A stretch of 64,000 bases of DNA, from NCBI GenBank assembly GCA_029964075.1, contig CM057146.1, forward strand, positions 10,745,501 to 10,809,500. Reading direction: 5' to 3'. The position numbers and the translations under genes were made by a program. The DNA is from Patiria pectinifera (taxonomy: Eukaryota; Echinodermata; Asteroidea; Valvatida; Asterinidae). Below the pieces are notes generated by a model. It saw nothing but the letters and a program-made list of their open reading frames with translations, ran no database searches and had not been told where the DNA came from. Shown one piece after another: positions 1 to 64,000 of the stretch (its first letter is position 1; every line of letters starts with the position of its first letter).

Positions 1-271
1 CAAGATAACATGAAAACAAATTCGAGACTTTCTTAGAGGTCAGGATGTGTACACTTTACAAAAGAGATATCCGAGGAATAGAATTTTGGCCGAGGGACGA
101 GACGAGATACACGAGTTGGACTTGGTGGATGTTCTACATGTAACTTATCAAAGTACGGGATACAGAGGCTGCTTATGCAAACAAACGATCGTCTTCCAAC
201 ATGCATTCCCTAACCCCAAGGATCAGAAGCCAGCAGCATACCGTCAGGCATCCAGACAAGCTGTTATTTAG
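1..271 (+). pseudogene. Integrase N-terminal fragment, unit A
   Basis: Remnant of a retrovirus-like integrase of the kind carried by Polintons/adintoviruses. The peptide FLRGQDVYTL followed by KRYPRNRIL and ELDLVDV matches the conserved stretch before and at the first catalytic Asp of these integrases (typical form FLxxQDTYTLHKPxRRxFPRN...ADLVDM). A 15-bp deletion has removed the HKPAR segment that units C and D keep. After LDLVDV the reading frame runs into about 45 unrelated residues and stops. The rest of the catalytic core is absent, so no active enzyme is possible. Confidence 0.65.
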
Positions 272-745
272 TAAAGGGACAATGCAATGGATTTGTAATG
301 CAATCCTTAAAAATGCAGCTTTGGGTCCATCCCAACCATTCTCCTGTGTTTCTTTATCCCCTTTCATCTAATCAACACTGGTCCCCATTTCCCCCAGCAA
401 TCCCCCTCCCCCACACTCCTTTGTTCCCTAATCCCCTTTCATCCACTGAACACTGGTCCCTCCTCCAACCCTTCCTGATTGCCTGACCCATGCATTTTTT
501 GTTGTCACTGTGTCATTTGCCTCTGAAAAAGTCTTTGCTAAAGACTCTTATATCAGGCCTCTCAATTATTTGATGAAGCCATCAAAGAAGTGGAAGACGC
601 GTGAATTGGGTTAGAATAAAGTTGGCGGGAATTTCAACGAACAAAGACAAGGGAAATGGTTAAAAGGGGAAGGGTTGGCCCTCTCGACCCATCTTGCACT
701 TACACCGCTGAAAGCCATCATCGTCATAATCATCTAGCGTACACC
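272..745 (+). other. C/T-rich spacer and 5' leader of unit A accessory gene
   Basis: This spacer is rich in CCCCTTTCATC and CCCTAATCCCC motifs and recurs in units B, C and D (4490-4960, 8240-8726, 10760-11060). Bases 657-745 form a leader with AAAAGGGGAAGGGTTGGCCCTC that is also seen before the equivalent start codons in B, C and D, so it is probably the promoter/5' UTR. The short open frames inside it are not convincing genes. Confidence 0.5.
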
Positions 746-817
746 ATGTCGCGATATTTTGTCAACGAGAACTTCAATGCCGAGGAGGAGTGGGCGAGAC
801 TGGATGCCCCAGAATGA
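746..817 (+). pseudogene. Truncated first exon of accessory gene, unit A
   Basis: Starts MSRYFVNENFNAEEEWARLD and hits a TGA after 23 codons. The same exon in unit C continues to a GTAAGT donor, giving a three-exon gene. Here, and identically in unit B, the downstream part of the exon is replaced by other sequence, so the break predates the duplication of A and B. Confidence 0.6.
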
Positions 818-890
818 ACAAAGCAAGGAACAATCAATGGTCTAGTTGTTCTACTATCTCTTGCTGCCTCGGGATTGTTTCCGTGTTGTA

Positions 891-1394
891 ACATGTTTGT
901 AACATTCAGGGTTTTTAGGTGTGGAAGGGAGGAGGGCTTGAGAAACACAGGTATGAGACATTTGGGCTCTTTCATAAACCACAACATCGACATGGCAAAT
1001 AATCTACGGCAGTGTTGGATTGAGGAGGTGCGGGCCCACACTCCCGTCCCTGTGCTAGAAGAGCATCACGGCAAGGTGCTTCAACAGCATCACGGCAAGG
1101 TTGCAGTCGGAGGGGAGGACGAGTCACCGTAGCCGCCTCAAGGTCTCCGACGCCATGCAATACGCCCGGGTCTGCCCTCCACGAATGCCGTGGATAACTG
1201 TGCATTGGGCATATGTTATCCACTTTTCGTTCCCACTCGAGAGGCTGGCGGTGGCGGCAGTGCGGGGAGCGGTGATGTCTGCGATGACCTTCAAGGAGGT
1301 CATGGGCTTCCTTTATTGCACGGAGGAGTTACATCCGGCCGTGGCGGCTCTCGAACTACCACGGACACTCAAAGAGAAAATTCAATTTTACTGA
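891..1394 (+). pseudogene. Broken GC-rich ORF, unit A copy
   Basis: Near-identical to the intact 165-codon ORF of unit B at 5109-5606. The frame is broken near 1065-1100, where a short segment (CATCACGGCAAGG) occurs twice in place of the B sequence. The C-terminal half then continues in another frame to the stop at 1392-1394. I recognise no family. Its GC content is far higher than that of the flanks. Confidence 0.55.
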
Positions 1395-1669
1395 ATTGTG
1401 CTCCCACGACCCAACCGGCCCTTTTCAGGGCCACACATGTTCAAAAAAGAAATTGGAATTTATATCTGTCTTGTTTAACCGTCATTTAATTTTGTTTTTT
1501 ATCTCGTTTCCCGTAGCAAAACGTTATAAGCGCGATGTGTAATGCCACAGCGTTGACATGCGATAATAAGCCGCTCAGTCGTAGCATTTTTATATTCACG
1601 TCGTTTCCATTGCGCTAAGGCGTAAAAACACTGTCCCCACAAGTTATATTTTATTTTCCTCCATATTTG

Positions 1670-1677
1670 TATAAATA
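1670..1677 (+). promoter_or_regulatory. TATA box before the CxxC accessory ORF, unit A
   Basis: TATAAATA lies about 100 bp before the ATG-containing ORF at 1775 and is followed by an initiator-like TTCCGTCATT. The same block is conserved in unit B (5882-5889). Assignment is by motif and position only. Confidence 0.5.
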
Positions 1678-1773
1678 TCGGCTTTTGAAAGACCGAGTTC
1701 CGTCATTAACTGTTCCCAGGGTCGTTTACCCTCCAGTTCCCTCGGTCCATTATTCTCTTTTATAAGATTAATT

Positions 1774-2692
1774 AATGCTTCCTATTTATATTGATCGTAG
1801 ATATGAGAGATGTATCATAGATCATTCCTCACAAACAAAACATAGTTGTATAATGGAAACAAGAGAGAACCTTTTAAATCGGTATGTACATGTAGAAGAT
1901 ATGTTAGAGGACCTCTGTGACAACAGACATGAAGAATGCATCGATACATGGTTGTTAGAAGTCGAACACAATGAAGAATTACAGATGTATTATAGACATC
2001 CCGATATGGCCGTCCTCCTGCCTAATGACGACCTCTTCACGGAGGCTACAATTTTACTGTATTTGTTTGTTTCTCAATTTTTAAAATTAATGCTTCCTAT
2101 TTATATTGAACGTAGATGTGAGGGGTGTATTTCACAAACAAAACATAGTTGTATGATGGAAACAAGAGAGAACCTTTTAAATCGGTATGTAGAAGATATG
2201 TTAGAGGACCTCTGTGACAACAGACATGAAGAATGCATCGATACATGGTTGTTAGAAGTCGAACGCAATGAAGAATTACAGATGTATTAAAGACATCCCG
2301 ATATGGCCGTCCTCCTGCCTAATGACAACCTCTTCACGGAGGCTACAATTTTACTGTATATTTTTGTTTCTCAATTTTTAAAATTAATGCTCCCTATTTA
2401 TATTGAACGTAGATGTGAGGGGTGTATTTCACAAACAAAACATAGTTGTATGTCAGAAACAGAAGAAAACCTTTTAAATCGGTATGTAGAAGATATGTTA
2501 GAGGACCTTTGTGACAACAGACATGAAGAATGCATCGATACATGGTTGTTAGAAGTCGAACGCAATGAAGAATTACAGATGTATTATAGACATCCCGATA
2601 TGGCCATTCTGGATTTGTATCATTTCTTGTGTAGCGAATTGCAGCAAGAGGAAACATTAGACATTTTAAAACAGTTCATTTTACATTGTTAG
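1774..2692 (+). repeat. Tandem ~300-bp repeat, three copies
   Basis: Units of about 316, 297 and 305 bp begin with ATGCTTCCTATTTATATTGA or its one-base variant. They are more than 90% alike by eye, so the expansion is recent. Unit B has two copies of the same segment and unit C one. Confidence 0.85.
1775..2692 (+). CDS. Accessory ORF with C-x2-C...H-x-C module, tandemly triplicated
   Basis: Three consecutive copies of a ~300-bp coding segment start at 1774, 2090 and 2387. Each encodes an LPIYI lead, a cysteine/histidine module ([CS]-x2-C ... SQTKHSC), then an acidic helix-like tract (EDMLEDLCDNRHEECIDTWLLEV), a YYRHPD motif and, in the last copy only, the C-terminal LYHFLCSELQQEETLDILKQF ending at TGTTAG. 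Copies 1 and 2 are fused in one frame of 171 codons to a stop at 2290. Copy 3 is open from about 2303 to 2692. Internal copies lack the C-terminal tail, so this is a degraded tandem array rather than a designed repeat protein. The family is unnamed to me. The best-preserved homologue is at 11878-12705. Confidence 0.5.
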
Positions 2693-2885
2693 GATTTTTT
2701 TCTTCAAGGCTGTTTCCACAGAGATCCTTGTTTGGCTTCTAAATTTTTTTAATGTGCTAACCCTTGTTTTGTAGTTTTTCACTGTAGTAATATTTTGATG
2801 AGGGGATCTACTTTTATTTAATTGCGTATTTGTTCCGTTTTTTATAACTGTTTTATAAAAGTTTGATTCCTTTACCCTTGTAACA

Positions 2886-3254
2886 TGATACGGACATAAA
2901 TGTGGACGCAGCAAACCCGGACGCAAAAAAAACAGCTACCCCGTGTAATTTTTTTGCACTGCAGGACTGAATGGTCCATGTCAATATTCAAGGGGAAATC
3001 TGAGGTGGTATGTGATGTAAAAGAACAGTTCATTTTCAACTAAAATCGGTTTTAACAATGTTAATGAACAGGGCACGAAAAGGTTCACCAAGGGGGGAAA
3101 AATGTAAATTTGGAAACAGCCGTCGACTCGCGAGTCGCTACCGATTTAGTAAAAGCCGCCATTTTTTTTCGCACTTTCGTGCGACTGTCATGAGCGAAAG
3201 TTTGCCTCTCAAATTGGACTTTCCAAAAAAAATCCAGGTGAGGATTCAACCTCG
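2886..3254. other. Insert between duplicated 3' ends of unit A
   Basis: The unit's 3' UTR stops at about 2880. A segment absent from the other units follows. It includes a TTGCCTCTCAAATTGGACTTTCC stretch and GGTGAGGATTCAACCTCG just before the join. Then the accessory ORF's C-terminal coding region restarts at 3255. Units B and C carry no such insert. I see no clear terminal repeats. Confidence 0.5.
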
Positions 3255-3436
3255 GTGACAACAGACATGAAGAATGCATCAATACATGGTTGTTAGAAGT
3301 CGAACGCAATGAAGAATTACAGATGTATTATAGACATCCCGATATGGCCATTCTCGATTTGTACCATTTCTTGTGTAGCGAATTGCAGCAAGAGGAAACA
3401 TTAGACATTTTAAAACAGTTCATTTTACATTGTTAG
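3255..3436 (+). pseudogene. Duplicate C-terminal piece of the CxxC accessory ORF
   Basis: The sequence from GTGACAACAGACATGAAGAA to the TTACATTGTTAG stop repeats 2510-2692 with few changes but lacks the cysteine module and a start codon. The following 3' UTR (to about 3620) is also duplicated, and only this second copy continues into the complete unit tail. Confidence 0.7.
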
Positions 3437-4079
3437 GATTTTTTTCTTCAAGGCTGTTTCCACAGAGATCCTTGTTTAAATAGCTTTTTTTTTTTAATGT
3501 GCTAACCCTTGTTTTGTAGTTTTTTACTGTAGTAATATTTTGATGAGGGGATTTACTTTTATTTAATTGCGTATTTGTTCCATTTTTTATAATTGTTTGA
3601 TAAACGTTTGATTCCTTTAAATGTTTGTAACTTTTATTTCTTTTTAACGTTGTGATTTTTAAATCCTTTAAATGTATGTATTTTTTTAATTCAAATAGAA
3701 AAAAACCACTTGTAGAACAATTGTTTAAAAAATCTTGCGTTTGAAATAAAATGGTTGTAAATGTACTTTTTACCCTTCTGCGTTTTTGTTTGTTTGAAAC
3801 TTAAACTAAATAAATAAATAACTAAAATGAAGAAAAGAAAAAAAAAAGAAATAATAAAATAAAGAATAATATTAAGAAAAAGAAGAAGGAAATAAACATT
3901 ATAATAATAATACGAAGAAAATAAACAAATAAATTACAAAGAAAAATATGGAAAGAAAGCATGAAAAATGCTAATAATAAATATGAAAAAAAAATGATAC
4001 TGAGCCTCACCGTTAGTATTAAAGGAATTTAACTCTATCAAACGGACATTTTTAACTTTGGATTCGATAAGACAGGATC
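3437..4079 (+). other. 3' UTR-like and A/G-rich tail of unit A
   Basis: T-rich 3' sequence with AATAAA in TTTGAAATAAAATGG (about 3743-3757), then about 200 bp of A/G-rich low complexity with AAGAAGAAGGAAATAAACATTATAATAATAA, then the leader CTATCAAACGGACATTTTTAACTTTGG that precedes each integrase start. It is repeated in units B and C. Confidence 0.6.
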
Positions 4080-4478
4080 ATGGATGATTATGGACGGGTG
4101 GATTAATTAAAGACTTTATATTATGACATAGATCGTGAAAGCGGCTTGGGTAATATTGACAAGTTGTGTCGAGCGGCTAAGCAAAAGGGGAAATACAAGA
4201 TAACGCTAAAACAAATTTGAGACTTTCTTAGGGGTCAGGATACATATACTTCACATAAGCCCGCTAGAAAGAGATATCCGAGGAATAGAATTTTGGCCGA
4301 GGGACGAGACGAGATACACGAGTTGGACTTGGTGGATGTTCTACATGTAACTTATCAAAGTACGGGATACAGAGGTTGCTTATGCAAACAAACGATTGTC
4401 TTCCAACATGCATTCCCTATCCCCAAGGATCAGAAGCCAGCAGCATACCGTCAGGCATCCAGACTAGCTGTTATTTAG
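4080..4478 (+). pseudogene. Integrase N-terminal pseudogene, unit B
   Basis: Starts ATGGATGAT; the frame reads on into TLYYDIDRES, KGKYKIT, GQDTYTSHKPARKRYP and ELDLVDV, the N-terminal half of a Polinton-type integrase up to the first catalytic Asp region. Two in-frame stops are present (after GRVD, and before DFLRG). After LDLVDV the frame continues for about 45 codons of non-integrase sequence to TAG at 4476-4478, exactly as in unit A. The catalytic core beyond that point is missing. Confidence 0.7.
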
Positions 4479-4961
4479 TAAAGGGACAATGCAATGGATT
4501 TGTAATGCAATCCTTAAAAATGCAGCTTTGGGTCCATCCCAACCATTCTCCTGTGTTTCTTAATCCCCTTTCATCTAATCAACACTGGTCCCCATTCCCC
4601 CAGCAATCCCCCTTAATCCCCCTCCCCCACACTCCTTTGTTCCCTAATCCCCTTCCATCCACTGAACACTGGTCCCTCCTCCAACCCTTCCTGATTGCCT
4701 GACCCATGCATTTTTTGTTGTCACTGTGTCGTTTGCCTCTGAAAAAGTCTTTGCTAAAGACTCTTATATCAGGCCTCTCAATTATTTGATGAAGCCATCA
4801 AAGAAGTGGAAGACGCGTGAATTGGGTTAGAATAAAGTTGGCGGGAATTTCAACGAACAAAGACAAGGGAAATGGTTAAAAGGGGAAGGGTTGGCCCTCT
4901 CGACCCATCTTGCACTTACACCGCTGAAAGCCATCATCGTCATAATCATCTAGCGTACACC

Positions 4962-5033
4962 ATGTCGCGATATTTTTTCAATGAGAACTTCAATGCCGAG
5001 GAGGAGTGGGCGAGACTGGATGCCCCAGAATGA
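4962..5033 (+). pseudogene. Truncated first exon of accessory gene, unit B
   Basis: Same 23-codon MSRYF-type exon remnant as at 746-817, with one substitution (FF in place of FV) and the same TGA. It sits about 75 bp before the GC-rich ORF. Confidence 0.6.
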
Positions 5034-5108
5034 ACAAAGCAAGGAACAATCAATGGTCTAGTTGTTCTACTATCTCTTGCTGCCTCGGGATTGTTTCTGT
5101 GACGTAAC

Positions 5109-5606
5109 ATGTTTGTAACATTCAGGGATTTTAGATGTGGAAGGGAGGAGGGCTTGAGAAACACAGGTATGAGACATTTGGGCTCTTTCATAAACCCCAA
5201 CATCGACATGGCAAATAATCTACGGCAGTGTTGGATTGAGGAGGTGCGGGCCCACACTCCCGTCCCTGTGCTAGAAGAGCACAGGGACCGCTTCAACAGC
5301 ATCACGGCAAGGTTGCAGTCGGAGGGGAGGACGGGTCACCGTAGCCGCCTCAAGGTCTCCGACGCCATGCAATACACCCGGGTCTGCCCTCCACGAATGC
5401 CGTGGATAACTGTGCATTGGGCATATGTTATCCACTTTTCGTTCCCACTCGAGAGGCTGGCGGTGGCGGCAGTGCGGGGAGCGGTGATGTCTGCGATGAC
5501 CTTCAAGGAGGTCATGGGCTTCCTTCATTGCACGGAGGAGTTACATCCGGCCGTGGAGGCTCTCGAGCTACCACGGACACTCAAAGAGAAAATTCAGTTT
5601 TACTGA
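5109..5606 (+). CDS. Unrecognised 165-residue GC-rich ORF embedded in unit B
   Basis: Open from ATG 5109 to TGA 5604-5606. The product has a basic N-terminal segment, an acidic middle (QCWIEEVRAHTPVPVLEEH), a Cys-Pro-Pro turn (RVCPPRMPW), a hydrophobic stretch (ITVHWAYVIHFSF) and two helix-like segments, ERLAVAAVRGAVMSAMTF and EALELPRTLKEKIQF. No signal peptide or catalytic motif is evident, and I do not recognise the family. GC content is well above that of the AT-rich unit around it, which suggests foreign origin or different constraint. The first ~15 codons may be intronic, because an acceptor-like TTCAG lies at about 5122-5126. Unit A has a frameshifted copy. It could be an accessory gene of the parent element or a captured host gene. 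Confidence 0.45.
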   Translation: MFVTFRDFRCGREEGLRNTGMRHLGSFINPNIDMANNLRQCWIEEVRAHTPVPVLEEHRDRFNSITARLQSEGRTGHRSRLKVSDAMQYTRVCPPRMPWITVHWAYVIHFSFPLERLAVAAVRGAVMSAMTFKEVMGFLHCTEELHPAVEALELPRTLKEKIQFY

Positions 5607-5986
5607 ATTGTGCTCCCACCGACCCAACCGGCCCTTTTCAGGGCCACACATGTTCAAAAAAGAGATTTGAATTTATATCTGTCTTGTTTAACCGTCATTT
5701 AATTTTGTTTTTATCTCGTTTCCCGTAGCAAAACGTTATAAGCGCGATGTGTAATGCCACAGCGTTGACATGCGATAATATGCCGCTCAGTCGTAGCATT
5801 TTTATATTCACGTCGTTTCCATTGCGCTAAGGCGTAAAAACACTGTCCCCACTAGTTATATTTTATTTTCCTCCATATTTGTATAAATATCGGCTTTTGA
5901 AAGACCGAGTTCCAGCATTAACTGTTCCCATGGTCGTTTACCCTCCAGTTCCCTCGGTCCATTATTCTCTTTTATAAGATTAATTA
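5607..5986 (+). promoter_or_regulatory. Promoter block before CxxC ORF, unit B
   Basis: Contains TATAAATA at 5882-5889 with a downstream TTCCAGCATTAACTG, and a conserved upstream block AAAACGTTATAAGCGCGATGTG. It is shared almost base for base with unit A (1395-1774). Units C and D lack it; there the same domain is reached by splicing from an upstream exon. Confidence 0.45.
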
Positions 5987-6609
5987 ATGCTTCCTATTTA
6001 TATTGATCGTAGATATGAGGGATGTATCATAGATCACCCCTCACAAACAAAACATAGTTGTATAATGGAAACAAGAGAGAACCTTTTAAATCGGTATGTA
6101 GAAGATATGTTAGAGGACCTCTGTGACAACGGACATGCAGAATGCATCGATACATGGTTGTTAGAAGTCAAACGCAATGAAGAATTACAGATGTATTATA
6201 GACATCCCGATATGGTCGTCCTCCTGCCTAATGACGACCTCTTCATGGAGGCTACAATTTTACTGTATATTTTTGTTTCTCAATTTTTTAAATTAATGCT
6301 TCCTATTTATATTGATCGTAGATGAGAAGGGTGTGCCATAGATCACCCCTCACAAACAAAACATAGTTGTATGTCAGAAACAGAAGAAAACCTTTTAAAT
6401 CGGTATGTAGAAGTGTGTTAGAGGACCTCTGTGACAACAGACATGAAGAATGCATCGATACATTGTTGTTAGAAGTCGAACACAATGAAGAATTACAGAT
6501 GTATTATAGACATCCCGATATGGCCATTCTCGATTTGTACCATTTCTTGTGTAGCGAATTGCAGCAAGAGGAAAAATTAGACATTTTAAAACACTTCATT
6601 TTACATTAA
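5987..6609 (+). pseudogene. CxxC...HPSQ...HxC accessory ORF, unit B, two copies, frame-broken
   Basis: Copy 1 (5987-6296) encodes YEGCIIDHPSQTKHSCIM and the acidic helix and YYRHPD segments. It then runs into copy 2, which stops at the TGA in CGTAGATGA (about 6322-6325), before its cysteine module. An open frame restarts at 6367 and reaches the C-terminal LYHFLCSELQQEEKLDILKHF, stop 6607-6609. The first Cys of the C-x2-C pair is Tyr here, so metal binding by this copy is doubtful. A 3' UTR-like T-rich tail with AATAAA (about 6942) follows. Confidence 0.55.
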
Positions 6610-7246
6610 TAGGATTTTTTTCTTCAAGGCCGTTTCCACAGAGATCCTTTTTTTGCTTTTTTTGTGTGTGAATGTGCTACATGTAACCCTCGTTTTGTAG
6701 TTTTTCACAGTAATAATATTTTGATGAGGGGATTACTTTTATCAAATTGCGTATTTGTTCTGTTTTTTATAACTGTTTTATAAAAGTTTGATTCCTTTAA
6801 ATGTTTGTAATTTTTATTCCTTTTTAATGTGTGATTTTTTATTCCTAAATATATTCCTAAATATATGTATTTTTTTAAATTCAAATAGATTAAAAAACAC
6901 TTGTAGAACAATTGTTTAAAAAATCTTGCGTTTGAAATAAAATGGTTGTGAATGTACTTTTTGCCCTGAACTGCGTTGTTTTTTGTTTGAAACTTAAACT
7001 AAATAAATAAATAAATAAAATTAAGGAAAGAAAAAAGAAATATTAAGAAAAAGAAGAAGGAAATAAACATTATAATAATAATATGAAGAAAATAAACAAA
7101 TAAATTAAAAAGAAAAATATAGAAAGAAAGCATAAAAAATAATAATAAATATGAAAAAAAGATGATACTGAACCTCACCGTTAGTATTAAAATGAATTAA
7201 ACTATCAAACGGACATTTTTAACTTTGGCTTCGATAAGACAGGATC

Positions 7247-7516
7247 ATGGATGATAAAGGACGGGTGGATTACTTAAGGACTTTATATTATGACATAGAT
7301 CGTGAAAGCCACTTGGGTAGTATTGACAAGTTGTATCGCGCGGCTAAGCAAAAGGGGAAATACAAGATAACGCGAAAACAAATTTGAGACTTTCTTAGGG
7401 GTCAGGATGTGTATACTTTACATAAGCCCGCTAGAAAGAGATATCCGAGGAATAGAATTTTGGCCGTGGGACGAGACAAAATACACGAGTTGGACTTGGT
7501 GGATGTTTCTAACTGA
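7247..7516 (+). pseudogene. Integrase N-terminal pseudogene, unit C
   Basis: Begins MDDKGRVDYLRTLYYDIDRE and keeps the QDVYTLHKPARKRYP and ELDLVDV motifs of the Polinton-type integrase N-terminal region. One in-frame TGA lies just before DFLRG (about 7385). It ends LVDVSN with TGA at 7514-7516, immediately after the region of the first catalytic Asp. The same end point is seen in unit D. Confidence 0.75.
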
Positions 7517-8140
7517 GGTGCAATGCATTTGGTAATTAACCCCCAAAGAGCCCTTAGGGGGTTAGGGTTAATCCTAATTAACCCCTCTTTCCCTCATTCA
7601 GGCTAATACCCCATTCATCATCACTTTTCCTTTGTTCCTCCTGCTTCATTCAGTTCCCCATCCCTACCACACTCCATTGTTCCCTAATCCCCTTTTAATG
7701 ATGTTCCCCCTTCAATGGCTTCAAAAAGCATGTACACAGTCTTTACCCCAGCTAGTTTCAGCACTTAATTACATCGCTAGCGCTCCTCTTTTGCGGACAT
7801 AAATGTGCCCCCTCGAACATAAGTGTGCCCCTCGCGATGAAAACAAAACTGGCCCTTAAAGAGTTCTGACATGAATGATGAATATGAAAGTCAAGCCCAA
7901 AATCCTTACAATGCAACCTGAAAATAGGCACATAATGCAAAGTTTGCATAATGGCCAGTTAAGAAGAGCACCCCCTAATTTGGAAGATGGTACCATGGGA
8001 GGAAAGATCCATGTATGATGAAAACCAGTAAACATTCATCATGAGATTTCAACTGTGTCACCTTATTGTCGTTTAATTTTAGTTGACAAGTGAGCTGCCA
8101 TCTGAATAAAAAAACAACTTTTTTTAACCTCTCCAATTAC
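7517..8140. other. Insert in unit C with TTAGGG-rich start
   Basis: Begins after the integrase stop with AATTAACCCCC..CCCTTAGGGGGTTAGGGTTAATCC, a dyad also found after the integrase fragment in unit D (10650-10710). The rest has no convincing coding frame. Its right end rejoins the A/B sequence at AGAGGCTACAAAAGCAAACAAACG. Confidence 0.4.
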
Positions 8141-8726
8141 AGAGGCTACAAAAGCAAACAAACGATTGTCATCCAACATGCATTCCCTAGCCCCAAGGAT
8201 CAGAAGCCAGCAGCATACCGTCAGGCATCCAGACTAGCTGTTACTTAGTAAAGGGACAATGCAATGGATTTTTAATGCAATCCTTAAAAATGCAGCTTTG
8301 GGTCCATCCAACCATTCTCCTGTGTTTCCTAATCCCCTTTCATCTAATCAACACTGGTCCCCATTCCCCCAGCAATCCCCCTTAATCCCCCTCCCCCACA
8401 CTCCTTTGTTCCCTAATCCCCTTCCATCCACTGAACACTGGTCCCTCCTCCAACCCTTCCTGATTGCCTGACCCATGCATTTTTTGTCAGTGTCATTTGC
8501 CTCTGAAGAAGTCTTTGCTAAAGACATCTTATATCAGGCCTCTCAATTATTTGATGAAGCCATCAAAGAAGTGGAAGACGCGTGAATTGGGTTAGAATAA
8601 AGTTGGCGGGAATTTCAACTAACAAAGACAAGGGAAATGGTTAAAAGGGGAAGGGTTGGCCCTCTCGACCCATCTTGCACTTACACCGCTGAAAGCCATC
8701 ATCGTCATAATCATCTAGCGTACACC

Positions 8727-9453
8727 ATGTCGCGATATTTTGTCAACGAGAACTTCAATGCCGAGGAGGAGTGGGTGAGACTGCATGCCCTTGTGAGGAA
8801 CGACCCGATGTGGGGACAAGCCGTCCCGCACGCCCCTCTTGCAGCACCTCCGCTTCATCCGAGTTGGGAAATGGGTAAGTAACATTATTTTGAGTCTGAT
8901 ATCTATACCACACTCTCGTGCGTCTGTCACAAAGCTCCCTTAAAGTTATCCGTTTCCTATTTTTCCGTATTTTTATGGCTCTATTTTAATTTTTGTAACA
9001 CGCAGATCCTGGCCAAGATGCTCAACATCGAGAGGCTGAAATCATTGTCCTCACCTTGTCCGATGACGGTAAGTTTCTTTTACATATTTAACTGTGTTCA
9101 TATTTGTCTGTGTAACGCGAACGATGTTGTCGGAAAAAAAGTAAAGTAAAGCAGATTTGTATTATTTCACTTTATACGCAGATGACGAAGAGGGGTTTAC
9201 ACCATTGGGCCTATCACTGCCCAGCCCGGCTCTCGCTCTGCCTCAGACTCCACAGCTCAGCCCAGTTCCCGCTCAAGTTGCCCCGGCGCAAAATCCACCC
9301 TTCCTACCACCCAATGACGACCTCTTCACGGAGGCTACAATTGTACTGTATATTTTTGTTTCTCAATTTTTAAAATTAATGCTCCCTATTTATATTGAAC
9401 GTAGATGTGATGGGTGTATTAATTATAGATCATCCCTTACAAACAAAACATAG
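8727..9453 (+). CDS. Three-exon accessory gene, unit C (exons 8727-8874, 9006-9068, 9182-9453)
   Basis: Exon 1 starts MSRYFVNENFNAEEEWVRLH and ends at a GTAAGT donor (8875). Exon 2 (9006-9068) lies between CGCAG and GTAAGT. Exon 3 starts after ATACGCAG. All phases agree (1,1). The predicted product of about 160 residues has an acidic N-terminus, a Pro-rich linker (LPSPALALPQTPQLSPVPAQ), then the LFTEATIVLYIF and LMLPIYIERRCDGC segment of the CxxC domain. A small frameshift after CDGC removes the HSC half of the module and ends the frame at 9453. Out-of-frame remnants of the rest of the domain continue to about 9750. The parent protein is therefore: acidic N-terminus, proline linker, hydrophobic segment, Cys/His module, acidic helices. 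Confidence 0.55.
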
Positions 9454-9752
9454 TTGTATAATGGAAACAAGAGAGAAACTTTTAAATCGGTATGTAGAAG
9501 ATATGTTAGAGGACCTCAAGAATGCATCGATACATGGTTGTTAGAAGTCGAACGCAATGAAGAATTACAGATGTATTATAGACATCCCGATATGGCCATT
9601 CTCCTGTGACGACACATGAATGAATGCATCATCGACATGGTGTTTAGAAGTCAAACGCAATGAAGACATTCTCGATTTGTACCATTTCTTGTGTAGCGAA
9701 TTGCAGCATTAGGAAACATTAGACATTTTAAAACAGTTCATTTTACATTGTT
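9454..9752 (+). pseudogene. Out-of-frame C-terminal part of the CxxC accessory gene, unit C
   Basis: Carries the ETRE..LLNRYVEDMLEDL, WLLEVERNEELQMYYRHPD and FLCSELQ segments in changing frames, with internal deletions (about 9515) and a short partial duplication (about 9600-9665). It ends at TTACATTGTTAG. It is not translatable as one frame. Confidence 0.6.
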
Positions 9753-10367
9753 AGGATTTTTTTCTTCAAGGCTGTTTCCACAGAGATCCTTGTTTTGCTT
9801 TTTTTTTTTTTTGAATGTGCTAACCCTTGTTTTGTAGTTTTTCACTGTAGTAATATTTTGATGAGGGGATTTACTTTTATTTAATCGCGTATTTGTTCTG
9901 TTTTTATAACCGTTTTTTAAAAGTTTGATTCCTTTAAATGTTTGTTATTTTTATTCCTTTTTTAATGTATGTGATTTTTTATTCCTTTAAATATATATTT
10001 TTTTAATTCAAATAAAAAACAACTTGTAGAACAATTGTTTAACAAATCTTGCATTTGAAATAAAATGGTTGTGAATGTACTTTTTGCCCTTCTGCGTTGT
10101 TTTTTGTTTGAAACTTAAACCAAATAAATAAATAACTAAAATTAAGGAAAGAAAAAAGAAATATTAAGAAAAAGAAGAAGGAAATAAACATTATAATAAT
10201 AATACGAAGAAAATAAACTAAATTAAAAAGAAAAATATAGAAAGAAAGCATGAAAAATAATAATAATTATGAAAAAAAATTGATACTGAGCCTCACCGTT
10301 AGTATTAAAACGAATTAAACTATCAAACGGACATTTTTAACTTTCGCTTCGATAAGACAGGATCATT

Positions 10368-10640
10368 GATGATAAAGGACGGGTGGAATACTTAAAGACT
10401 TTATATTATGACATAGATTGTGAAAGCGGCTTGGGTACTGGTAGTATTGACAAGTTGTATCGCACGGCTAAGCAGGTGGGGAAATACAAGATAACGCGAC
10501 AACAAATTCGAGACTTTCTTAGGGGTCAGGATGTGTATACTTTACATAAGCCCGCTAGAAAGAGATATCCGAGGAATAGAATTTTGGCCGTGGGACGAGA
10601 CGAGATACACGAGTTGGACTTGGTGGATGTTTCTAACTGA
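10368..10640 (+). pseudogene. Integrase N-terminal fragment, unit D (frame open, start lost)
   Basis: The only copy without internal stops. It reads EYLKTLYYDIDCE, then RQQIRDFLRGQDVYTLHKP and ELDLVDVSN with a stop at 10638-10640. A GATCATTGATGAT change displaces the ATG found in unit C. The product would be about 88 residues: the N-terminal domain of a Polinton-type integrase ending at the first Asp region, so catalytically dead. The shared end point in C and D argues for an internally deleted, non-autonomous parent that was amplified. Confidence 0.75.
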
Positions 10641-11059
10641 GGTGCAATGTATTTGGTAATTAACCCCCAAAGAGCCCTTAGGGGGTTAGGGTTAATCCTA
10701 ATTAACCCCTCTTTCCCTCATTCAAGCTAATACCACATTCATCATCATGCAATGAATTTGTAATGCAATCCTTAAAAAAATGCAGCTTTTGGTCCATCCC
10801 AACCATTCTCCTGTGTTTCCTAATCCCCTTTATCTACCTAACACTGGTCCCCATTCCCCCAATCCCCTTTTGTTCCCAATCCCCCTCCCCCACACTCCTT
10901 TGTTCCCTAATCCCCTTTCATCCACTGAACATCAGTCCTCTTCCAACCCTTTCTGATTGCCTGTCCCATGCATGTTTTTTTTTTGTCACTGTGTCATTTG
11001 CCTCTGAAGAAGTCTTTGCTAAAGACATGTATCTTATATCAGGCCTCTCAAATATACTT

Positions 11060-11424
11060 TTTTAACAAAACACTTTCTGGCCAAGGAAGAGTGGTCGAGA
11101 CTGAACGCCGACCCAATGTGTCGTGCCATGCTTACTGATAGTTTATTGACCACATGGGGCCTGAATACGGTAAGTTATTTTATCAGTTACTCAACAAGCA
11201 CTATTTGGTATAAGTAGCAAGTAGTACCCCTGTAAGTATTTAGTAGGAAGGCCATTATTTCTCACACATTTGTGAAATTGTAGAGGATCTCCTCCGTAAA
11301 GATAGAGATGTTTTGATGTTGCACTGGTTGGAGACAGTTCAGTCCAGTGGATTTGTAGGGAAATATTTTGAATTTGAAGAGGCAGCAGTGTCTGCCTTTG
11401 TGGAATTTTTATTTCACGGTTAAA
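11060..11424 (+). pseudogene. Decayed two-exon accessory-gene copy
   Basis: An exon-like segment encodes AKEEWSRLNADPMC (compare AEEEWVRLHA and AEEEWRRLDA) and ends at a GTAAGTT donor near 11170. The 3' piece at 11282-11424 encodes MLHWLETVQSSGFVGKYF and EEAAVSAFVEFLFHG with a TAA stop, homologous to the C-terminus at 12550-12705. The cysteine module has been deleted between them. Confidence 0.55.
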
Positions 11425-11494
11425 TGACAGTACAACTCTACTAGAACTAAAACACTATGTCGTGTAAAAGTTAAAAGGGACAACAACAACAAAA

Positions 11495-11580
11495 AGCCCA
11501 TGAAGTCTCAGAATTTCGAAAAGAACCAGACAAGGTTGATAGGTTTAATCTCATGGCTCAAGTACCTATGGATATGAAAA
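11495..11580 (+). pseudogene. Fragment resembling the ORF at 14038
   Basis: Encodes VSEFRKEPDKVDRFNLMAQV, which aligns with VSEFRKEMEETDRRNLLSQV of the 14038 ORF. About 25 codons are recognisable with no start. It shows that this ORF belonged to the same element family. Confidence 0.55.
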
Positions 11581-11781
11581 ATTTAGGGAGGTACCTTACG
11601 TAAAGGTTAGGATTATACACAAGAAAGGGATTTCCATTAGTTCCTGGGCGAGTAATTAACCTTACCGTATCGGACTAATCCAAATTGAAGGCACTTATAC
11701 CGGCTCGTAGAAGCTGATCCATGTATGCATTGGTTAAAAAAGGACAATGAGTCTAAGAAAAAGCAGTGACTTAAGTTTCAG

Positions 11782-11790
11782 ATAAAAAGG
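11782..11790 (+). promoter_or_regulatory. TATA-like GATAAAAAGG upstream of accessory gene
   Basis: GATAAAAAGGGCAGGGTTGG lies about 95 bp before the ATG at 11878. It aligns with TTAAAAGGGGAAGGGTTGG in the same position in units A-C, so this block is the conserved core promoter of the gene. Confidence 0.4.
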
Positions 11791-11877
11791 GCAGGGTTGG
11801 TCTTCAAGATTGGTATTGCTTAAGCTTTTCAACCATCGTTATCATTGTCAGCAGCATCATCTTCACTACAGATTATT

Positions 11878-12705
11878 ATGGCCAGGCAACTCTTTTTGGG
11901 GGAGAGCTTTGACGCCGAGGAAGAGTGGCGTCGTTTGGATGCTTCGGTGAATGGCGACCCTATGCAGGGGCAAGGGCCCCCAGAACCACACCAGAGTTGG
12001 GAAATCGGTAAGTTATCAGGGTTTTTTTTTCGAGTCTGTTATCTAACGTACAGTCCAAAACTCATGTCTGTCTGTACAAAGTGCATATAAAGTGATCAAA
12101 ACTCCTCTATGTACCTTGTTTATGCGAGCGTTCGTTTTGTCAGTATTTTTATGTTTTTTCTTATTATTTTCTTTAAAAATGCACAGATGACAACCAAGAA
12201 GACCAACAAGTCTTGGAAGACGACTTCATTGATCTCACGGGGCCAGAGGCTCCGGAAGCAGCAACGGCGGCAGATGAAGACCTTGTACCGAGACCGTACT
12301 CCCCTCGCCCCAATGTAGATGTTACATCCGAAGATCCAAATATGGAAGTAAGGGGACATTTATTGTGCGTCGTAGGCTTATACATAAGAACTGTCTTATT
12401 CCAATATGTACAAAAAAACTGCTATGGTTGCTGCGTCGATCATCCATCGCAAAGACAACACAGTTGTCTGATGGATGACGCAGAAGACCATTACTACTCC
12501 CACATCCATGAAATCATTGAGGATCATTTCTCCGAAATGACAGGGAAGTTCTAATGTTCCACTGGTTGGAAAAAGTACGAACCAGTGGATTTTTAAGGGC
12601 ACATTATGTATTTGAAGAGGCAACAATGTCTGCCCTTGTCGAATATTTATATAGCAAGTTGTACGAAAACACAACTCTGCTAGAATTAAAACATGATGTC
12701 GTGTA
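11878..12705 (+). CDS. Best-preserved CxxC/HPSQ accessory gene (exons 11878-12007 and 12187-12554, plus frameshifted 3' part)
   Basis: Exon 1 begins MARQLFLGESFDAEEEWRRL and ends at GTAAGT (12008). Exon 2 follows TGCACAG, with agreeing phase. Exon 2 encodes an acidic linker (EDDFIDLTGPEAPEAATAAD), a YSPRPN segment, a hydrophobic strand (GLYIRTVLFQYV) and the complete Cys/His module CYGCCVDHPSQRQHSCLM, followed by an acidic helix (IIEDHFSEM). The frame stops at 12552-12554. Shifting by one base continues with HWLEKVRTSGFL, YVFEEATMSALVEYLY and LLELKHDVV to TAG 12703-12705, matching the C-terminus of the other copies, so one frameshift separates a full-length gene of roughly 215 residues. The module (C-x2-C, then HPSQ, then H-x-C) looks like a small zinc-binding fold, but that is inference. 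I do not know a named family. Confidence 0.6.
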
Positions 12706-13110
12706 GCCAAAAAACACCCCCAAAAAACACACAGAACCCCCCCCAAATAAAAACCAGATAGTTAACTTTTTTACACTTTTAATTTCGTTTTTTAATTGTT
12801 TAATTAACTATCATAAAGTTGTGAGTGTGTGAAGCTTTCATCTGTAACAAAACCAAATAGTTTAAATTTGATTTCTGAATGTAATTGTATGAAAAATACT
12901 TTGTTGAAAAAAAGGGGGGGGGAAATATAAAAAAATGCTTAGAAAAAAAATGGCAAAAAAAAAAAAAAAAGAATTTGAAAAAAAACAACAGCTTTGTATT
13001 TCTAAAAAAAAAAGAGAAAAAATTTAAATAGTTTTATTCAATAAATTAAAAAAAAGTGGCATGTATTTTATTCTTGCGCGTTTGGTTTGAAAATAAAATG
13101 AAAAAAAGAA
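12706..13110. other. Homopolymer-rich tail of unit D
   Basis: Runs of A, C and T with no coding frame. TTTGAAAATAAAATG at about 13087 corresponds to the polyadenylation-signal block of units A-C. Confidence 0.5.
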
Positions 13111-13237
13111 AATATTAGTTTGTGTGTGATGAATGCCTCGTAATGATAGCATAAACTAGGGGTGATAACGGGGTTAGGTTCATAGTTCGTTTGTGATTGA
13201 ACGAGTTAACATCATTGGGGATAGCAAAGCAAAGCAC

Positions 13238-13275
13238 GGGTGGATTACTTAAAAATGTTATATTACAATATAAGG
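13238..13275 (+). pseudogene. Fifth integrase start (stub)
   Basis: ACGGGTGGATTACTTAAAAATG followed by TTATATTACAATATA matches the first ~36 bases after the ATG of units B-D and then diverges. It marks the start of a fifth unit truncated almost at once. Confidence 0.55.
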
Positions 13276-13950
13276 TTAGGGCTCCGCATCGTGTCAAAAA
13301 GAAGGAAATGTCATCAGCAGTTCCAGCAGATACAAGGTGCCAGCTCTTAAAGGAGAATCCCTCCTCCAGTACCTGATCACACAGCTCAACCATCAATCCA
13401 ATCATAACCCATCGAAGAGCCAACCAAGGCGAACCAGGATGAAGTCCACTGCTTGAAGTACTGAAGAAACCTAATGCCCATTTTTGAGGGTGATGGCTTC
13501 CAATAATTAGGAATTGCGCCAACCAAGACATGTGAAGTCTTCGTAAAGACGTAGGCAGCAATGACTGATTGGCTCTTCCAAAGCCAGATTCCAGTTACAA
13601 TGCCACTGGCTAGGAGACGCCGAACTGTGAGAGGGATCGATAGCGGAGGGGGCAGCACAAGCATGAAAAGACCTTTTCAAATCTCAAGATCCAACATCTT
13701 CTCAACTTCAGTGTATTGCTCAAATTGAAAATGAAAGGAAGATGGTTGAGGAAGGGGGGTGGACCGTAAAACAAATGTGGACCCACTTTTCGAAGACAAC
13801 GATTCACTTTAAGATTCCGCTATAACCCAAGACTGGTCGTCGATCAGGACCACACCACCAGTCCGCCCCACACAATTTTCAAACATTCAACTTTAGGCTC
13901 AATGATTCTATTTTTAACCTCACAAGATTTCACAAGATTGCGCAATACCT
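13276..13950. other. Unassigned segment before the 14038 ORF
   Basis: Minus-strand open frames of 60-150 codons overlap here (one reads SKTSHVLVGAIPNYW... with frequent Trp and Ser). None has a motif I recognise and they overlap in conflicting frames. It may be another dead transposon. Confidence 0.25.
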
Positions 13951-13963
13951 TCTCCTAAAAAGG

Positions 13964-13970
13964 TATAAAA
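13964..13970 (+). promoter_or_regulatory. TATA box for ORF 14038
   Basis: AGGTATAAAAGCGCG is a strong TATA match 74 bp before the ATG at 14038, with a transcription-start-like CAGTTTCAACATTTTGTCG about 30 bp downstream. Confidence 0.6.
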
Positions 13971-14037
13971 GCGCGTGTAACGGAGACAGTTTCAACATTT
14001 TGTCGACGAATAATCACACACAAAAATAAAATTTAAA

Positions 14038-14460
14038 ATGGATGATAGTCTTAGTAAAACACGGGCAGTTTGGACTCCAAAAAGTTGTGCATTGCCGTCA
14101 AATAGACCGGGCTATAGTTGGAATTCAACAGGCGGTCTGGACGAAGTCTCTGAATTTCGTAAAGAAATGGAAGAGACCGATAGGCGTAATCTCTTGAGTC
14201 AAGTACCTTTGAAAAAACCTGACTTGATGAAAACCAACGAGGAATCTAGAAAGAGAGCATTGTTGAAACAAAGAATGACAACGCCATCAAAGTCAAAACT
14301 ATTAAAACCCATCATGGAGGATGACACGTCCATCATTAGATTAAAATTGATAATGCCCCCCCCTCCCCCCCGCATACGGCTGGAATTACCAAGGAATTCT
14401 TGGCCGATCCAATGCCCGAGTTTGTCTGAGAAATGGGGGGCAGTTGGCAGTTTGAGGTGA
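14038..14460 (+). CDS. Polinton-associated ORF, 3' end fused into a Tc1 fragment
   Basis: Starts MDDSLSKTRAVWTPKSCALP. The N-terminal ~115 residues are polar and Lys/Glu-rich (EEDTD-type helices, KKPDLMKTNEESRKRALLKQRM) with a polyproline PPPPPRIRLELP. The original frame then meets a Tc1/mariner transposase segment near 14425 and reads out of frame to a stop at 14458-14460. A good TATA box and a related fragment at 11495 indicate it was a structural or accessory gene of the same mobile-element family. Basic, proline-containing small proteins occur among Polinton minor structural proteins, but I cannot assign it to one. Confidence 0.45.
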   Translation: MDDSLSKTRAVWTPKSCALPSNRPGYSWNSTGGLDEVSEFRKEMEETDRRNLLSQVPLKKPDLMKTNEESRKRALLKQRMTTPSKSKLLKPIMEDDTSIIRLKLIMPPPPPRIRLELPRNSWPIQCPSLSEKWGAVGSLR

Positions 14461-14690
14461 TGACTTGGCCGGCCCAGAGTCCCGACCTGAATCCGATTGA
14501 AAATCTGTGGAATGAGATCGATCGTTGTCTTCAGCTGGAAAATCGGCCGGCGAATAAAGACGAGCTCTTTCAGACTATCAATCGGATTTGGGAGGGAATG
14601 GACCGACAAGTCATCACTAATCTCCTGGAGTCGATGCCAAGGCGATGCCAGGCTGTTATCGACGCCGGCGGGGCTTTTACCCGCTACTAA
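14433..14690 (+). pseudogene. Tc1/mariner transposase C-terminal fragment
   Basis: Encodes WPAQSPDLNPIENLWNEID, the hallmark of the third catalytic region of Tc1/mariner transposases, followed by the usual C-terminal helices (ELFQTINRIWEGMDRQVITNL, then SMPRRCQAVIDAGG) and a stop at 14688-14690. The helix-turn-helix and first two catalytic Asp regions are missing, and I see no terminal inverted repeats at its edges. It is a fragment inserted into, or recombined with, the Polinton remains. Confidence 0.85.
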
Positions 14691-14901
14691 AGTCCTACCT
14701 CCATGATCCATTTCCTGCCCGATTTTGCGGACACTGGGCGCCACCATCTTTAATCATATGTTAATGAGAACGCTGGCCATTGACTTTGTGCACGCGCACA
14801 GACAGACGTTAATCACAGTATGTACCCGACAGTTGTTTTCGGGTTTTCGGTGAAGCAGTGAGCGATGCCAGAAGGGCTGGGGATAGGATCCTTCAAATTT
14901 G

Positions 14902-16078
14902 ATTACTGCCGACACAATGAAGTTACTTGGCAATTCAGCGTACGGAAAAACAGCAACGAATCAGTTCAAACGCATGAACATGAAAATATGCGACGACACC
15001 AACGCTCTGCGCTATGTCAATGACAAACACTTCTGAGCCCTTCATCAGATTGGGGATGGTGTTTATGAGATTGACATGGCAAAGAAATAGACTTATTAAA
15101 CTACACCCATCCAAATCGGTTTCTTCGTCTATCAGTACAACAAGCTGTGGATGCAGGAGTTCCACTACGATTTCCTTACAAAGTTAATTCACACATCTCA
15201 GATGTGTGAAATGGACACAGATTCTGCATATTTAAGCCACAATTTAGAATCAGTCATCAGACCTGGAAAGAGCACTGAATGTCTTGTGTTGACACCCAAG
15301 AACAATGTGACTATGACAAGTTAACTTCGGGGCTCTTTGAAATTAAATGGGAGGGTGATGGGATTGTCACACTCTGTAGCAAGACATGTATCTGTTTTGG
15401 TGCATCAAATAAAATTAGTTTCAACGAGAAAAACAACTCTTCCAAAGCTGCAGATGCAGGAGTTCCACTATGATTTCCTTACTAAGTTAATTCCCACATC
15501 TAACTTTCAGATGTGTGAAATGGACACCGATTCCGCATATCTAGCTCTGTCTGTTCCAAATTTGGAATCAGTCATTAGACCTGAAAAGAGCAAGGAACGT
15601 CTTGTGTTGACACCCAAGAACTTGAGACTATGACAAGCGAACTTCGGGGCTCTTCAAAATTGAATGGGAGGGTGATGGGATTATCACACTCTGTAGCAAG
15701 ACATATTTCTGTTTTGGTGCAACAAATAAAATTAGTTGCAACGAGAACAACTCTCCAAAGCTGCAGATGCAGGAGTTCCACTATGATTCCCTTACTAAGT
15801 TAATTCCCACATCTAACTTTCAGATGTGTGAAATGGACACCGATTCCGCATATCTAGCTCTGTCTGTTCCAAATTTGGAATCAGTCATTAGACCTGAAAA
15901 GAGCAAGGAACGTCTTGTGTTGACACCCAAGAACTTGAGACTATGACAAGCGAACTTCGGGGCTCTTCAAAATTGAATGGGAGGGTGATGGGATTGTCGG
16001 GCGCTGCAGCAAAACTTATTTCTGTTTAGGTGCATCAAATAAACTTAGTTGCAAGGGGTTAAACAAAACTGCTTTCCA
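14902..16078 (+). pseudogene. Protein-primed family B DNA polymerase (Polinton/adintovirus type), broken and tandemly repeated
   Basis: At 14920-14952 the peptide KLLGNSAYGKT carries the Kx3NSxYG palm motif of family B polymerases. Three tandem segments (15145-15447, 15448-15760, 15761-16078) each carry QEFHYDFLTKLI, then CEMDTDSAYL, with the DTDS motif C that holds the catalytic aspartates, and downstream the LFEIKWEGDG and CSKTCICFG type block. Stops and frameshifts separate these blocks in every copy. Copies 2 and 3 are almost identical, so the last duplication is recent. N-terminal exonuclease and terminal-protein regions are absent. The gene is dead, but it identifies the neighbourhood as Polinton/adintovirus-derived. 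Confidence 0.8.
15145..16078 (+). repeat. Three tandem ~310-bp copies of the polymerase motif-C segment
   Basis: Units of 303, 313 and 318 bp each start at CTG.(A/G)GATGCAGGAGTTCCACTA. Copy 1 has lost about 8 bp around motif C relative to copies 2 and 3. Confidence 0.85.
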
Positions 16079-16139
16079 AAGGGGCCCTCATACTAAATTT
16101 CCTTGAAAATAAAACTAAACAAAAATTTACATCAGTAGA

Positions 16140-16355
16140 GACGACATTGGAGAACACATGAATCTATACACAGAAAAGACGGGAATGTTGATATCTTCAC
16201 AAAGAAGCCTGATAGGAAGCATGTTTGGGTCGACGATTCTTCTAGCCACACCTCTGCTACAGAGGTACTTGTCTCACAGACTCGTAGTCGAACACATGTA
16301 TGAAGTAATTCAATACCAGAAAAAAATAATTGTCTTCATGATTTTGATCAGCTAA
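16140..16355 (+). pseudogene. Polymerase fragment from upstream of the palm, out of order
   Basis: The open segment SQRSLIGSMFGSTILLATPLLQRYLSHRLVVEHMYEVIQYQ, shown here only as short blocks (IGSMFG, LLATPLLQRYL, YEVIQYQ), resembles the stretch that lies before Kx3NSxYG in Polinton/adintovirus polymerases. Here it lies 1.2 kb downstream of that motif, so the gene has been rearranged. Attribution rests on pattern memory and is moderate. Confidence 0.45.
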
Positions 16356-17005
16356 CCGTCAGCAAAACTGATCAGGAAGCACACGGTGATGTGTCTTCGT
16401 TACATTTAACAGATTTGTCATTGCCCCCATTTGCAGACACTCCAAAGCCAAGAGTTCAAGACTCAGAAGGAAATGTTTCTGGTTCTGAACAGTCTACCAG
16501 TAGCACTGCAACATATTTAGCTGAACTCTATAGAGACCCTCTTTGTGAGGTTCCGTGAGTTCCAGCTTCTCTACTATAGACTGAACAAGGTATGAATGTA
16601 ACTATGGTAATTTTAATGAAATAGGGCCTCCTGTATCGAATTCCAAATTGCACATTTCGACAAGTTTCTGAAAAGATTAGAAATACTCTCAACATTCCCA
16701 TATTTTGATAATAAAGTTAAATTTAATGCAAGATATTTTGAAAGCTTTCCGCTGACACTCTGTGTTGCACAAACTGAGGACTAACAGTGGAGAAGCAATC
16801 AATCTCATGAAGTAATTAAGAAAATGTAATAGTGATTTTTTTGAACCAAAAAAAATCATTAAACTTTCTCTATACTTGGTTCTTTACCGTGTTTACAGAT
16901 TAAAACCTGCAAGTTCCGGTGATTGTAGAAGGATCTAAAAGAAGTTGGAGAAGATAACTGTGAAATCTGTCTCACACGCGTGATGTATAAGCCCGTGATG
17001 CGCAT
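16356..17005. other. Unassigned AT-rich stretch
   Basis: A short plus-strand frame at about 16372-16555 (DVSSLHLTDLSLPPFADTP type sequence, Ser/Thr-rich) ends without a motif. The rest has no convincing coding content. Confidence 0.3.
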
Positions 17006-17212
17006 CCATAACTGATTCGTTTTTATCAGCTTTTACATTTTTTTAAGCTTTGATACATCTTTCATTTTGCATTTTAATGATTGTTTTGATATCCTGTTTC
17101 ATCATGGCAATGTCCTTGGAAAAGAGACATATACCAGTAACAGGTTCAACGGTCACCTCGGCACGTTCTTAAGTGTATGTCATAATTATGGTCTCATCTG
17201 CTTTTCACATAG

Positions 17213-17533
17213 AAACTACAAAGGCGTCAATCAAGCCTCCGGTCAAATAATTTACTGGAGGCTGAAAAAAAGGAAGCGGAAGAGGTGATGGCGATGCCAT
17301 ACATGTCATCAGAGGAAAGCATGTCTGAGGAGGAGCAGCCTGCAGACAACAGAAGAAAAGTGCGACGGCTGCGGAAACTGCCATGGGAGCGGTCTCGTCT
17401 TACTTCACTTAAATACAAGCTAGACACGCATTTTGCAAAGACCTCTCCCGTGTTGGTCAGTGAAATACTCTTTAAGATGCTCGTCAGAGTCATTTTGTCA
17501 GCAGGCTTTAAACTTATGGTTTACCATAACTGA
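17213..17533 (+). CDS. Repeated exon, copy 1 (SSEESMSEEE / RRLRKLPWER protein)
   Basis: A CATAG acceptor at 17208-17212 opens a frame through PYMSSEESMSEEEQPADNRR, then a basic KVRRLRKLPWERSRLTSLKY and LDTHFAKTSP. The YMSSEES acidic block followed by a basic PW-R block and LDxxF is a combination I have seen in uncharacterised transposon-associated proteins of marine invertebrates, but I cannot name a family. A GTCAGT donor-like site follows LV (about 17457). The frame otherwise runs on to 17533. Confidence 0.4.
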   Translation, partial: KLQRRQSSLRSNNLLEAEKKEAEEVMAMPYMSSEESMSEEEQPADNRRKVRRLRKLPWERSRLTSLKYKLDTHFAKTSPVLVSEILFKMLVRVILSAGFKLMVYHN

Positions 17534-17740
17534 TTCGTTTTTATCAGCTTTTACATTTTTTTTAAGCTATAATTTTGTCTATACATCTGTCATCTTGCAT
17601 TTTAATTATTGTTCTGATATCCTGTTTCATCATGGCAATGTCCTTGGAAAAGAGACATATACCAGTAACAGGTTCAACTGTCACCTCGGCACGTTCTTAA
17701 GTGTATGTCATAATTATGGTCTCTTCTGCTTTTCTCATAG

Positions 17741-18094
17741 AAACTACAAAGGCGTCAATCAAGCCTGTGGTCCATTAATCTACCGGAGGCTAAAAGAAAG
17801 GAAGCCGAGGAGGTGAAGGCGATGCCATACATGTCATCTGAGGAAAGCATGTCTGAGGAGGAGCAGCCTGCAGACAACAGAAGAAAAGTGCGACGGCTGC
17901 GGAAACTGCCATGGGAACGGTCTCGTCTTCCTTCACTTAAATACAAGCTAGACACACATTTTGCAAAGACCTCTCCCATGTTGGTCAGTGAAATACTCTT
18001 TAAGATGCTCGTTAGAGTCATTTTGTCAGCAAGCTTTATATTTGTGGTTTACCATAAGCGATTTGTTTTTATCAGCTTTTACATTTTTTGTTAA
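17741..18094 (+). CDS. Repeated exon, copy 2
   Basis: Same exon after a CTCATAG acceptor (17740). Differences from copy 1 include MKAMPYM for MMAMPYM and LPSLKY for LTSLKY, mostly conservative. The coding block is kept open while flanks drift, which hints at past selection or youth. Confidence 0.4.
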   Translation, partial: KLQRRQSSLWSINLPEAKRKEAEEVKAMPYMSSEESMSEEEQPADNRRKVRRLRKLPWERSRLPSLKYKLDTHFAKTSPMLVSEILFKMLVRVILSASFIFVVYHKRFVFISFYIFC

Positions 18095-18269
18095 GCTATG
18101 ATTTTGTCTATACGTCTTTCATCTTGCATTTTAATTATTGTTCTGATATCCTGTTTCATCATGGCAATGTCCATGGAAAAGAGACATATACCAGTAACAG
18201 GTTCAACTATCACCTCGGCACGTTCTTCAGGGTATGTCATAATTATGGTCTCTTCTGCTGTTCACATAG

Positions 18270-18569
18270 AAACTACAAAGGCGTCAATCAAGCCTCCGGT
18301 CCATTAATCTACCAGAGGCTGAAAGAAAGGAAGCGGAAGAGGTGATGGCAATGCCATACATGTCTTCTGAGGAAAGCATGTCTGAGGAGGAGCAGCCTGC
18401 AGACAACAGAAGAAAAGTGCGACGGCTGCGGAAACTGCCAAGGGAGCAGTCTCGTCTTACTTCACTTAAATACAAGCTAGACACACATTTTGCAAAGACC
18501 TCTCCCATGTTGGTTGCACAAATGCTGCTAGAATACGGTCTCATCTTACTTCACTTAAATACAAGCTAG
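18270..18569 (+). CDS. Repeated exon, copy 3
   Basis: Same exon after a CACATAG acceptor (18269). It differs after LDTHFAKTSPMLV, continuing with AQMLLEYG instead of SEILFKM, and this 3' end is the version repeated in the partial copies downstream. Confidence 0.4.
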   Translation, partial: KLQRRQSSLRSINLPEAERKEAEEVMAMPYMSSEESMSEEEQPADNRRKVRRLRKLPREQSRLTSLKYKLDTHFAKTSPMLVAQMLLEYGLILLHLNTS

Positions 18570-19195
18570 ACAGGCATTTTGCAAAGACCTCTCCCATGTT
18601 GGTTGCACAAATGCTGCCAGAGTTCGTCCTGTCCCGGTTTATGGTTTAGTCATTAAAGAAACTGTTTGTTGAGTCTCGTCACAGCCGCGAATGGGATTAT
18701 AGCCGCATGATGCATAGAGCAAGGAACATACGGGTTGAAAAATACTTAATTGAAAGGCTCTACCAGACGCTGAGAGAAAGGAAGCCGAGGAGGTGTTAAT
18801 TTTGGTGTATATGTCTGAGGAGGAGAATGGAGACAAGAGAAGGAAAGTGCGACAGCTACGAAAACTGCCATGGGAGCGGTCTCGTCTTACTTAACTTAAA
18901 TACAAGCTAGACACGCATTTTGCAAAGACCTCTCCCATGTTGGTTGCACAAATGCTGCCTGAATTCGGTCTCCTCTTACTTCCTTAAATACAAGCTAGAC
19001 AAGCATTTTGCAAAGACCTCTCCTGTGTTGGTTGCACAAATGCTGCCTGAGTTCTTCGTGTCCCGGTTTATGGTTCAGTCATTAAAGAAACTGTTTGTTT
19101 AGTCTCGTCACAGCCGCGAATGGAATTATAGCCGCATGATGCATAGGGCAAGGAACATACGGGTTGAAGCATATTTAATTGAGAGGCTAGGGTAA
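18536..19195 (+). pseudogene. Partial 3' copies of the repeated exon and its next exon
   Basis: Three or four truncated repeats of the LKYKLDTHFAKTSP..LVAQMLPEF segment (about 18550, 18895, 18985). Two copies of a following block, SREWDYSRMMHRARNIRVEK, lie at about 18690-18765 and 19112-19190. The second ends at GGGTAAGT, a donor-like site. Stops interrupt the frames. Confidence 0.5.
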
Positions 19196-19359
19196 GTAAC
19201 ATGTTGTCTACTTTGTCCCCTTTCGAGATACGGGCTTTGAAGTTACGGTAAGAACAAAAGGCAGGGGTCATGTCAATGATCTGTGTACCGTATACATACC
19301 ATATCGCAGCGCAGTGTGTATAGGATAAAGCAACATGGATGAAGGAATAGAAAATATGT

Positions 19360-19623
19360 GTGAAGACGGCTAACAAGGCAGAATCTAGTGATTTATCAGA
19401 GTCTGAAGCCTCAGAAAGTGACTTCGATATAGAGCTGTCTGAAGAAGCTAGATCTGACTCGGATTCGGTGGAAGATTACCGGGATTTAGAAGGCCGTATC
19501 GTTCCGTACATGTACGAGCCCGAGCTAGACAGCGACGATGACGGCAACGATGGGAACGAAATCCCTGGCGTTCACAATGTTAACGATGATTCAGAGGGTA
19601 GACTTGGAAATGGTAAATGGTAA
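19360..19623 (+). CDS. Acidic exon-like ORF
   Basis: About 87 codons rich in Ser, Asp and Glu (SSDLSESEASESDFDIELSE) with the motif RIVPYMYEPELDSDDDGND. A PYxFEP-type motif in an acidic context is typical of the N-terminus of P2X7-like and similar uncharacterised invertebrate proteins. I assign none. It follows the repeated exon array on the same strand and may be part of the same source gene. Confidence 0.35.
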   Translation: MKTANKAESSDLSESEASESDFDIELSEEARSDSDSVEDYRDLEGRIVPYMYEPELDSDDDGNDGNEIPGVHNVNDDSEGRLGNGKW

Positions 19624-19677
19624 ATATGCTAAAGATATTATATTTCACAAGTTCATTTAATTAAAAAGACATTTCTT

Positions 19678-20043
19678 GTGTTTTCTGCTGAACCGGGGCA
19701 AAAGATAAAAGTTAAGTGCATGTTTCGTATCTTACATACTCCAAGCTATTGCATGTGTAAAGTAGATTTCATTATATCATCCAGTGATGACAAAAGCGAT
19801 GTTAAGTACACGTCAATTCAAAGGAAAAAAAAAGGAGTGATTATTGGTCTTATAGCTATCATGCCCTGTGCCGAGTACGGTTCTTCACAGATCATCAGAC
19901 TAAGGTCATATACATGTATGTATGGAGACCTTGTAGAGCAGTTTGTTGCTAATAACACAGATGTGAGTAATGAATATTTCTACATGGCTACTCAAGAGAC
20001 GAAGAAGCGGCAAACACACATGAATACACAAGGTTGGCAATAA
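19678..20043 (+). CDS. Unrecognised open frame
   Basis: 121 codons open to TAA at 20041-20043, with several Cys and a Lys-rich IQRKKKGVIIGLIAIMPC segment. No motif is recognised and the region is flanked by repeats, so it may be chance. Confidence 0.2.
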   Translation: MFSAEPGQKIKVKCMFRILHTPSYCMCKVDFIISSSDDKSDVKYTSIQRKKKGVIIGLIAIMPCAEYGSSQIIRLRSYTCMYGDLVEQFVANNTDVSNEYFYMATQETKKRQTHMNTQGWQ

Positions 20044-20144
20044 TCATGAAACTCTGTATGTCCATTTCGCACACCCCACTGGTACGCAATTTCGAAAAGT
20101 GGACTGTTCACTTAAACTATTAGTAAACACTCACTAGTGAAAGA

Positions 20145-20535
20145 AAGTGGTGACTGTGGCTTAGTGGTTAGGGTTCATGATTCATTTATCAGAAGGGTCC
20201 TGGGTTCGAATCCAGATGCTGGCCATATCGTCGTGTCTGTGCAACAAGGTCATATCTCCTAAAATGATCTTTCAATGTCAACAGGTTGTATCTCAATCTC
20301 GCCTAAAATGACCCGGATGTACACACAAAGTCAATGGACATCCAGATACATGAGATACGACCTTGTTGCACGGAGCGTATTTTGCCCGAGATACGACTTT
20401 GTTGCAGAATCAAGTTACAACCTTGTTGCACTGACAAGACGATATGTTGTGTCCTCGGGCAAGCCACTTCATCCCCACTTGCCTCCCTTCACCCACGAGT
20501 ATAAATGGGTACCGGCATTCATCAAAGAGTAACCT
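20145..20535 (+). mobile_element. tRNA-derived SINE with nested foldback insert
   Basis: RNA polymerase III A box TGGCTTAGTGG (20157-20167) and B box GGTTCGAATCC (20203-20213) at tRNA-like spacing. They are followed after the insert by a typical SINE body, GTCCTCGGGCAAGCCACTTCATCC and CACCCACGAGTATAAATGGG. The body is interrupted at about 20230-20445 by a foldback with inverted ends GTGCAACAAGGT / ACCTTGTTGCAC. Confidence 0.75.
20240..20432. mobile_element. Small foldback element inside the SINE
   Basis: Ends GTGCAACAAGGT and ACCTTGTTGCAC are inverted repeats. Further internal copies of GAGATACGAC(C/T)TTGTTGCA are present in inverted orientation. It resembles a MITE. I cannot fix a target-site duplication. 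Confidence 0.5.
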
Positions 20536-20587
20536 GCGATCCAAATGTCCATGTGCGACATTCAATTATCTGTGTCCCTATCCTCAC

Positions 20588-20805
20588 CTGTTAGCGCTGT
20601 CGTCCAGCGTCCGCTCGAACCACTGCACGGCGTGCGTCTGCAAGGGGTCCCCAACCAGCGTCATGAGGTGGCGTGCCAGCGAGCAGCAACGCTCGCTGCG
20701 CATCGGGTTGCGCTTGTACGGCATGGCGCTGGAGCCAATCTGGTCCGTCTCGAAGGGCTCCTCCACTTCCTTGAGATTGGCTAGAAGCCGTAGGTCCGTG
20801 CAAAT
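20588..20805 (-). CDS. ADSL: ADSL exon 6 (last in window)
   Basis: 218 nt between TTTTCCAG and CTAACAG|GTGAGG. Encodes [19 protein letters not shown], the fumarate lyase signature and [12 protein letters not shown]. It ends in a clean GTGAGG donor inside an Arg codon, so more exons are expected. The next conserved block (RICLAEAFL type) is not recognisable anywhere to the left. Confidence 0.95.
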
Positions 20806-23800
20806 CTGGAAAAGATAACACAAGAAGAAGATAAGTCCCAGAAAGTTAGCTCAGTCGCAGAGTGAGTCACAAACTGACAAAGTTAAACAATGTTGACCTC
20901 AGGCAGTGCTTGAAGCCATCCTCAACCGTGCAAAAGACCTGACCCCACTTGTTCAGAAAAGTGGAAAGATCTGTGTGACCATCCTGGCCGAAAGAGGTGC
21001 AGACTCCAATATAAATCATCTGACAAATGAGTGGTACAACATGAGACTCTTCAGGGATCTGGACTTAGATATTCTTCTAGCCACTGCTCACTGACCTGAA
21101 AATTCAGGAAGAAATCCCGTAGAAAATGTATGGTCAGTTTTTATATATGTGCCACTCTATCTTCCAGGCCAGGGAACTACAATCTCAGCAGCAAAAGCTG
21201 AACGATGCAGAGAAAGACACTGAAGAAAAGAAAGCGCTCAATGCTGCACTGAACAAGCTGGACAGGTACTGGGCGGATCTTCACTATGGTGGGGTTAAAA
21301 CAAACATCAGTCACTGTTCCAGCTCACATAACCCAATAAATGACACAAATGAATAGGAGTGGACTCACAAGCTACTGACCAGGCCCTACAAAGACATCAA
21401 GAAGGCTGACATAGCAGAAAACAAGGAATTCTTCAAGAAACATATTGATTGACGCGAGGGTATGGCAATCTTCACAAGGTGTTTACCACCGGACTAGTGT
21501 TCTCACTGTATAGCAAAACCGATCAAGAATACCGAGGCAGTTTGTCTTTATAAGAAGTTTCTTTCACCCGTATCATCAGTCATCCAACCTGGACGTTTTG
21601 TGACTTTCCTTGAGGCACTTAACCTGGTTCCTGGACAACCTGATGGGAAAATCCGCTCCGTTCACAAGTACCCCCTCACCGGCAAACCAAGTTCAGTTGG
21701 GGGTGACCGACCCGACGCCATCTTGCCCGACTGCAATTTGCCGCGACGCCTGGCCGTACCACTGTGTGTACATAATACATATTCCCTGGTGTACGTGCGT
21801 CACTCACAAGGAATGGTGCGCGTTAACCAGCTACACGTCCCGCCCATGGGACGTCGTTGCTACGTAAAGGGGTGCCCTCTTTCAATGGCGCATGGAGCTC
21901 ATACCATCAGTGAGAAGCAGCTTGGTGCTTGCTTGTATTGTAAAGGCTAGCCAACAAAATCATTCAACTCTTCCAGCACAGAAATATCACAACGGTCAAC
22001 TGACCCAATTACCACGACCATAAATTCTCAAATCCAAGTCAACTAGTCGCTATCTTCAGATGATGCCACCAAACCTCAGCTCACTATTCTTACATGTAAG
22101 GCTAGTTCCAACCACCAAGGAACACCAAAGGTTATGTATTTACTTGGAAACAGAAAGAGTACACTGTCCATAACACCAAGGTAGCGACGGTTGGCTGAAC
22201 GAACAACTTCCCAACACCAGGTTATTTCATCACCTATGCAGTTTATCTCCTGATGATGCCGTAAAACTGAACACAGCTCAAACTAGTCAAGCATGATGCC
22301 AAAGCTTAAAACCCCTTCAGAAATTATCAGACGTCGCATAAAACATTCCGACTCCAAACTATCTTTGTCAGGGTCTCGGTAGATTCGCATCATACTTAAT
22401 TAACCCTAACCCCCTAGGCCCTTGTTGCTTACAACCATCCTCAATCCTCCAAAATCCTCCAAAATGTTTCAACTCCGCCTAAATTTTTCAAAATTGTCAA
22501 GACAGTCCTGCCTCAAAATGCATTCATCTTCAATCCTCCAAAATCCTCCTCATCCCAAAACTTTGCACTCGTGTTTAAATGAAGGATAACCAACGCCAAA
22601 TCCTTCAAAATCATCAGACAGTCCTGCCTCAAAATGCATTCATCCTCAATCCTCCAAAATCCTCTTGTGCTTCATCCACCATTCATCCTCAATCCTCCAA
22701 AATCCTCATGTGCTTCAATCACCATTCATCCTCAATCCTCCAGAATCCTCATTTGATTCAATCACCATTCATCCTCAATCCTCTAGAATCCTCCAAAACC
22801 GCCAGGAGGATTTTGGAGAAGTGAGGTGGGTTAGGGTTAAGGGGTATTTAGTAGACACCTGCTGCAGATAAGTGGCACCTGCTTTTCCTACCTTGTGAAT
22901 GGTAGCGCCAAGGCCGGCCAGTGCAGACAACACATCAATGTCCACCTTCCTGCTGTAAGTCTGGCCAGTTACAATGTAGGACCTGAAGTAAAATAGACAA
23001 AAATCCAATATTCATGTAACAATTGGTCTCACTAGGACTTTCATTCAGGGTGGGCATATTTAAGTGGCTGGGGCAACTTTTCTGGGTTGCGTGATCTTTT
23101 CTGTAAGGCTCCAGGATTGGAATGATTATTTTCCATAGCTTTCTAGAGAGGTGCACCTTGCTTTTAGCTTGTGCAAAGGTTTCCGGGGAAGCACTGGTGA
23201 AAAAAGGTTGTAAGAGTAAAAAAGGCTCAGAAAAGGGGCCCCAGTCTATTTTGAGATCAAATCCTGTACTAGACAACAGCATTTTGAAGTAATTGTTAAT
23301 CTTCTCCCAGATTTGCAGATACTGTGCAAGTATTCATACTTTGGATTTAACCAGAGGACTATTATCTGTGTCCATGTCCATAAGTGAGGCCTGCTGTCCA
23401 AATACATTTTATCGGCATGCCACTAGCCACCCCACTGTTTGGAAGGTACTCCTGCCGGTACATAGGTGCCTACAATGTACATGTGTAAAATTATAAAATC
23501 TCAGGTGGATATTGGTGGATCTAAGCGTGTTGGGCTTAACTCTAACTCCCTAGGGGGTGTGCAAATTCATATTGAAATTGGAGGATTCAGGACTGTTAGG
23601 GACAGCTATAGGGGCATATGGGAGGGCTGATAAAAAACCAAAATCACTCTGTATTGGAGATGAAAGTTATCCCAAGTCATCAGAAGTCAAACACAAATCA
23701 AAAACAAACTATCCAGTCCCACTTGACTGAAAGCTCTTCAAATGAACTGTGACAAAAGCATTCCTTTGTCATTGTTCATCTCATGTTACCTGAATTGAAA

Positions 23801-26800
23801 TTTAAATTTAAACTTATGGTTTGACTTGTAATGGACTAAATTGAAATATTGCTTCGAATAGATTTTTCATAGCCCTAACAGTCCTGAATCCTCCAATTTC
23901 AATAGGGAGTTAGGGTTAAGTAGAGTTTTCCGTTATTTACCTTTGGAATCCTGCCATCTCGGTCACCAGCCTGTCCAGTCGTTCCACCTTCTCCCCGTCC
24001 CCGTCAAACAGTGCCAGGAAGCTGGCCTGGGTGCCCGTCGTGCCCTTGACCCCACGGAAGCGCAGGTCATCCCGGACCCGGGTCAGATTGCGTAGGTCCA
24101 TCAGGAGGTCCGAGAGCCAGAGGCAGGCCCGCTTGCCCACTGTGGTCAGCTGTGCTGGTCTGTCCGTTCAAAACACAATGCGTCATCGTTAACAACAGTG
24201 CTTTTTGTTTTGGTTATGTAACCTTTTCGAGCATGTGAGACATTGGGAAGCGATGCTGCTTTGTTATATACAGGCATGCAACTGGGAATTAAGAAAACAA
24301 GAGGAAATTCCAAACCACACAAGACTTTGTACAGTAGTTTTCAATTTGTAAATGGCATTCAGCTGAAGTAAAAATGATGAAATCAGCGGATCCGAGGAAA
24401 AGTCGCATGCCTGTACATACACTTTTGAGATAGAAACCTTGACTCTGTGTCTAAGGGACAAAGAGTCTTCTACATTCAACGAGTAGAATTGAATTACATG
24501 TATAGTTCACGTTGTTGCATGCTATGTTTAAATATGAAATACACACGGGCAATTCCAGTGGTATGAAAGGAAGCGTTATGTCCGTGACAGGGCCAATTAA
24601 CCATATCTTATTAGTGATGTAGAGAAATGATCCCAAAACTCCTAGTCCGTAATCTCCTTGATCATTACTACATGGAGATGTATTACATTTGAAAAATACA
24701 GTTTCATGTTTATTCACTGAGTTTTTAACAGCCTTGTCAAGGACATTAAAAAATGTTGGACTTGCCAATTGTTTGTTCTTACACTGTTATTCTGTTTCTT
24801 ATGACAGAATTATTACATACTTTTGGACATGAATTACTAAAACACCCACGTTTCTAGAAAGGAAAACTGGCTTTGAATGCATTTGTGGGTGGGTATGGTA
24901 CAGCATGAAACCAATTTAGGATGGATTATCAAATGTAGTAAATATGTTCGCAGGACGTCAACCGTGACACTAAAAAATAACCTTTTTTAACTCCTCAAAG
25001 ACAGGGGGCGGCCGCTTATACTTATTGGAATGCATTTGCCAGCTGTGGTATACCCTGACATGGGGCTGGTGGGTAGTTCTACAGCTGCTGCTTTCGTGTA
25101 GTCCTGCTACCACACAAAGGCTGTGCAGTCATGCAGGCCACTTGCTCTATGTATGGGGGAATGCCCCCATTACACCCCGTCCTTAAGGAGTTAAGCAAAT
25201 GTTTGATCATGCACTGCACTGGAAACCTCAAAATAAAAGCCTAAAATAAAATAAATAAACAGAACAGCACATACTGATAATGTGTGAATCCCAATGTTGG
25301 TAAGTTCTTCTGAGCTTCGGCAAAGCTGGCAAGGCGCTGGATGCATCGAGCAAGACGGGGCAGTAGGAGGTTGAAGGCATCACGGATAACAATCAGATCC
25401 TGAGTGGGGGGAAAGGAAGAAAGGACGAGTTAGCACCAGTTTATGCAATCTATGTATGCCACATCACAAGCTGCATCCAATTATCCTTAACCCTAACCCA
25501 CTTATTGATTTAGGACCAGCCTGTTTTGGGGTCCAGCCCACCAGTGTGTTGAAGGGATTACAGCTTGGCCTGGATTAACTCCACCAAGCCCTGGCTCTTC
25601 ACAAAAGAACCAATTTGCAACTGTGAGCTTCACAGAGCTTGCTGAGTGTAACACCGCGTTCCCACTTGAATTGGAAAAAGGTGGATCAAGATCCGGCATT
25701 TCGTTGTTGTCTCTAAAAAAAAAACCGACGCTCATGCCATTGCTTGCCTTACCTTTTCGTTTCGTGAAATGTCGGGGTGTGAAGGTCAACTGAGAGTTTG
25801 GAATTACACGCTCTGTGGGAGTGCTATCAGAATTCACCGACAAAATTACGCCAATTCACCAACATAAATCACGGATCCGTAGAGGATCCCGTGCGTGCAT
25901 AAATTAACAGGTGAAAACTACAGCGAGGGCAAGATGGAGTCCGTTCAAATCCCAATCCAGATCCTTTATGCTCCCATCTGATCGTGATCCGGCAATTGCT
26001 GGATCTGATCCACCAAATGGGGGATCTGTATCCTGGTCGTTAGCGTTCCCACTACACACAATTGCCGGATCTGATCCACCAATTGGGGGATCTGATCCGG
26101 CAATTTGGCAAAAGGTGGATCAGATCCCCCAATTGGTGGATCAAGTGGGAACGGGGTCTAATCCCTCATACAATTGCCTTTATGTACTAAGCCCAAATAA
26201 AACCAAAAAAAACATGCTTAGCATCCTGCTTCCCCCTTCTCCCCCATAAAAAAATGGCCTACCGACCCTTTTCCAAAACGACTGGCCAGGCTATTTTTCA
26301 AGATAGCCACAAGCTTTTTCTTAAAATGACTGCCACTTGGACTCAGGAAAAGACATCCCAGCTTTAATTGGCCTAGATGAAACAGACAAAGAGGCCAAAG
26401 TGATGTCACTTCTTAAAATTTATCATTGTTTCAATTTATAAAAAAAAAAAGGTGGCCTCCAAAAGGAAGCAGGCACTAAACATGCTTTTTGGGCCAAAGG
26501 GACGCTTCTCCCTTCCCGGAAAAGCAAAACACAAAAGAGGGAAAAAAGAAAGAAAACAAAATGCGAAGTCATATTGCTGTTAATTTAATACATATTTAAC
26601 AACATCCATGGGCGTCTGCATAGGTGTCAATTGGGGTGGCTTCGGGTGAGGATTTTTGGAAATAATATGCTTTGCCCCCCTCAAATATGGTTCTACAGTG
26701 GTGTAACATATTTTGAACTGAAGGTTAAAGGGAATATACATCATTTGCTTTTGCTGTAATTTTCAGAAATGGATGGAATTGGGGGGTTGGAAATATATAG

Positions 26801-29800
26801 CAAATATAGTTACACTGACTTTTTTGAGGTTTTGGGTTCGAAAATGCTATAAAACCAAGAAAAACAATCATTTTCCTGTAGTCTGGTTCCCTGACTCCAT
26901 TTAAGAAGAAACAGAGCAGTTTACATATATTGGGGAATTGTAAGGTCAGGGAACCAGTCTAGCTGGCTTGTACCCGTTCATAGGTGTGTAATCGATTGCA
27001 AACAAGTGCGATGGTCAACTGGGGCCAGTATTTGAAAAAAAGCCAGTTTTTTTCCAACGCTGATCGACCGATCAGCGTTGGAAATTGATACACAAATACC
27101 ACTTTTCTTGAAAATGACAGTATACCAGGTGCTATGATTTTACAGGATGCTTTACACTGTCATTCACTAACAGTCCAGCAAGGTATTTCAAAAAGATTTG
27201 GTTGTTTTATTTTTTGATATTTGCAAATGTTGTATTTTCCCTTTAAGCTCAGAGATACCGATACCAAATTAGTAGCTTCTCTGAAAACAACACAAAGACA
27301 CAGAATTATTTCGGGCAATCTTCTTTACCGTGTTGTCTCCGACGTAGCATGAGGTGGCTCCGAGATGGATGATGGAGGCAGCACGGGGGCAGCACTGAGC
27401 AAAGGTGTAGACGTGGGCCATGACATCGTGCCTCCTCTTTCTCTCTTCAACGGCTGCCATGTCAAAGTCAATGTTGCCCACGTTGTCCTCCATCTCCTTC
27501 AACTGCTCATCTTTGATGTCAAGGCCGAGGGTCTGTTGAGAAAGACAGGGAAAAACAAGTCAGGTGTATTTACAAACACAAATGCCCCGCAACCGTGACT
27601 GTTCCCATGACATAACACCACTCTTTTAACATCAACTTACATGTACCTTGGTCACATGGAACGTTCATTGACAGCATTAGTGTCTTCTGTAGGTTTTATA
27701 TGAATTAATCCCTAATCCCTATGATCTCAGAATAAATACAAGATTTTTATTGTTTTAGCCACTGTGACCTTGACCCTTGACCTTTCGGTCCCAAATGCAA
27801 AAGGGTTCTTAGGATTACCAAGAACAATACACAAACCAAATTTGAAGTTCATATGTTAAGTATTTCTCAAGTTATCGCGCTGACAAGATTTGTCCGGACA
27901 CACATCCGCCTACCCACCCACCCACCCGGGGAAGGACAAGGTGGAAACAGTATGCCCCTTCGGCTTCGCCGTGGGGCATAAAAATAAATATCATCAACAC
28001 AAACAACACAAAAACTACTCGGAGGTTGAGGTTCCTTTTGTAAACTGTAACCATAAGTGCTGTGCCGAATATATCAAATACAAACCAAGTATCTAAATAA
28101 CTACATCTACATCTAAATATCAAAAATTGTTAATTTGGATGTCATTCTTACTCTTATTGAGTTCAAGTAGCGGCCAACTTAGTTCCTGTAAGATTGCGGT
28201 GACGCTTGAATTTTGAATAGCATATTTTTAAAAAAATAATTGAAACATCTCCCAAAATATGAGCAATCCCTCCAATGTCATTTGGAATGCAATTGTGTTA
28301 AACATTCTGCAACCTTAAAATGGAAACTACAGACTATGCACATATAGTCAATTATTGAGATAATTTACATGTAAAAGATCCGGGAACCTTTCGAAGGATT
28401 TTTCCATGATTTTACCTTAGGTCAGCTTTACCAGTGACCTGTATTGTTTCGGAAAGAATGTTGCCAGAGATGAAACTGGCATGTATGGCCAAAAAAAAAT
28501 CGGAAAATAGGCCGAACAAAATACGTGTCCGAAATCTGGGCCGCGCTGCAGTTACACACATGTAATTGCATGTACAATACACTTCATGTCCAATTTCCGG
28601 ACACCAACTCCTGCTTTATTTTCGATTCAAACAAAATTTTACAATGAAAAAAAAATGGTCAGTGTTTTCATTGCATAAAATGCCTGAATTACGGTTAGAG
28701 TAATGGAGTCATCAATAAAGAAGCTCACTTCTTACTTGAGAAAGTCGAGGGAAAAGTCAGGCATGCAACTGCGAAATCACAAAAAAAAAAGGAAATTCAA
28801 ATTTTCCCTGACTTTGTACAGTGTTTTTCTATTTTCAATGGCACACATGGGGAGTCAAAAAAAGAGGAAATCAGCTGATCCGAGGAAAAGTTGCATGCCT
28901 GGAAAGTCCGAAAGACAAGGGCACCGTTCATGGTGCTTCATGTCAATGATTCAACCACACAACTCTACTCCACTTGCATTCATCATGTTCATACATGGGG
29001 AAAAATCAGGCATTATCTTCTTTTTCTTCCAACAAATGCCAGTAAAATGTTTCGCTAATGCTCTCTACGCTATCCTCAAGATAATCATCACGAATTTTAA
29101 AGCATTGCATTTTGTACAACTAAATCTGAAACCTCCGAAAATCGCACAACATAATGATTTCATCCACTGGATCGTTCACAAGGCTACCCATTCCCGACCG
29201 GCGCCATGTGCTAGCGGACGGTCACGGTGCGGTACGTACGCGCCGCTGGTACCATTGCATATTCGCGCGCACGTGCGACACAGTGATTTTTCCATGTCAC
29301 CTGTCAATGTTTAACCTTTTGTCCAGCCGGAGAAGGCTCCGATCAGTGTTACGCCATTTACGCCCTGTGTTTCTACCATTGAAACACTCCAATAACGACT
29401 GGTGAAAGAGATTATAACTACGTTCGCGATGATTTTAACGTGCCATTTCCATCGTCTTTTTATCGAAATTATGATTGAAATAAAAAATGAAATTTTGTGA
29501 AAAAATCGTTACAAAATCAATTTTTGTGGGACACACTGTAAAAAAATCAGAAATTTCGTTGGAAAATTCAAAAAGTCGGATTTCCGATTAAAATCGGAAA
29601 AGTTTCATCTCTGTGTTGCAACCTGCCGCTGCTTTTTTTCTTCATATCATCTCAATGAAGGTCAGTCATTGCAAAATGACGATTAAACATGCATCTGGGA
29701 ATGAGAAATTTTTCCAATTTTGTTTTGAAAATTTTCTTGACTCTCCATTAACTTTGTACGCAACCAGTGAAATAGTGTCAGGTTGCAACATTCTTTCCGA

Positions 29801-30311
29801 TGTTTCAGCATCAATATCATTATCAGCCAAGCATTGTGCCATGTCAGCGTTTTTTGCACTGACAAGTGACATGAACATGATGAAGTTGAGAATTTCTTCT
29901 TGGTAATGCGCCTTTAAAATGTTCCTGGGGAGTTCATTGGGTTCACTGCTCCGTTTTTAGCGTCACTGTAACTTGTTACGTAAATTCCTTAAGACCGTAA
30001 TCGGATTAAATTTGCTTAACAACGCTAGACGCAACCTCCTCAACCACAACTTGTTGCGTTGCATGTAATTTGATACACCATTGGGTGATGTGCTGACTGC
30101 TGTAGTGTAAAAATGATCACTGCACCTGTTGAGCTTTCGCAAGATAAAGCCAAAGTTTCCGCCATGTCGTGAATTTCTTCAAATCACTGAAGTTGAAAGC
30201 CATCTCGGGGGAAGCATATCTGGCCACCAGAGGCGAACGATACTTTCTGTACTCGTCTTTACAAGGAAATTTGTTGTCCATTTCGCCAGCAGAATTCTGA
30301 ATTCCCGCCAT
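20588..30311 (-). CDS. ADSL: Adenylosuccinate lyase (exons 1-6 of a longer gene)
   Basis: Cytosolic homotetrameric enzyme of purine synthesis. It cleaves SAICAR to AICAR and adenylosuccinate to AMP, releasing fumarate. Six minus-strand exons join in agreeing phases into about 347 residues that align with animal ADSL from the N-terminus to DDSANR. They include RHDVMAH (about 96-102), [11 protein letters not shown], the catalytic-His segment GFTHYQPAQ (His about 170, human H159) and the fumarate lyase signature [15 protein letters not shown] (about 299-313) with the catalytic Ser. Start: ATG 30309-30311 with G at -3 and +4; an upstream in-frame TTG is not a credible start. Exons of the C-terminal ~135 residues are not visible at positions 1-20587, so they lie beyond the left edge or are lost. 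Introns are GT-AG. Confidence 0.95.
20806..22403. other. ADSL intron 5, left part: unassigned open segments
   Basis: Plus-strand frames at 20906-21094 ([20 protein letters not shown]), 21126-21356 ([20 protein letters not shown] coiled-coil-like) and 21600-21950 have protein-like composition but no motif I can name. They are separated by stops and probably represent a decayed element. Confidence 0.3.
22404..22836. mobile_element. TTAA-flanked element with CCCTAACCC ends
   Basis: CCCTAACCCCCTAGG at the left and GGTGGGTTAGGG at the right are inverted ends. TTAA flanks both sides (22400-22403 and 22837-22840), as for piggyBac-type insertions. The interior is mainly the CCTCAATCCTCCAAAATCCTC minisatellite. 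The same ends occur at 23540-23915. Confidence 0.5.
22436..22800. repeat. Minisatellite of CATCCTCAATCCTCCAAAATCCTC
   Basis: About ten irregular copies of CCTCAATCCTCCAAAATCCTC, in places expanded to a ~42-bp higher-order unit with TTCAATCACCATTCAT. Confidence 0.85.
22892..22982 (-). CDS. ADSL: ADSL exon 5
   Basis: 91 nt between ACTTCAG and CACAAG|GTAGGA. Encodes [20 protein letters not shown] and ends GATIHK. Phase agrees on both sides. Confidence 0.95.
23540..23915. mobile_element. TTAA-flanked foldback element, second copy type
   Basis: The left end CTCTAACTCCCTA and right end TAGGGAGTTAGGG are inverted. The inner 31-bp arm ATTGAAATTGGAGGATTCAGG...TTAGGG is perfectly inverted at about 23571-23601 and 23875-23905. 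TTAA flanks at 23536-23539 and 23916-23919. The right flank lies 21 bp from ADSL exon 4. Confidence 0.6.
23941..24159 (-). CDS. ADSL: ADSL exon 4
   Basis: 219 nt between GGACAG and CAAAG|GTAAAT. Encodes [19 protein letters not shown] and [19 protein letters not shown], the core helix and the [10 protein letters not shown] loop of ADSL. It ends inside the Arg codon of AGFQR. Confidence 0.95.
24271..24413. mobile_element. 143-bp MITE, copy 1 (CAGGCATGCAACT ends)
   Basis: Left end CAGGCATGCAACT and right end AGTCGCATGCCTG are inverted, with TA on both sides. Near-identical in length and sequence to 28758-28901. Confidence 0.7.
25275..25399 (-). CDS. ADSL: ADSL exon 3
   Basis: 125 nt between CACTCAG and CATTATCA|GTATGT. 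Starts [20 protein letters not shown] and ends LPTLGFTHY with a split Gln codon. The His of GFTHYQ corresponds to the general acid of the family. Confidence 0.95.
25652..26158. mobile_element. TAA-flanked MITE (PIF/Harbinger-like) in ADSL intron 2
   Basis: Ends CACCGCGTTCCCACTTGA and TCAAGTGGGAACGGGGTC are imperfect inverted repeats. The 3-bp TAA flanks both ends (25649-25651, 26159-26161), the target size of PIF/Harbinger. The right half is built of tandem GGATC(T/A)GATCC..CAATTG modules. Confidence 0.6.
26440..26600. repeat. Dispersed repeat shared with 59690-59830
   Basis: Shares AAAGAGG..., GCGAAG(T/C)CATATTGCTGTTAATTT and the following CCATGGGCGTC context with a copy near 59.7-59.97 kb. 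Poly-purine and low quality. Confidence 0.5.
26729..27242. mobile_element. piggyBac-like MITE, copy 1, with central palindrome
   Basis: TTAA (26725-26728 and 27243-27246) flanks inverted ends AGGGAATATACATCATTTGC and GCAAATGTTGTATTTTCCCT. At 27054-27081 lies CCAACGCTGATCG-AC-CGATCAGCGTTGG. The second copy is at 47966-48390 in reverse orientation. TTAA target sites point to the piggyBac superfamily. There is no transposase. Confidence 0.8.
27329..27532 (-). CDS. ADSL: ADSL exon 2
   Basis: 68 codons between TCAACAG and ACG|GTAAAG. Starts [17 protein letters not shown] and ends [10 protein letters not shown]. It contains [11 protein letters not shown], whose His residues line the active site in the family. 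Confidence 0.95.
28465..29615. repeat. Possible ~1.15-kb element with CAGAGATGAAACT inverted ends
   Basis: CCAGAGATGAAACT at about 28468 and AGTTTCATCTCTG at about 29602 are inverted, followed inward by CGGAAAAT / AAATCGGAAAAG on matching sides. A smaller MITE sits inside (28758-28901). Confidence 0.4.
28758..28901. mobile_element. 144-bp MITE, copy 2 (CAGGCATGCAACT ends)
   Basis: CAGGCATGCAACT ... AGTTGCATGCCTG with perfect 13-bp inverted ends. The interior aligns along its length with 24271-24413. Confidence 0.75.
30126..30311 (-). CDS. ADSL: ADSL exon 1
   Basis: 62 codons. Carries [18 protein letters not shown] and the [14 protein letters not shown] helix, the conserved animal ADSL N-terminus. 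The donor is CAACAG|GTGCAG, phase 0. The N-terminal tail before YRSPL is about 11 residues longer than in human. Confidence 0.93.
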
Positions 30312-31724
30312 GTCTTTCGCGTCCAAGTCGAGTACTGATTGGAACTTAACTGACTATGTGCACGCAAAATGCATCATCAGCATGTCGTTTGTGGTGCCTG
30401 GGAACCCGTCCATCTAAACAGTGTTAAATAATGCCGCCGCAAGAGGTCGCTGTTCAAAATACATGGACGAGCGTCAGTTCAGGGCGCACACAATCAAGTA
30501 ATTTCCCACAGACAACAGTTGTAAATGCCCATACTTCAAAATTCTTGTAAAAATACTCAAAACTGTCACAGGTGTTCGGGCTGCACAGAAAAATGCTGGT
30601 CATTATGTCGTCTTTCACTTTCTTTTCAATATCTGATGGGTAGACGGATGACTTTTCGAAAAATTCTCACTCAAAGAAGACGACCCCTAAAACGAGTGAT
30701 GCAGTTTCCCAAAGTGGAAAAGTAAACGGATCGGTGGCACGCAAAATGCTCTGAATTGGAAGCACCAAGTCCGGGCCAGATGTTTATGTTGCCATATCTT
30801 TTCAATTTCCAAATTCCATGGCTCTCAGAACTCTCTTATATAGAATGATATTTGTTGGTGGTTTTTTTTTGGGGGGGGGGGGTCGGAGATCGGGTATGAG
30901 CGAACGAAACGCCTTTACAGTTTTCTGACAAAAGACCTGAGAGGTAATGTCGTCACACTTACTTTACCCGCGCGCTTATTTATATGAGACATTGTGGCCT
31001 CGTTCCAACCTGGCTCTCATAACAAAGCAGTAAGCACGCAGGGGCGTCAATCGATCCTCAAAAGTTGGGGGGGGGGATCCCTTGATCAGAATTAATGCGA
31101 GCGCGAAGCCCTTACGACGTGGTTCTGCACGCCCTCTGTAGTGCCATCTGAGGCAAATTATGACCACTTTAACCAATATTTTCTTAGCAAAAGATAATAA
31201 TTTAAGCATCGTTTTTGAGGCTGAAGTCATTGAAGCAGCTATTATATTCAGAGCTAACAGCATGGGGTTCGGGGCCCGTTTAAGGGATCCGAAAATGTTG
31301 GATTCCAGATGCCCTGTGGTGCGATCTGAGGCAGCTTCTGACCACAATAACCAATATTTCTTTAATAGCAAAAGATGTATTGTATATCAGGGGGCCTTTG
31401 TGATTGAGATACACGATTTGAAGAATCCAGGGGACATTTGATGTTGTTCTCAATCCTTCAAAAAGTTGGGGGGATGTCCCCCTCCCTCCCCCCCTTCACA
31501 CAACTTCACACAATTCCTAGAACTATTTTTTAAATGAAAGACCTAAAAAATGAAGGCATCAAAGCTAAAGAACATAGGCTAACCTTAAAAACCAACTGAC
31601 AATGAAAAGGCACAAAATGATCTATTAGTATTACAGTCAAACTTTAAGAACCTGCGAAGAAAAATTGTAAATTAAAGTTACAAAAAAACCCCAACTATTC
31701 AGTTTATAATACAAGCGATGTTGG
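30312..31724. other. Region upstream of ADSL
   Basis: No TATA box is obvious before exon 1. A T8-G12 tract lies at about 30866-30883. Bases 31125-31200 and 31305-31380 are diverged direct repeats (GCCATCTGAGGCA..CAATATTTTCTTAGCAAAAGAT), and AAAGTTGGGGGG recurs at about 31058 and 31459. No coding gene seen. Confidence 0.5.
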
Positions 31725-31725
31725 G

Positions 31726-31801
31726 TCAACTCGTACCCGAGTCAACTCGTACCCGGCTCAATTCGTACCCGAGTCAACTCGTACCCAGGTTAACTCGTAG
31801 G
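31726..31801. repeat. 16-bp tandem repeat TCAACTCGTACCCGAG
   Basis: Nearly five copies with one or two differences each. Confidence 0.9.
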
Positions 31802-32800
31802 CAAGTACATGTGCAATGTACACTGTGAGAAAAAAGCTTAATCCTAATCTTAATCTTTAAACTTCCAGCATTGGGACTTGTGCAGCATATTCATAAGGCT
31901 ATAAGTCAACCGAAACTCATGAATAACAATGATGAATGAACAAAGGTCTCAGCCACTTCTTAATTAAAAAGGACACCCTAATCCTTAATCCCTAGTCATT
32001 ACTGAGTGTGCAACCCCAACCATGCATTGTGTTAAGCTTATAGGCATAAGAGTGAACGCAGAAAAATCCCTTACGCAAGATAAAACGTACCACATGGTAA
32101 AAGTACACAAGTTCAAAAATCAATCATTGGCTGAAACACAAAAGTAGTAATAAGGAAAAGTCAAAGCAAGCGTGTCTTTACACCTTTTGGTACCTAGAAA
32201 CACAAATCAAGAATATTGAACTTTCAACATCTCAAAACTTCAGGAAACTCACAAATTTGCCTATGTTCTTAAAAAGCAACCTTAAGTAAGAAGCCCTTCA
32301 TAAACAAACTTTAAAAAAAAAGGGATTCAAGAGCGATAATGGAAACACTTCAAAAGAGCTGCCAAAGAAATGAACAGCTACAAAAATCAATTTCCTATGG
32401 CAAATGTAACTGAGAACTACAGGAAGCACAAAAAACCCAAACAAACAATGATCTGCTTAAAATGAACTTAGCAGCTACGAAACAAAGCTTTCAAGTAGCC
32501 CAAAGATCAGAAATAAAAGAATAATATATCTAACTTGAAAGATTCTGCAAAAGCTCTCTCACAAAAACTTGGCTAAAAAAGTAACTTCAGCGAGTAACAA
32601 GAACAAAACACTTCTCAAAGTCAAACCATCAAGGGGAAAAATGTTGTTCCTCAATGCACATAACTCATATGATTTAATACAAGAATATAAAAAAAACAAA
32701 TAAAAAAGTAAGAAACTCACCAAGTCCACTGCAGGCCTGGTCTTTCAAGCCCCGCAGACTTGGACACCAGATCTGTATGTGTGCGCTCACTGACTGCTGA
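31802..32800. other. AT-rich stretch without recognisable features
   Basis: A-rich on the plus strand, with many short stops in all frames. Nothing supported. Confidence 0.5.
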
Positions 32801-33409
32801 CCGGTGTCACGGTCTCACTTCTCCGGCGTGCTAGCTTCTCCGGGTGGATTCGGCGGACAGTTGAGCACGTTACAGTGCACGTTACATGAGCACGATACAT
32901 GCTGATGTGTCCGCTGTGCTTACTTTTCCTCGGGCTGTATTAATAACACACTGAGGGGAGGGACATCCAAGAATGTGTTATGTAACACTTCCCGCATGGT
33001 CTTGCAAGCATTCCGATTTGTGTTCGCAGCGTCATGCATGTGTGTGTGTGTTCATGGAGGAATAATTAAGAACGAACTCCTTGGTCCGTGTTCCTTGCTC
33101 GTTCGAGTTCCATTTTGTCTTTATTTTTGCAACCATGCGGCTTAAAATAAATGTGCATTTCAAGTCTTTTTTGGCTATGGTTATTGGGAGTTGTGCGCGC
33201 CACGAAAATTCTGGATTGCACTGGTACCCTGTAACCATGCATACAAATACCCTATGATATTACGTGCACCAGTACAACCCCGAAGAACTCAGCACACAAA
33301 TAAAGCTGACGAAAATGTACACCACTGCGCAATTTTGTGCATGCGTGTTGAAGCGAAATTTCCCTTTTGGAGAAGCTAGCACGCCGGAGAAGTGAGACCG
33401 TGACACCGG
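32801..33409. mobile_element. 609-bp element with perfect 41-bp terminal inverted repeats
   Basis: CCGGTGTCACGGTCTCACTT..(41 bp) at 32801-32841 is the exact reverse complement of 33369-33409. The interior has no transposase. Target-site duplications are not clear (GCTGA / GCTTA at best). Perfect long inverted ends suggest recent insertion of a non-autonomous DNA transposon. Confidence 0.75.
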
Positions 33410-33689
33410 CTTACTAAAACCATGGAGCCATATACATGTAAACACTTTTTATAGCTCCATGCTGAAACTAATAGGCTCAATCCCCGCTCAAACATGCCTG
33501 TGCCTGGTCAAGCTACAGTTACAGGGGTACACCCAATGCAGTTTGTGCTGGGCAACTCAGGGGAGCCACCCCTATTCAATACACTAACGGGCTTTACATG
33601 ATAAAACACACTCTATACCACACACATAACGTGAGACCCATTTGATGTCTCACGTCTATCAATTGACAAAATAGCTACGAGAGTCATTA

Positions 33690-34341
33690 TAGCTACGAGA
33701 GCCTAATCGATGAAACCACATGCCATCATGCTATCCGAGCTCTTCTCACATCTCGACTTGACTATGGCATCTCCCTTGTTCAAGGATTATCCATCAAGGA
33801 CATCAAACGCATGCAACGACTCCAAAACAGGACAGCCAAACTAAATTGTATGGCAAAAAAGCCAGACCATGCATCACCTCTTTTTCAACGGTTTCACTGG
33901 CTTCCTATCAAATAACGAATCATTCTTAAAATCACTTATGTTTGAGCGACAGTGCTTCATCTTATCTCACTGAACTATCACCCCATACCAGCCGAATCGT
34001 ACTCTCCGCTCCAGTTCCGATACCAGAATCCTCACTAAACCCAAAACTTGTTCTTTAATCTCCACAAAAAAAAAGAATTGTATGCGGCTGCTTCCAACCT
34101 TTGGAATAATCTTCCTCATGAAATCCGTCATGCCACATCCCTTACTGACTATAGGCTATTGCTTAAAACATATCTCTTCCTGACTTAATTGCCTCATAGG
34201 TTGTTATTTCCATTCTCCGCTTGGTAGTAAACACTTTAATTGTTTTCTGGTGTATTTAATTGTTTTCTGGTGTAAAGCGTTGTGATACAAGTTCGTGTAA
34301 GAACGCTATATAAGTGCCCTGATTATTATTATTATTATTAA
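33690..34341 (+). pseudogene. CR1/L2-like LINE, 3' end of reverse-transcriptase ORF and tail
   Basis: The decayed frame reads SRLDYGISLVQGLS, KRMQRLQNRTAKL, SPLFQRFHWLPI and later LWNNLPHEIR-type residues. This is the conserved C-terminal region after the reverse transcriptase in CR1/L2-type LINEs (LDYCNSLL...RLQRLQN.AARL...LHWLP). It ends with AAGAACGCTATATAAGTGCCCTG and (ATT)n at 34320-34340, the usual 3' tail. 5'-truncated and full of stops. Confidence 0.85.
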
Positions 34342-35480
34342 CAAGGAAACCGAGATGATAATCTGAGTCCCAATTGCCTTCAACATAATATTAAAAGAGA
34401 TGCGAACCACTATCTGATTTTTGCGTCTACCACTGATAATCAAACATTCACGGCCTAGCCCCATACGGCTACCGGACAACACCCACCCACATAATTTAGG
34501 AGAGAAAGATTGGACACAGTGGCCCGAGAGCGGGGCAATGGTTCAGTCAAGCAAGCCCCTTTTGCCTAATATCCCAAGGTTCGTCACTCCGTACACCGAG
34601 CAGAACCGTCTCATTATTGGTGTCGATGTTCAACCCGAACCGGGGAAACTGAGACCGTATCTGAATCTCCTCTCATGGGTCTTCGACAAAATATAGCGGT
34701 GGAAGCCGGCCGTTTCTGTCTCCTCTGCGACCCGTAAAGGCTGATAAGTTACGTTTTCCGATTAGTCTCATATTAGGCCTACTAAAAGACATGCAAAATG
34801 CGCACATTCGATAATAGTACTAGACACTTTATATACAAAATAAACAAAATTCGACTGCAGCTTTGAATCCGATAGCGTTTGTACCTGGGTTTCAGTCACT
34901 GTCGTTGTGCTGGCTGCAGATTTGAATAAATTCCAATTTCTTTTTCCGCTTGCCAGTCTTTTAATTGAAATTTACACTTTTCAATTCTAGTATTGCATAC
35001 CGCCCCCCTTGTTTAATTTTTCCTTCTTCTTGTCCTTGTTTTCGCATTTGGCTTTTTTTTTCTACCTAGGCATTATCATACGCCCCGCCCGTCTTTTTTT
35101 AAATAAAAAATAATAAAAAATAATAGGATCTGGTTTTTCTGTGGTAGGATGGCTTTGTAGAGGTGTTAGTCACCTGTTCCATTGTGCCACTCACTGGCTT
35201 AATCCTTATTCTGGCATAAACTCTGTTTTAACAATTTATTGAAATCTCTGTATTTTTTAATCTGCATGTGGTTTTGTATATCTTGTAATATTTTTTTTAT
35301 TATCAGCCAGTGGAGAAGTGTAAAAAAATAAATAAATAAATACGGGCGCCCGCAGTGCAAAAGAATTTGGCAGTTTCTTCGCCCATCGTAGTAAGAAGTG
35401 TGAAAGAATAGAAAGACTCTTCGAACACGAGGTCCTGAAAATTGGTAGGCCCTAGGAGGTCTGGTGAAAAGTTGGTCCTT
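34342..35480. other. Intergenic, no supported gene
   Basis: An open frame at 34421-34696 begins at a non-ATG codon and has no motif. The rest is T-rich low complexity. Confidence 0.45.
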
Positions 35481-35483
35481 TCA

Positions 35484-35700
35484 ATTCAATTTAATTCAAA
35501 GTAACGTTTATTTCCACATAATCATAAAGAAAAGTGCAATAAATATAGACAGATGTGGAGGCACGTTCCAAAAAAGCGGGACTTGTCAAGGAACAGCCTT
35601 GAATGGAGGATGAAGCGAGTATGAAAATGATAGCTCCGTGGTCCTCCTAAAGGCAAAACTAACCGGCGCAACCCTTTGCGAAGGTTCCTCTAGTTGTATA
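35484..35700 (-). mobile_element. LINE 3' end with GAATT-type tail
   Basis: Read on the minus strand it ends GGAAATAAACGTTACTTTGAATTAAATTGAATTG, a tail form common to L2/CR1-group LINEs of marine invertebrates. The body upstream (to about 35700) has no frame. Confidence 0.55.
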
Positions 35701-37330
35701 AGGCCTACAGAAAAGTTAAATACCATTACGTGGGTAGGCCCATATGCGGGAAAATATCCTCAAAACTAGTGGCTGCGCAACCACGTGTCAGCAACTGGTT
35801 CACAGCAAGCGATTGTGAAACTTCAGATGTAGTGATGCGTGACACACAAAAGTTACCTTGAGCATAGCAGCAGGCGCGCAGCAGGTAGGTTCTTGTCAAC
35901 ACACCGATAATATGCCGAAGGATCGAGGCTTTGTTGTCCATCTATTCATGATCTGTCCTGCATTATGTAACAGTGCATTGTTACGATCGGTATGACATGG
36001 AGGAATGAAGCAGGCATACGTGGTGCATTGCTACACGCTGGCTTGTTCCGCCGAAATTGTCCTTAGATGATATAGACCACAGCTGATTCTGGGATGATCA
36101 AGTTTAGCCGAAAGGTGAGAAATTACACGCCTTAAACACTGGGGCGTAGGTCAACGTGCTCAAGATCGTCATCCATGGTACGACTTCAATGGAATCATTG
36201 CAGACGGAAAATTGGCCAAGCGGTGTCACTTGATCACATGCAACCAGATAATTTGCCCCAGTAATGCTTATTGAGCAGATTGTCATTAGGTGTTACCCGT
36301 TTTTGATTCAGGCTTTGGATCAGTCATCAGCCTTAATTTTGTGGAAGGTCTTCATGTCCCATTTCGCATCACATGCACGAGTGCCACGCCTGCGTGATTT
36401 TGTGTACGTTTACATGATCAAACTTCAAACGGCAGTATGGAAAAGCGGAATTGACGTAATATGCACACAATGCAGTGCTTATGGTGGAAGACATGATGAG
36501 GAATGTGCACTTCAGATATAGGCCTAGGGGTCTGTCCTGTCGTAAGAATACATAATTTGCTTTATGAAGATGGCAGAATTTAGAGTCAGTTAATTGGGGA
36601 ATATTCCTTTAAGTGATAAATCTGTGAATGTGACCGAGTGTCTCTGTACTTCCTCCTTCACTCCAATCCTCACCAAAAGATATCAATAAGGGCCTTTTAC
36701 TTTCAGCATCAAAGCGTTCAAACGATCGTGCAAACCTTAATTTCTGCAGGACACAGCATATTCATTAAATTTCATATTCCATTAATTTTTACAGTATCTC
36801 TTTTGTATAGACTCCATAGGCTTGGGAAACACATCACCATCTGCAGTGAAGTTGACAGAATCAGTGAATCATCAATCATGAAACAGGTGTGCATGAAAAA
36901 GTAAAAAGTCTGTAGTTTTAAGAGAATGAATTTAAAAATTCCTTACATGGGATATTATTGACACAGGAATGCCAAATCTTTGTGGGTAGGGAACATTATA
37001 TGGATGGTGTTGGGAGTGCATGGGCATGTGAACTTTCCGATATTCTTACATCCCTCACCTAATTGAAAATATATCAATAATGGTCAATTTGTTTTTTTAA
37101 ACCACGGAAAATTACCAACTTTCCTTGATTGGAACGCTCTAAACACAGGTCTATCCTCTATAGAATTTACGTAAGTAAAATTAAGTGACACGAATCAGAA
37201 AACATTCTTGTATTATGACAAGTAGGATGTAATACACCTTAGCAGCTGATTTTACACGGAACTTTTATGAAATAAGACCTAACTGTCCTCCTTCTTTGAT
37301 TTAAAAAAAAATCTATTAGTCAACGCTCAG
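35701..37330. other. Upstream region of the DUF1647 gene
   Basis: No confident exon. An upstream non-coding or short coding exon ending in phase 2 would be needed if translation does not begin inside 37331-37404. I could not identify it. Confidence 0.4.
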
Positions 37331-37404
37331 GTTCATGTTGGTGGTTGCTGTCTGTATGGCTGTTGGAGGCATGTACACAGCTTGGAAGTCTGTCGAGAAA
37401 GCAG
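37331..37404 (+). CDS. DUF1647 gene, membrane-anchor exon
   Basis: Between CGCTCAG and GCAG|GTATAA. Encodes about 20 hydrophobic residues followed by WKSVEKA. The short or absent cytoplasmic tail predicts a signal anchor. Confidence 0.7.
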
Positions 37405-39921
37405 GTATAATGAGCTAGCTAAGGATACCTCAGTTTTTACCCAATTAAAGGAATTTGCAATTGGCCTGGTGGTCCAGTGTCTGTACAATGGATATGATTG
37501 ACATGTAATGTTTTAGATCGTTTTCCCCTCAAAAACTATCTTCTGCTAACAGAAGTCATGAAGCTCATCCCTTTTTTGGAGAAAATGATCTATTCGCTTA
37601 ATCAAAAACTTTCAGAAATATAAGCTAGTGGTCCATGCTGGGACCCTTCATTTTTACAAACTGATGTTGAAGTGAATGGACCACAATGTGAATTTTCCAC
37701 GTTTAAGGAAAGTAAAGCCCAGTCTAATTAAAGCACAGTTAAAGAATATATGCCATTCTAGGAAAGATGATTCAAAGATTCTTAGAAAATCCTAGGGAGT
37801 TTGGGTAAAGAGAACATTTGTAGGGTATGCCAATTGTGGTATGGTAAGCGTATACATGTAAACGAATAGCAGCCTATTTGCTTGCCCGAAACCATGTGTT
37901 TGATCTAATAACAATGTAAATACGCCATCTTGTACTCTAACAGTGCAGACAAGGGAAGAATTTCTTCGCACACAGAAGCGAGCAGCCATGAAAGTAGGAT
38001 ATCTGCTCTTGAACAAAACCCGCAACATGACACGGACTCACGACAAAAAAGTCTTGATTGACGTGGACAGAGGCAAGCCCGACTTCGACGACCTCTTCCA
38101 GCATCTCGTTGTCGTGACGGCGTTCTCTGAGAATCACTACAAGGAGGCCATGGGGATGATCGGCTCAGCTCAGAAGGCCATGCCACAGACTAGGATTGTG
38201 GTCTATGACATCGGGATGAAAAACAAAACATTACAAAAGGTGAGTTAAAAAGTGATGTAATGCGAAACCCCAAGCTGGACTCGAACCCACAACCTGCAGA
38301 ATTCCCCACAGATCCGCAGTTCCAATGCTCAAGACCCTTCTCCACAATGAAGAGATCTTCTTGTCTTATCCACATGAAGAGTTGGTTATACTTTGCTAAA
38401 AGCTATACTTTGTACAGTAACATCTTGAAAACATTCCTAACTGGAGCTCTACGTAAAACAACACTACATGTATAAGCGTATTTTGCTCCTCTAATGAATC
38501 AACTAATCCACATAAGTTTTGTAAATCATCAGAAGTGTATTTTGAGATTTTGTTAAGGAAACTGAAATGTCGAAAACACATTTAATGACCTGATATGAAT
38601 AATTAACGTTAACCTTTCTTGTGTTGGTCTCCTGTGATTAAAGATCAAGACATTATGCAATGTTGAGGTGCGGAAGTTCCAGTTCCAGAAGTACCCAGCC
38701 TATGTGTCAAACCTAGCTACCTATGCCTGGAAGGTCATTATTATTAAGGTAAACACTTGTTACTTACTTTCATGAAAGTTTTGACTCGTGACTTTCACTT
38801 GTTTCAACAAACCCCCTCGATGACAAAAGTGACAAGGTTGGCACTATTGAAGGACACCATAAGTGTCATTGCAATCATAATGTGCTCATGCTTCAGGTGA
38901 ATTCCACTCACACAAAGATGTTAAAGGTTTGTGTGCAAATTTGCAAATGTAAATTGGTCACACATTGCACCATCCTCACGGATGAAAACGACAGTGCAAA
39001 TTTTGAAGGACACTTGCATTTGTATATCTTGACACAAGTCCTTCATAGACTCTTGTAAGGGCCACAAAGCACCTTCTATACCATCCTGCATTGAGTTCGT
39101 ACTTTAAACTGGAATGTACTAGATGATGTCATTCACACATCTGCAACATTAATTCTAGCAACATGTACCATGGTTGAGACATTTGCTTGGTCATGCACGA
39201 CAAGTCAGTCCATCATTTGGTATCGGGCTTTATAAGTTGACCTTGTGACAGAAACTGTAATCAGTGTTGCAGCTATAGCTATATGAACAGAGTATAGACA
39301 TCACACTCTCAGTGTTAAGGGGGAGGTCATCATCCTTGTTGAGGATGGATGTAACTACATCATTTACGCTTCATTTTTTCTATGCAGGAGGCCCTGAATG
39401 AATTTGGTGCCATTTTCTGGTCCGATGCCTCCGTTCGCTTCGTGAAATCCCTGAGACTCCTCATCCCATTTGCTTGCGAACACCACGGCTACCTGTCCCG
39501 CATCCACAGCTACAATGCTTCCACCACGAAACCCATAAAGCACAACTACTACATGACCGTGGATCAAATGTACAAAGCAATCGGCGTCGACAGGAAAGAC
39601 TATTTTAGTTCCCCCTACGCCCCTCACCCGGCTTCCAATCGCCAGTTAGTCCTCAACAGCACTACTGTCCAAAGGAACTATTTGAAGCCTCTTTACGCCT
39701 GTGCCACGGATAAGAATTGTATCAGTCCGCCGGGAGCCAAACACGGGCATAACCACCGTTTTGATGCCTCGGCCTTGATGCTTGTCATTCATAAATACTT
39801 TCCTGGAGAGTACAGCCGAGAAAACGACCATGTGATGGATTTTGACGATGTGATGTACATGCACAGAGTATCAGACGATTGGAATAAGGCGAAGTTTTGT
39901 ACAGACAGCGTACAAATCTAG
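37331..39921 (+). CDS. DUF1647-family type II membrane protein (4 exons seen)
   Basis: Exons 37331-37404, 37944-38239, 38644-38748 and 39388-39921 join in agreeing phases. From the ATG at 37335 the product is about 334 residues. It begins with a membrane anchor (MLVVAVCMAVGGMYTAW), a basic stem (REEFLRTQKRAAMK), then the domain: HLVVVTAFSENHYKEAMGMI, RIVVYDIGM, CNVEVRKFQFQKYPAYV, YAWKVIIIKEALNEFGAIFW-D-ASVRF and a C-terminal region with several Cys and His. This order matches Pfam DUF1647, whose members resemble Golgi glycosyltransferases; the function is unproven. A single upstream base in the first exon completes a codon, so a further 5' exon is possible and ATG 37335 may be internal or the true start. 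Stop TAG 39919-39921. Confidence 0.8.
37944..38239 (+). CDS. DUF1647 gene, exon with VTAFSENHY
   Basis: Between CTAACAG and CAAAAG|GTGAGT. Carries the stem with N-glycosylation sequons NKT and NMT and the first half of the domain. Confidence 0.85.
38644..38748 (+). CDS. DUF1647 gene, exon with KYPAYV
   Basis: 35 codons between ATTAAAG and ATTAAG|GTAAAC. Encodes IKTLCNVEVRKFQFQKYPAY and LATYAWKVIIIK. Confidence 0.85.
39388..39921 (+). CDS. DUF1647 gene, terminal exon
   Basis: Follows TATGCAG. 177 codons plus stop. Contains FWSDASVRF, likely equivalent of the acidic/metal-binding-like core of the family, a NSTT sequon, and a CATDKNC/HNHRFDASALMLVIHKYF segment near the C-terminus. Confidence 0.88.
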   Translation, partial: EALNEFGAIFWSDASVRFVKSLRLLIPFACEHHGYLSRIHSYNASTTKPIKHNYYMTVDQMYKAIGVDRKDYFSSPYAPHPASNRQLVLNSTTVQRNYLKPLYACATDKNCISPPGAKHGHNHRFDASALMLVIHKYFPGEYSRENDHVMDFDDVMYMHRVSDDWNKAKFCTDSVQI

Positions 39922-40076
39922 TCCAATGTGCCTAATAATTGCCTAAAAAAATAATCGTTTTCCATACTCCACAGAAGATTACCTCAAAGGAATTCGAAGT
40001 GTGGGTACTAACTCTATGGGAAAAAATGGTTTTGCAAAACGTGAAGGGTAGTGAAGTGCAGAAGACTAAGAGTATT

Positions 40077-40082
40077 AATAAA
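40077..40082 (+). terminator. Polyadenylation signal AATAAA
   Basis: AATAAA in TTAATAAATTTATT, 155 bp after the DUF1647 stop codon. T-rich sequence follows. Confidence 0.45.
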
Positions 40083-41640
40083 TTTATTCACTTTAGAATT
40101 TCGATTCCTTTGGATGTCTTACTTTGACAGATGGAAGTGTCATTGCAATTTGTTTTCTGTATAGAATGCCGTGCCATGTCAAAAAGGTTGTTGGGAAAAA
40201 ATGTTTGAAACTCTTTCTTTTAGTGGACCTGATAGTTGTAAAAAAAAGGAAGAAAAGTGAATGGTCATCATGTTGTTTTAACCAAAACGCCAGCAAAAGT
40301 TGTTTATAAATTCAAAAGTTTATTACGGTATTAGGGTTTAGTGGATATTTTCAAATATACCTTTTTTTCTTTTTATTATTTCACCACAGTATTTGTATTA
40401 ATAGTTGCCAATCAAATTCCATGCCAACATATTAATGGAAACTATGCAAAATAGTTTATTCAAATGTGAATTGATATTACATGTCACCAATACAATTGTA
40501 TGTTAATAAACGCACAATTTAACAGCAACAAAATAACTTTAAACAGGTAAAAGTATAGCTGTACATGTATTACAATTTGAGAGCATTAATTTAAAAGTAC
40601 TTCAACTAGCTTTTAAAACTTGAACGTTTTCTGGCAAAAAAAAAAATCATTTTTATAGAGTTTAAAAATGGATTATATTTGCATATACAGTGTACTTGAA
40701 AGGGAAAGTGTTATTTTTTATATTGAGCTATAACTTCTGGGCTAAATTTATGAAAAACATAATTAAGCTACCATTTCGAGAAAAAATGGAACATGGCTTC
40801 TTTCTGTCTAGATTTTTTTCTGAAACATATTAAAAAAAACTACCTTTCGCTTATTGCAAAGTGCTTTAAAGAACCAAAGAGGTTTAGGTACATTTCGTAA
40901 AAACAAAATGTGTTGTACACCTGTGCACCAGTGCAAGTTTACTTTTGTTTTTAGGAAGCAATTACTTAGTGAAACTATTTCTAAATGAGAATGAATAAAT
41001 GTTTGTATTACAAAATGCAATGTGGATTCTCCAGTTATTTGTGATGCGTCGGCCCCTCTTATTGTGATAAGAAAGTAAATATCCAACGAAATCCTGGGAA
41101 ACTTGCATAGACCCCACATACATTTTATCTATAAATGTAGACACAATGTTTGACCTCGAGTCCTGTTTGCTTTAATTAAATCATCTGTGTTAAATGCTTC
41201 ATACATTTACAAATGTATATTAAATATATAATTCCTAAGCACAGAAAACCAGTTTCTCTTGTTTTCTTCTTCTACTTTTCTTTTAGTTTGGGGAGGGGGC
41301 CTGAAAAATGGAGGGTGTTGCTTGTTATAGAAAATGTGGCAATTGTATTTCTTTAAATAAAATTTTGGGACATTACACTGCTCAGACTGCGAACTCCAAG
41401 GTAAAATTCTTGTGCAAAAATTGCCACCGTTTACAGAGGGCGCACTTTGAAGAAAGTGGCGTTTGATTTGTCGAAAACTTGTTGGTGAAAAGTTGGAGCG
41501 GGTCACTAAGATAAACAGCAAACTGAGACTAGAAGGGTACCGGCTAAGTTCCTCCGTATAGAAAGTGCACTGGATGGAGTAGATTTTGCTTCTACTTGTG
41601 TGGGACTTGTTGAAATCAAAGACTTAAATAATCAAGCCTG
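40083..41640. other. Intergenic region
   Basis: AT-rich. No gene, MITE ends or tandem repeats recognised. Confidence 0.5.
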
Positions 41641-41794
41641 TACTCAGGCTGAGTATGTTGTCATAATTGAGTGGTTGCTTTGCATGAAAAACCTAATAAG
41701 TTGACCCACAGTCGTCGATCTCGCAACGGTTGAGAATGAGTTAAATGTTGTTGGTTGAAAAAAATTAAGCCAAGAATCTGTTTTTTTTGCAACA
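41640..41794 (+). promoter_or_regulatory. Proximal upstream region of the homeobox gene
   Basis: Contains homeodomain-type sites CATAATTGAG and CCTAATAAG and an octamer-like TTTGCATGAAA (about 41678) within 150 bp of the start codon. No TATA box. Assignment is by motif only. Confidence 0.3.
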
Positions 41795-42212
41795 ATGGAG
41801 CAAGGCAACTCCAGCATCTTTCGTTCAAAGCAATTCATCGATGAACTCAGTTCACAAAGAGGGCACTTGAACTTGGACCAGCAAATCCCTTGCAACCACC
41901 CCAAGCATCTCCCCACCACTGACAGCCAGCCGGACGCTCCAAGGACGGGCATCGGACCTACTGGAACACTCGTCATTCCAAGGCCAATTTGGGTACCACC
42001 ACCGGGATTTCTCAACCATCCAGCGGGGGACTGGGCCAAATATTCCCCGTGGAGCTACCCAGCCCCCGTGTGCCCCCTTGTTCCAGCCGTTATTGGGAGT
42101 TCACCGTGGGATGTTGCAGACCCGACGGTCTGGCCGGCCAGCGGACCGTGCTCTGAGGCACTTCTTGAGGCGTCCCGGGCGGCTGGCCTGATGGGCACGG
42201 TGGACTACTCAG
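41795..42212 (+). CDS. Homeobox gene exon 1
   Basis: MEQGNSSIFRSKQFIDELSS at the start, proline-rich middle (IPRPIWVPPPGFLNH, WSYPAPVCPLVPAV), ending TVDYS at TCAG|GTGAGA, phase 1. GC-richer than its flanks. Confidence 0.82.
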
Positions 42213-45200
42213 GTGAGATTCATTGGATTCTTCAAAACTTCCTCACTCATCCCCAGACAGACAGAAAAGTGGGGCTGAAGGTTGGGAGGGAGGGGGGATT
42301 GGCCCTTAGCCATCCTTAGTGCCAGTACTTATTTTCCTTTTAAACTGAATTGCAATTACTGCTATCAAGCACAGACAGAACATACTATAATCAAAAATTT
42401 CAAAGAAGATGTATTACTCTATAAACTAAGCTATGCTTCTTAAGATGAAATGCATTGTGAATATTGTTTTAAAATTTCTAGCCACTTCTAGCATTGCATA
42501 ATCGGTATTACTGTACCACGGCGATGAATATTAGGTCTATTGACAATGTATCGTGCAATTTAAAAAGAAATAATAAAACAAAACCTCTAATTTAAACATG
42601 CAATTTGAAGTTGACTCGGAAAAAAGGTGTGTTATACCGTCTATTTACCAGACTCGTTGACGTGTCTGTTTCTGCTTTACGTATTCAAAATTGAGGAAAA
42701 GAAGGGAGATTTGGAAGCTTATAGAAATAAAGAACACACATGTATAAGTTAAAGAATATAGGGAAGTATGTTTTAGACCTTTCATTAATAACGAAAAAAC
42801 GTTAAAATATTCACACCCTCCCAGGCACGAAAACTGGACATCCCCATAACAAAGATCTGATTTTCAGCCTTTTCTTCAGAACATGCTAATGAAAACGTCG
42901 GAAAAGTGGGGCAAGTGTAGTAAAATCTTATACTCGACCAAGTTGGAAATATCGTTCCTGACGGCGCCGGTTTGGTGTGGCATCCTGAAGATATTAAATC
43001 TCTCATTTCCCATCGATTGTTTCTACCATCGCAGAAGTTACGAGCTGTCTAATGAGACTTCGAGCGAATCAAAATCGGGCAACGGAAAATTGGAAAATCA
43101 AACTTACTGATTACACATCAACATTTCAATATTCGCTCGTAAAATTAAAAAGCAATGAAAAATATTTTGGCAGATTTAATGATAGAGTATTTGAATACTC
43201 TGACCTTTACTCTTTGTATTACTCAAAACTTACACGGCCGACTGTGTTTAGTAAAAGGAAGGGAAATTCAAATTGAAATGCAGCATTTTGTTTAACCTTC
43301 CAAACGTTAATTTGAGTCAATTACACCCTCAGGTGAAATATCAGCCGCCTAACGTTTAACACATCGACCCCATGCAATGCTGGTGGCCCAATGGGCTAGA
43401 TAGAACGGTATACGTCCTTGGTACGATCGAAGACCACAAAACGAGATGTCAAATCAACAAACACGCGGGAAAACACAATAGACGACGTCGAGAAACTAGG
43501 CACCCGAGCGCCCTCACCTGACTCCACCGAGTAAACCAACCTACAAGCGTTTGAAAACAATTTCTCGGCCTTGTTTATTTACCGTAGAGGTGTCCAACTC
43601 GCCCCGGACGACAGCCGATATAGACACATGTGGTTTCTCGCAGTCGACGCCTGGGTATGGGGTGCAAGTTGGAACACATTATACGCCGTATATCGAATGG
43701 AAAGCTTTCAGCTAAGATTCGAATAATTTTTTTTACAACAGGCTATTCTAGTACATGACACACTGTCCAGTTTACTGTTTCTTGTTATGATAGGGCGTTT
43801 TTGGTAGGGGCAAGGGAAGGCGCTGACCGAAAAAATGGGGCAAACGCATTTTGTAAAAGAAGTTTTTTTTCTGCCATATCCAACTACTGTATTTGAAGGA
43901 GCTTCCAATATTATGTAGTAAATTAATGAGCCAAATGTCATCAGTAATATCATCCAAAATATTGTGTCTCGAGCAAACGAACGAATTCGAGAAACTGAAG
44001 GAAATAGCCTATATGTCAGTTACTTTTAAATTTACTTTCAAAAAGTAAGCCCGCGTCGGAATTATGCATACTTGGCTGTACGGCCGATGTAGCGTGACAT
44101 TTAGACTCTTTGAAATATACTCCTTGGTTGTATTGCGCATGCCTAAGTGACAGCGATGACAGGTCAAGTGTGAGGTTTAATGGAATCCACAAAAGGTAAT
44201 GGAGACCAGATTTCAGGAGTACAAATTTCATATGACACCGGCAGTGACACGTACATCTATAGAACGTTACTTAAGACGCTTAAGCTGTGTCATTCATCAG
44301 GGCGCCCTCTATAACTGGGAACACAAGGCTGGGGTGTGATAGAGGTTTAAGGGGTGGCAAAAAAGAGCGGTATTCGAACCACCCTCCCCAATACATACAC
44401 TACAGCTAATGGTGTATTACTGATTCTGTTTACTTATAGCGCAGATAAGAATGAAACCATTGCGCGTATGTCCAACCTTCAATGTTTTCCGGCACTATGC
44501 CGGTCTTGGGCACGCCGTTAGATCTCCTCGAAAAGATGCTGTAACCGAGGTTTATTACCTGGTTTCATATTAATCTCCCGGCCGGAAAAGTCCAAATAAT
44601 AAGAACTCTCTGGTCAGCCTACAGGGGGTTATGTGCAACCCACCCCCAGTATGTTTGCCTATTGAGGGCGCTGTTCTCCGCCCTGCAACAGCGTTCACCG
44701 GTTTGTGTTAAACATACATATATTTCAATTCCTGGGTCGTGACGTCAGTTTGCATTTTTCACGAATAATGAGGTACCATATTCGGCAAGAGTGAACTTTT
44801 ATTCACTGCCAAAGGGTCAGCACGTGCAGGGAGTGGATATATTTTTCGTCCCGTAACCTACAAAGTAATAAGTATAAAGGACCCTAAACCGCAGAGCTAA
44901 TGATGTAGTGTCTAATCGACATTGACCTGCACTTGTGTTTAAGTTAGAAAGACACAGGAGGTGAAATTACTTGAACAGTAACAAAACTCACCCCGCTCTG
45001 TAGTCCGACATGTCACAGATCAGTAAAGGATACTCTTCCTTCCATTCCGTAATTCCGTGGATATATCCAGTCTTATGAGAAGCACGTCTCCAACATTCCT
45101 AGCCGGCCAGCAAGCTTGCAAGTAGCGGCCCACTGCACTGTCCAGTTGAATTCAACTGCAAACCTTACGAAGCAGTAATAGTTTTGAGAGAAAGTAGGCC

Positions 45201-46245
45201 TACTAAAAATCGTGGAAGCAATAGCCGGCGTCTGGCATTATGACAGTGCTGGTCGATCGTTCCTTTCGTTATGTTCGGACTTCTTTAGTCAACGTGAATT
45301 CCTGTCACTCGTCTGTACTGTCACTCGTAAAGCCCTTGGACCAGAAGGTCTAGGGATTCGGTATCCGCGGAATCTTAAACATGGAATGTGCCTCACTCAC
45401 AAACAGCACGCAGCAAGAACAATGCCACATTTACCAGAAACAAGTTTGGAAAAGAAAAAGAAAAAAAAGTAAACTGGAACGGCTGAGTAAAAAACTAAAC
45501 ACACAAAAGAGATTTACAAAGCTTGTGACAAGACCAACAAACATTATTCTCATCAGAAAGACACTCGTTATAATGAAATTTTGAAAACGTCACTGATTTA
45601 TTTCCAGCTAATTGTATCAAAAATATCTTGCATACGGATTCGAAGATTTTGCAGGGAAAAAACCCAATATAAATAGGCCCACTGTCCTCTTTCGTTATCG
45701 TGGGGTAGAATGTCGTATTTTGACGATTTTTTGGCCCTTTCAGCAATCAAATTTGGATTCAACATTTGCATTATTATATATGTAAATATATATTGTTTTA
45801 TACCACACAACAGTTGAAGAAAGCAAGCCGCTTCGTCAGAGACGCTCCCGCGCCAACTACGCGCCCTGGCAACTGCGCAGACTCGAACAGGCCTTCAAGG
45901 TCACGCAGTACCCGGATGTGATGACCCGGGAGACTCTGGCGATGGAGCTGGATCTCATCGAACCTCGAGTCCAAGTATGTTACTGATGTGCCTTTCTTTA
46001 TCTTAATTTAGTATCAAACAGATTCGAAATTTTGAGCTACTTGGGCGGTTCTGTGGCGTCACAAAAACCTAAAAGATGCCAATATCGAAGGAGGAAATTC
46101 TCAATTTAATTGTTTCTTTCTGACACAGGTTTGGTTCCAAAATCGGAGGGCAAAGCAACGTCGAAGTTGCCCAAGACCGAAGACGTTGATGTTTCCTAAT
46201 CCTAGGAGGAAGGGTATCAGCAAGGGACTATCGTTTGCTACATGA
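41795..46245 (+). CDS. PRD-class (paired-like, Q50) homeobox protein, 3 exons
   Basis: Exons 41795-42212, 45814-45974 and 46129-46245 join in phase into 231 residues; nuclear DNA-binding transcription factor. Start ATG 41795 has A at -3 and G at +4. The N-terminal ~140 residues are Pro/Trp-rich without a paired domain. The homeodomain spans about 148-207: RRSRANYAPWQLRRLEQAF, then YPDVMTRETLA, IEPRV and the recognition helix VWFQNRRAKQRR, with W48, F49, Q50, N51 and R53 present. Intron 2 lies between homeodomain residues 46 and 47, the classic PRD-class position. Only about 24 basic residues follow and no OAR motif is visible. The homeodomain is divergent (RANYAPW in helix 1; IEP in place of the usual TEA/SEA). 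SEBOX-, Mix- or Pmar1/phb-like genes are candidates, but I cannot choose. Confidence 0.88.
42213..45813. other. Homeobox gene intron 1 (3.6 kb)
   Basis: No repeats with clear ends. GC-richer stretches at about 43400-43690 and 44440-44700 (with CATATTAATCTCCCGGCC) have no coding frame and could hold regulatory DNA. Confidence 0.5.
45814..45974 (+). CDS. Homeobox gene exon 2
   Basis: Between CACAACAG and GTCCAA|GTATGT. Encodes homeodomain residues 1-46, ending LIEPRVQ. Confidence 0.93.
46129..46245 (+). CDS. Homeobox gene exon 3
   Basis: Follows TGACACAG. Encodes VWFQNRRAKQRRSCPRPKTL and a short basic tail ending GLSFAT, TGA 46243-46245. Confidence 0.93.
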   Translation, partial: VWFQNRRAKQRRSCPRPKTLMFPNPRRKGISKGLSFAT

Positions 46246-47095
46246 AGACCGAGGATTTATGCTAAACTCCAGTTTGTGCACACTGCAAGGGGAATGTGTA
46301 GCCTACCGGTGTTGCTGTCGTAATGGTCTCCATTCATTAGCAGATGGTTTGGTAGTTCATTAGAGACTTATATTCTTAACGCAAGCAATAATATGAGAAC
46401 AGTCAACGTTATTTTGACTTCGGTATATCGCTTCTGACAGATGTCAGACTTCATATCATTTTTTTTTAAATGTTCGAAAAGCCTCCAACTATGGGCGTTT
46501 TCGAAATCTCGGCTTCGTATCTGGATTTGTTTCTGGAGCTTTCATGCTGCTGACTTTAGGGTCTCCGGCTTAATAATGGTTTAGGCATTACATGCTTTTT
46601 ATTTATTCCCGACCAAGAGCCGAAACGGAGAAAAAAAACACCGAGATCTCAAAAATTCAGTTTAATCGTCTGGTTAGTTGTACCACTGACTTCAGCCAGT
46701 CCGGTGATACATTTGCAAGACAACAAAGTGTTAGTACGCCCTCTCGTGTTATCTAGGATTTTGTTTCATACTTCGCTCAGCTATCTCCGTATCCACGGTT
46801 GCCGGTGACCTCCTCTCTTTGCACACAATTTCGTTCAAACGGTGGTCAGGGGTCAAGACTTCTGGGTGCGCAAGCCGCATGCGCACAATGCATCGTGGTC
46901 ATGCAGGTAAGCTACCAACAATGCTTTGCGTTTCCTTCATTAAAATTTAGTGGAAGAGTAAAGTGGTCACCAACGTCGTCGGACAAGGCGGTGGTTCTGA
47001 GCGACCTTTCTGATTTTTGTTTTTAACACACGAACATTGCAGTCGGTTGTTTTGTTTTCATGTATAAATGTTGCTCCGTAAACCGTTTACTACCC
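46246..47095. other. 3' flank of the homeobox gene
   Basis: No canonical AATAAA is obvious within the first 300 bp. No gene recognised. Confidence 0.4.
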
Positions 47096-47109
47096 TGAAA
47101 TGGAAGGAA

Positions 47110-47345
47110 ACAGTGGCGTAAGTCGGGGGGGGGGGGGTTGTCTCCAAACCTGTGCCTTCTCAGGCGGGGATGGGGGGGGGGGGGTTCGAACCCCCTGCTC
47201 CGACTCAATTTGTTTCACAGACATACATTACAAATAATGTTACCCTCCCCCCCCCCGCCTGCTCAGACACCACATTTCAGCATTGATTTGTGATGAACCC
47301 ACCACCCCCTTCCTGTAAATATCCTGGATCCGCCCCTGAACTTCT
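47110..47345. repeat. G/C-homopolymer-rich repeat with GGGGTTCGAACCCC palindrome
   Basis: Runs of 10-13 G or C at about 47126, 47172 and 47247. GGGGGTTCGAACCCCC is palindromic. The right end CCTGGATCCGCCCCTGA is a motif often found at ends of dispersed invertebrate repeats. Confidence 0.5.
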
Positions 47346-47458
47346 TGTTTCTCTCGCTCAGAATATGGAGGTGAAAACCGAACATTGTTTGAAACTCACT
47401 GAGCGCACCTCCAGAAAAAAAGACCCCTTTTCAAATGCAGCTTAATAATATGACCCTA

Positions 47459-47928
47459 CAGGGTGGTGCAAAAAGAAGGAAACCCACTTTTGACAGCAGT
47501 TTTCACCAACTTGTTGAGCATATCTAAAAAAATCCCATTAAATGGTATTAAAGTGTTGATCTTTAAACATAAGTGGAACAAATAAATAATGCAAATGCTA
47601 TTTTGTCTCTGAGATATGGTAGTTTAGAAATGCATGTGCCAAACCTGTTTGTCCTCGGACAACTTTATTCCACCCGCTTGACTGAGCTCTGGACCATGAT
47701 TTGACAACACTTCACTAGACTTACACGTGGACAACAGTGACTTTGGTGACTTGTATTCAATTTAGGATAATAACACTATTCTTGCGATTTTTTTGAAAGA
47801 TTTTTTTGCACCACGTATGGTTGAAGAGCTATAATTTACTACATTATAAAAAAAACAGTTCAAATAAGTTAAGTGAGTAGGTTCAAATTCCTGTCAAAAG
47901 TGGGTTTCCATCTTTTTGCACCACCCTG
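47459..47928. mobile_element. Tc1/mariner-type MITE
   Basis: Ends CAGGGTGGTGCAAAAAGAAGG and CATCTTTTTGCACCACCCTG are inverted. The inverted repeat continues to TGACAG / CTGTCA, about 40 bp in total. TA flanks both sides (47457-47458, 47929-47930), the Tc1/mariner target. No transposase inside. Confidence 0.85.
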
Positions 47929-47965
47929 TAGTTAAGCCACTGGTAACAAACATCGTTATGTTTAA

Positions 47966-48390
47966 AGGGAAAATACAACATTTGCAAACATCAAAAAATA
48001 AAACTACCAAATCATTTTGAAATACCTTGCTGGACTGTTAGTGAATGACAGTGTAAAGCATCCTGTAAAATCATGGCACCTGGTATACTGTCATTTCCAA
48101 GAAAAGTGGTATTTTTGTATCAATTTCCAACGCTGGTCGGCCGACCAGCGTTGGAAAAAACTGGTTCCCTGACCTTACAATTCCCCAATGTATGTAAACT
48201 GCTCTGTTTCTTCTTATATGGAGTCAGGCAACCAGACTACAGGAAAATGATTGTTTTTCTTGGCTTTTATAGCATTTTCGAACCCAAAACCTCAAAAAAG
48301 TCAGTGTAACTATATTTGCTATATACTTCCAACCCCCCAATTCCATCCATTTCTGAAAATTACAGCAAAAGCAAATGATGTATATTCCCT
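47966..48390. mobile_element. piggyBac-like MITE, copy 2 (reverse orientation)
   Basis: TTAA at 47962-47965 and 48391-48394. Ends AGGGAAAATACAACATTTGC and GCAAATGATGTATATTCCCT. It is the reverse complement of 26729-27242 with about 90 bp less. The central 28-bp palindrome (48127-48154) is perfect. Confidence 0.85.
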
Positions 48391-48394
48391 TTAA

Positions 48395-50420
48395 CAAACG
48401 GAAAAATTCATGGGACTTCAACTCAGAAACGAGTTTTTTTTTTTTGCCGAGTCCTTTTCGATTTCTTTTCCCTTTATTTTGGACTTTCATTATTGGTGTA
48501 TAGGCCTAACTCGACAAACACGTGTTGCATGGCCTGGCCTTTTGCAGAACAGAATGATGCGTTGTTTTCATGGTCGTTTTCATGAGCTCATAAACCCATG
48601 AAACATTGGGCGGCGCTACAAGCAAATCAATGATCACGTCTGACTTGGGCTGCCTTGAATAGGAGAGGCGTACCTAAAGCAACTGATTAGTGTGGCTCCG
48701 TTCTGACCTAGTCCACCAGCGGAATCCTTAGTCTGGTTCCTATAGACTAAACATTCTGACTGTTCTGACAAATCTTACGTCAGGTTGACGCCATGGATAA
48801 CCTTTACATGACCACAAACGGGCAGCATCCTTCCCTTTTTCGAAAATGTCCGATGTTTACCCAAATTGATGCATTTCGCTGACACTCGGATGTTTTCGCA
48901 ATAACTCGGGTACTTCCGGGCGTTAAATAGAGTTATTTACCAACAAAATACCTGTCAGTTTTTAACATTTTGAGTTCGTAAATTCATTTCTGGCATTTTA
49001 CAAAATTTCAATCACAAGTGTATTACCCAGTACATATCTGTAATAAAATACCCAATGTAGATGTTGAGCCTCGAGTATATGATGCACTCGTAAGAGTGGG
49101 GCGGGCGGAGAGGGTAAGAACAAGTCAGAATATTTTGGTCTGGGAACAAGACTAGCCGATGTGCAGAACGCCCTCTGGGTAGTAAAACAAATGATTCTTT
49201 TTCTCAAGGGGTCAATCGTAACCAGTCAAGCTGAGTAAACACCAACATAATAACAAGCAGAATGGCATAGTGGGGACTGTTTGTGAGATCGAGAAGGACT
49301 GGGCATAAAATATCACCATTAATGTGAACAAAACTAAATACACGATGATATTTAAAATCACTGAGTACACGACACAGATTAATTGCTTGCTATTTTGGGA
49401 TCGAATCAGAATAACGAGAATCACGGGGTCTTCTCTTGAGACCGAGTAAGCAATGCAGCGGACGAGGTTGAAAAAGGTGGACGCGTGGGCATAGTGTGGG
49501 CGACATTGAATTAAGTGAAAATGTATCCTTAGACGATCAGATCTGCCGTGGGCTAACAGAGTTAAAGATCTACCGTGATCACATCAGCATAATAATGAAT
49601 CATGTAACATGTAAAAAAAAAAGAAAACCCAAGAAGGATTCGGGCATTTCAAGTCCGGAAAATAAGAAAAAACACGCTGTTTTTTTGACTGGCATTTTCA
49701 TGGTGTTATATCACAGCCGAGCCGGATGAAAAAAAAAACTGCCTACGGGGGCTCCAAGTTGACATATGAGTTGGAGACAAACTGTGATTATGTTGTGATG
49801 ACATTTAACAGACATCAATGAAGGATAATCCCAGAAACTGTAAAAACAGCTTTGTGTCAGTTTGAATTAAATACCCACTGTATGAACGGTAAACAGGATC
49901 ATTTGCAGTTTCATCGTTTGAAGCAACAACATTTCTAAAAATCTTAAGGTTGCACAACAACTAACTTTTAATTAGTGGAGCTGCTTTAGGTCATTTTTTT
50001 GCTGATTGTGTTATGGCTTAATGCGGAGTCTGTATTTTGTTTCTTTCCTGAAAAAAAATGGTAAAAATATATTCCGTGAATTATTACATGCAATTGTTTG
50101 AAAAAAAAAATCATGGTGAATAAAACAAAAAGATATGTGCTGACCAAGCATTCAGGGATCGGATGAGCCATTACAATGAACCCATGCCAATCCCTTATAC
50201 GACTCTTCTGGGATCTCGGCGGTCCCGGCCTACACACTTCCTTCCCTATCCATCCATATAACCCCGGAGGGCCAGGCACCCTGGTAAAAACAAAGAGCTA
50301 AGAGAGGAACAAGGCGGCACCCTAAAGCCCTGATCATCCGAGTGGACCACATGCCCTGAACCTGTACGAAGATGCACAACCTGGATTTCGCAGACAGTCC
50401 CAGCATGCAGCAGAGAGCTT
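48395..50420. other. Intergenic region without recognised features
   Basis: AT-rich with scattered short frames, including one at 49496-49729 starting MGDIELSENVSLDDQIC. Its lysine-rich middle and lack of a motif leave it unsupported. Confidence 0.4.
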
Positions 50421-50487
50421 ACCGATTAAGCTTAATCGGTATAAGCGCTAATACCGTTGGTATTTTAGAACGGTAAATTAAACCGTA
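50421..50487. repeat. Cluster of short palindromes
   Basis: ACCGATTAAGCTTAATCGGT (50421-50440) is a perfect 20-bp palindrome with two inverted GATTA sites. AATACC-GTT-GGTATT follows (50450-50464), then ACGGT-AAATTAA-ACCGT (about 50470-50486). Confidence 0.7.
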
Positions 50488-50584
50488 AGTGGGTGCAGCA
50501 TTCTCAAGCCTTATGGCCTTACTGAGGTCGCCTCAAGCTCCACTCTGAAGGATATTTTTGAGAGTTTTAAGGGGATCGAAGCGT

Positions 50585-50705
50585 CATCTGCAACATTAAC
50601 ATCAGCCGACATTTGAAGAAAAAAAGGAGGGCAAAGAAAAAAAAAAAAAACACCCGCGTCGCCGCACCTACTTTTGGAGCAAGCTCCACACCAGTAATAG
50701 AGTAG
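50585..50705. repeat. Dispersed repeat shared with the MITE at 56099-56458
   Basis: ATCAGCCGACATTTGAAG, then A-rich, then CCGCGTCGCCGCACC, AGCAAGCTCCACACCAG match 56350-56435. This looks like the right half of a second, truncated or diverged copy. Confidence 0.65.
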
Positions 50706-51689
50706 TTTTTATGTTTGGGGGAAGGGGGCGTCAGCTGCAATTTCTCCCAATAATATATCCAAGCGCAAACAAGTTATTTAATCAGCCTTTCTCCCCCAAA
50801 ACCAACATTATTCCCTCCTTTTTAAACATTAAGACATCACTCCCCCAAGTCCTAACATCCATCTTATATACACCCAACAGTACACTGCAAGGAATGGACG
50901 TATTATTCTGTGCATATTTTCATGGCTGCATGCCTATATATTAAACATATTAGAAAAGCACTTTCAAGAAAAGCTTAAGTCCAACGTTTGGCCGCCCCTA
51001 CCCCTCTTGTGACCAGCATAGTGTACAAGGAAATACCGCCATTGTAAGTATAGAAGTTACTTGTAGCCAATCATACTAATTTAGATATGAAACATTTAAA
51101 ACCGCCTACTTTAAAATGTAGCTCCACCCCTAAAAGGGCACTTGCAACCGTTTATTAAACGTATCCTTACAGTGCATGGTAAACATAGTTGACCGATGGA
51201 GAAGGATTAAAATAAGAAGTGTTAGAATGGTACAATGTTATTTCTCATGTCTAAGTTTATTTCAAAGCACGAAAAACAAAGGAAAATGGAAGTTAAATAC
51301 AGTTTTTCGGCGTTGTCATTTTCTGCGGGGAAGGGGTGGGGGAGGGGGGGGGGAAACATTGATAGTTGCATAAGCATCAAAGGGGGGTCATGAAACATAT
51401 TTGTTTAAACATTAGGTAAAAGTATGATGCTTCATCCTAGCCTCTCCCATATTTCGTCATTGCGTGATTTGATAGTGTGATTAAACAAGTAAGAACCGCA
51501 GAGATTTTTTTGTAATTGTCTGAATTCTTACGGAAAGGGCTCGAAATTAAGTTGATGATTCATAAAAAGCAGGAAACGGAACCACTTCAAAACTATCTTA
51601 CTCTGCCATTAAAAGCCTCGCAGCGCAATAAAAGATTGCTGGATGGATATCGGATAGATGGTTAAAATTTAAACATCACTCGTCTCTTT

Positions 51690-52165
51690 GGCAACAACGA
51701 TTTCTGACGATTTTGTTTTATTCTTTTGGGAAATATTTTGGAGTGTATCGGAGCGGCAGGGAGCAGCAATCGGAGCGCAGACTCCGCCGGGTTTGGAAGG
51801 AGACCTTGGGCCGCCCATCCACGGCGCGATCCGCTGCCTCGCTGCCGGGGCCCCGCGCTTAATGAGGATATCAATACTACACGTGTCGCGCTTGTCCCAG
51901 CGGCTCTGCCGCCTAATTGGAGTTTATTGCACGTCCGCGCTGCCTTTCTTATGAAATTATTGACGTTATTAGGGGCCGCACATTATTAACAATTGCCGGG
52001 GCCGGTGTGTGTTGCGAGAGCGAAAGCGAGAGGGGAGAAAGAGGGGAGTTTTACGGGCGAGCCGAGCGGCTGGTTCTCGCCGAGAAGTCAAGGGGTTCGC
52101 GTAGATGTCATTCGGTCGTTTATTGTAAACTGTCACTCGTAATATCAAGGGAAGTTGGTTGTCTC
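51690..52165. promoter_or_regulatory. GC-rich island, candidate conserved non-coding element
   Basis: An abrupt GC-rich block in AT-rich surroundings. It contains GCTTAATGAGGATATCAATAC, CACGTG, GCCTAATTGGAGTTTATTG, TTATGAAATTATTGACGTTATTAGG and CACATTATTAACAATTG. These are clustered homeodomain-, E-box- and Sox-like sites. Open frames exist on both strands only because stops are rare in GC-rich DNA. No repeat ends are seen. Confidence 0.4.
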
Positions 52166-52704
52166 TGATCGTAAATGTTTATCGAGCCATTGTGTTATTA
52201 TTGAGGAATGTGACTTTGATGTAATAGTTTTGGCTTAATGACTGCCTAGTTTGAGTTAAGGGAAATAAATAAAGCGATCTATGGCAGGCTAAAATGCTGG
52301 ATACAGTTTTTGGTATAACCTCGAGCAAGCGGTCTTGAACCCATCCGGTACTGGGAGCTCCGGAGGCCACAGATTCGATTAAATTATAATCTTTTCATTG
52401 TGACATGGGGTCTGTTGTGATTTAATTACATGAAGATGAAATCCCCTCGTTTTTCTCCTCCGGTATCGATCAGAGCCCTGTTTTGTCGGAGATAAAGAAA
52501 CACAAGCTAGGACTGGAATAATATTTGGCTTATCCAGTGTGTGTGCTTAGTCTGCCATGCACGAGATTACATAGGGTCGGCTGGATAAAACAAACTTGTG
52601 TGGCGATCGAAGATATATTCAAAATACAAAACCAACAACGTTTATCGTGCATGCTATGGAACGACACTATAATATGCAACGAACACAAAGAATTGGACAG
52701 ACAC
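52166..52704. other. Intergenic region
   Basis: No gene or repeat recognised. Confidence 0.4.
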
Positions 52705-52708
52705 ATGT

Positions 52709-52742
<34 letters not shown>

Positions 52743-53190
52743 TCTAATTCTTGTATAGCGCCAAATCCGTCAAAATTGACGCTCAAGGCGCTTCACAGAA
52801 ATAAAAATGAACAGGTTAAATTTAAGAATAAACTAACATTTATACAAGACAAAACCTTTAAAATAACTATAAAATAATATGGTTGATAAAAGACAGCCAA
52901 ACTGTCAAGATAGGCAATAAGAATGAGACAAACGGGCAATTAAAAATTGACGCACAAGGCGCTTTACATAAATACGGATATACCAGTTAAATTTTAAAAT
53001 ACAAGAGGTGTACAAATTAAAATTGTCTAAAACAGGCAGATATAAATGGACAGACACAGAACATCAATCAAGTAAACAGAGAGATGACCATGACAGAGAG
53101 AATTAACAGCACGACAGCCATAACGTATATCAAATAAAAAAGTGACGCTCAAGGCGCTTCATTACAGAACTACAAATAAACCAGTTACAA
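52709..53190 (-). mobile_element. LINE/SINE 3' ends with (ATT)n tail, three tandem-like copies
   Basis: On the minus strand, GAAGCGCCTTGAGCGTCAATTTTGACGG and TTTGGCGCTATACAAGAATTAGATATT run into (ATT)n at 52709-52741. The GACGC(T/A)CAAGGCGCTT(C/T)A motif recurs at about 52778, 52950 and 53142, spaced 170-195 bp, so the tail region is itself repeated. Confidence 0.65.
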
Positions 53191-54595
53191 TTAAATTGAA
53201 GTCTTAAAAACAATTTAAAATATTGCATGCTCAGTTCAACGTGCACTAGCTCCCTAAAGAAACTCTGGTTTAACTCCGGTAGTGAGGATTGAAATTTTGA
53301 TGCACATAAATTATAAGGTCCATAGGTTTAACCTTTTCTTGCTTATTTTGTCATGAATTAAACGCAATTTTGTTGAAAATAAATCAAAACAGGAGGAAAC
53401 GATGATAACTAACGATATACATCGGATGCATGAGCTTCGTAAATTATCTCCCCTCCTCCGCCATGTTCGTTTTATGGAAAACATTTAAAGCTCTACTGTT
53501 AGTTGTTTTTTTGCTATTAATTCAGTCTCTAGGTTTTTTTTAACATCATTTTGGACGGCAAGCGAAAACCCGCGAAATTTTAACAATAAATTCAATGACT
53601 TAGAAAAAAAGTATAGATCTATCTGTTTGTGAAAATTGCTGGAACCATAGACATATTATAACAAGGTTTTCTGTTTCTAGGTGCTTGGGCGCCCTCTATA
53701 GTCCCGCAATAAGCGAAGGTCAGAAGTTAAGTTTATCATCAAGGCCAACGCGTGCACCGTCGACAATAATATAATACTTGTGTGTAAATACTTCATGCCT
53801 CAAACTTTCGCGTATTTATTCCACAAAAACCAAGTCGTCAAATTTCCGCGGGTGAATTTCTTTCTTTCACAGCTGTTCTCTGCCACGCTGTCTATTTTGA
53901 GCAATGCACTGATTAGTCATTAAGTGAAACGTTTCCTTGAATATGTTTTTCGCCGTGTCGCAAATTGGCAATATTATCTCTTGCGATATGAAAAGGCAGT
54001 GTTCCAATTTCGCACTCGTAACGAGGCCTATTTGTTACCAAAAAGGTCGATAATGTGCCCTTCATATTGTCTGATTGGAAAGCGTGGTGTGCTTTATGAC
54101 TGTATATGAAATTGGAAGATACCCGGACACCCGGAGCCATATTTTGAAGACTTTTTTTGGAGGGGGAGATAAACCCACACACTCTGTGGAATAAGAAGAG
54201 AAGCTAGTGATGAAAAAAAAATCATGGGTATACTAGGAAAACAAGTTGAAATTTAGAGCCGTAGGTCGAAAGCTGAGGAGATAAGGACTTGTGTTTCACA
54301 CACTTTTATGGCACATACACCAAATCGATTTAAGGCCTACTTATTTTCATGTTACATTGACATTTAAAAAATAGAACCTGGATTGCTGTTAAACGCCAGC
54401 GTCCGGTAATTCAAATTTCCGATATGTATGATCAAAAAGATAAGATGATATTGTAACAATATTACCTCATGAGTTATGAACATCTGAATCCCTATAGCAT
54501 CTCAGGAAACCTCATGAAACCCCAGGAAAGCTAAGAAACCTCAAGAGACAACAATAAACCACAGGAAACACCAGATATTCTCATCGGAAGCCTCT
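53191..54595. other. Intergenic region
   Basis: AT-rich; no supported gene or repeat. Confidence 0.4.
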
Positions 54596-54715
54596 GGAGA
54601 CCCCAGAACCTCAGGAAACCTCAGGAGACCCCAGGAGACCCCAGGAGACCCCAGGAGACCAGGAGACCCCAGAAAACTCGGGAAACCTCAGGAAAACCCA
54701 GAAAACCTCAGGATT
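54502..54715. repeat. Minisatellite of CCAGGAGACC / CTCAGGAAAC
   Basis: Irregular 9-10-bp units. The core at 54630-54662 has four near-perfect CCCAGGAGAC copies. Confidence 0.85.
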
Positions 54716-55189
54716 GGGAAGGGGCGATTGCAGATCCAATCCGTTTTTGTGTGTGTGGGGGTGGGAAGAATACATTTGAAGGACTGTATCGTCAAAACAA
54801 AACTGGGAAAAGGGGGAAAGCATTTGTCTTTTAGTATCTTGAAAGGTTCAGCATGTGTTGCGTTTAACGACATCTCGAGAATACATTTTGGGAGAGGATT
54901 CAAATAATGGAAGCATGGAAGAGGGTGGCCGATGACGCCATGCTGCATTTGAAAGTTGTTTACGCAAAACCACTCCTTACGAATTAATAACTATTTGATA
55001 GAATCTACGTGACTGCGGTAAATACTTTCCCCACGTAGACCAGCATTTCTATTCGACCTAAAAAAAAGGACTCAAGATACGGCAGACCGTCACTGCGCAG
55101 GCAAACCGCGCACGTCCAATTATCGACTCCGTATAGCCTGTCAAGGACTAAGAGAACCAAGGGGACGGACCAAAATCAATGCACTTGTT

Positions 55190-55445
55190 GACAGCGGAGC
55201 CCTATTATCAGTTTTAATGAGTGATTAGGCACCGCCGTGGTTGCGAAATCGACGCGCCTGAATTTCATTGGTTTTTATATGAGGGTGTGCCGGCCCGTGC
55301 ACGTCAACAAGTCGGCTAAACGGAGCAGACCAGACGACCCAGATTCCACACTCTGATTGGCCGAGGAGTTTCGGACGCGCGCGCACAAAACGGACGTTTT
55401 TAATTGGCTGGACGGAAGTAGTCTCCACGGCGCGAGTTGTTGAAC
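55190..55445. promoter_or_regulatory. GC-rich island with three inverted CCAAT boxes
   Basis: CATTGGTTT (about 55268), TGATTGGCC (about 55355) and TAATTGGCT (about 55400) are spaced within 140 bp, with CpG-rich CGGACGCGCGCGC between. Resembles a TATA-less promoter, but no coding exon follows on either strand. Confidence 0.35.
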
Positions 55446-55719
55446 TAGAGATTGGAACTTCTTGAGGTCGTCAGGGTAAAACAGGTTCTCGTATGTGACA
55501 TTTTATGGCTATTAACAAAATACTTGATTTGAAATTTGACCTGTACTCCAGCGCACTCAAATTAAACAACATTACAACTGGTACACCAACCATCGTTCTA
55601 CTGTTGGCAGCAGTTACTTAACAACTTAACAATCATGAGCGAAAATTGGCGAACAAGAACAATTAACAAAACCCTTCATTAAAAAATCACTACTCTTAAT
55701 TAAGCTGCGACGTTACTTA

Positions 55720-55998
55720 CTTATTTATTTATATCTTTCTGGTAATGAAACCAAGGATTCCTCAAAAGTGTCATAGGCATTGTAGCTTGAAAGCCTGAAG
55801 AATCCTGCAGAGAGAAGACAATGAGAAGGAATAACAGTTTCAGAGGTGGGAGGAAAAGCCCAGAGGAATATTCTGAGGAAAACCCACGGAATTAGGTATA
55901 GGGACTGAAAACCCAATCCACATATTGGCCCGGGCGGGATTCGAACCTGGGTCACAGCGGTGGAAGGCGAGGAAAGTACCGCTACCTGACTCCCCATT
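55720..55998 (-). mobile_element. tRNA-derived SINE 1, minus strand
   Basis: On the minus strand: B box GGTTCGAATCC (55937-55947) after ACTTTCCTCGCCTTCCACCG, with body GTGGGTTTTCCTCAGAATATTCC and CAGGATTC. The 90-codon frame over it is an artefact of the SINE. Confidence 0.75.
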
Positions 55999-56575
55999 TA
56001 AGAGGAAGACAATGAGTATAAATTACAATTTTATAGTTTTAGAGATGAGAGGAACACCCCAGACGAACATTTCAGGGAAAACCCACGGAATCAGATAAGG
56101 CCAAAAAAAGTCTCCGGTTTCTGGTATGCGCGCGCGTCGCCGTAGCCATGCGCGTCGGCAAAATGAAAAAGTTGTTTTTTTTCAATGAAAGATGATGTCT
56201 CAAAACCGCCAAACTCACTGGTTTGACTGTGCTGCTGCACAACTGTAACGTGTTTTTAGATGGGGTTATGATCGAGAATAAGCTTTATGTGGCCTCTCTG
56301 GTCTCCCATAATGTTTGCATTAAGTTTAGTCGGGCACCATTTGCAGTCATCAGCCGACATTTGAAGCAAAAAAAACAGGTAAAAAAAAAAAAAGCCGCGT
56401 CGCCGCACCACTTTTTGGGCAAGCTCCACACCAGGAACCGGAGACTTTTTTTTTGGCCTAAGGAATGAAAATGCACTTCACATGTTTGCCCAGGCGGGAT
56501 TCGAACCCGGGTCACAGCGGTGGAAGGCGAGGAAAGTAACCACTGCGCCAACCTGACTCATAACAATAACAGAGA
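55999..56575 (-). mobile_element. tRNA-derived SINE 2, minus strand, split by a MITE
   Basis: The head (A box TGGCGCAGTGG, B box GGTTCGAATCC at 56497-56507) lies right of, and the body left of, the MITE at 56099-56458. Both pieces align with SINE 1. Confidence 0.75.
56099..56458. mobile_element. PIF/Harbinger-like MITE inserted in SINE 2
   Basis: GGCCAAAAAAAGTCTCCGG and CCGGAGACTTTTTTTTTGGCC are inverted ends. The inverted match continues to TTTCTGGT / ACCAGGAA. TAA flanks both sides (56096-56098, 56459-56461), and removing the element plus one TAA restores the SINE. Confidence 0.85.
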
Positions 56576-56694
56576 AAATATACCAGATCTTACAAAAATC
56601 TATATAAAGAACTACACATGCAGTAAGTTTTGTTATGTAGGGTTTTGTTGCGGTGTTTTTAGCAGAGGCGAGCAAATACAAGTAGAGTATAACA

Positions 56695-56830
56695 TGGCCT
56701 ACAGCAGAGTCTAGCAGAGCTGGACAGAGTCGAGCATAGTCGAGAAAAGCCGAGTAGAGTCGAGTGACGCCGACTGATGCCGAGAAGAGCCGAACACAGA
56801 CGGCCAAAACCCAGCAGAACTAGCACAGCA
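56695..56830. repeat. Degenerate ~10-bp tandem repeat (AGAGTCGAGC)
   Basis: About 12 units of AG(A/C)(G)(T/C)CGAG-type sequence, followed by CACAACACAACACAGC. Confidence 0.75.
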
Positions 56831-58290
56831 CAACACAACACAGCGCGGCACACCACATTAACTGAAATAATAATCACCAGGATTTCTAGTGCAAACGATG
56901 TAAGCACTATAACGCCAGCTCCACAATGTTACTATTTCATCAAAATGTCATGCCAGGGAACTCTAGCTGCAATCAATCTTCAATAATGCACCGTTTAGAA
57001 ATAAGAAAAAGGATAAAGAAATCTGGCAAACACCTTAGCGCAGCCCTCAGGCGAAATGACGCAAACGATTTGCCGATTCATTAATAATAGTATATACAGG
57101 CACCGCGCGCTGGAACAAATACGATTTTTTTTTTTTTTTTTTAAAATACAACGCCTCAAATAAATTCCCTGTCAGGCCAACGAATTAAACACAGCAATAA
57201 TTACACTGTTGACGACAAGCTAAATTATTTTAGCCAACAGCCAACTAACTCGCTTGGCGGAGGAAATTACGCGCGTCCCTCGCAGCTAGAGTTGGCATCA
57301 ACCGCTCCGTGTGTTCGCGTGCACGTTCAATTAGTCTCTCTATCAGTAAAAAAAAAAAAGATCGCCCTATCGCAAAAACCAACAGCGTCGATTTTTTTTT
57401 TGGTCAGCGTTGGAAACAATCTGTTTGTTCTCGGAAGTACGTATTGCAACGGGGAGCGTGTTTAATATCGCCAGGATTGAAATGAAATAAAATCAAACCC
57501 CCTCTTGATTACACGTAGGAACTTTTACTCTTACCTTTTTTTTGGAAGTCCCGTGTCAGTGATTAAGGTCCGAGACCTGTCCAAACTGAAATTACCAGCG
57601 GACGTGACGGACGCGTAAGGGGGGCAGGAAGCAGCGACGTGACCCACGCGGGTCGGCGCGCCGCCCGCTGCCCCTGTAATGGAATAAAAGAACTTCCGCG
57701 GGCAAGAAATATTCCGGATATTTTCCAATGTTGGCGTTTTCTTTGGTTGACTGGTGGGTCTCTAGACCTCGGTACCGATACATGACAAAGGGCTATCCTT
57801 TATGGGGGAAGGGGGTGGGGGAAGGCGCGCGTACGTGTGTTTATTGGGTTGTCAATCTATCAGCAGTTATTCATTTACCCCAGCGGTACTCCGAGAACTT
57901 GATGGAGGCAGAGATATTAAAACCCAATCAACGGAAATCACGTCTCGAGCAATGCTCCATTGTCTTCCACGTGCAGTTTGAACCCCGCGTCTTGTAGGCG
58001 GATTTTTGTGAGTGGATATCGCAGCACCACTTCAGTGCTTCCGTCTGCACGTGGCTTTCTTTCAAATTATCCAACTTTTTGATGAATGGGTTACACTTTG
58101 GAAAGTATCCAAAATGTGTGTTCAAGAACACAGTCAGATATGCCCATCGTTTTAGCTCTCAACTTCATCTTAATCCGGATTAGAAACAGTAATTTTACTG
58201 ATTTTCATTTGCGCCCAGCTGACCGTTAATGCCTATAGTCAGATTTACTTACAAGACCTTAGTGTCTTGTAAGCAGTGAAGTAGCCAGGG
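56831..58290. other. Intergenic with two GC-richer patches
   Basis: 57240-57345 and 57590-57700 are CpG-rich without coding content or repeat ends. A T20 tract lies at 57124. No gene supported. Confidence 0.4.
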
Positions 58291-58298
58291 TCTCACCA

Positions 58299-58326
58299 TA
58301 TAGGGGGGGGGGGGGGGGGGGGGGGG
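58299..58326. repeat. Poly-G tract of about 26-28 bases
   Basis: An almost uninterrupted G run after CATATAG. Prone to assembly length errors. Confidence 0.85.
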
Positions 58327-58469
58327 TTAACACTGGAGGGAGGACGACCAATTTCTGTTACACCTGTTTACCATGGTCAGTGATAGGACTTACACATTTC
58401 CAGTGGGGGCGACTGGGGGGTAGTCTATGTAATAGACATGGCGAAAGCCATGTCACGCGCTGAACTGAC

Positions 58470-58657
58470 GAATCATAGACCATTATCATGTTGCGGCCAT
58501 CTTGATTTTCTTCGCATTCAAATCCACGTAACCAAAGCGAGGTTGGAAGGGAAAATAGTCTGGTTCCTTTTAGCACAATCAAACATTATCATTCAGTACT
58601 GTTATTGGATACAGGGAACATGACTGAAATGGCGGCAGCATGATACAGGTCTATAGT
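58470..58657. mobile_element. Foldback/MITE-like element
   Basis: CATAGACC..TATCATGTTGCGGCCAT (58474-58500) is an imperfect inverse of ATGGCGGCAGCATGATACAGGTCTATAG (58629-58656). About 190 bp overall. TA-type flanks are possible. Confidence 0.55.
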
Positions 58658-58727
58658 AACCGCGTGCGTGTGCGTCGTGTAACTGATTCAAGGCTTCGCT
58701 GCATTAATAACGAACTACCAACGGAAA

Positions 58728-58766
58728 TTTCCAAAAAAATGCGTCTTTAGACGCATCTTTGGAAAT
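58728..58766. repeat. Strong hairpin
   Basis: TTTCCAAA(AAA)ATGCGTC-TTTA-GACGCATCTTTGGAAA, a near-perfect inverted repeat with a 4-base loop. Confidence 0.8.
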
Positions 58767-60305
58767 GACTTCTTTTATTGTGTTCTTCAATATGACAGCA
58801 TGCCAGAAAGAATAATTTCACGGGGAGTTTAGTGCCATTACTATCATTCAACCAAGTATGCCTTTCAACAATAATTTCGTCAGCTACTTTTTGGATAGCT
58901 GCAAATGATATACTCTATACCTTTCACTATCGTTCTTATACGTAAGCTAAGTTCAATTGTGCTAAACAATGTATATTTGGTAATCTCTCTGACTCTAGTC
59001 TCCGAGTAAAAAATACTGCCTCCAAATGAATTTTCTCGCAAAGGTCCCGAGTGGTCCGTGGCTGCAAGTAATTCGCCGGGATTAGAATTAACTTATTGTC
59101 TGGAAAATGACGGATACTCCGGGCATATTAAAATCAACTGGATTTCTTCAATCGTCGAGTGGAACGATTGGGGAGAATTTCAGGAATTCTTTTCACAGCC
59201 CTCAAAAATGCCTGTAGCTGTGCTTTGCGGTATAATACGCGTAGGCGAACATTGAAAAACCATGTTCTTTTAGTTTACATAGAGTGTATAGTTAAACTCT
59301 CGAGGCTGCATTGTCGCCTGTGCAGTCAATTTTCGTTTTAGCGAAAATATTACTTCTATTATTTGCATGCGCTAAAGGGTGCCATATCTGTAATCGTTCG
59401 GACGTGTTGATATAATGGGAGAAAAATCTCCAAACAACCAGATTGTTTTAGGGAGGACGCTTGAGGGCAGGTATTCACCTGTATAGAAAAACGAGGGCGG
59501 GTGCTCAGAATAATTATGTTTAGGCACAGCATTTACAGGTTCTTTCTTATTCAGAAATATTGTGAGTATCCGTACTTTTTTTTTTAGAAACTTTCTGAAA
59601 ACTTTTTGTTTTCCATTGACACTCTTCTTATGGCAGTTCTGAAGCCTTCATTATCCGAGGCCAAAATTAATCCTTGTCTTGAAAGAGTGCAGCCATGGGC
59701 TTCGCGAGGGGGGGGGGGAAAGGGGAGCACTTGCCCTCCCCTGGAAAGGAAAAAAAATAAAAGGAAAAACTTAAATAAGGGGGAAGGAAAAAGAGGTGCG
59801 AAGCCATATTGCTGTTAATTTGGTGGCGGTGGGTTGGGGGGGTTTAGGGCAAATGTTCCCCTGCCCACGCTCGGAAAATGATAAATTGCGAAGTTGAAAA
59901 TGTAAAGACATTTTGGGGGAAATGTGCTTTGCCCCCGCCCCACCCGGAAAAAATCCTGGCGACGCCCATGGGTGCAGCCTTACTTTCTACAAACTAATTT
60001 TTAAAGTTGAACACAGAAACTGACTGGGGCGGGGTTTGAAACTGCGATCCCTGGATTGAACTATCCCTGGATTGAACTGAACTATCCAGCCCTGTGTTGG
60101 CGGTTCCCCATTTTGTCAATGTCTTTGTTCAAGGGGCACTAGTCAGAAGCCATACATCCGTACATTATGATTCCATGTAGCCAGGGATCACGCCCAAAGT
60201 CACGATGCTAGCAATATTGGCAATGTTGCAAACCCGAGAAATAGCAAACGATACGGCTTTATAAACTAGGCCTATAGTAAGAAATTATTCAATCCGATAT
60301 GGTGC
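58767..60305. other. Intergenic with a diverged repeat copy
   Basis: 59690-59970 is a poly-purine/G-rich repeat related to 26440-26660. A GC-moderate patch at 59045-59260 (GCCGGGATTAGAATTAACTTATTG) has open frames but no protein motif. Confidence 0.4.
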
Positions 60306-60309
60306 GTTG

Positions 60310-60590
60310 TGGAGCAGTGTGGTCAAAAAGTAACGTTGTTCGACCGATGTGCCATGGTATATACGTGGGTTCGAATCCCAACGAGGAACATGACGCTTGT
60401 GTCCTTGGGCAAGACACTTTACTACAATTGCCTCTCTTCACTCCATCCAGGGGTTATCAGTGAGGGTACGGGAGAGACCATATTACGCTGATCTCGGCGG
60501 CAGAAAAATGGTCCCATGGACTTTGAGACCTATACCTTTCGCGGAAAGCGCTATATAAGCACCACGCATTATTCTATAAATATATATATC
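60310..60590 (+). mobile_element. tRNA-derived SINE 3
   Basis: B box GGTTCGAATCC (60368-60378), then GTCCTTGGGCAAGACACTTTAC, CCTCTCTTCACTCCATCCAGG and a tail GCGGAAAGCGCTATATAAGC-ACCACGCATT. Same body type as the SINE at 20145. The A-box region is decayed. Confidence 0.7.
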
Positions 60591-61753
60591 AAAAAAATAC
60601 TACACTTTATTGTGAAAAGAGCATGGGCAGCCACTGTATAGAAGTAGTGCATGATTGTGGAACACGAACATTAGGCCGACAGTGCTGTTGACATGATTCT
60701 TCCAGTACCGTTCTCCCTATACGTGTAATGGTACCACTGAGGAGACACATTATCGTAATTTCTTCGCACGATGGAGACATCGGTCATAATGTCACAGCCC
60801 CCCTTTAGAGGCACAATTTTATTGTCGCAATTAGGTTATATTTGTTGCTCGGTGTCTACACACCGAAATTCGTGAAAAAAGGACAAGGGAATATTGGGTT
60901 AGGGGACATTTAAGTTTGAAAAAATTGTGCACAAGTCTATGGGGATGTCTCCCAAATGTCCAATCCAGGATTATTATTACTATTATAAATTGTTGACAAA
61001 GTCATGGGTTGTGGAAAGACAGTACAGCCCACCTTGAACCACTCCCCGCATAAAAATAGGATAAAAACTTCAAAGTAATTAGTTAAAGATAAAAACTTAA
61101 AGTATTGATTCGCAGCTTCCTATATATGAGATAGGAAACAAGATATGAAATTGAAGTGTCTCGTGGTTTGGGATAAAAAACAAACTGTGTTAATTCTGAG
61201 GAAATCCCACGAGATCAAGAAGGATCTTACAACCCAATAAACGTTGTGTAATGGGTTAGATTCCAACCAGAGCCATATATTATAGAGGACAAGGAAAGTA
61301 GCACCAACATGTACGCACGCCATACAACTTGACCCTCCCATCCAAAAGAAGAAGAGATTCTCACCTTACTTTGCTCAGATATATGACTTCATAAAGTTAT
61401 AGACCATTATAGAGTTATTGCCCTGCTCATGTTTCACAGTCCTCAGAAAGTATGAATACTTATGACGCTATATAATATTATAGAGCTCCATGATAATTAT
61501 ACACAAAGGGTGCGAACGGGCTTTATAATGTGCGAAATTAAATTTGGCGGGAATCACACCTCCTACTGCCAGCACGCGCAGGGGCAAACTCCTCAAACCC
61601 CAACCCTCCCCGGCTGGAGAGCTAAGGTGCGTCTTAATCTTTGAGGAGAATCACCCGGGGAGGCAGAGAGTAATAACCTGGCCGGGTTTGGTGTTCAAAG
61701 CGCGGAAGGGAAGCAGGGGCGCTGAATTGCCGGTCGGTCCGTGGGCGCGACCA
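60591..61753. other. Intergenic region
   Basis: AT-rich to 61540, then a GC-rich patch 61550-61750 (CACCTCCTACTGCCAGCACGCGCAGG, GAGAGTAATAACCTGGCCGGG) with no protein motif. Confidence 0.4.
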
Positions 61754-62017
61754 GGGCCCAATTTCACGGCGCTGCTTAACAGTTAGCAGAAAAATTGTGC
61801 TAAGCATAGCAGAAATAGTTACTTAAGCACTATTTCACGGCGTGGATGTGCTAACGGTCGCGTGTGCATGGAGATTTCTATTGTTACGTAAGCTAAGCAA
61901 TTTTTCCTCTGAAGTAAGCGTGCCTTTTGCTGTGCTTATTAATATGGTCTCCATGAAATAGACGGAGGCTCTGTTAGCAGAAAATCGTGTGCTTAGCAGC
62001 GCCGTGAAATTGGGCCC
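61754..62017. mobile_element. 264-bp MITE with GGGCCCAATTTCACGGCGCT ends
   Basis: Left GGGCCCAATTTCACGGCGCTGC and right GCAGCGCCGTGAAATTGGGCCC are perfect inverted repeats. Interior GCTAAGC-type repeats recur at 62320-62465, suggesting a second, decayed copy there. Target duplication not resolved. Confidence 0.8.
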
Positions 62018-63049
62018 AAGGCCCACAAGACTTTACTCACGTGTCGGCGCCGGCCATATTAAACTGAACGCGAGGTAAACTCTTCATTTTTGAAACTTGC
62101 GAGTGGAAATGAAAGCAATGAAATAAAAGTTCATTACAAATTAATACCAGTCTGCTCTGATGAATAATTACAAATTTGTGATTACACATACCCTACACTA
62201 ATGTTTTTTTAAAACAAACGAAATAGTCTGGCACCATTCCATTCAACACTTTACAATTTATAAAATAGATTCAGGGAACACGATCGAAAAATGGCGTCCT
62301 CGTGAGTAAGGTTTAGTTCATTCAGCTGCTTAGCAAATCATCCAAGCAAATTTAAGTGCTTAGCGGGATCCAGCCGAGAACCAATCAGTCATTTACAATG
62401 CAGGGCACTTTGGTTGGTAACCTAATTTTTGCTAAGCCGAGTTTTTTTTTTCGATGCTAAGCTAATTTGTGTAAAATTGCCCATTGTCGGGAGGGAAGGC
62501 AGCAGTTAAAAGTCGGATTCGAACGCGAATATGTGACGTCACGGCAAGTATTTCATGAAGGCTGAACCGGTATGCAGGGACACCATCGTGCTTTTGGTTC
62601 CTGAACCGCCTATAGAACAACTGGGCCAGAGTTGCAAAAACTTCTTGCACTCCTAATTTGACGAAGGAGGCTCAAAGGAGTTTGAAATTAAAATGGATAA
62701 GACCATCGGAGGTCTCCTCAACAACGTCACGATTGTAGCACAGCGCCCTCCTTTGACTCAAAATAACACAATTAAACTAATGTCCGCACATATAGGTGTA
62801 TAACTTCTTAACTCAAATTCTTTTTCAAAAAAATTCAAAAGCTCACTTACAAACAGAAAGACATGCTAAATGTGCATTTTAAAACAAAATTGTAAATATC
62901 CAAATCTGCAAAAATTCACAAAACAAATTCGACTATTTACTATTTTTCGAAATTAATCGTGCGATTTAAAAGTTTAACGCTGTCGTCTCAGAAATCGTCG
63001 AACACCAAAATCTCATTACAGTAAATGTCATACCATTGGTTCATTGTGT
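62018..63049. other. Intergenic region with decayed MITE pieces
   Basis: 62290-62465 repeats CTGCTTAGCAAATC..AAGTGCTTAGCGGG..GCTAAGCTAATTTG motifs of the preceding MITE. Otherwise AT-rich. Confidence 0.45.
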
Positions 63050-63109
63050 CTTTTCAGACCAAATTTCTTGAAAGAAAAAAACCTTCATCTCGACCTATTT
63101 TAAAGGGCA

Positions 63110-63390
63110 GGCAAGCATACCTGGTTACAACCAAGACGTCTACGCACCGGGAAATCGAGACGGACTCACACCGAGCATCGCGTCTGCTTTCCCCGCGGGG
63201 AGAGCAACGCAAGAAACGGCCATTATACAGTTTTAACGGCGCGGGTGTCGCGATTAGGTATTTACATAATTCCTGGCGAGTTGTGGATAGGGCTTGTTTA
63301 CATAAATCATGGCATGAAATGAAATTCTGCGCACTTGAGGTGCGACCACGCGCCACCCAGGGTGTGACGGACGCGTGGTCAGTGAATTAA
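63110..63390. promoter_or_regulatory. Candidate conserved non-coding element with forkhead-like sites
   Basis: A GC-balanced block with TAGGTATTTACATAATTCC, GCTTGTTTACATAAATCATGG (two FOX-type TRTTTAC sites), CCATTATACAG and CCCCGCGGGGAGAGCAACG. Long open frames on both strands (63025-63390 plus, 63054-63356 minus) have no recognisable domain. Confidence 0.35.
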
Positions 63391-64000
63391 ATGGGTTTAT
63401 TTTGTGATGAGATGCAGACAAGACGCCATTTCATAGAAACTGCTCAGCACAGATATTTTGATTACCGGAAAAGCGTTTATTTGGTAAATCCAATTTCACA
63501 AAAACGGAGCAGTGTCAGAATGTCCGACTTCTTTAGCTTTTGGGCCGGGCAAAACAGAGAAAAATCGGCTGGGGTTACCCCATCAACAATACATCAAGAA
63601 GAGAACCTGTAGCTTTGTTGAAAGTGAGTGATTAGATTCTCAGCTAGCAAATATTTATTTTCACTGACTTCAAGAGAAACAAACACTGCAGAAGAAATGC
63701 TCGTGTAAAATTCGTCACAAAAGACTATGATTTTTCTCACAACCCTCTTTCCGCCATTTCACGCACGGCTTAACTGCGACGCTTTGACATGCAACAATGC
63801 AAGGAAGTCTCATTGTGAAGGTCTCAGTAAAATCAATTAGAAAGTAAAATCAAGAAATCCCGTATAGAATTGAAAATACACCTCCCGTGGGCCGACTTCA
63901 CTTCATTCAAAGACTACAATTTTAGCCTGATCACTCCATCAAAGTTAATGCAAAGATGCGGAATACCGAGAAATCACAACCGAGTCAAAATGCGAGGGAA
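63391..64000. other. Right end of window
   Basis: No supported feature. A plus frame at 63391-63612 has no motif. Confidence 0.4.

Follow-up and report, generated by a model that had tools for sequence, protein, structure and literature searches.

A head-to-tail array of end-less Polinton slices on C18 of Patiria pectinifera, probably formed by tandem segmental duplication

Tandem repeats derived from transposons, including satellite-like segmental duplications, are a known general kind of sequence. Among Polintons or Mavericks (polintoviruses, adintoviruses), those of vertebrates are reported to have (AGT)2//(ACT)2 ends and 6-bp target site duplications (PMC8097293), and another account states that Polintons replicate via a protein-primed PolB (PMC6431247). 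In our literature search, no paper was found on tandem arrays of a Polinton slice, nor on TACATGTA as a transposon footprint. Within the 613.5-Mb genome studied here, two full-length Polintons were traced to their ends, X11 (C7:11529761-11545081) and X13 (C7:7071607-7086191). Both are bounded by inverted repeats of approximately 400-450 bp (97.5% and 94.2%, respectively), start with AGTAGTG and show, by eye, the 6-bp duplications ATCACT (X11) and TATGTT (X13). The frames of X11 include an rve integrase and DNA_pol_B_2, together with A32-like ATPase and double-jelly-roll matches below the cut-off. The same genome also contains a true internal-deletion derivative of 5.4 kb (C4:7129918-7135295), which possesses both terminal inverted repeats (TIRs) and a 6-bp GGGGTT duplication (by eye) and retains integrase residues 82-112.

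The window analyzed here, a stretch of 64,000 nucleotides of animal DNA on C18, had been predicted to begin with a head-to-tail array of internally deleted Polinton units spanning positions 1-16,355. The head-to-tail repeats were borne out over 1-11 kb, where positions 1-2314 align with 4196-6531 (95.0% identity, 2349 columns) and 6525-7623 with 9667-10747 (91.7%, 1110 columns). The borders had to be redrawn, as the clean repeats stop near position 11,055 and the array starts near C18:10,731,470, approximately 14 kb before the window; the 11 kb fetched to the left of this start gave no further match to the array. In total, six integrase N-terminal pieces were counted in the array, in units of 3.1-4.2 kb; four of these pieces lie at least partly inside the window (Table 1). 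The repeats present the accessory gene (ACC), an AT/poly(A)-rich block and the integrase N-terminus, each time in this order, and each unit is a slice comprising the accessory gene, an AT-rich spacer and the 5′ third of the integrase in normal Polinton gene order. Such head-to-tail copies of common ancestry at a single locus are what defines a local tandem segmental duplication. An assembler that duplicated one or two units might leave a comparable picture. However, an artefact would give near-identical copies, whereas the units differ by 2.6-13% over the integrase region (87-97% identity) and have private inserts, stops and repeat numbers, which makes this reading extremely improbable.

Table 1. 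Positions of the array features and of related material in the window.
Feature	Window position	Strand	Basis
Integrase N-terminal piece, unit A (INT3)	2..235	+	tblastn P0001 residues 38-119, E 5e-17, 50% identity
Accessory exon 1, truncated after ~21 residues, unit A	743..805	+	frame; = C18:10746246-10746308
ORF5103 copy inserted in accessory exon 1, unit A, two frames	893..1391	+	tblastn of ORF5103
Three in-frame accessory C-terminal domain copies (297-bp tandem), one stop	1790..2689	+	TRF 1829-2605, period 297, 2.6 copies; frame
Further partial accessory C-terminal domain, unit A	3248..3433	+	repeat alignment, copy survey
AT-rich, A/G-rich spacer upstream of integrase, unit B	3800..4010	+	sequence; TRF rows 3808-3934
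Integrase N-terminal piece, unit B (INT4), two stops	4083..4442 (aligned 4107-4442)	+	alignment, shuffle test
Accessory exon 1, truncated, unit B	4962..5024	+	frame
Open frame ORF5103 (165 aa), within accessory exon 1	5109..5603	+	ORF list, tblastn
Two accessory C-terminal domain copies, unit B; second crosses frames	6002..6606	+	frame, copy survey
Integrase N-terminal piece, unit C (INT5), one internal stop, end ...LDLVDVSN	7250..7513	+	frame, tblastn
C-type insert after VSN, unit C	7515..8137	+	sequence comparison
Accessory exon 1, full (50 codons), unit C; then GT...AG-type intron	8727..8876	+	frame; splice signals by eye
Accessory C-terminal domain, unit C, frameshifted, with stops	9394..9751	+	copy survey
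Integrase N-terminal piece, unit D (INT6), open frame, end ...LDLVDVSN	10368..10637	+	frame, database matches
Shortened C-type insert, unit D	10641..10747	+	repeat alignment; C18:10756139-10756247
Diverged third accessory version (exon 1 + C-terminal part), outside clean array	11878..12551	+	frame; tblastn
Weak relic of integrase start	13237..13272	+	12 residues, 67% identity, lowest E 0.21

The remainder of the predicted stretch, from 11.1 to 16.4 kb, lies outside the clean array and consists of sequence that has diverged or is of another kind. It contains the third accessory version, whose C-terminal part as a tblastn query finds the array and the L012/L013 copies. The integrase relic, a piece resembling Tc1 and a PolB-like piece that has a 313-bp array of its own are also located there. 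Tandem arrays of 313 and approximately 528 bp, both outside the unit, were observed within the same 19 kb, consistent with a local tendency to tandem duplication.

Each of the four integrase pieces lying in the window has matches among database integrases. Identity to the four closest of these is 69-78% for pieces C and D, while A and B show 47-61% identity to database integrases in alignments that include a degraded extension. The two closest database proteins (P0001 and P0002) carry rve and a chromodomain, of which the array holds the N-terminal part only. Within the same genome, the four pieces ending in VSN are 87-92% identical to the X11 integrase. These similarities, together with an arrangement of ACC and integrase like that in full-length Polintons, support the proposed Polinton/adintovirus origin of the piece. 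Pfam gave no match reaching the cut-off for the integrase piece, no phage record carried it, and the IMG/VR viral contigs contained no relative of the integrase, PolB-like or accessory pieces or of alignments A2 and A3.

The integrase had been described as cut right after LDLVDV in every copy, which does not hold, since the pieces end at two different points. In units C and D and the two units upstream of the window, the integrase ends with ...VDVSN, three residues past LDLVDV, at an insert. In units A and B, roughly 30-45 degraded codons continue past LDLVDV and align up to residue 119 of P0001; the piece of unit A, which is cut by the window start, has one stop and a 4-residue gap relative to the references. 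With a fixed register over 32 residues, none of 5000 shuffles reached the score of the unit B extension against any of four references, and 0, 0, 2 and 2 of 5000 did so for unit A. The extension is weaker over its first 20 residues (18-33 of 5000 shuffles). At the DNA level, units A and B are collinear with X13 for approximately 34 bases beyond the LDLVDV point, with weak similarity thereafter. We attribute the varying ends to later events, the insert and small indels, that hit the same stretch. This C-type insert occurs five times on C18 (one copy is divided between two rows and one is short). Among the 40 of 752 candidates scored, it was found over its length on C18 only, and elsewhere just its inner part (~7785-7995) matched, which represents a dispersed repeat. 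The other insert, ORF5103, had no Pfam match reaching the cut-off.

The ends of an element were searched for with the TIRs of X11, X13, the C4 element, X14 and X12-nested. None of these five probes revealed a TIR in or around the array in 89 kb of C18 (the window plus 25 kb upstream). The best match of the X11 and X13 probes was 16 bp long (E 0.030), and that of the other three had an E of 0.32. A comparison with Polinton integrase and PolB had been suggested, and only the integrase half succeeded: across the window and the 25 kb preceding it, the X11 PolB pieces had no match at E 0.01, nor did any of nine X11 gene pieces other than the integrase. For capsid and ATPase genes, the X11 pieces used, whose DJR-like and A32-like matches are weak, likewise found nothing in these 89 kb. 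At 14.9-16.1 kb, the PolB-like piece gave a weak Pfam match (E 0.035, below the cut-off) and is not of the X11 kind, and a PDB search with it returned nothing meaningful.

These results bear directly on the original prediction that a single internally deleted, non-autonomous Polinton was amplified in tandem, either by concatemer replication or by repeated insertion beside itself. Every unit does have the integrase 5′ piece without the rest, and the C4 element demonstrates that this genome contains such a derivative. However, a single derivative amplified as a concatemer is unsupported because no TIRs were found, the integrase has two end points and the unit is a slice in normal gene order. In addition, a mobile derivative should be dispersed, but no dispersed copies were found: array-type ACC occurs on C18 only (all 31 candidates scored), and so does the full-length insert in the sample given above. 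Protein-primed replication by PolB would also offer no obvious route to a head-to-tail concatemer without ends. An amplified deletion derivative is thus largely refuted, and we regard it as very unlikely.

The accessory gene differs from the integrase in its relationships. The accessory domain has 20 rows on C18, 18 at 68-100% identity and two at 35-36%, and nine rows elsewhere, all at 33-41%. Each of the nine ACC homologues outside the array is followed on its own strand by an integrase, at a distance of 0.46-1.07 kb. Protein searches found no homologues of the domain, the accessory pieces had no Pfam match reaching the cut-off, and its structure prediction was of low confidence (pLDDT 53). 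Within the array, the domain has expanded in frame: at C18:10736221-10737450, ACC repeats continue in one frame for approximately 410 codons with up to four domains; frameshifts are absent, and the two stops fall at the same site. For 13 copies of the domain, dN/dS was 0.48 (codon bootstrap 0.27-0.88). This set comprises the 16 array copies minus two broken and one distant copy, matches shorter than 56 residues having been excluded earlier; with the three dropped copies included, the value was 0.51. The integrase pieces show no visible constraint in their codons (dN/dS 1.20, 0.49-3.78, five copies with INT3 left out; 1.07 in another run), compared with 0.18 among seven C7 integrase copies.

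The accessory values hint weakly at constraint on the domain and raise the possibility that selection kept the array, with the multi-domain frames, including the three in-frame repeats of unit A, serving the host or once the element. However, the subsets are not clear, at 0.63 (0.30-1.59) for last-repeat copies and 0.51 (0.25-1.13) for internal repeats, and the difference from the integrase pieces is marginal (bootstrap 0.047). Moreover, exon 1 is truncated in four of the six places where it was found, both copies with a full exon 1 are broken downstream, and any constraint could date from the active element. We therefore give selection on the array little credence. There is a similarly slim chance that the fragment acted as a nursery of a new multi-domain gene, in which the Cys/His C-terminal domain of an accessory regulator was amplified in frame and selected, e.g., as a host or anti-element factor, while the integrase decayed freely.

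Combined, the array probably arose by tandem segmental duplication within the remnant of a dead Polinton that lacks its ends. An element of the X11-X14 kind, or one closely related to these, would have left this remnant on C18. The segment that was copied in head-to-tail order would have begun upstream of ACC, crossed ACC and the AT-rich spacer and taken in the first third of the integrase. Rounds of unequal exchange, with gene conversion, may then have produced six integrase-bearing units over approximately 25 kb, which would subsequently have gained insertions (the C-type insert with the dispersed repeat inside, and ORF5103) and decayed. We infer this order of events, and unequal crossing-over rather than replication slippage as the process that built the array. 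Five of the six integrase pieces split off from the C7 elements (100/99), a grouping that demonstrates their common ancestry. In the sixth (U3, unit 3), the 5′ part groups with the C7 elements and the 3′ flank matches unit B. Such a mosaic is as expected from exchange and, with the mosaic of unit types across the array, supports the recombination that had been proposed; as U3 lies outside the array group, the array is not purely of single origin. Against this explanation, the array ACC shares just 33-41% identity with its counterpart in any full Polinton detected, versus 87-92% to X11 for four integrase pieces. The immediate parent was therefore not found, and a recombinant or lost parent lineage is assumed. 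None of the fetched C7 pieces matched the spacer upstream of ACC, which leaves the left end of the duplicated segment without a position in a parent.

In comparison with Polintons/Mavericks, the array shares the integrase N-terminus and the position of ACC directly upstream of the integrase, as at nine other integrase loci in this genome, but it differs in the absence of detected TIRs and of PolB, ATPase and capsid genes of the X11 lineage, and its integrase ends at approximately residue 87 to 130 of ~355. Like the internally deleted C4 element, the unit is short and has an integrase piece; the C4 element, however, has both TIRs and a 6-bp duplication, while no TIR was found for the array, which leaves no element ends at which to place a duplication. 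With transposon-derived tandem repeats, it shares head-to-tail units of high identity, mosaic exchange and further local arrays, although its unit is long and present in about six or seven copies at one locus. In appearance, the array is a genomic fossil and not a new type of mobile element. It suggests that giant self-synthesizing DNA transposons can give rise to arrays that are amplified locally and lack element ends; such an array should not be taken as a new non-autonomous Polinton or as evidence of concatemeric replication. Should the weak sign of constraint on the accessory domain prove robust, the locus would represent a viral regulator growing by domain repetition. The comparison offers a yardstick within a single genome, where full elements carrying TIRs and target duplications can be set beside one true deletion derivative and one tandem slice.

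The window covers C18:10,745,501-10,809,500, on a chromosome taken to be animal from the Polintons, introns and host-like exons it carries. Self-comparison of the window showed that 1–11 kb consists of head-to-tail repeats, in agreement with the original prediction. The extent then proposed, 1–16355, holds only in part: the repeats are real, but clean repetition stops near 11,055, and the array begins left of the window, near C18:10,731,470. Left of this start, nothing in the 10 kb of L033 or in L009 up to base 968 matches the array; both are C18 stretches left of the window. Four integrase N-terminal pieces lie in the window, and six are present once upstream DNA is counted. All counts from searches of the genome (613.5 Mb, 1020 contigs) are lower bounds.

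Table. Positions of integrase pieces, accessory-gene (ACC) features and palindrome sites
Feature	Window	C18 or L009	Remark
Start-only integrase relic		L009 about 1952-2023	left of INT1-INT6
INT1		C18:10738100	
INT2		C18:10741324	
INT3 (unit A)	about 2-235	C18:10745451 (first matched base, one frame)	piece cut by window start
INT4 (unit B)	about 4083-4442	C18:10749583	
INT5 (unit C)	about 7250-7513	C18:10752750	
INT6 (unit D)	about 10368-10637	C18:10755868	
Full ACC exon 1	8727-8876		
Full ACC exon 1		C18:10739711-10739860	
Four in-frame ACC domains		L009 5721-6950	two stops, same site
Three in-frame ACC domains	1790-2689		one stop
TACATGTA sites	135, 1887, 4342, 6678		among 14

When an 88-residue integrase piece was compared with 5.8 billion proteins, six proteins were found among 26 candidates. 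Four of these are close relatives (68–77% identity), two being full-length (352 and 356 residues) with an rve domain and a chromodomain and two shorter with rve. By tblastn, C and D share 69–78% identity with these relatives, and A and B 47–61% in alignments that take in a degraded extension. Against the protein of X11, a Polinton locus on C7 of the same genome, the four VSN-ending pieces (two upstream, two in the window) reach 87–92%, while INT3/A and B are lower, at 62–77%. A single cut after LDLVDV in every copy, as first proposed, was not borne out, since homology continues past this point in A and B, whereas C, D, INT1 and INT2 end with VSN at an insert. The DNA of A and B past LDLVDV is collinear with X13, another C7 Polinton, for about 34 bases and then weakly similar. 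The extension was tested against 5000 shuffles in fixed register with four references: over 32 residues, none was as good for B with any reference, and 0, 0, 2 and 2 were for A; over the first 20 residues, 18–33 were as good. Among the best 40 of 752 candidates, the insert after VSN (window 7515-8137) has five copies in the full-length range, all on C18, while its part 271–481 (window 7785-7995, about 210 bp) occurs in at least 35 other places on other contigs or chromosomes and is a dispersed repeat.

The ACC C-terminal domain (window 2303-2689) has 29 genome matches, all 31 candidates having been scored. Twenty lie in the C18 array (18 at 68–100% identity, two at 35–36%), and nine lie outside it at 33–41%. 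All nine outside matches sit 0.46–1.07 kb upstream of a same-strand integrase; accessory gene, spacer, integrase is therefore the normal Polinton order, and the array unit is a slice of a Polinton in that order. At X12 (C7:9.455 Mb) the order is small gene G14014, ACC exon 1, ACC C-terminus, integrase. Most other integrase loci among the matches listed showed no accessory match, and no parent of the array-type ACC was found in the genome.

Amplification of a single deletion derivative or concatemer was the origin first put forward. Terminal inverted repeat (TIR) probes were searched against the window in full plus the 25 kb to its left. Those from X11 and X13 matched 16 bp at best (E 0.030); a C4 element, X14 and an element nested in X12 supplied three more, whose lowest E was 0.32. 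Of ten X11 gene pieces searched against the same DNA, the integrase start alone matched. Together, these results argue against such an origin. The genome does hold a true internal-deletion derivative, C4:7129918-7135295, which has both TIRs, a short piece of integrase and, by eye, a GGGGTT duplication.

Grouping of the units by the start of the integrase plus some 45 bases preceding it separated U1 and U2 (the INT1 and INT2 units), B, C and D from X11–X14 (support 100/99), and U3, the INT3 unit, grouped with C7 elements. From the window start, U3 is 95.0% identical to unit B over 2349 columns, and it also has an X12-like accessory piece (88.9% DNA identity, 1222 columns including ACC and integrase start). 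With a C7-like integrase start, unit-B-like downstream DNA and an X12-like accessory piece, U3 is a mosaic, for which exchange between the array and another Polinton piece would be the best explanation. The array integrase copies evolve under no visible constraint (dN/dS 1.20, 0.49–3.78, five copies, INT3 left out; 1.07 in another run); seven C7 integrase copies gave 0.18. Tandem arrays also lie nearby (313 bp × 2.9, 15142-16054; about 528 bp × 3, 17.0–18.5 kb), and the region seems to duplicate locally any sequence present there.

ACC exon 1 occupies six places in the array, two full and four truncated; the latter stop after 21 residues, before ORF5103, an inserted 165 aa open frame. Both ACC copies that retain the whole of exon 1 are disrupted farther downstream. 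The C-terminal domain, with a Cys/His motif, occurs as in-frame repeats. Its dN/dS of 0.48 (0.27–0.88, 13 copies) hints at constraint, a weak signal because the compared pairs share history; subsets gave wider ranges (0.63, 0.30–1.59; 0.51, 0.25–1.13), and the difference from the integrase pieces is marginal (0.047). IIDLT in the acidic exon may be a SUMO-interaction-like stretch.

The palindrome TACATGTA has 14 window sites versus 1.7 expected from base composition. In about 115 kb outside the array no other palindromic 8-mer is as strongly over-represented (50 occurrences counting both strands, versus 4.3 expected). At five array places (three ancestral events), a copy lacking TACATGTA shows a 6-bp difference, TA to TACATGTA. 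A Tc1-type transposon ending in CA..TG would be expected to leave such a footprint when it excises, and footprints of this kind could explain the excess. A Tc1/mariner-like transposase remnant lies at 14433-14687 (Pfam DDE_3, E 4.4e-7). The putative PolB-like piece at 14887-16103, assigned partly on sequence motifs, carries its own 313-bp array across the MDTDS motif; one part of it matched weakly (Pfam E 0.035, PHROG E 0.006), and it differs from X11 PolB and is not of that lineage. At 17006-19188, an acidic open frame (MSSEESMSEEEQ...) is carried by the three units of about 528 bp and additional 88–89-bp repeats; its first copy had no Pfam match. Likely host gene exons lie at 37904-38245 (DUF1647, E 4.1e-7) and 39355-39918 (no Pfam match), and an inverted repeat pair (26724-27246/47962-48395, 95–98% identical) is spaced about 21 kb apart.

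C7 (44.85 Mb, 7.3% of the genome) holds 24 of 44 integrase loci at ≥38% identity and 16 of 49 of a second, 30–34% identical class, counts that are incomplete because the best 115 of 1132 candidates were scored; loci were counted by hand, rows within 10 kb being merged and the array taken as one. C7 could be sex-linked or rich in transposons. Two of its loci were traced to both ends: X13 (about 14.6 kb; inverted repeats 94.2% identical over 450 aligned positions) and X11 (about 15.3 kb; 97.5% over 407). Ten X11 open frames yielded one rve integrase and two pieces of DNA_pol_B_2, with A32-like ATPase and double-jelly-roll matches below cut-offs. By eye, both elements start with AGTAGTG, the X13 far end is one base off a perfect repeat, and 6-bp duplications flank X13 (TATGTT) and X11 (ATCACT). 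These ends and duplications fit vertebrate Mavericks, which are reported with (AGT)2//(ACT)2 ends and 6-bp duplications (PMC8097293).
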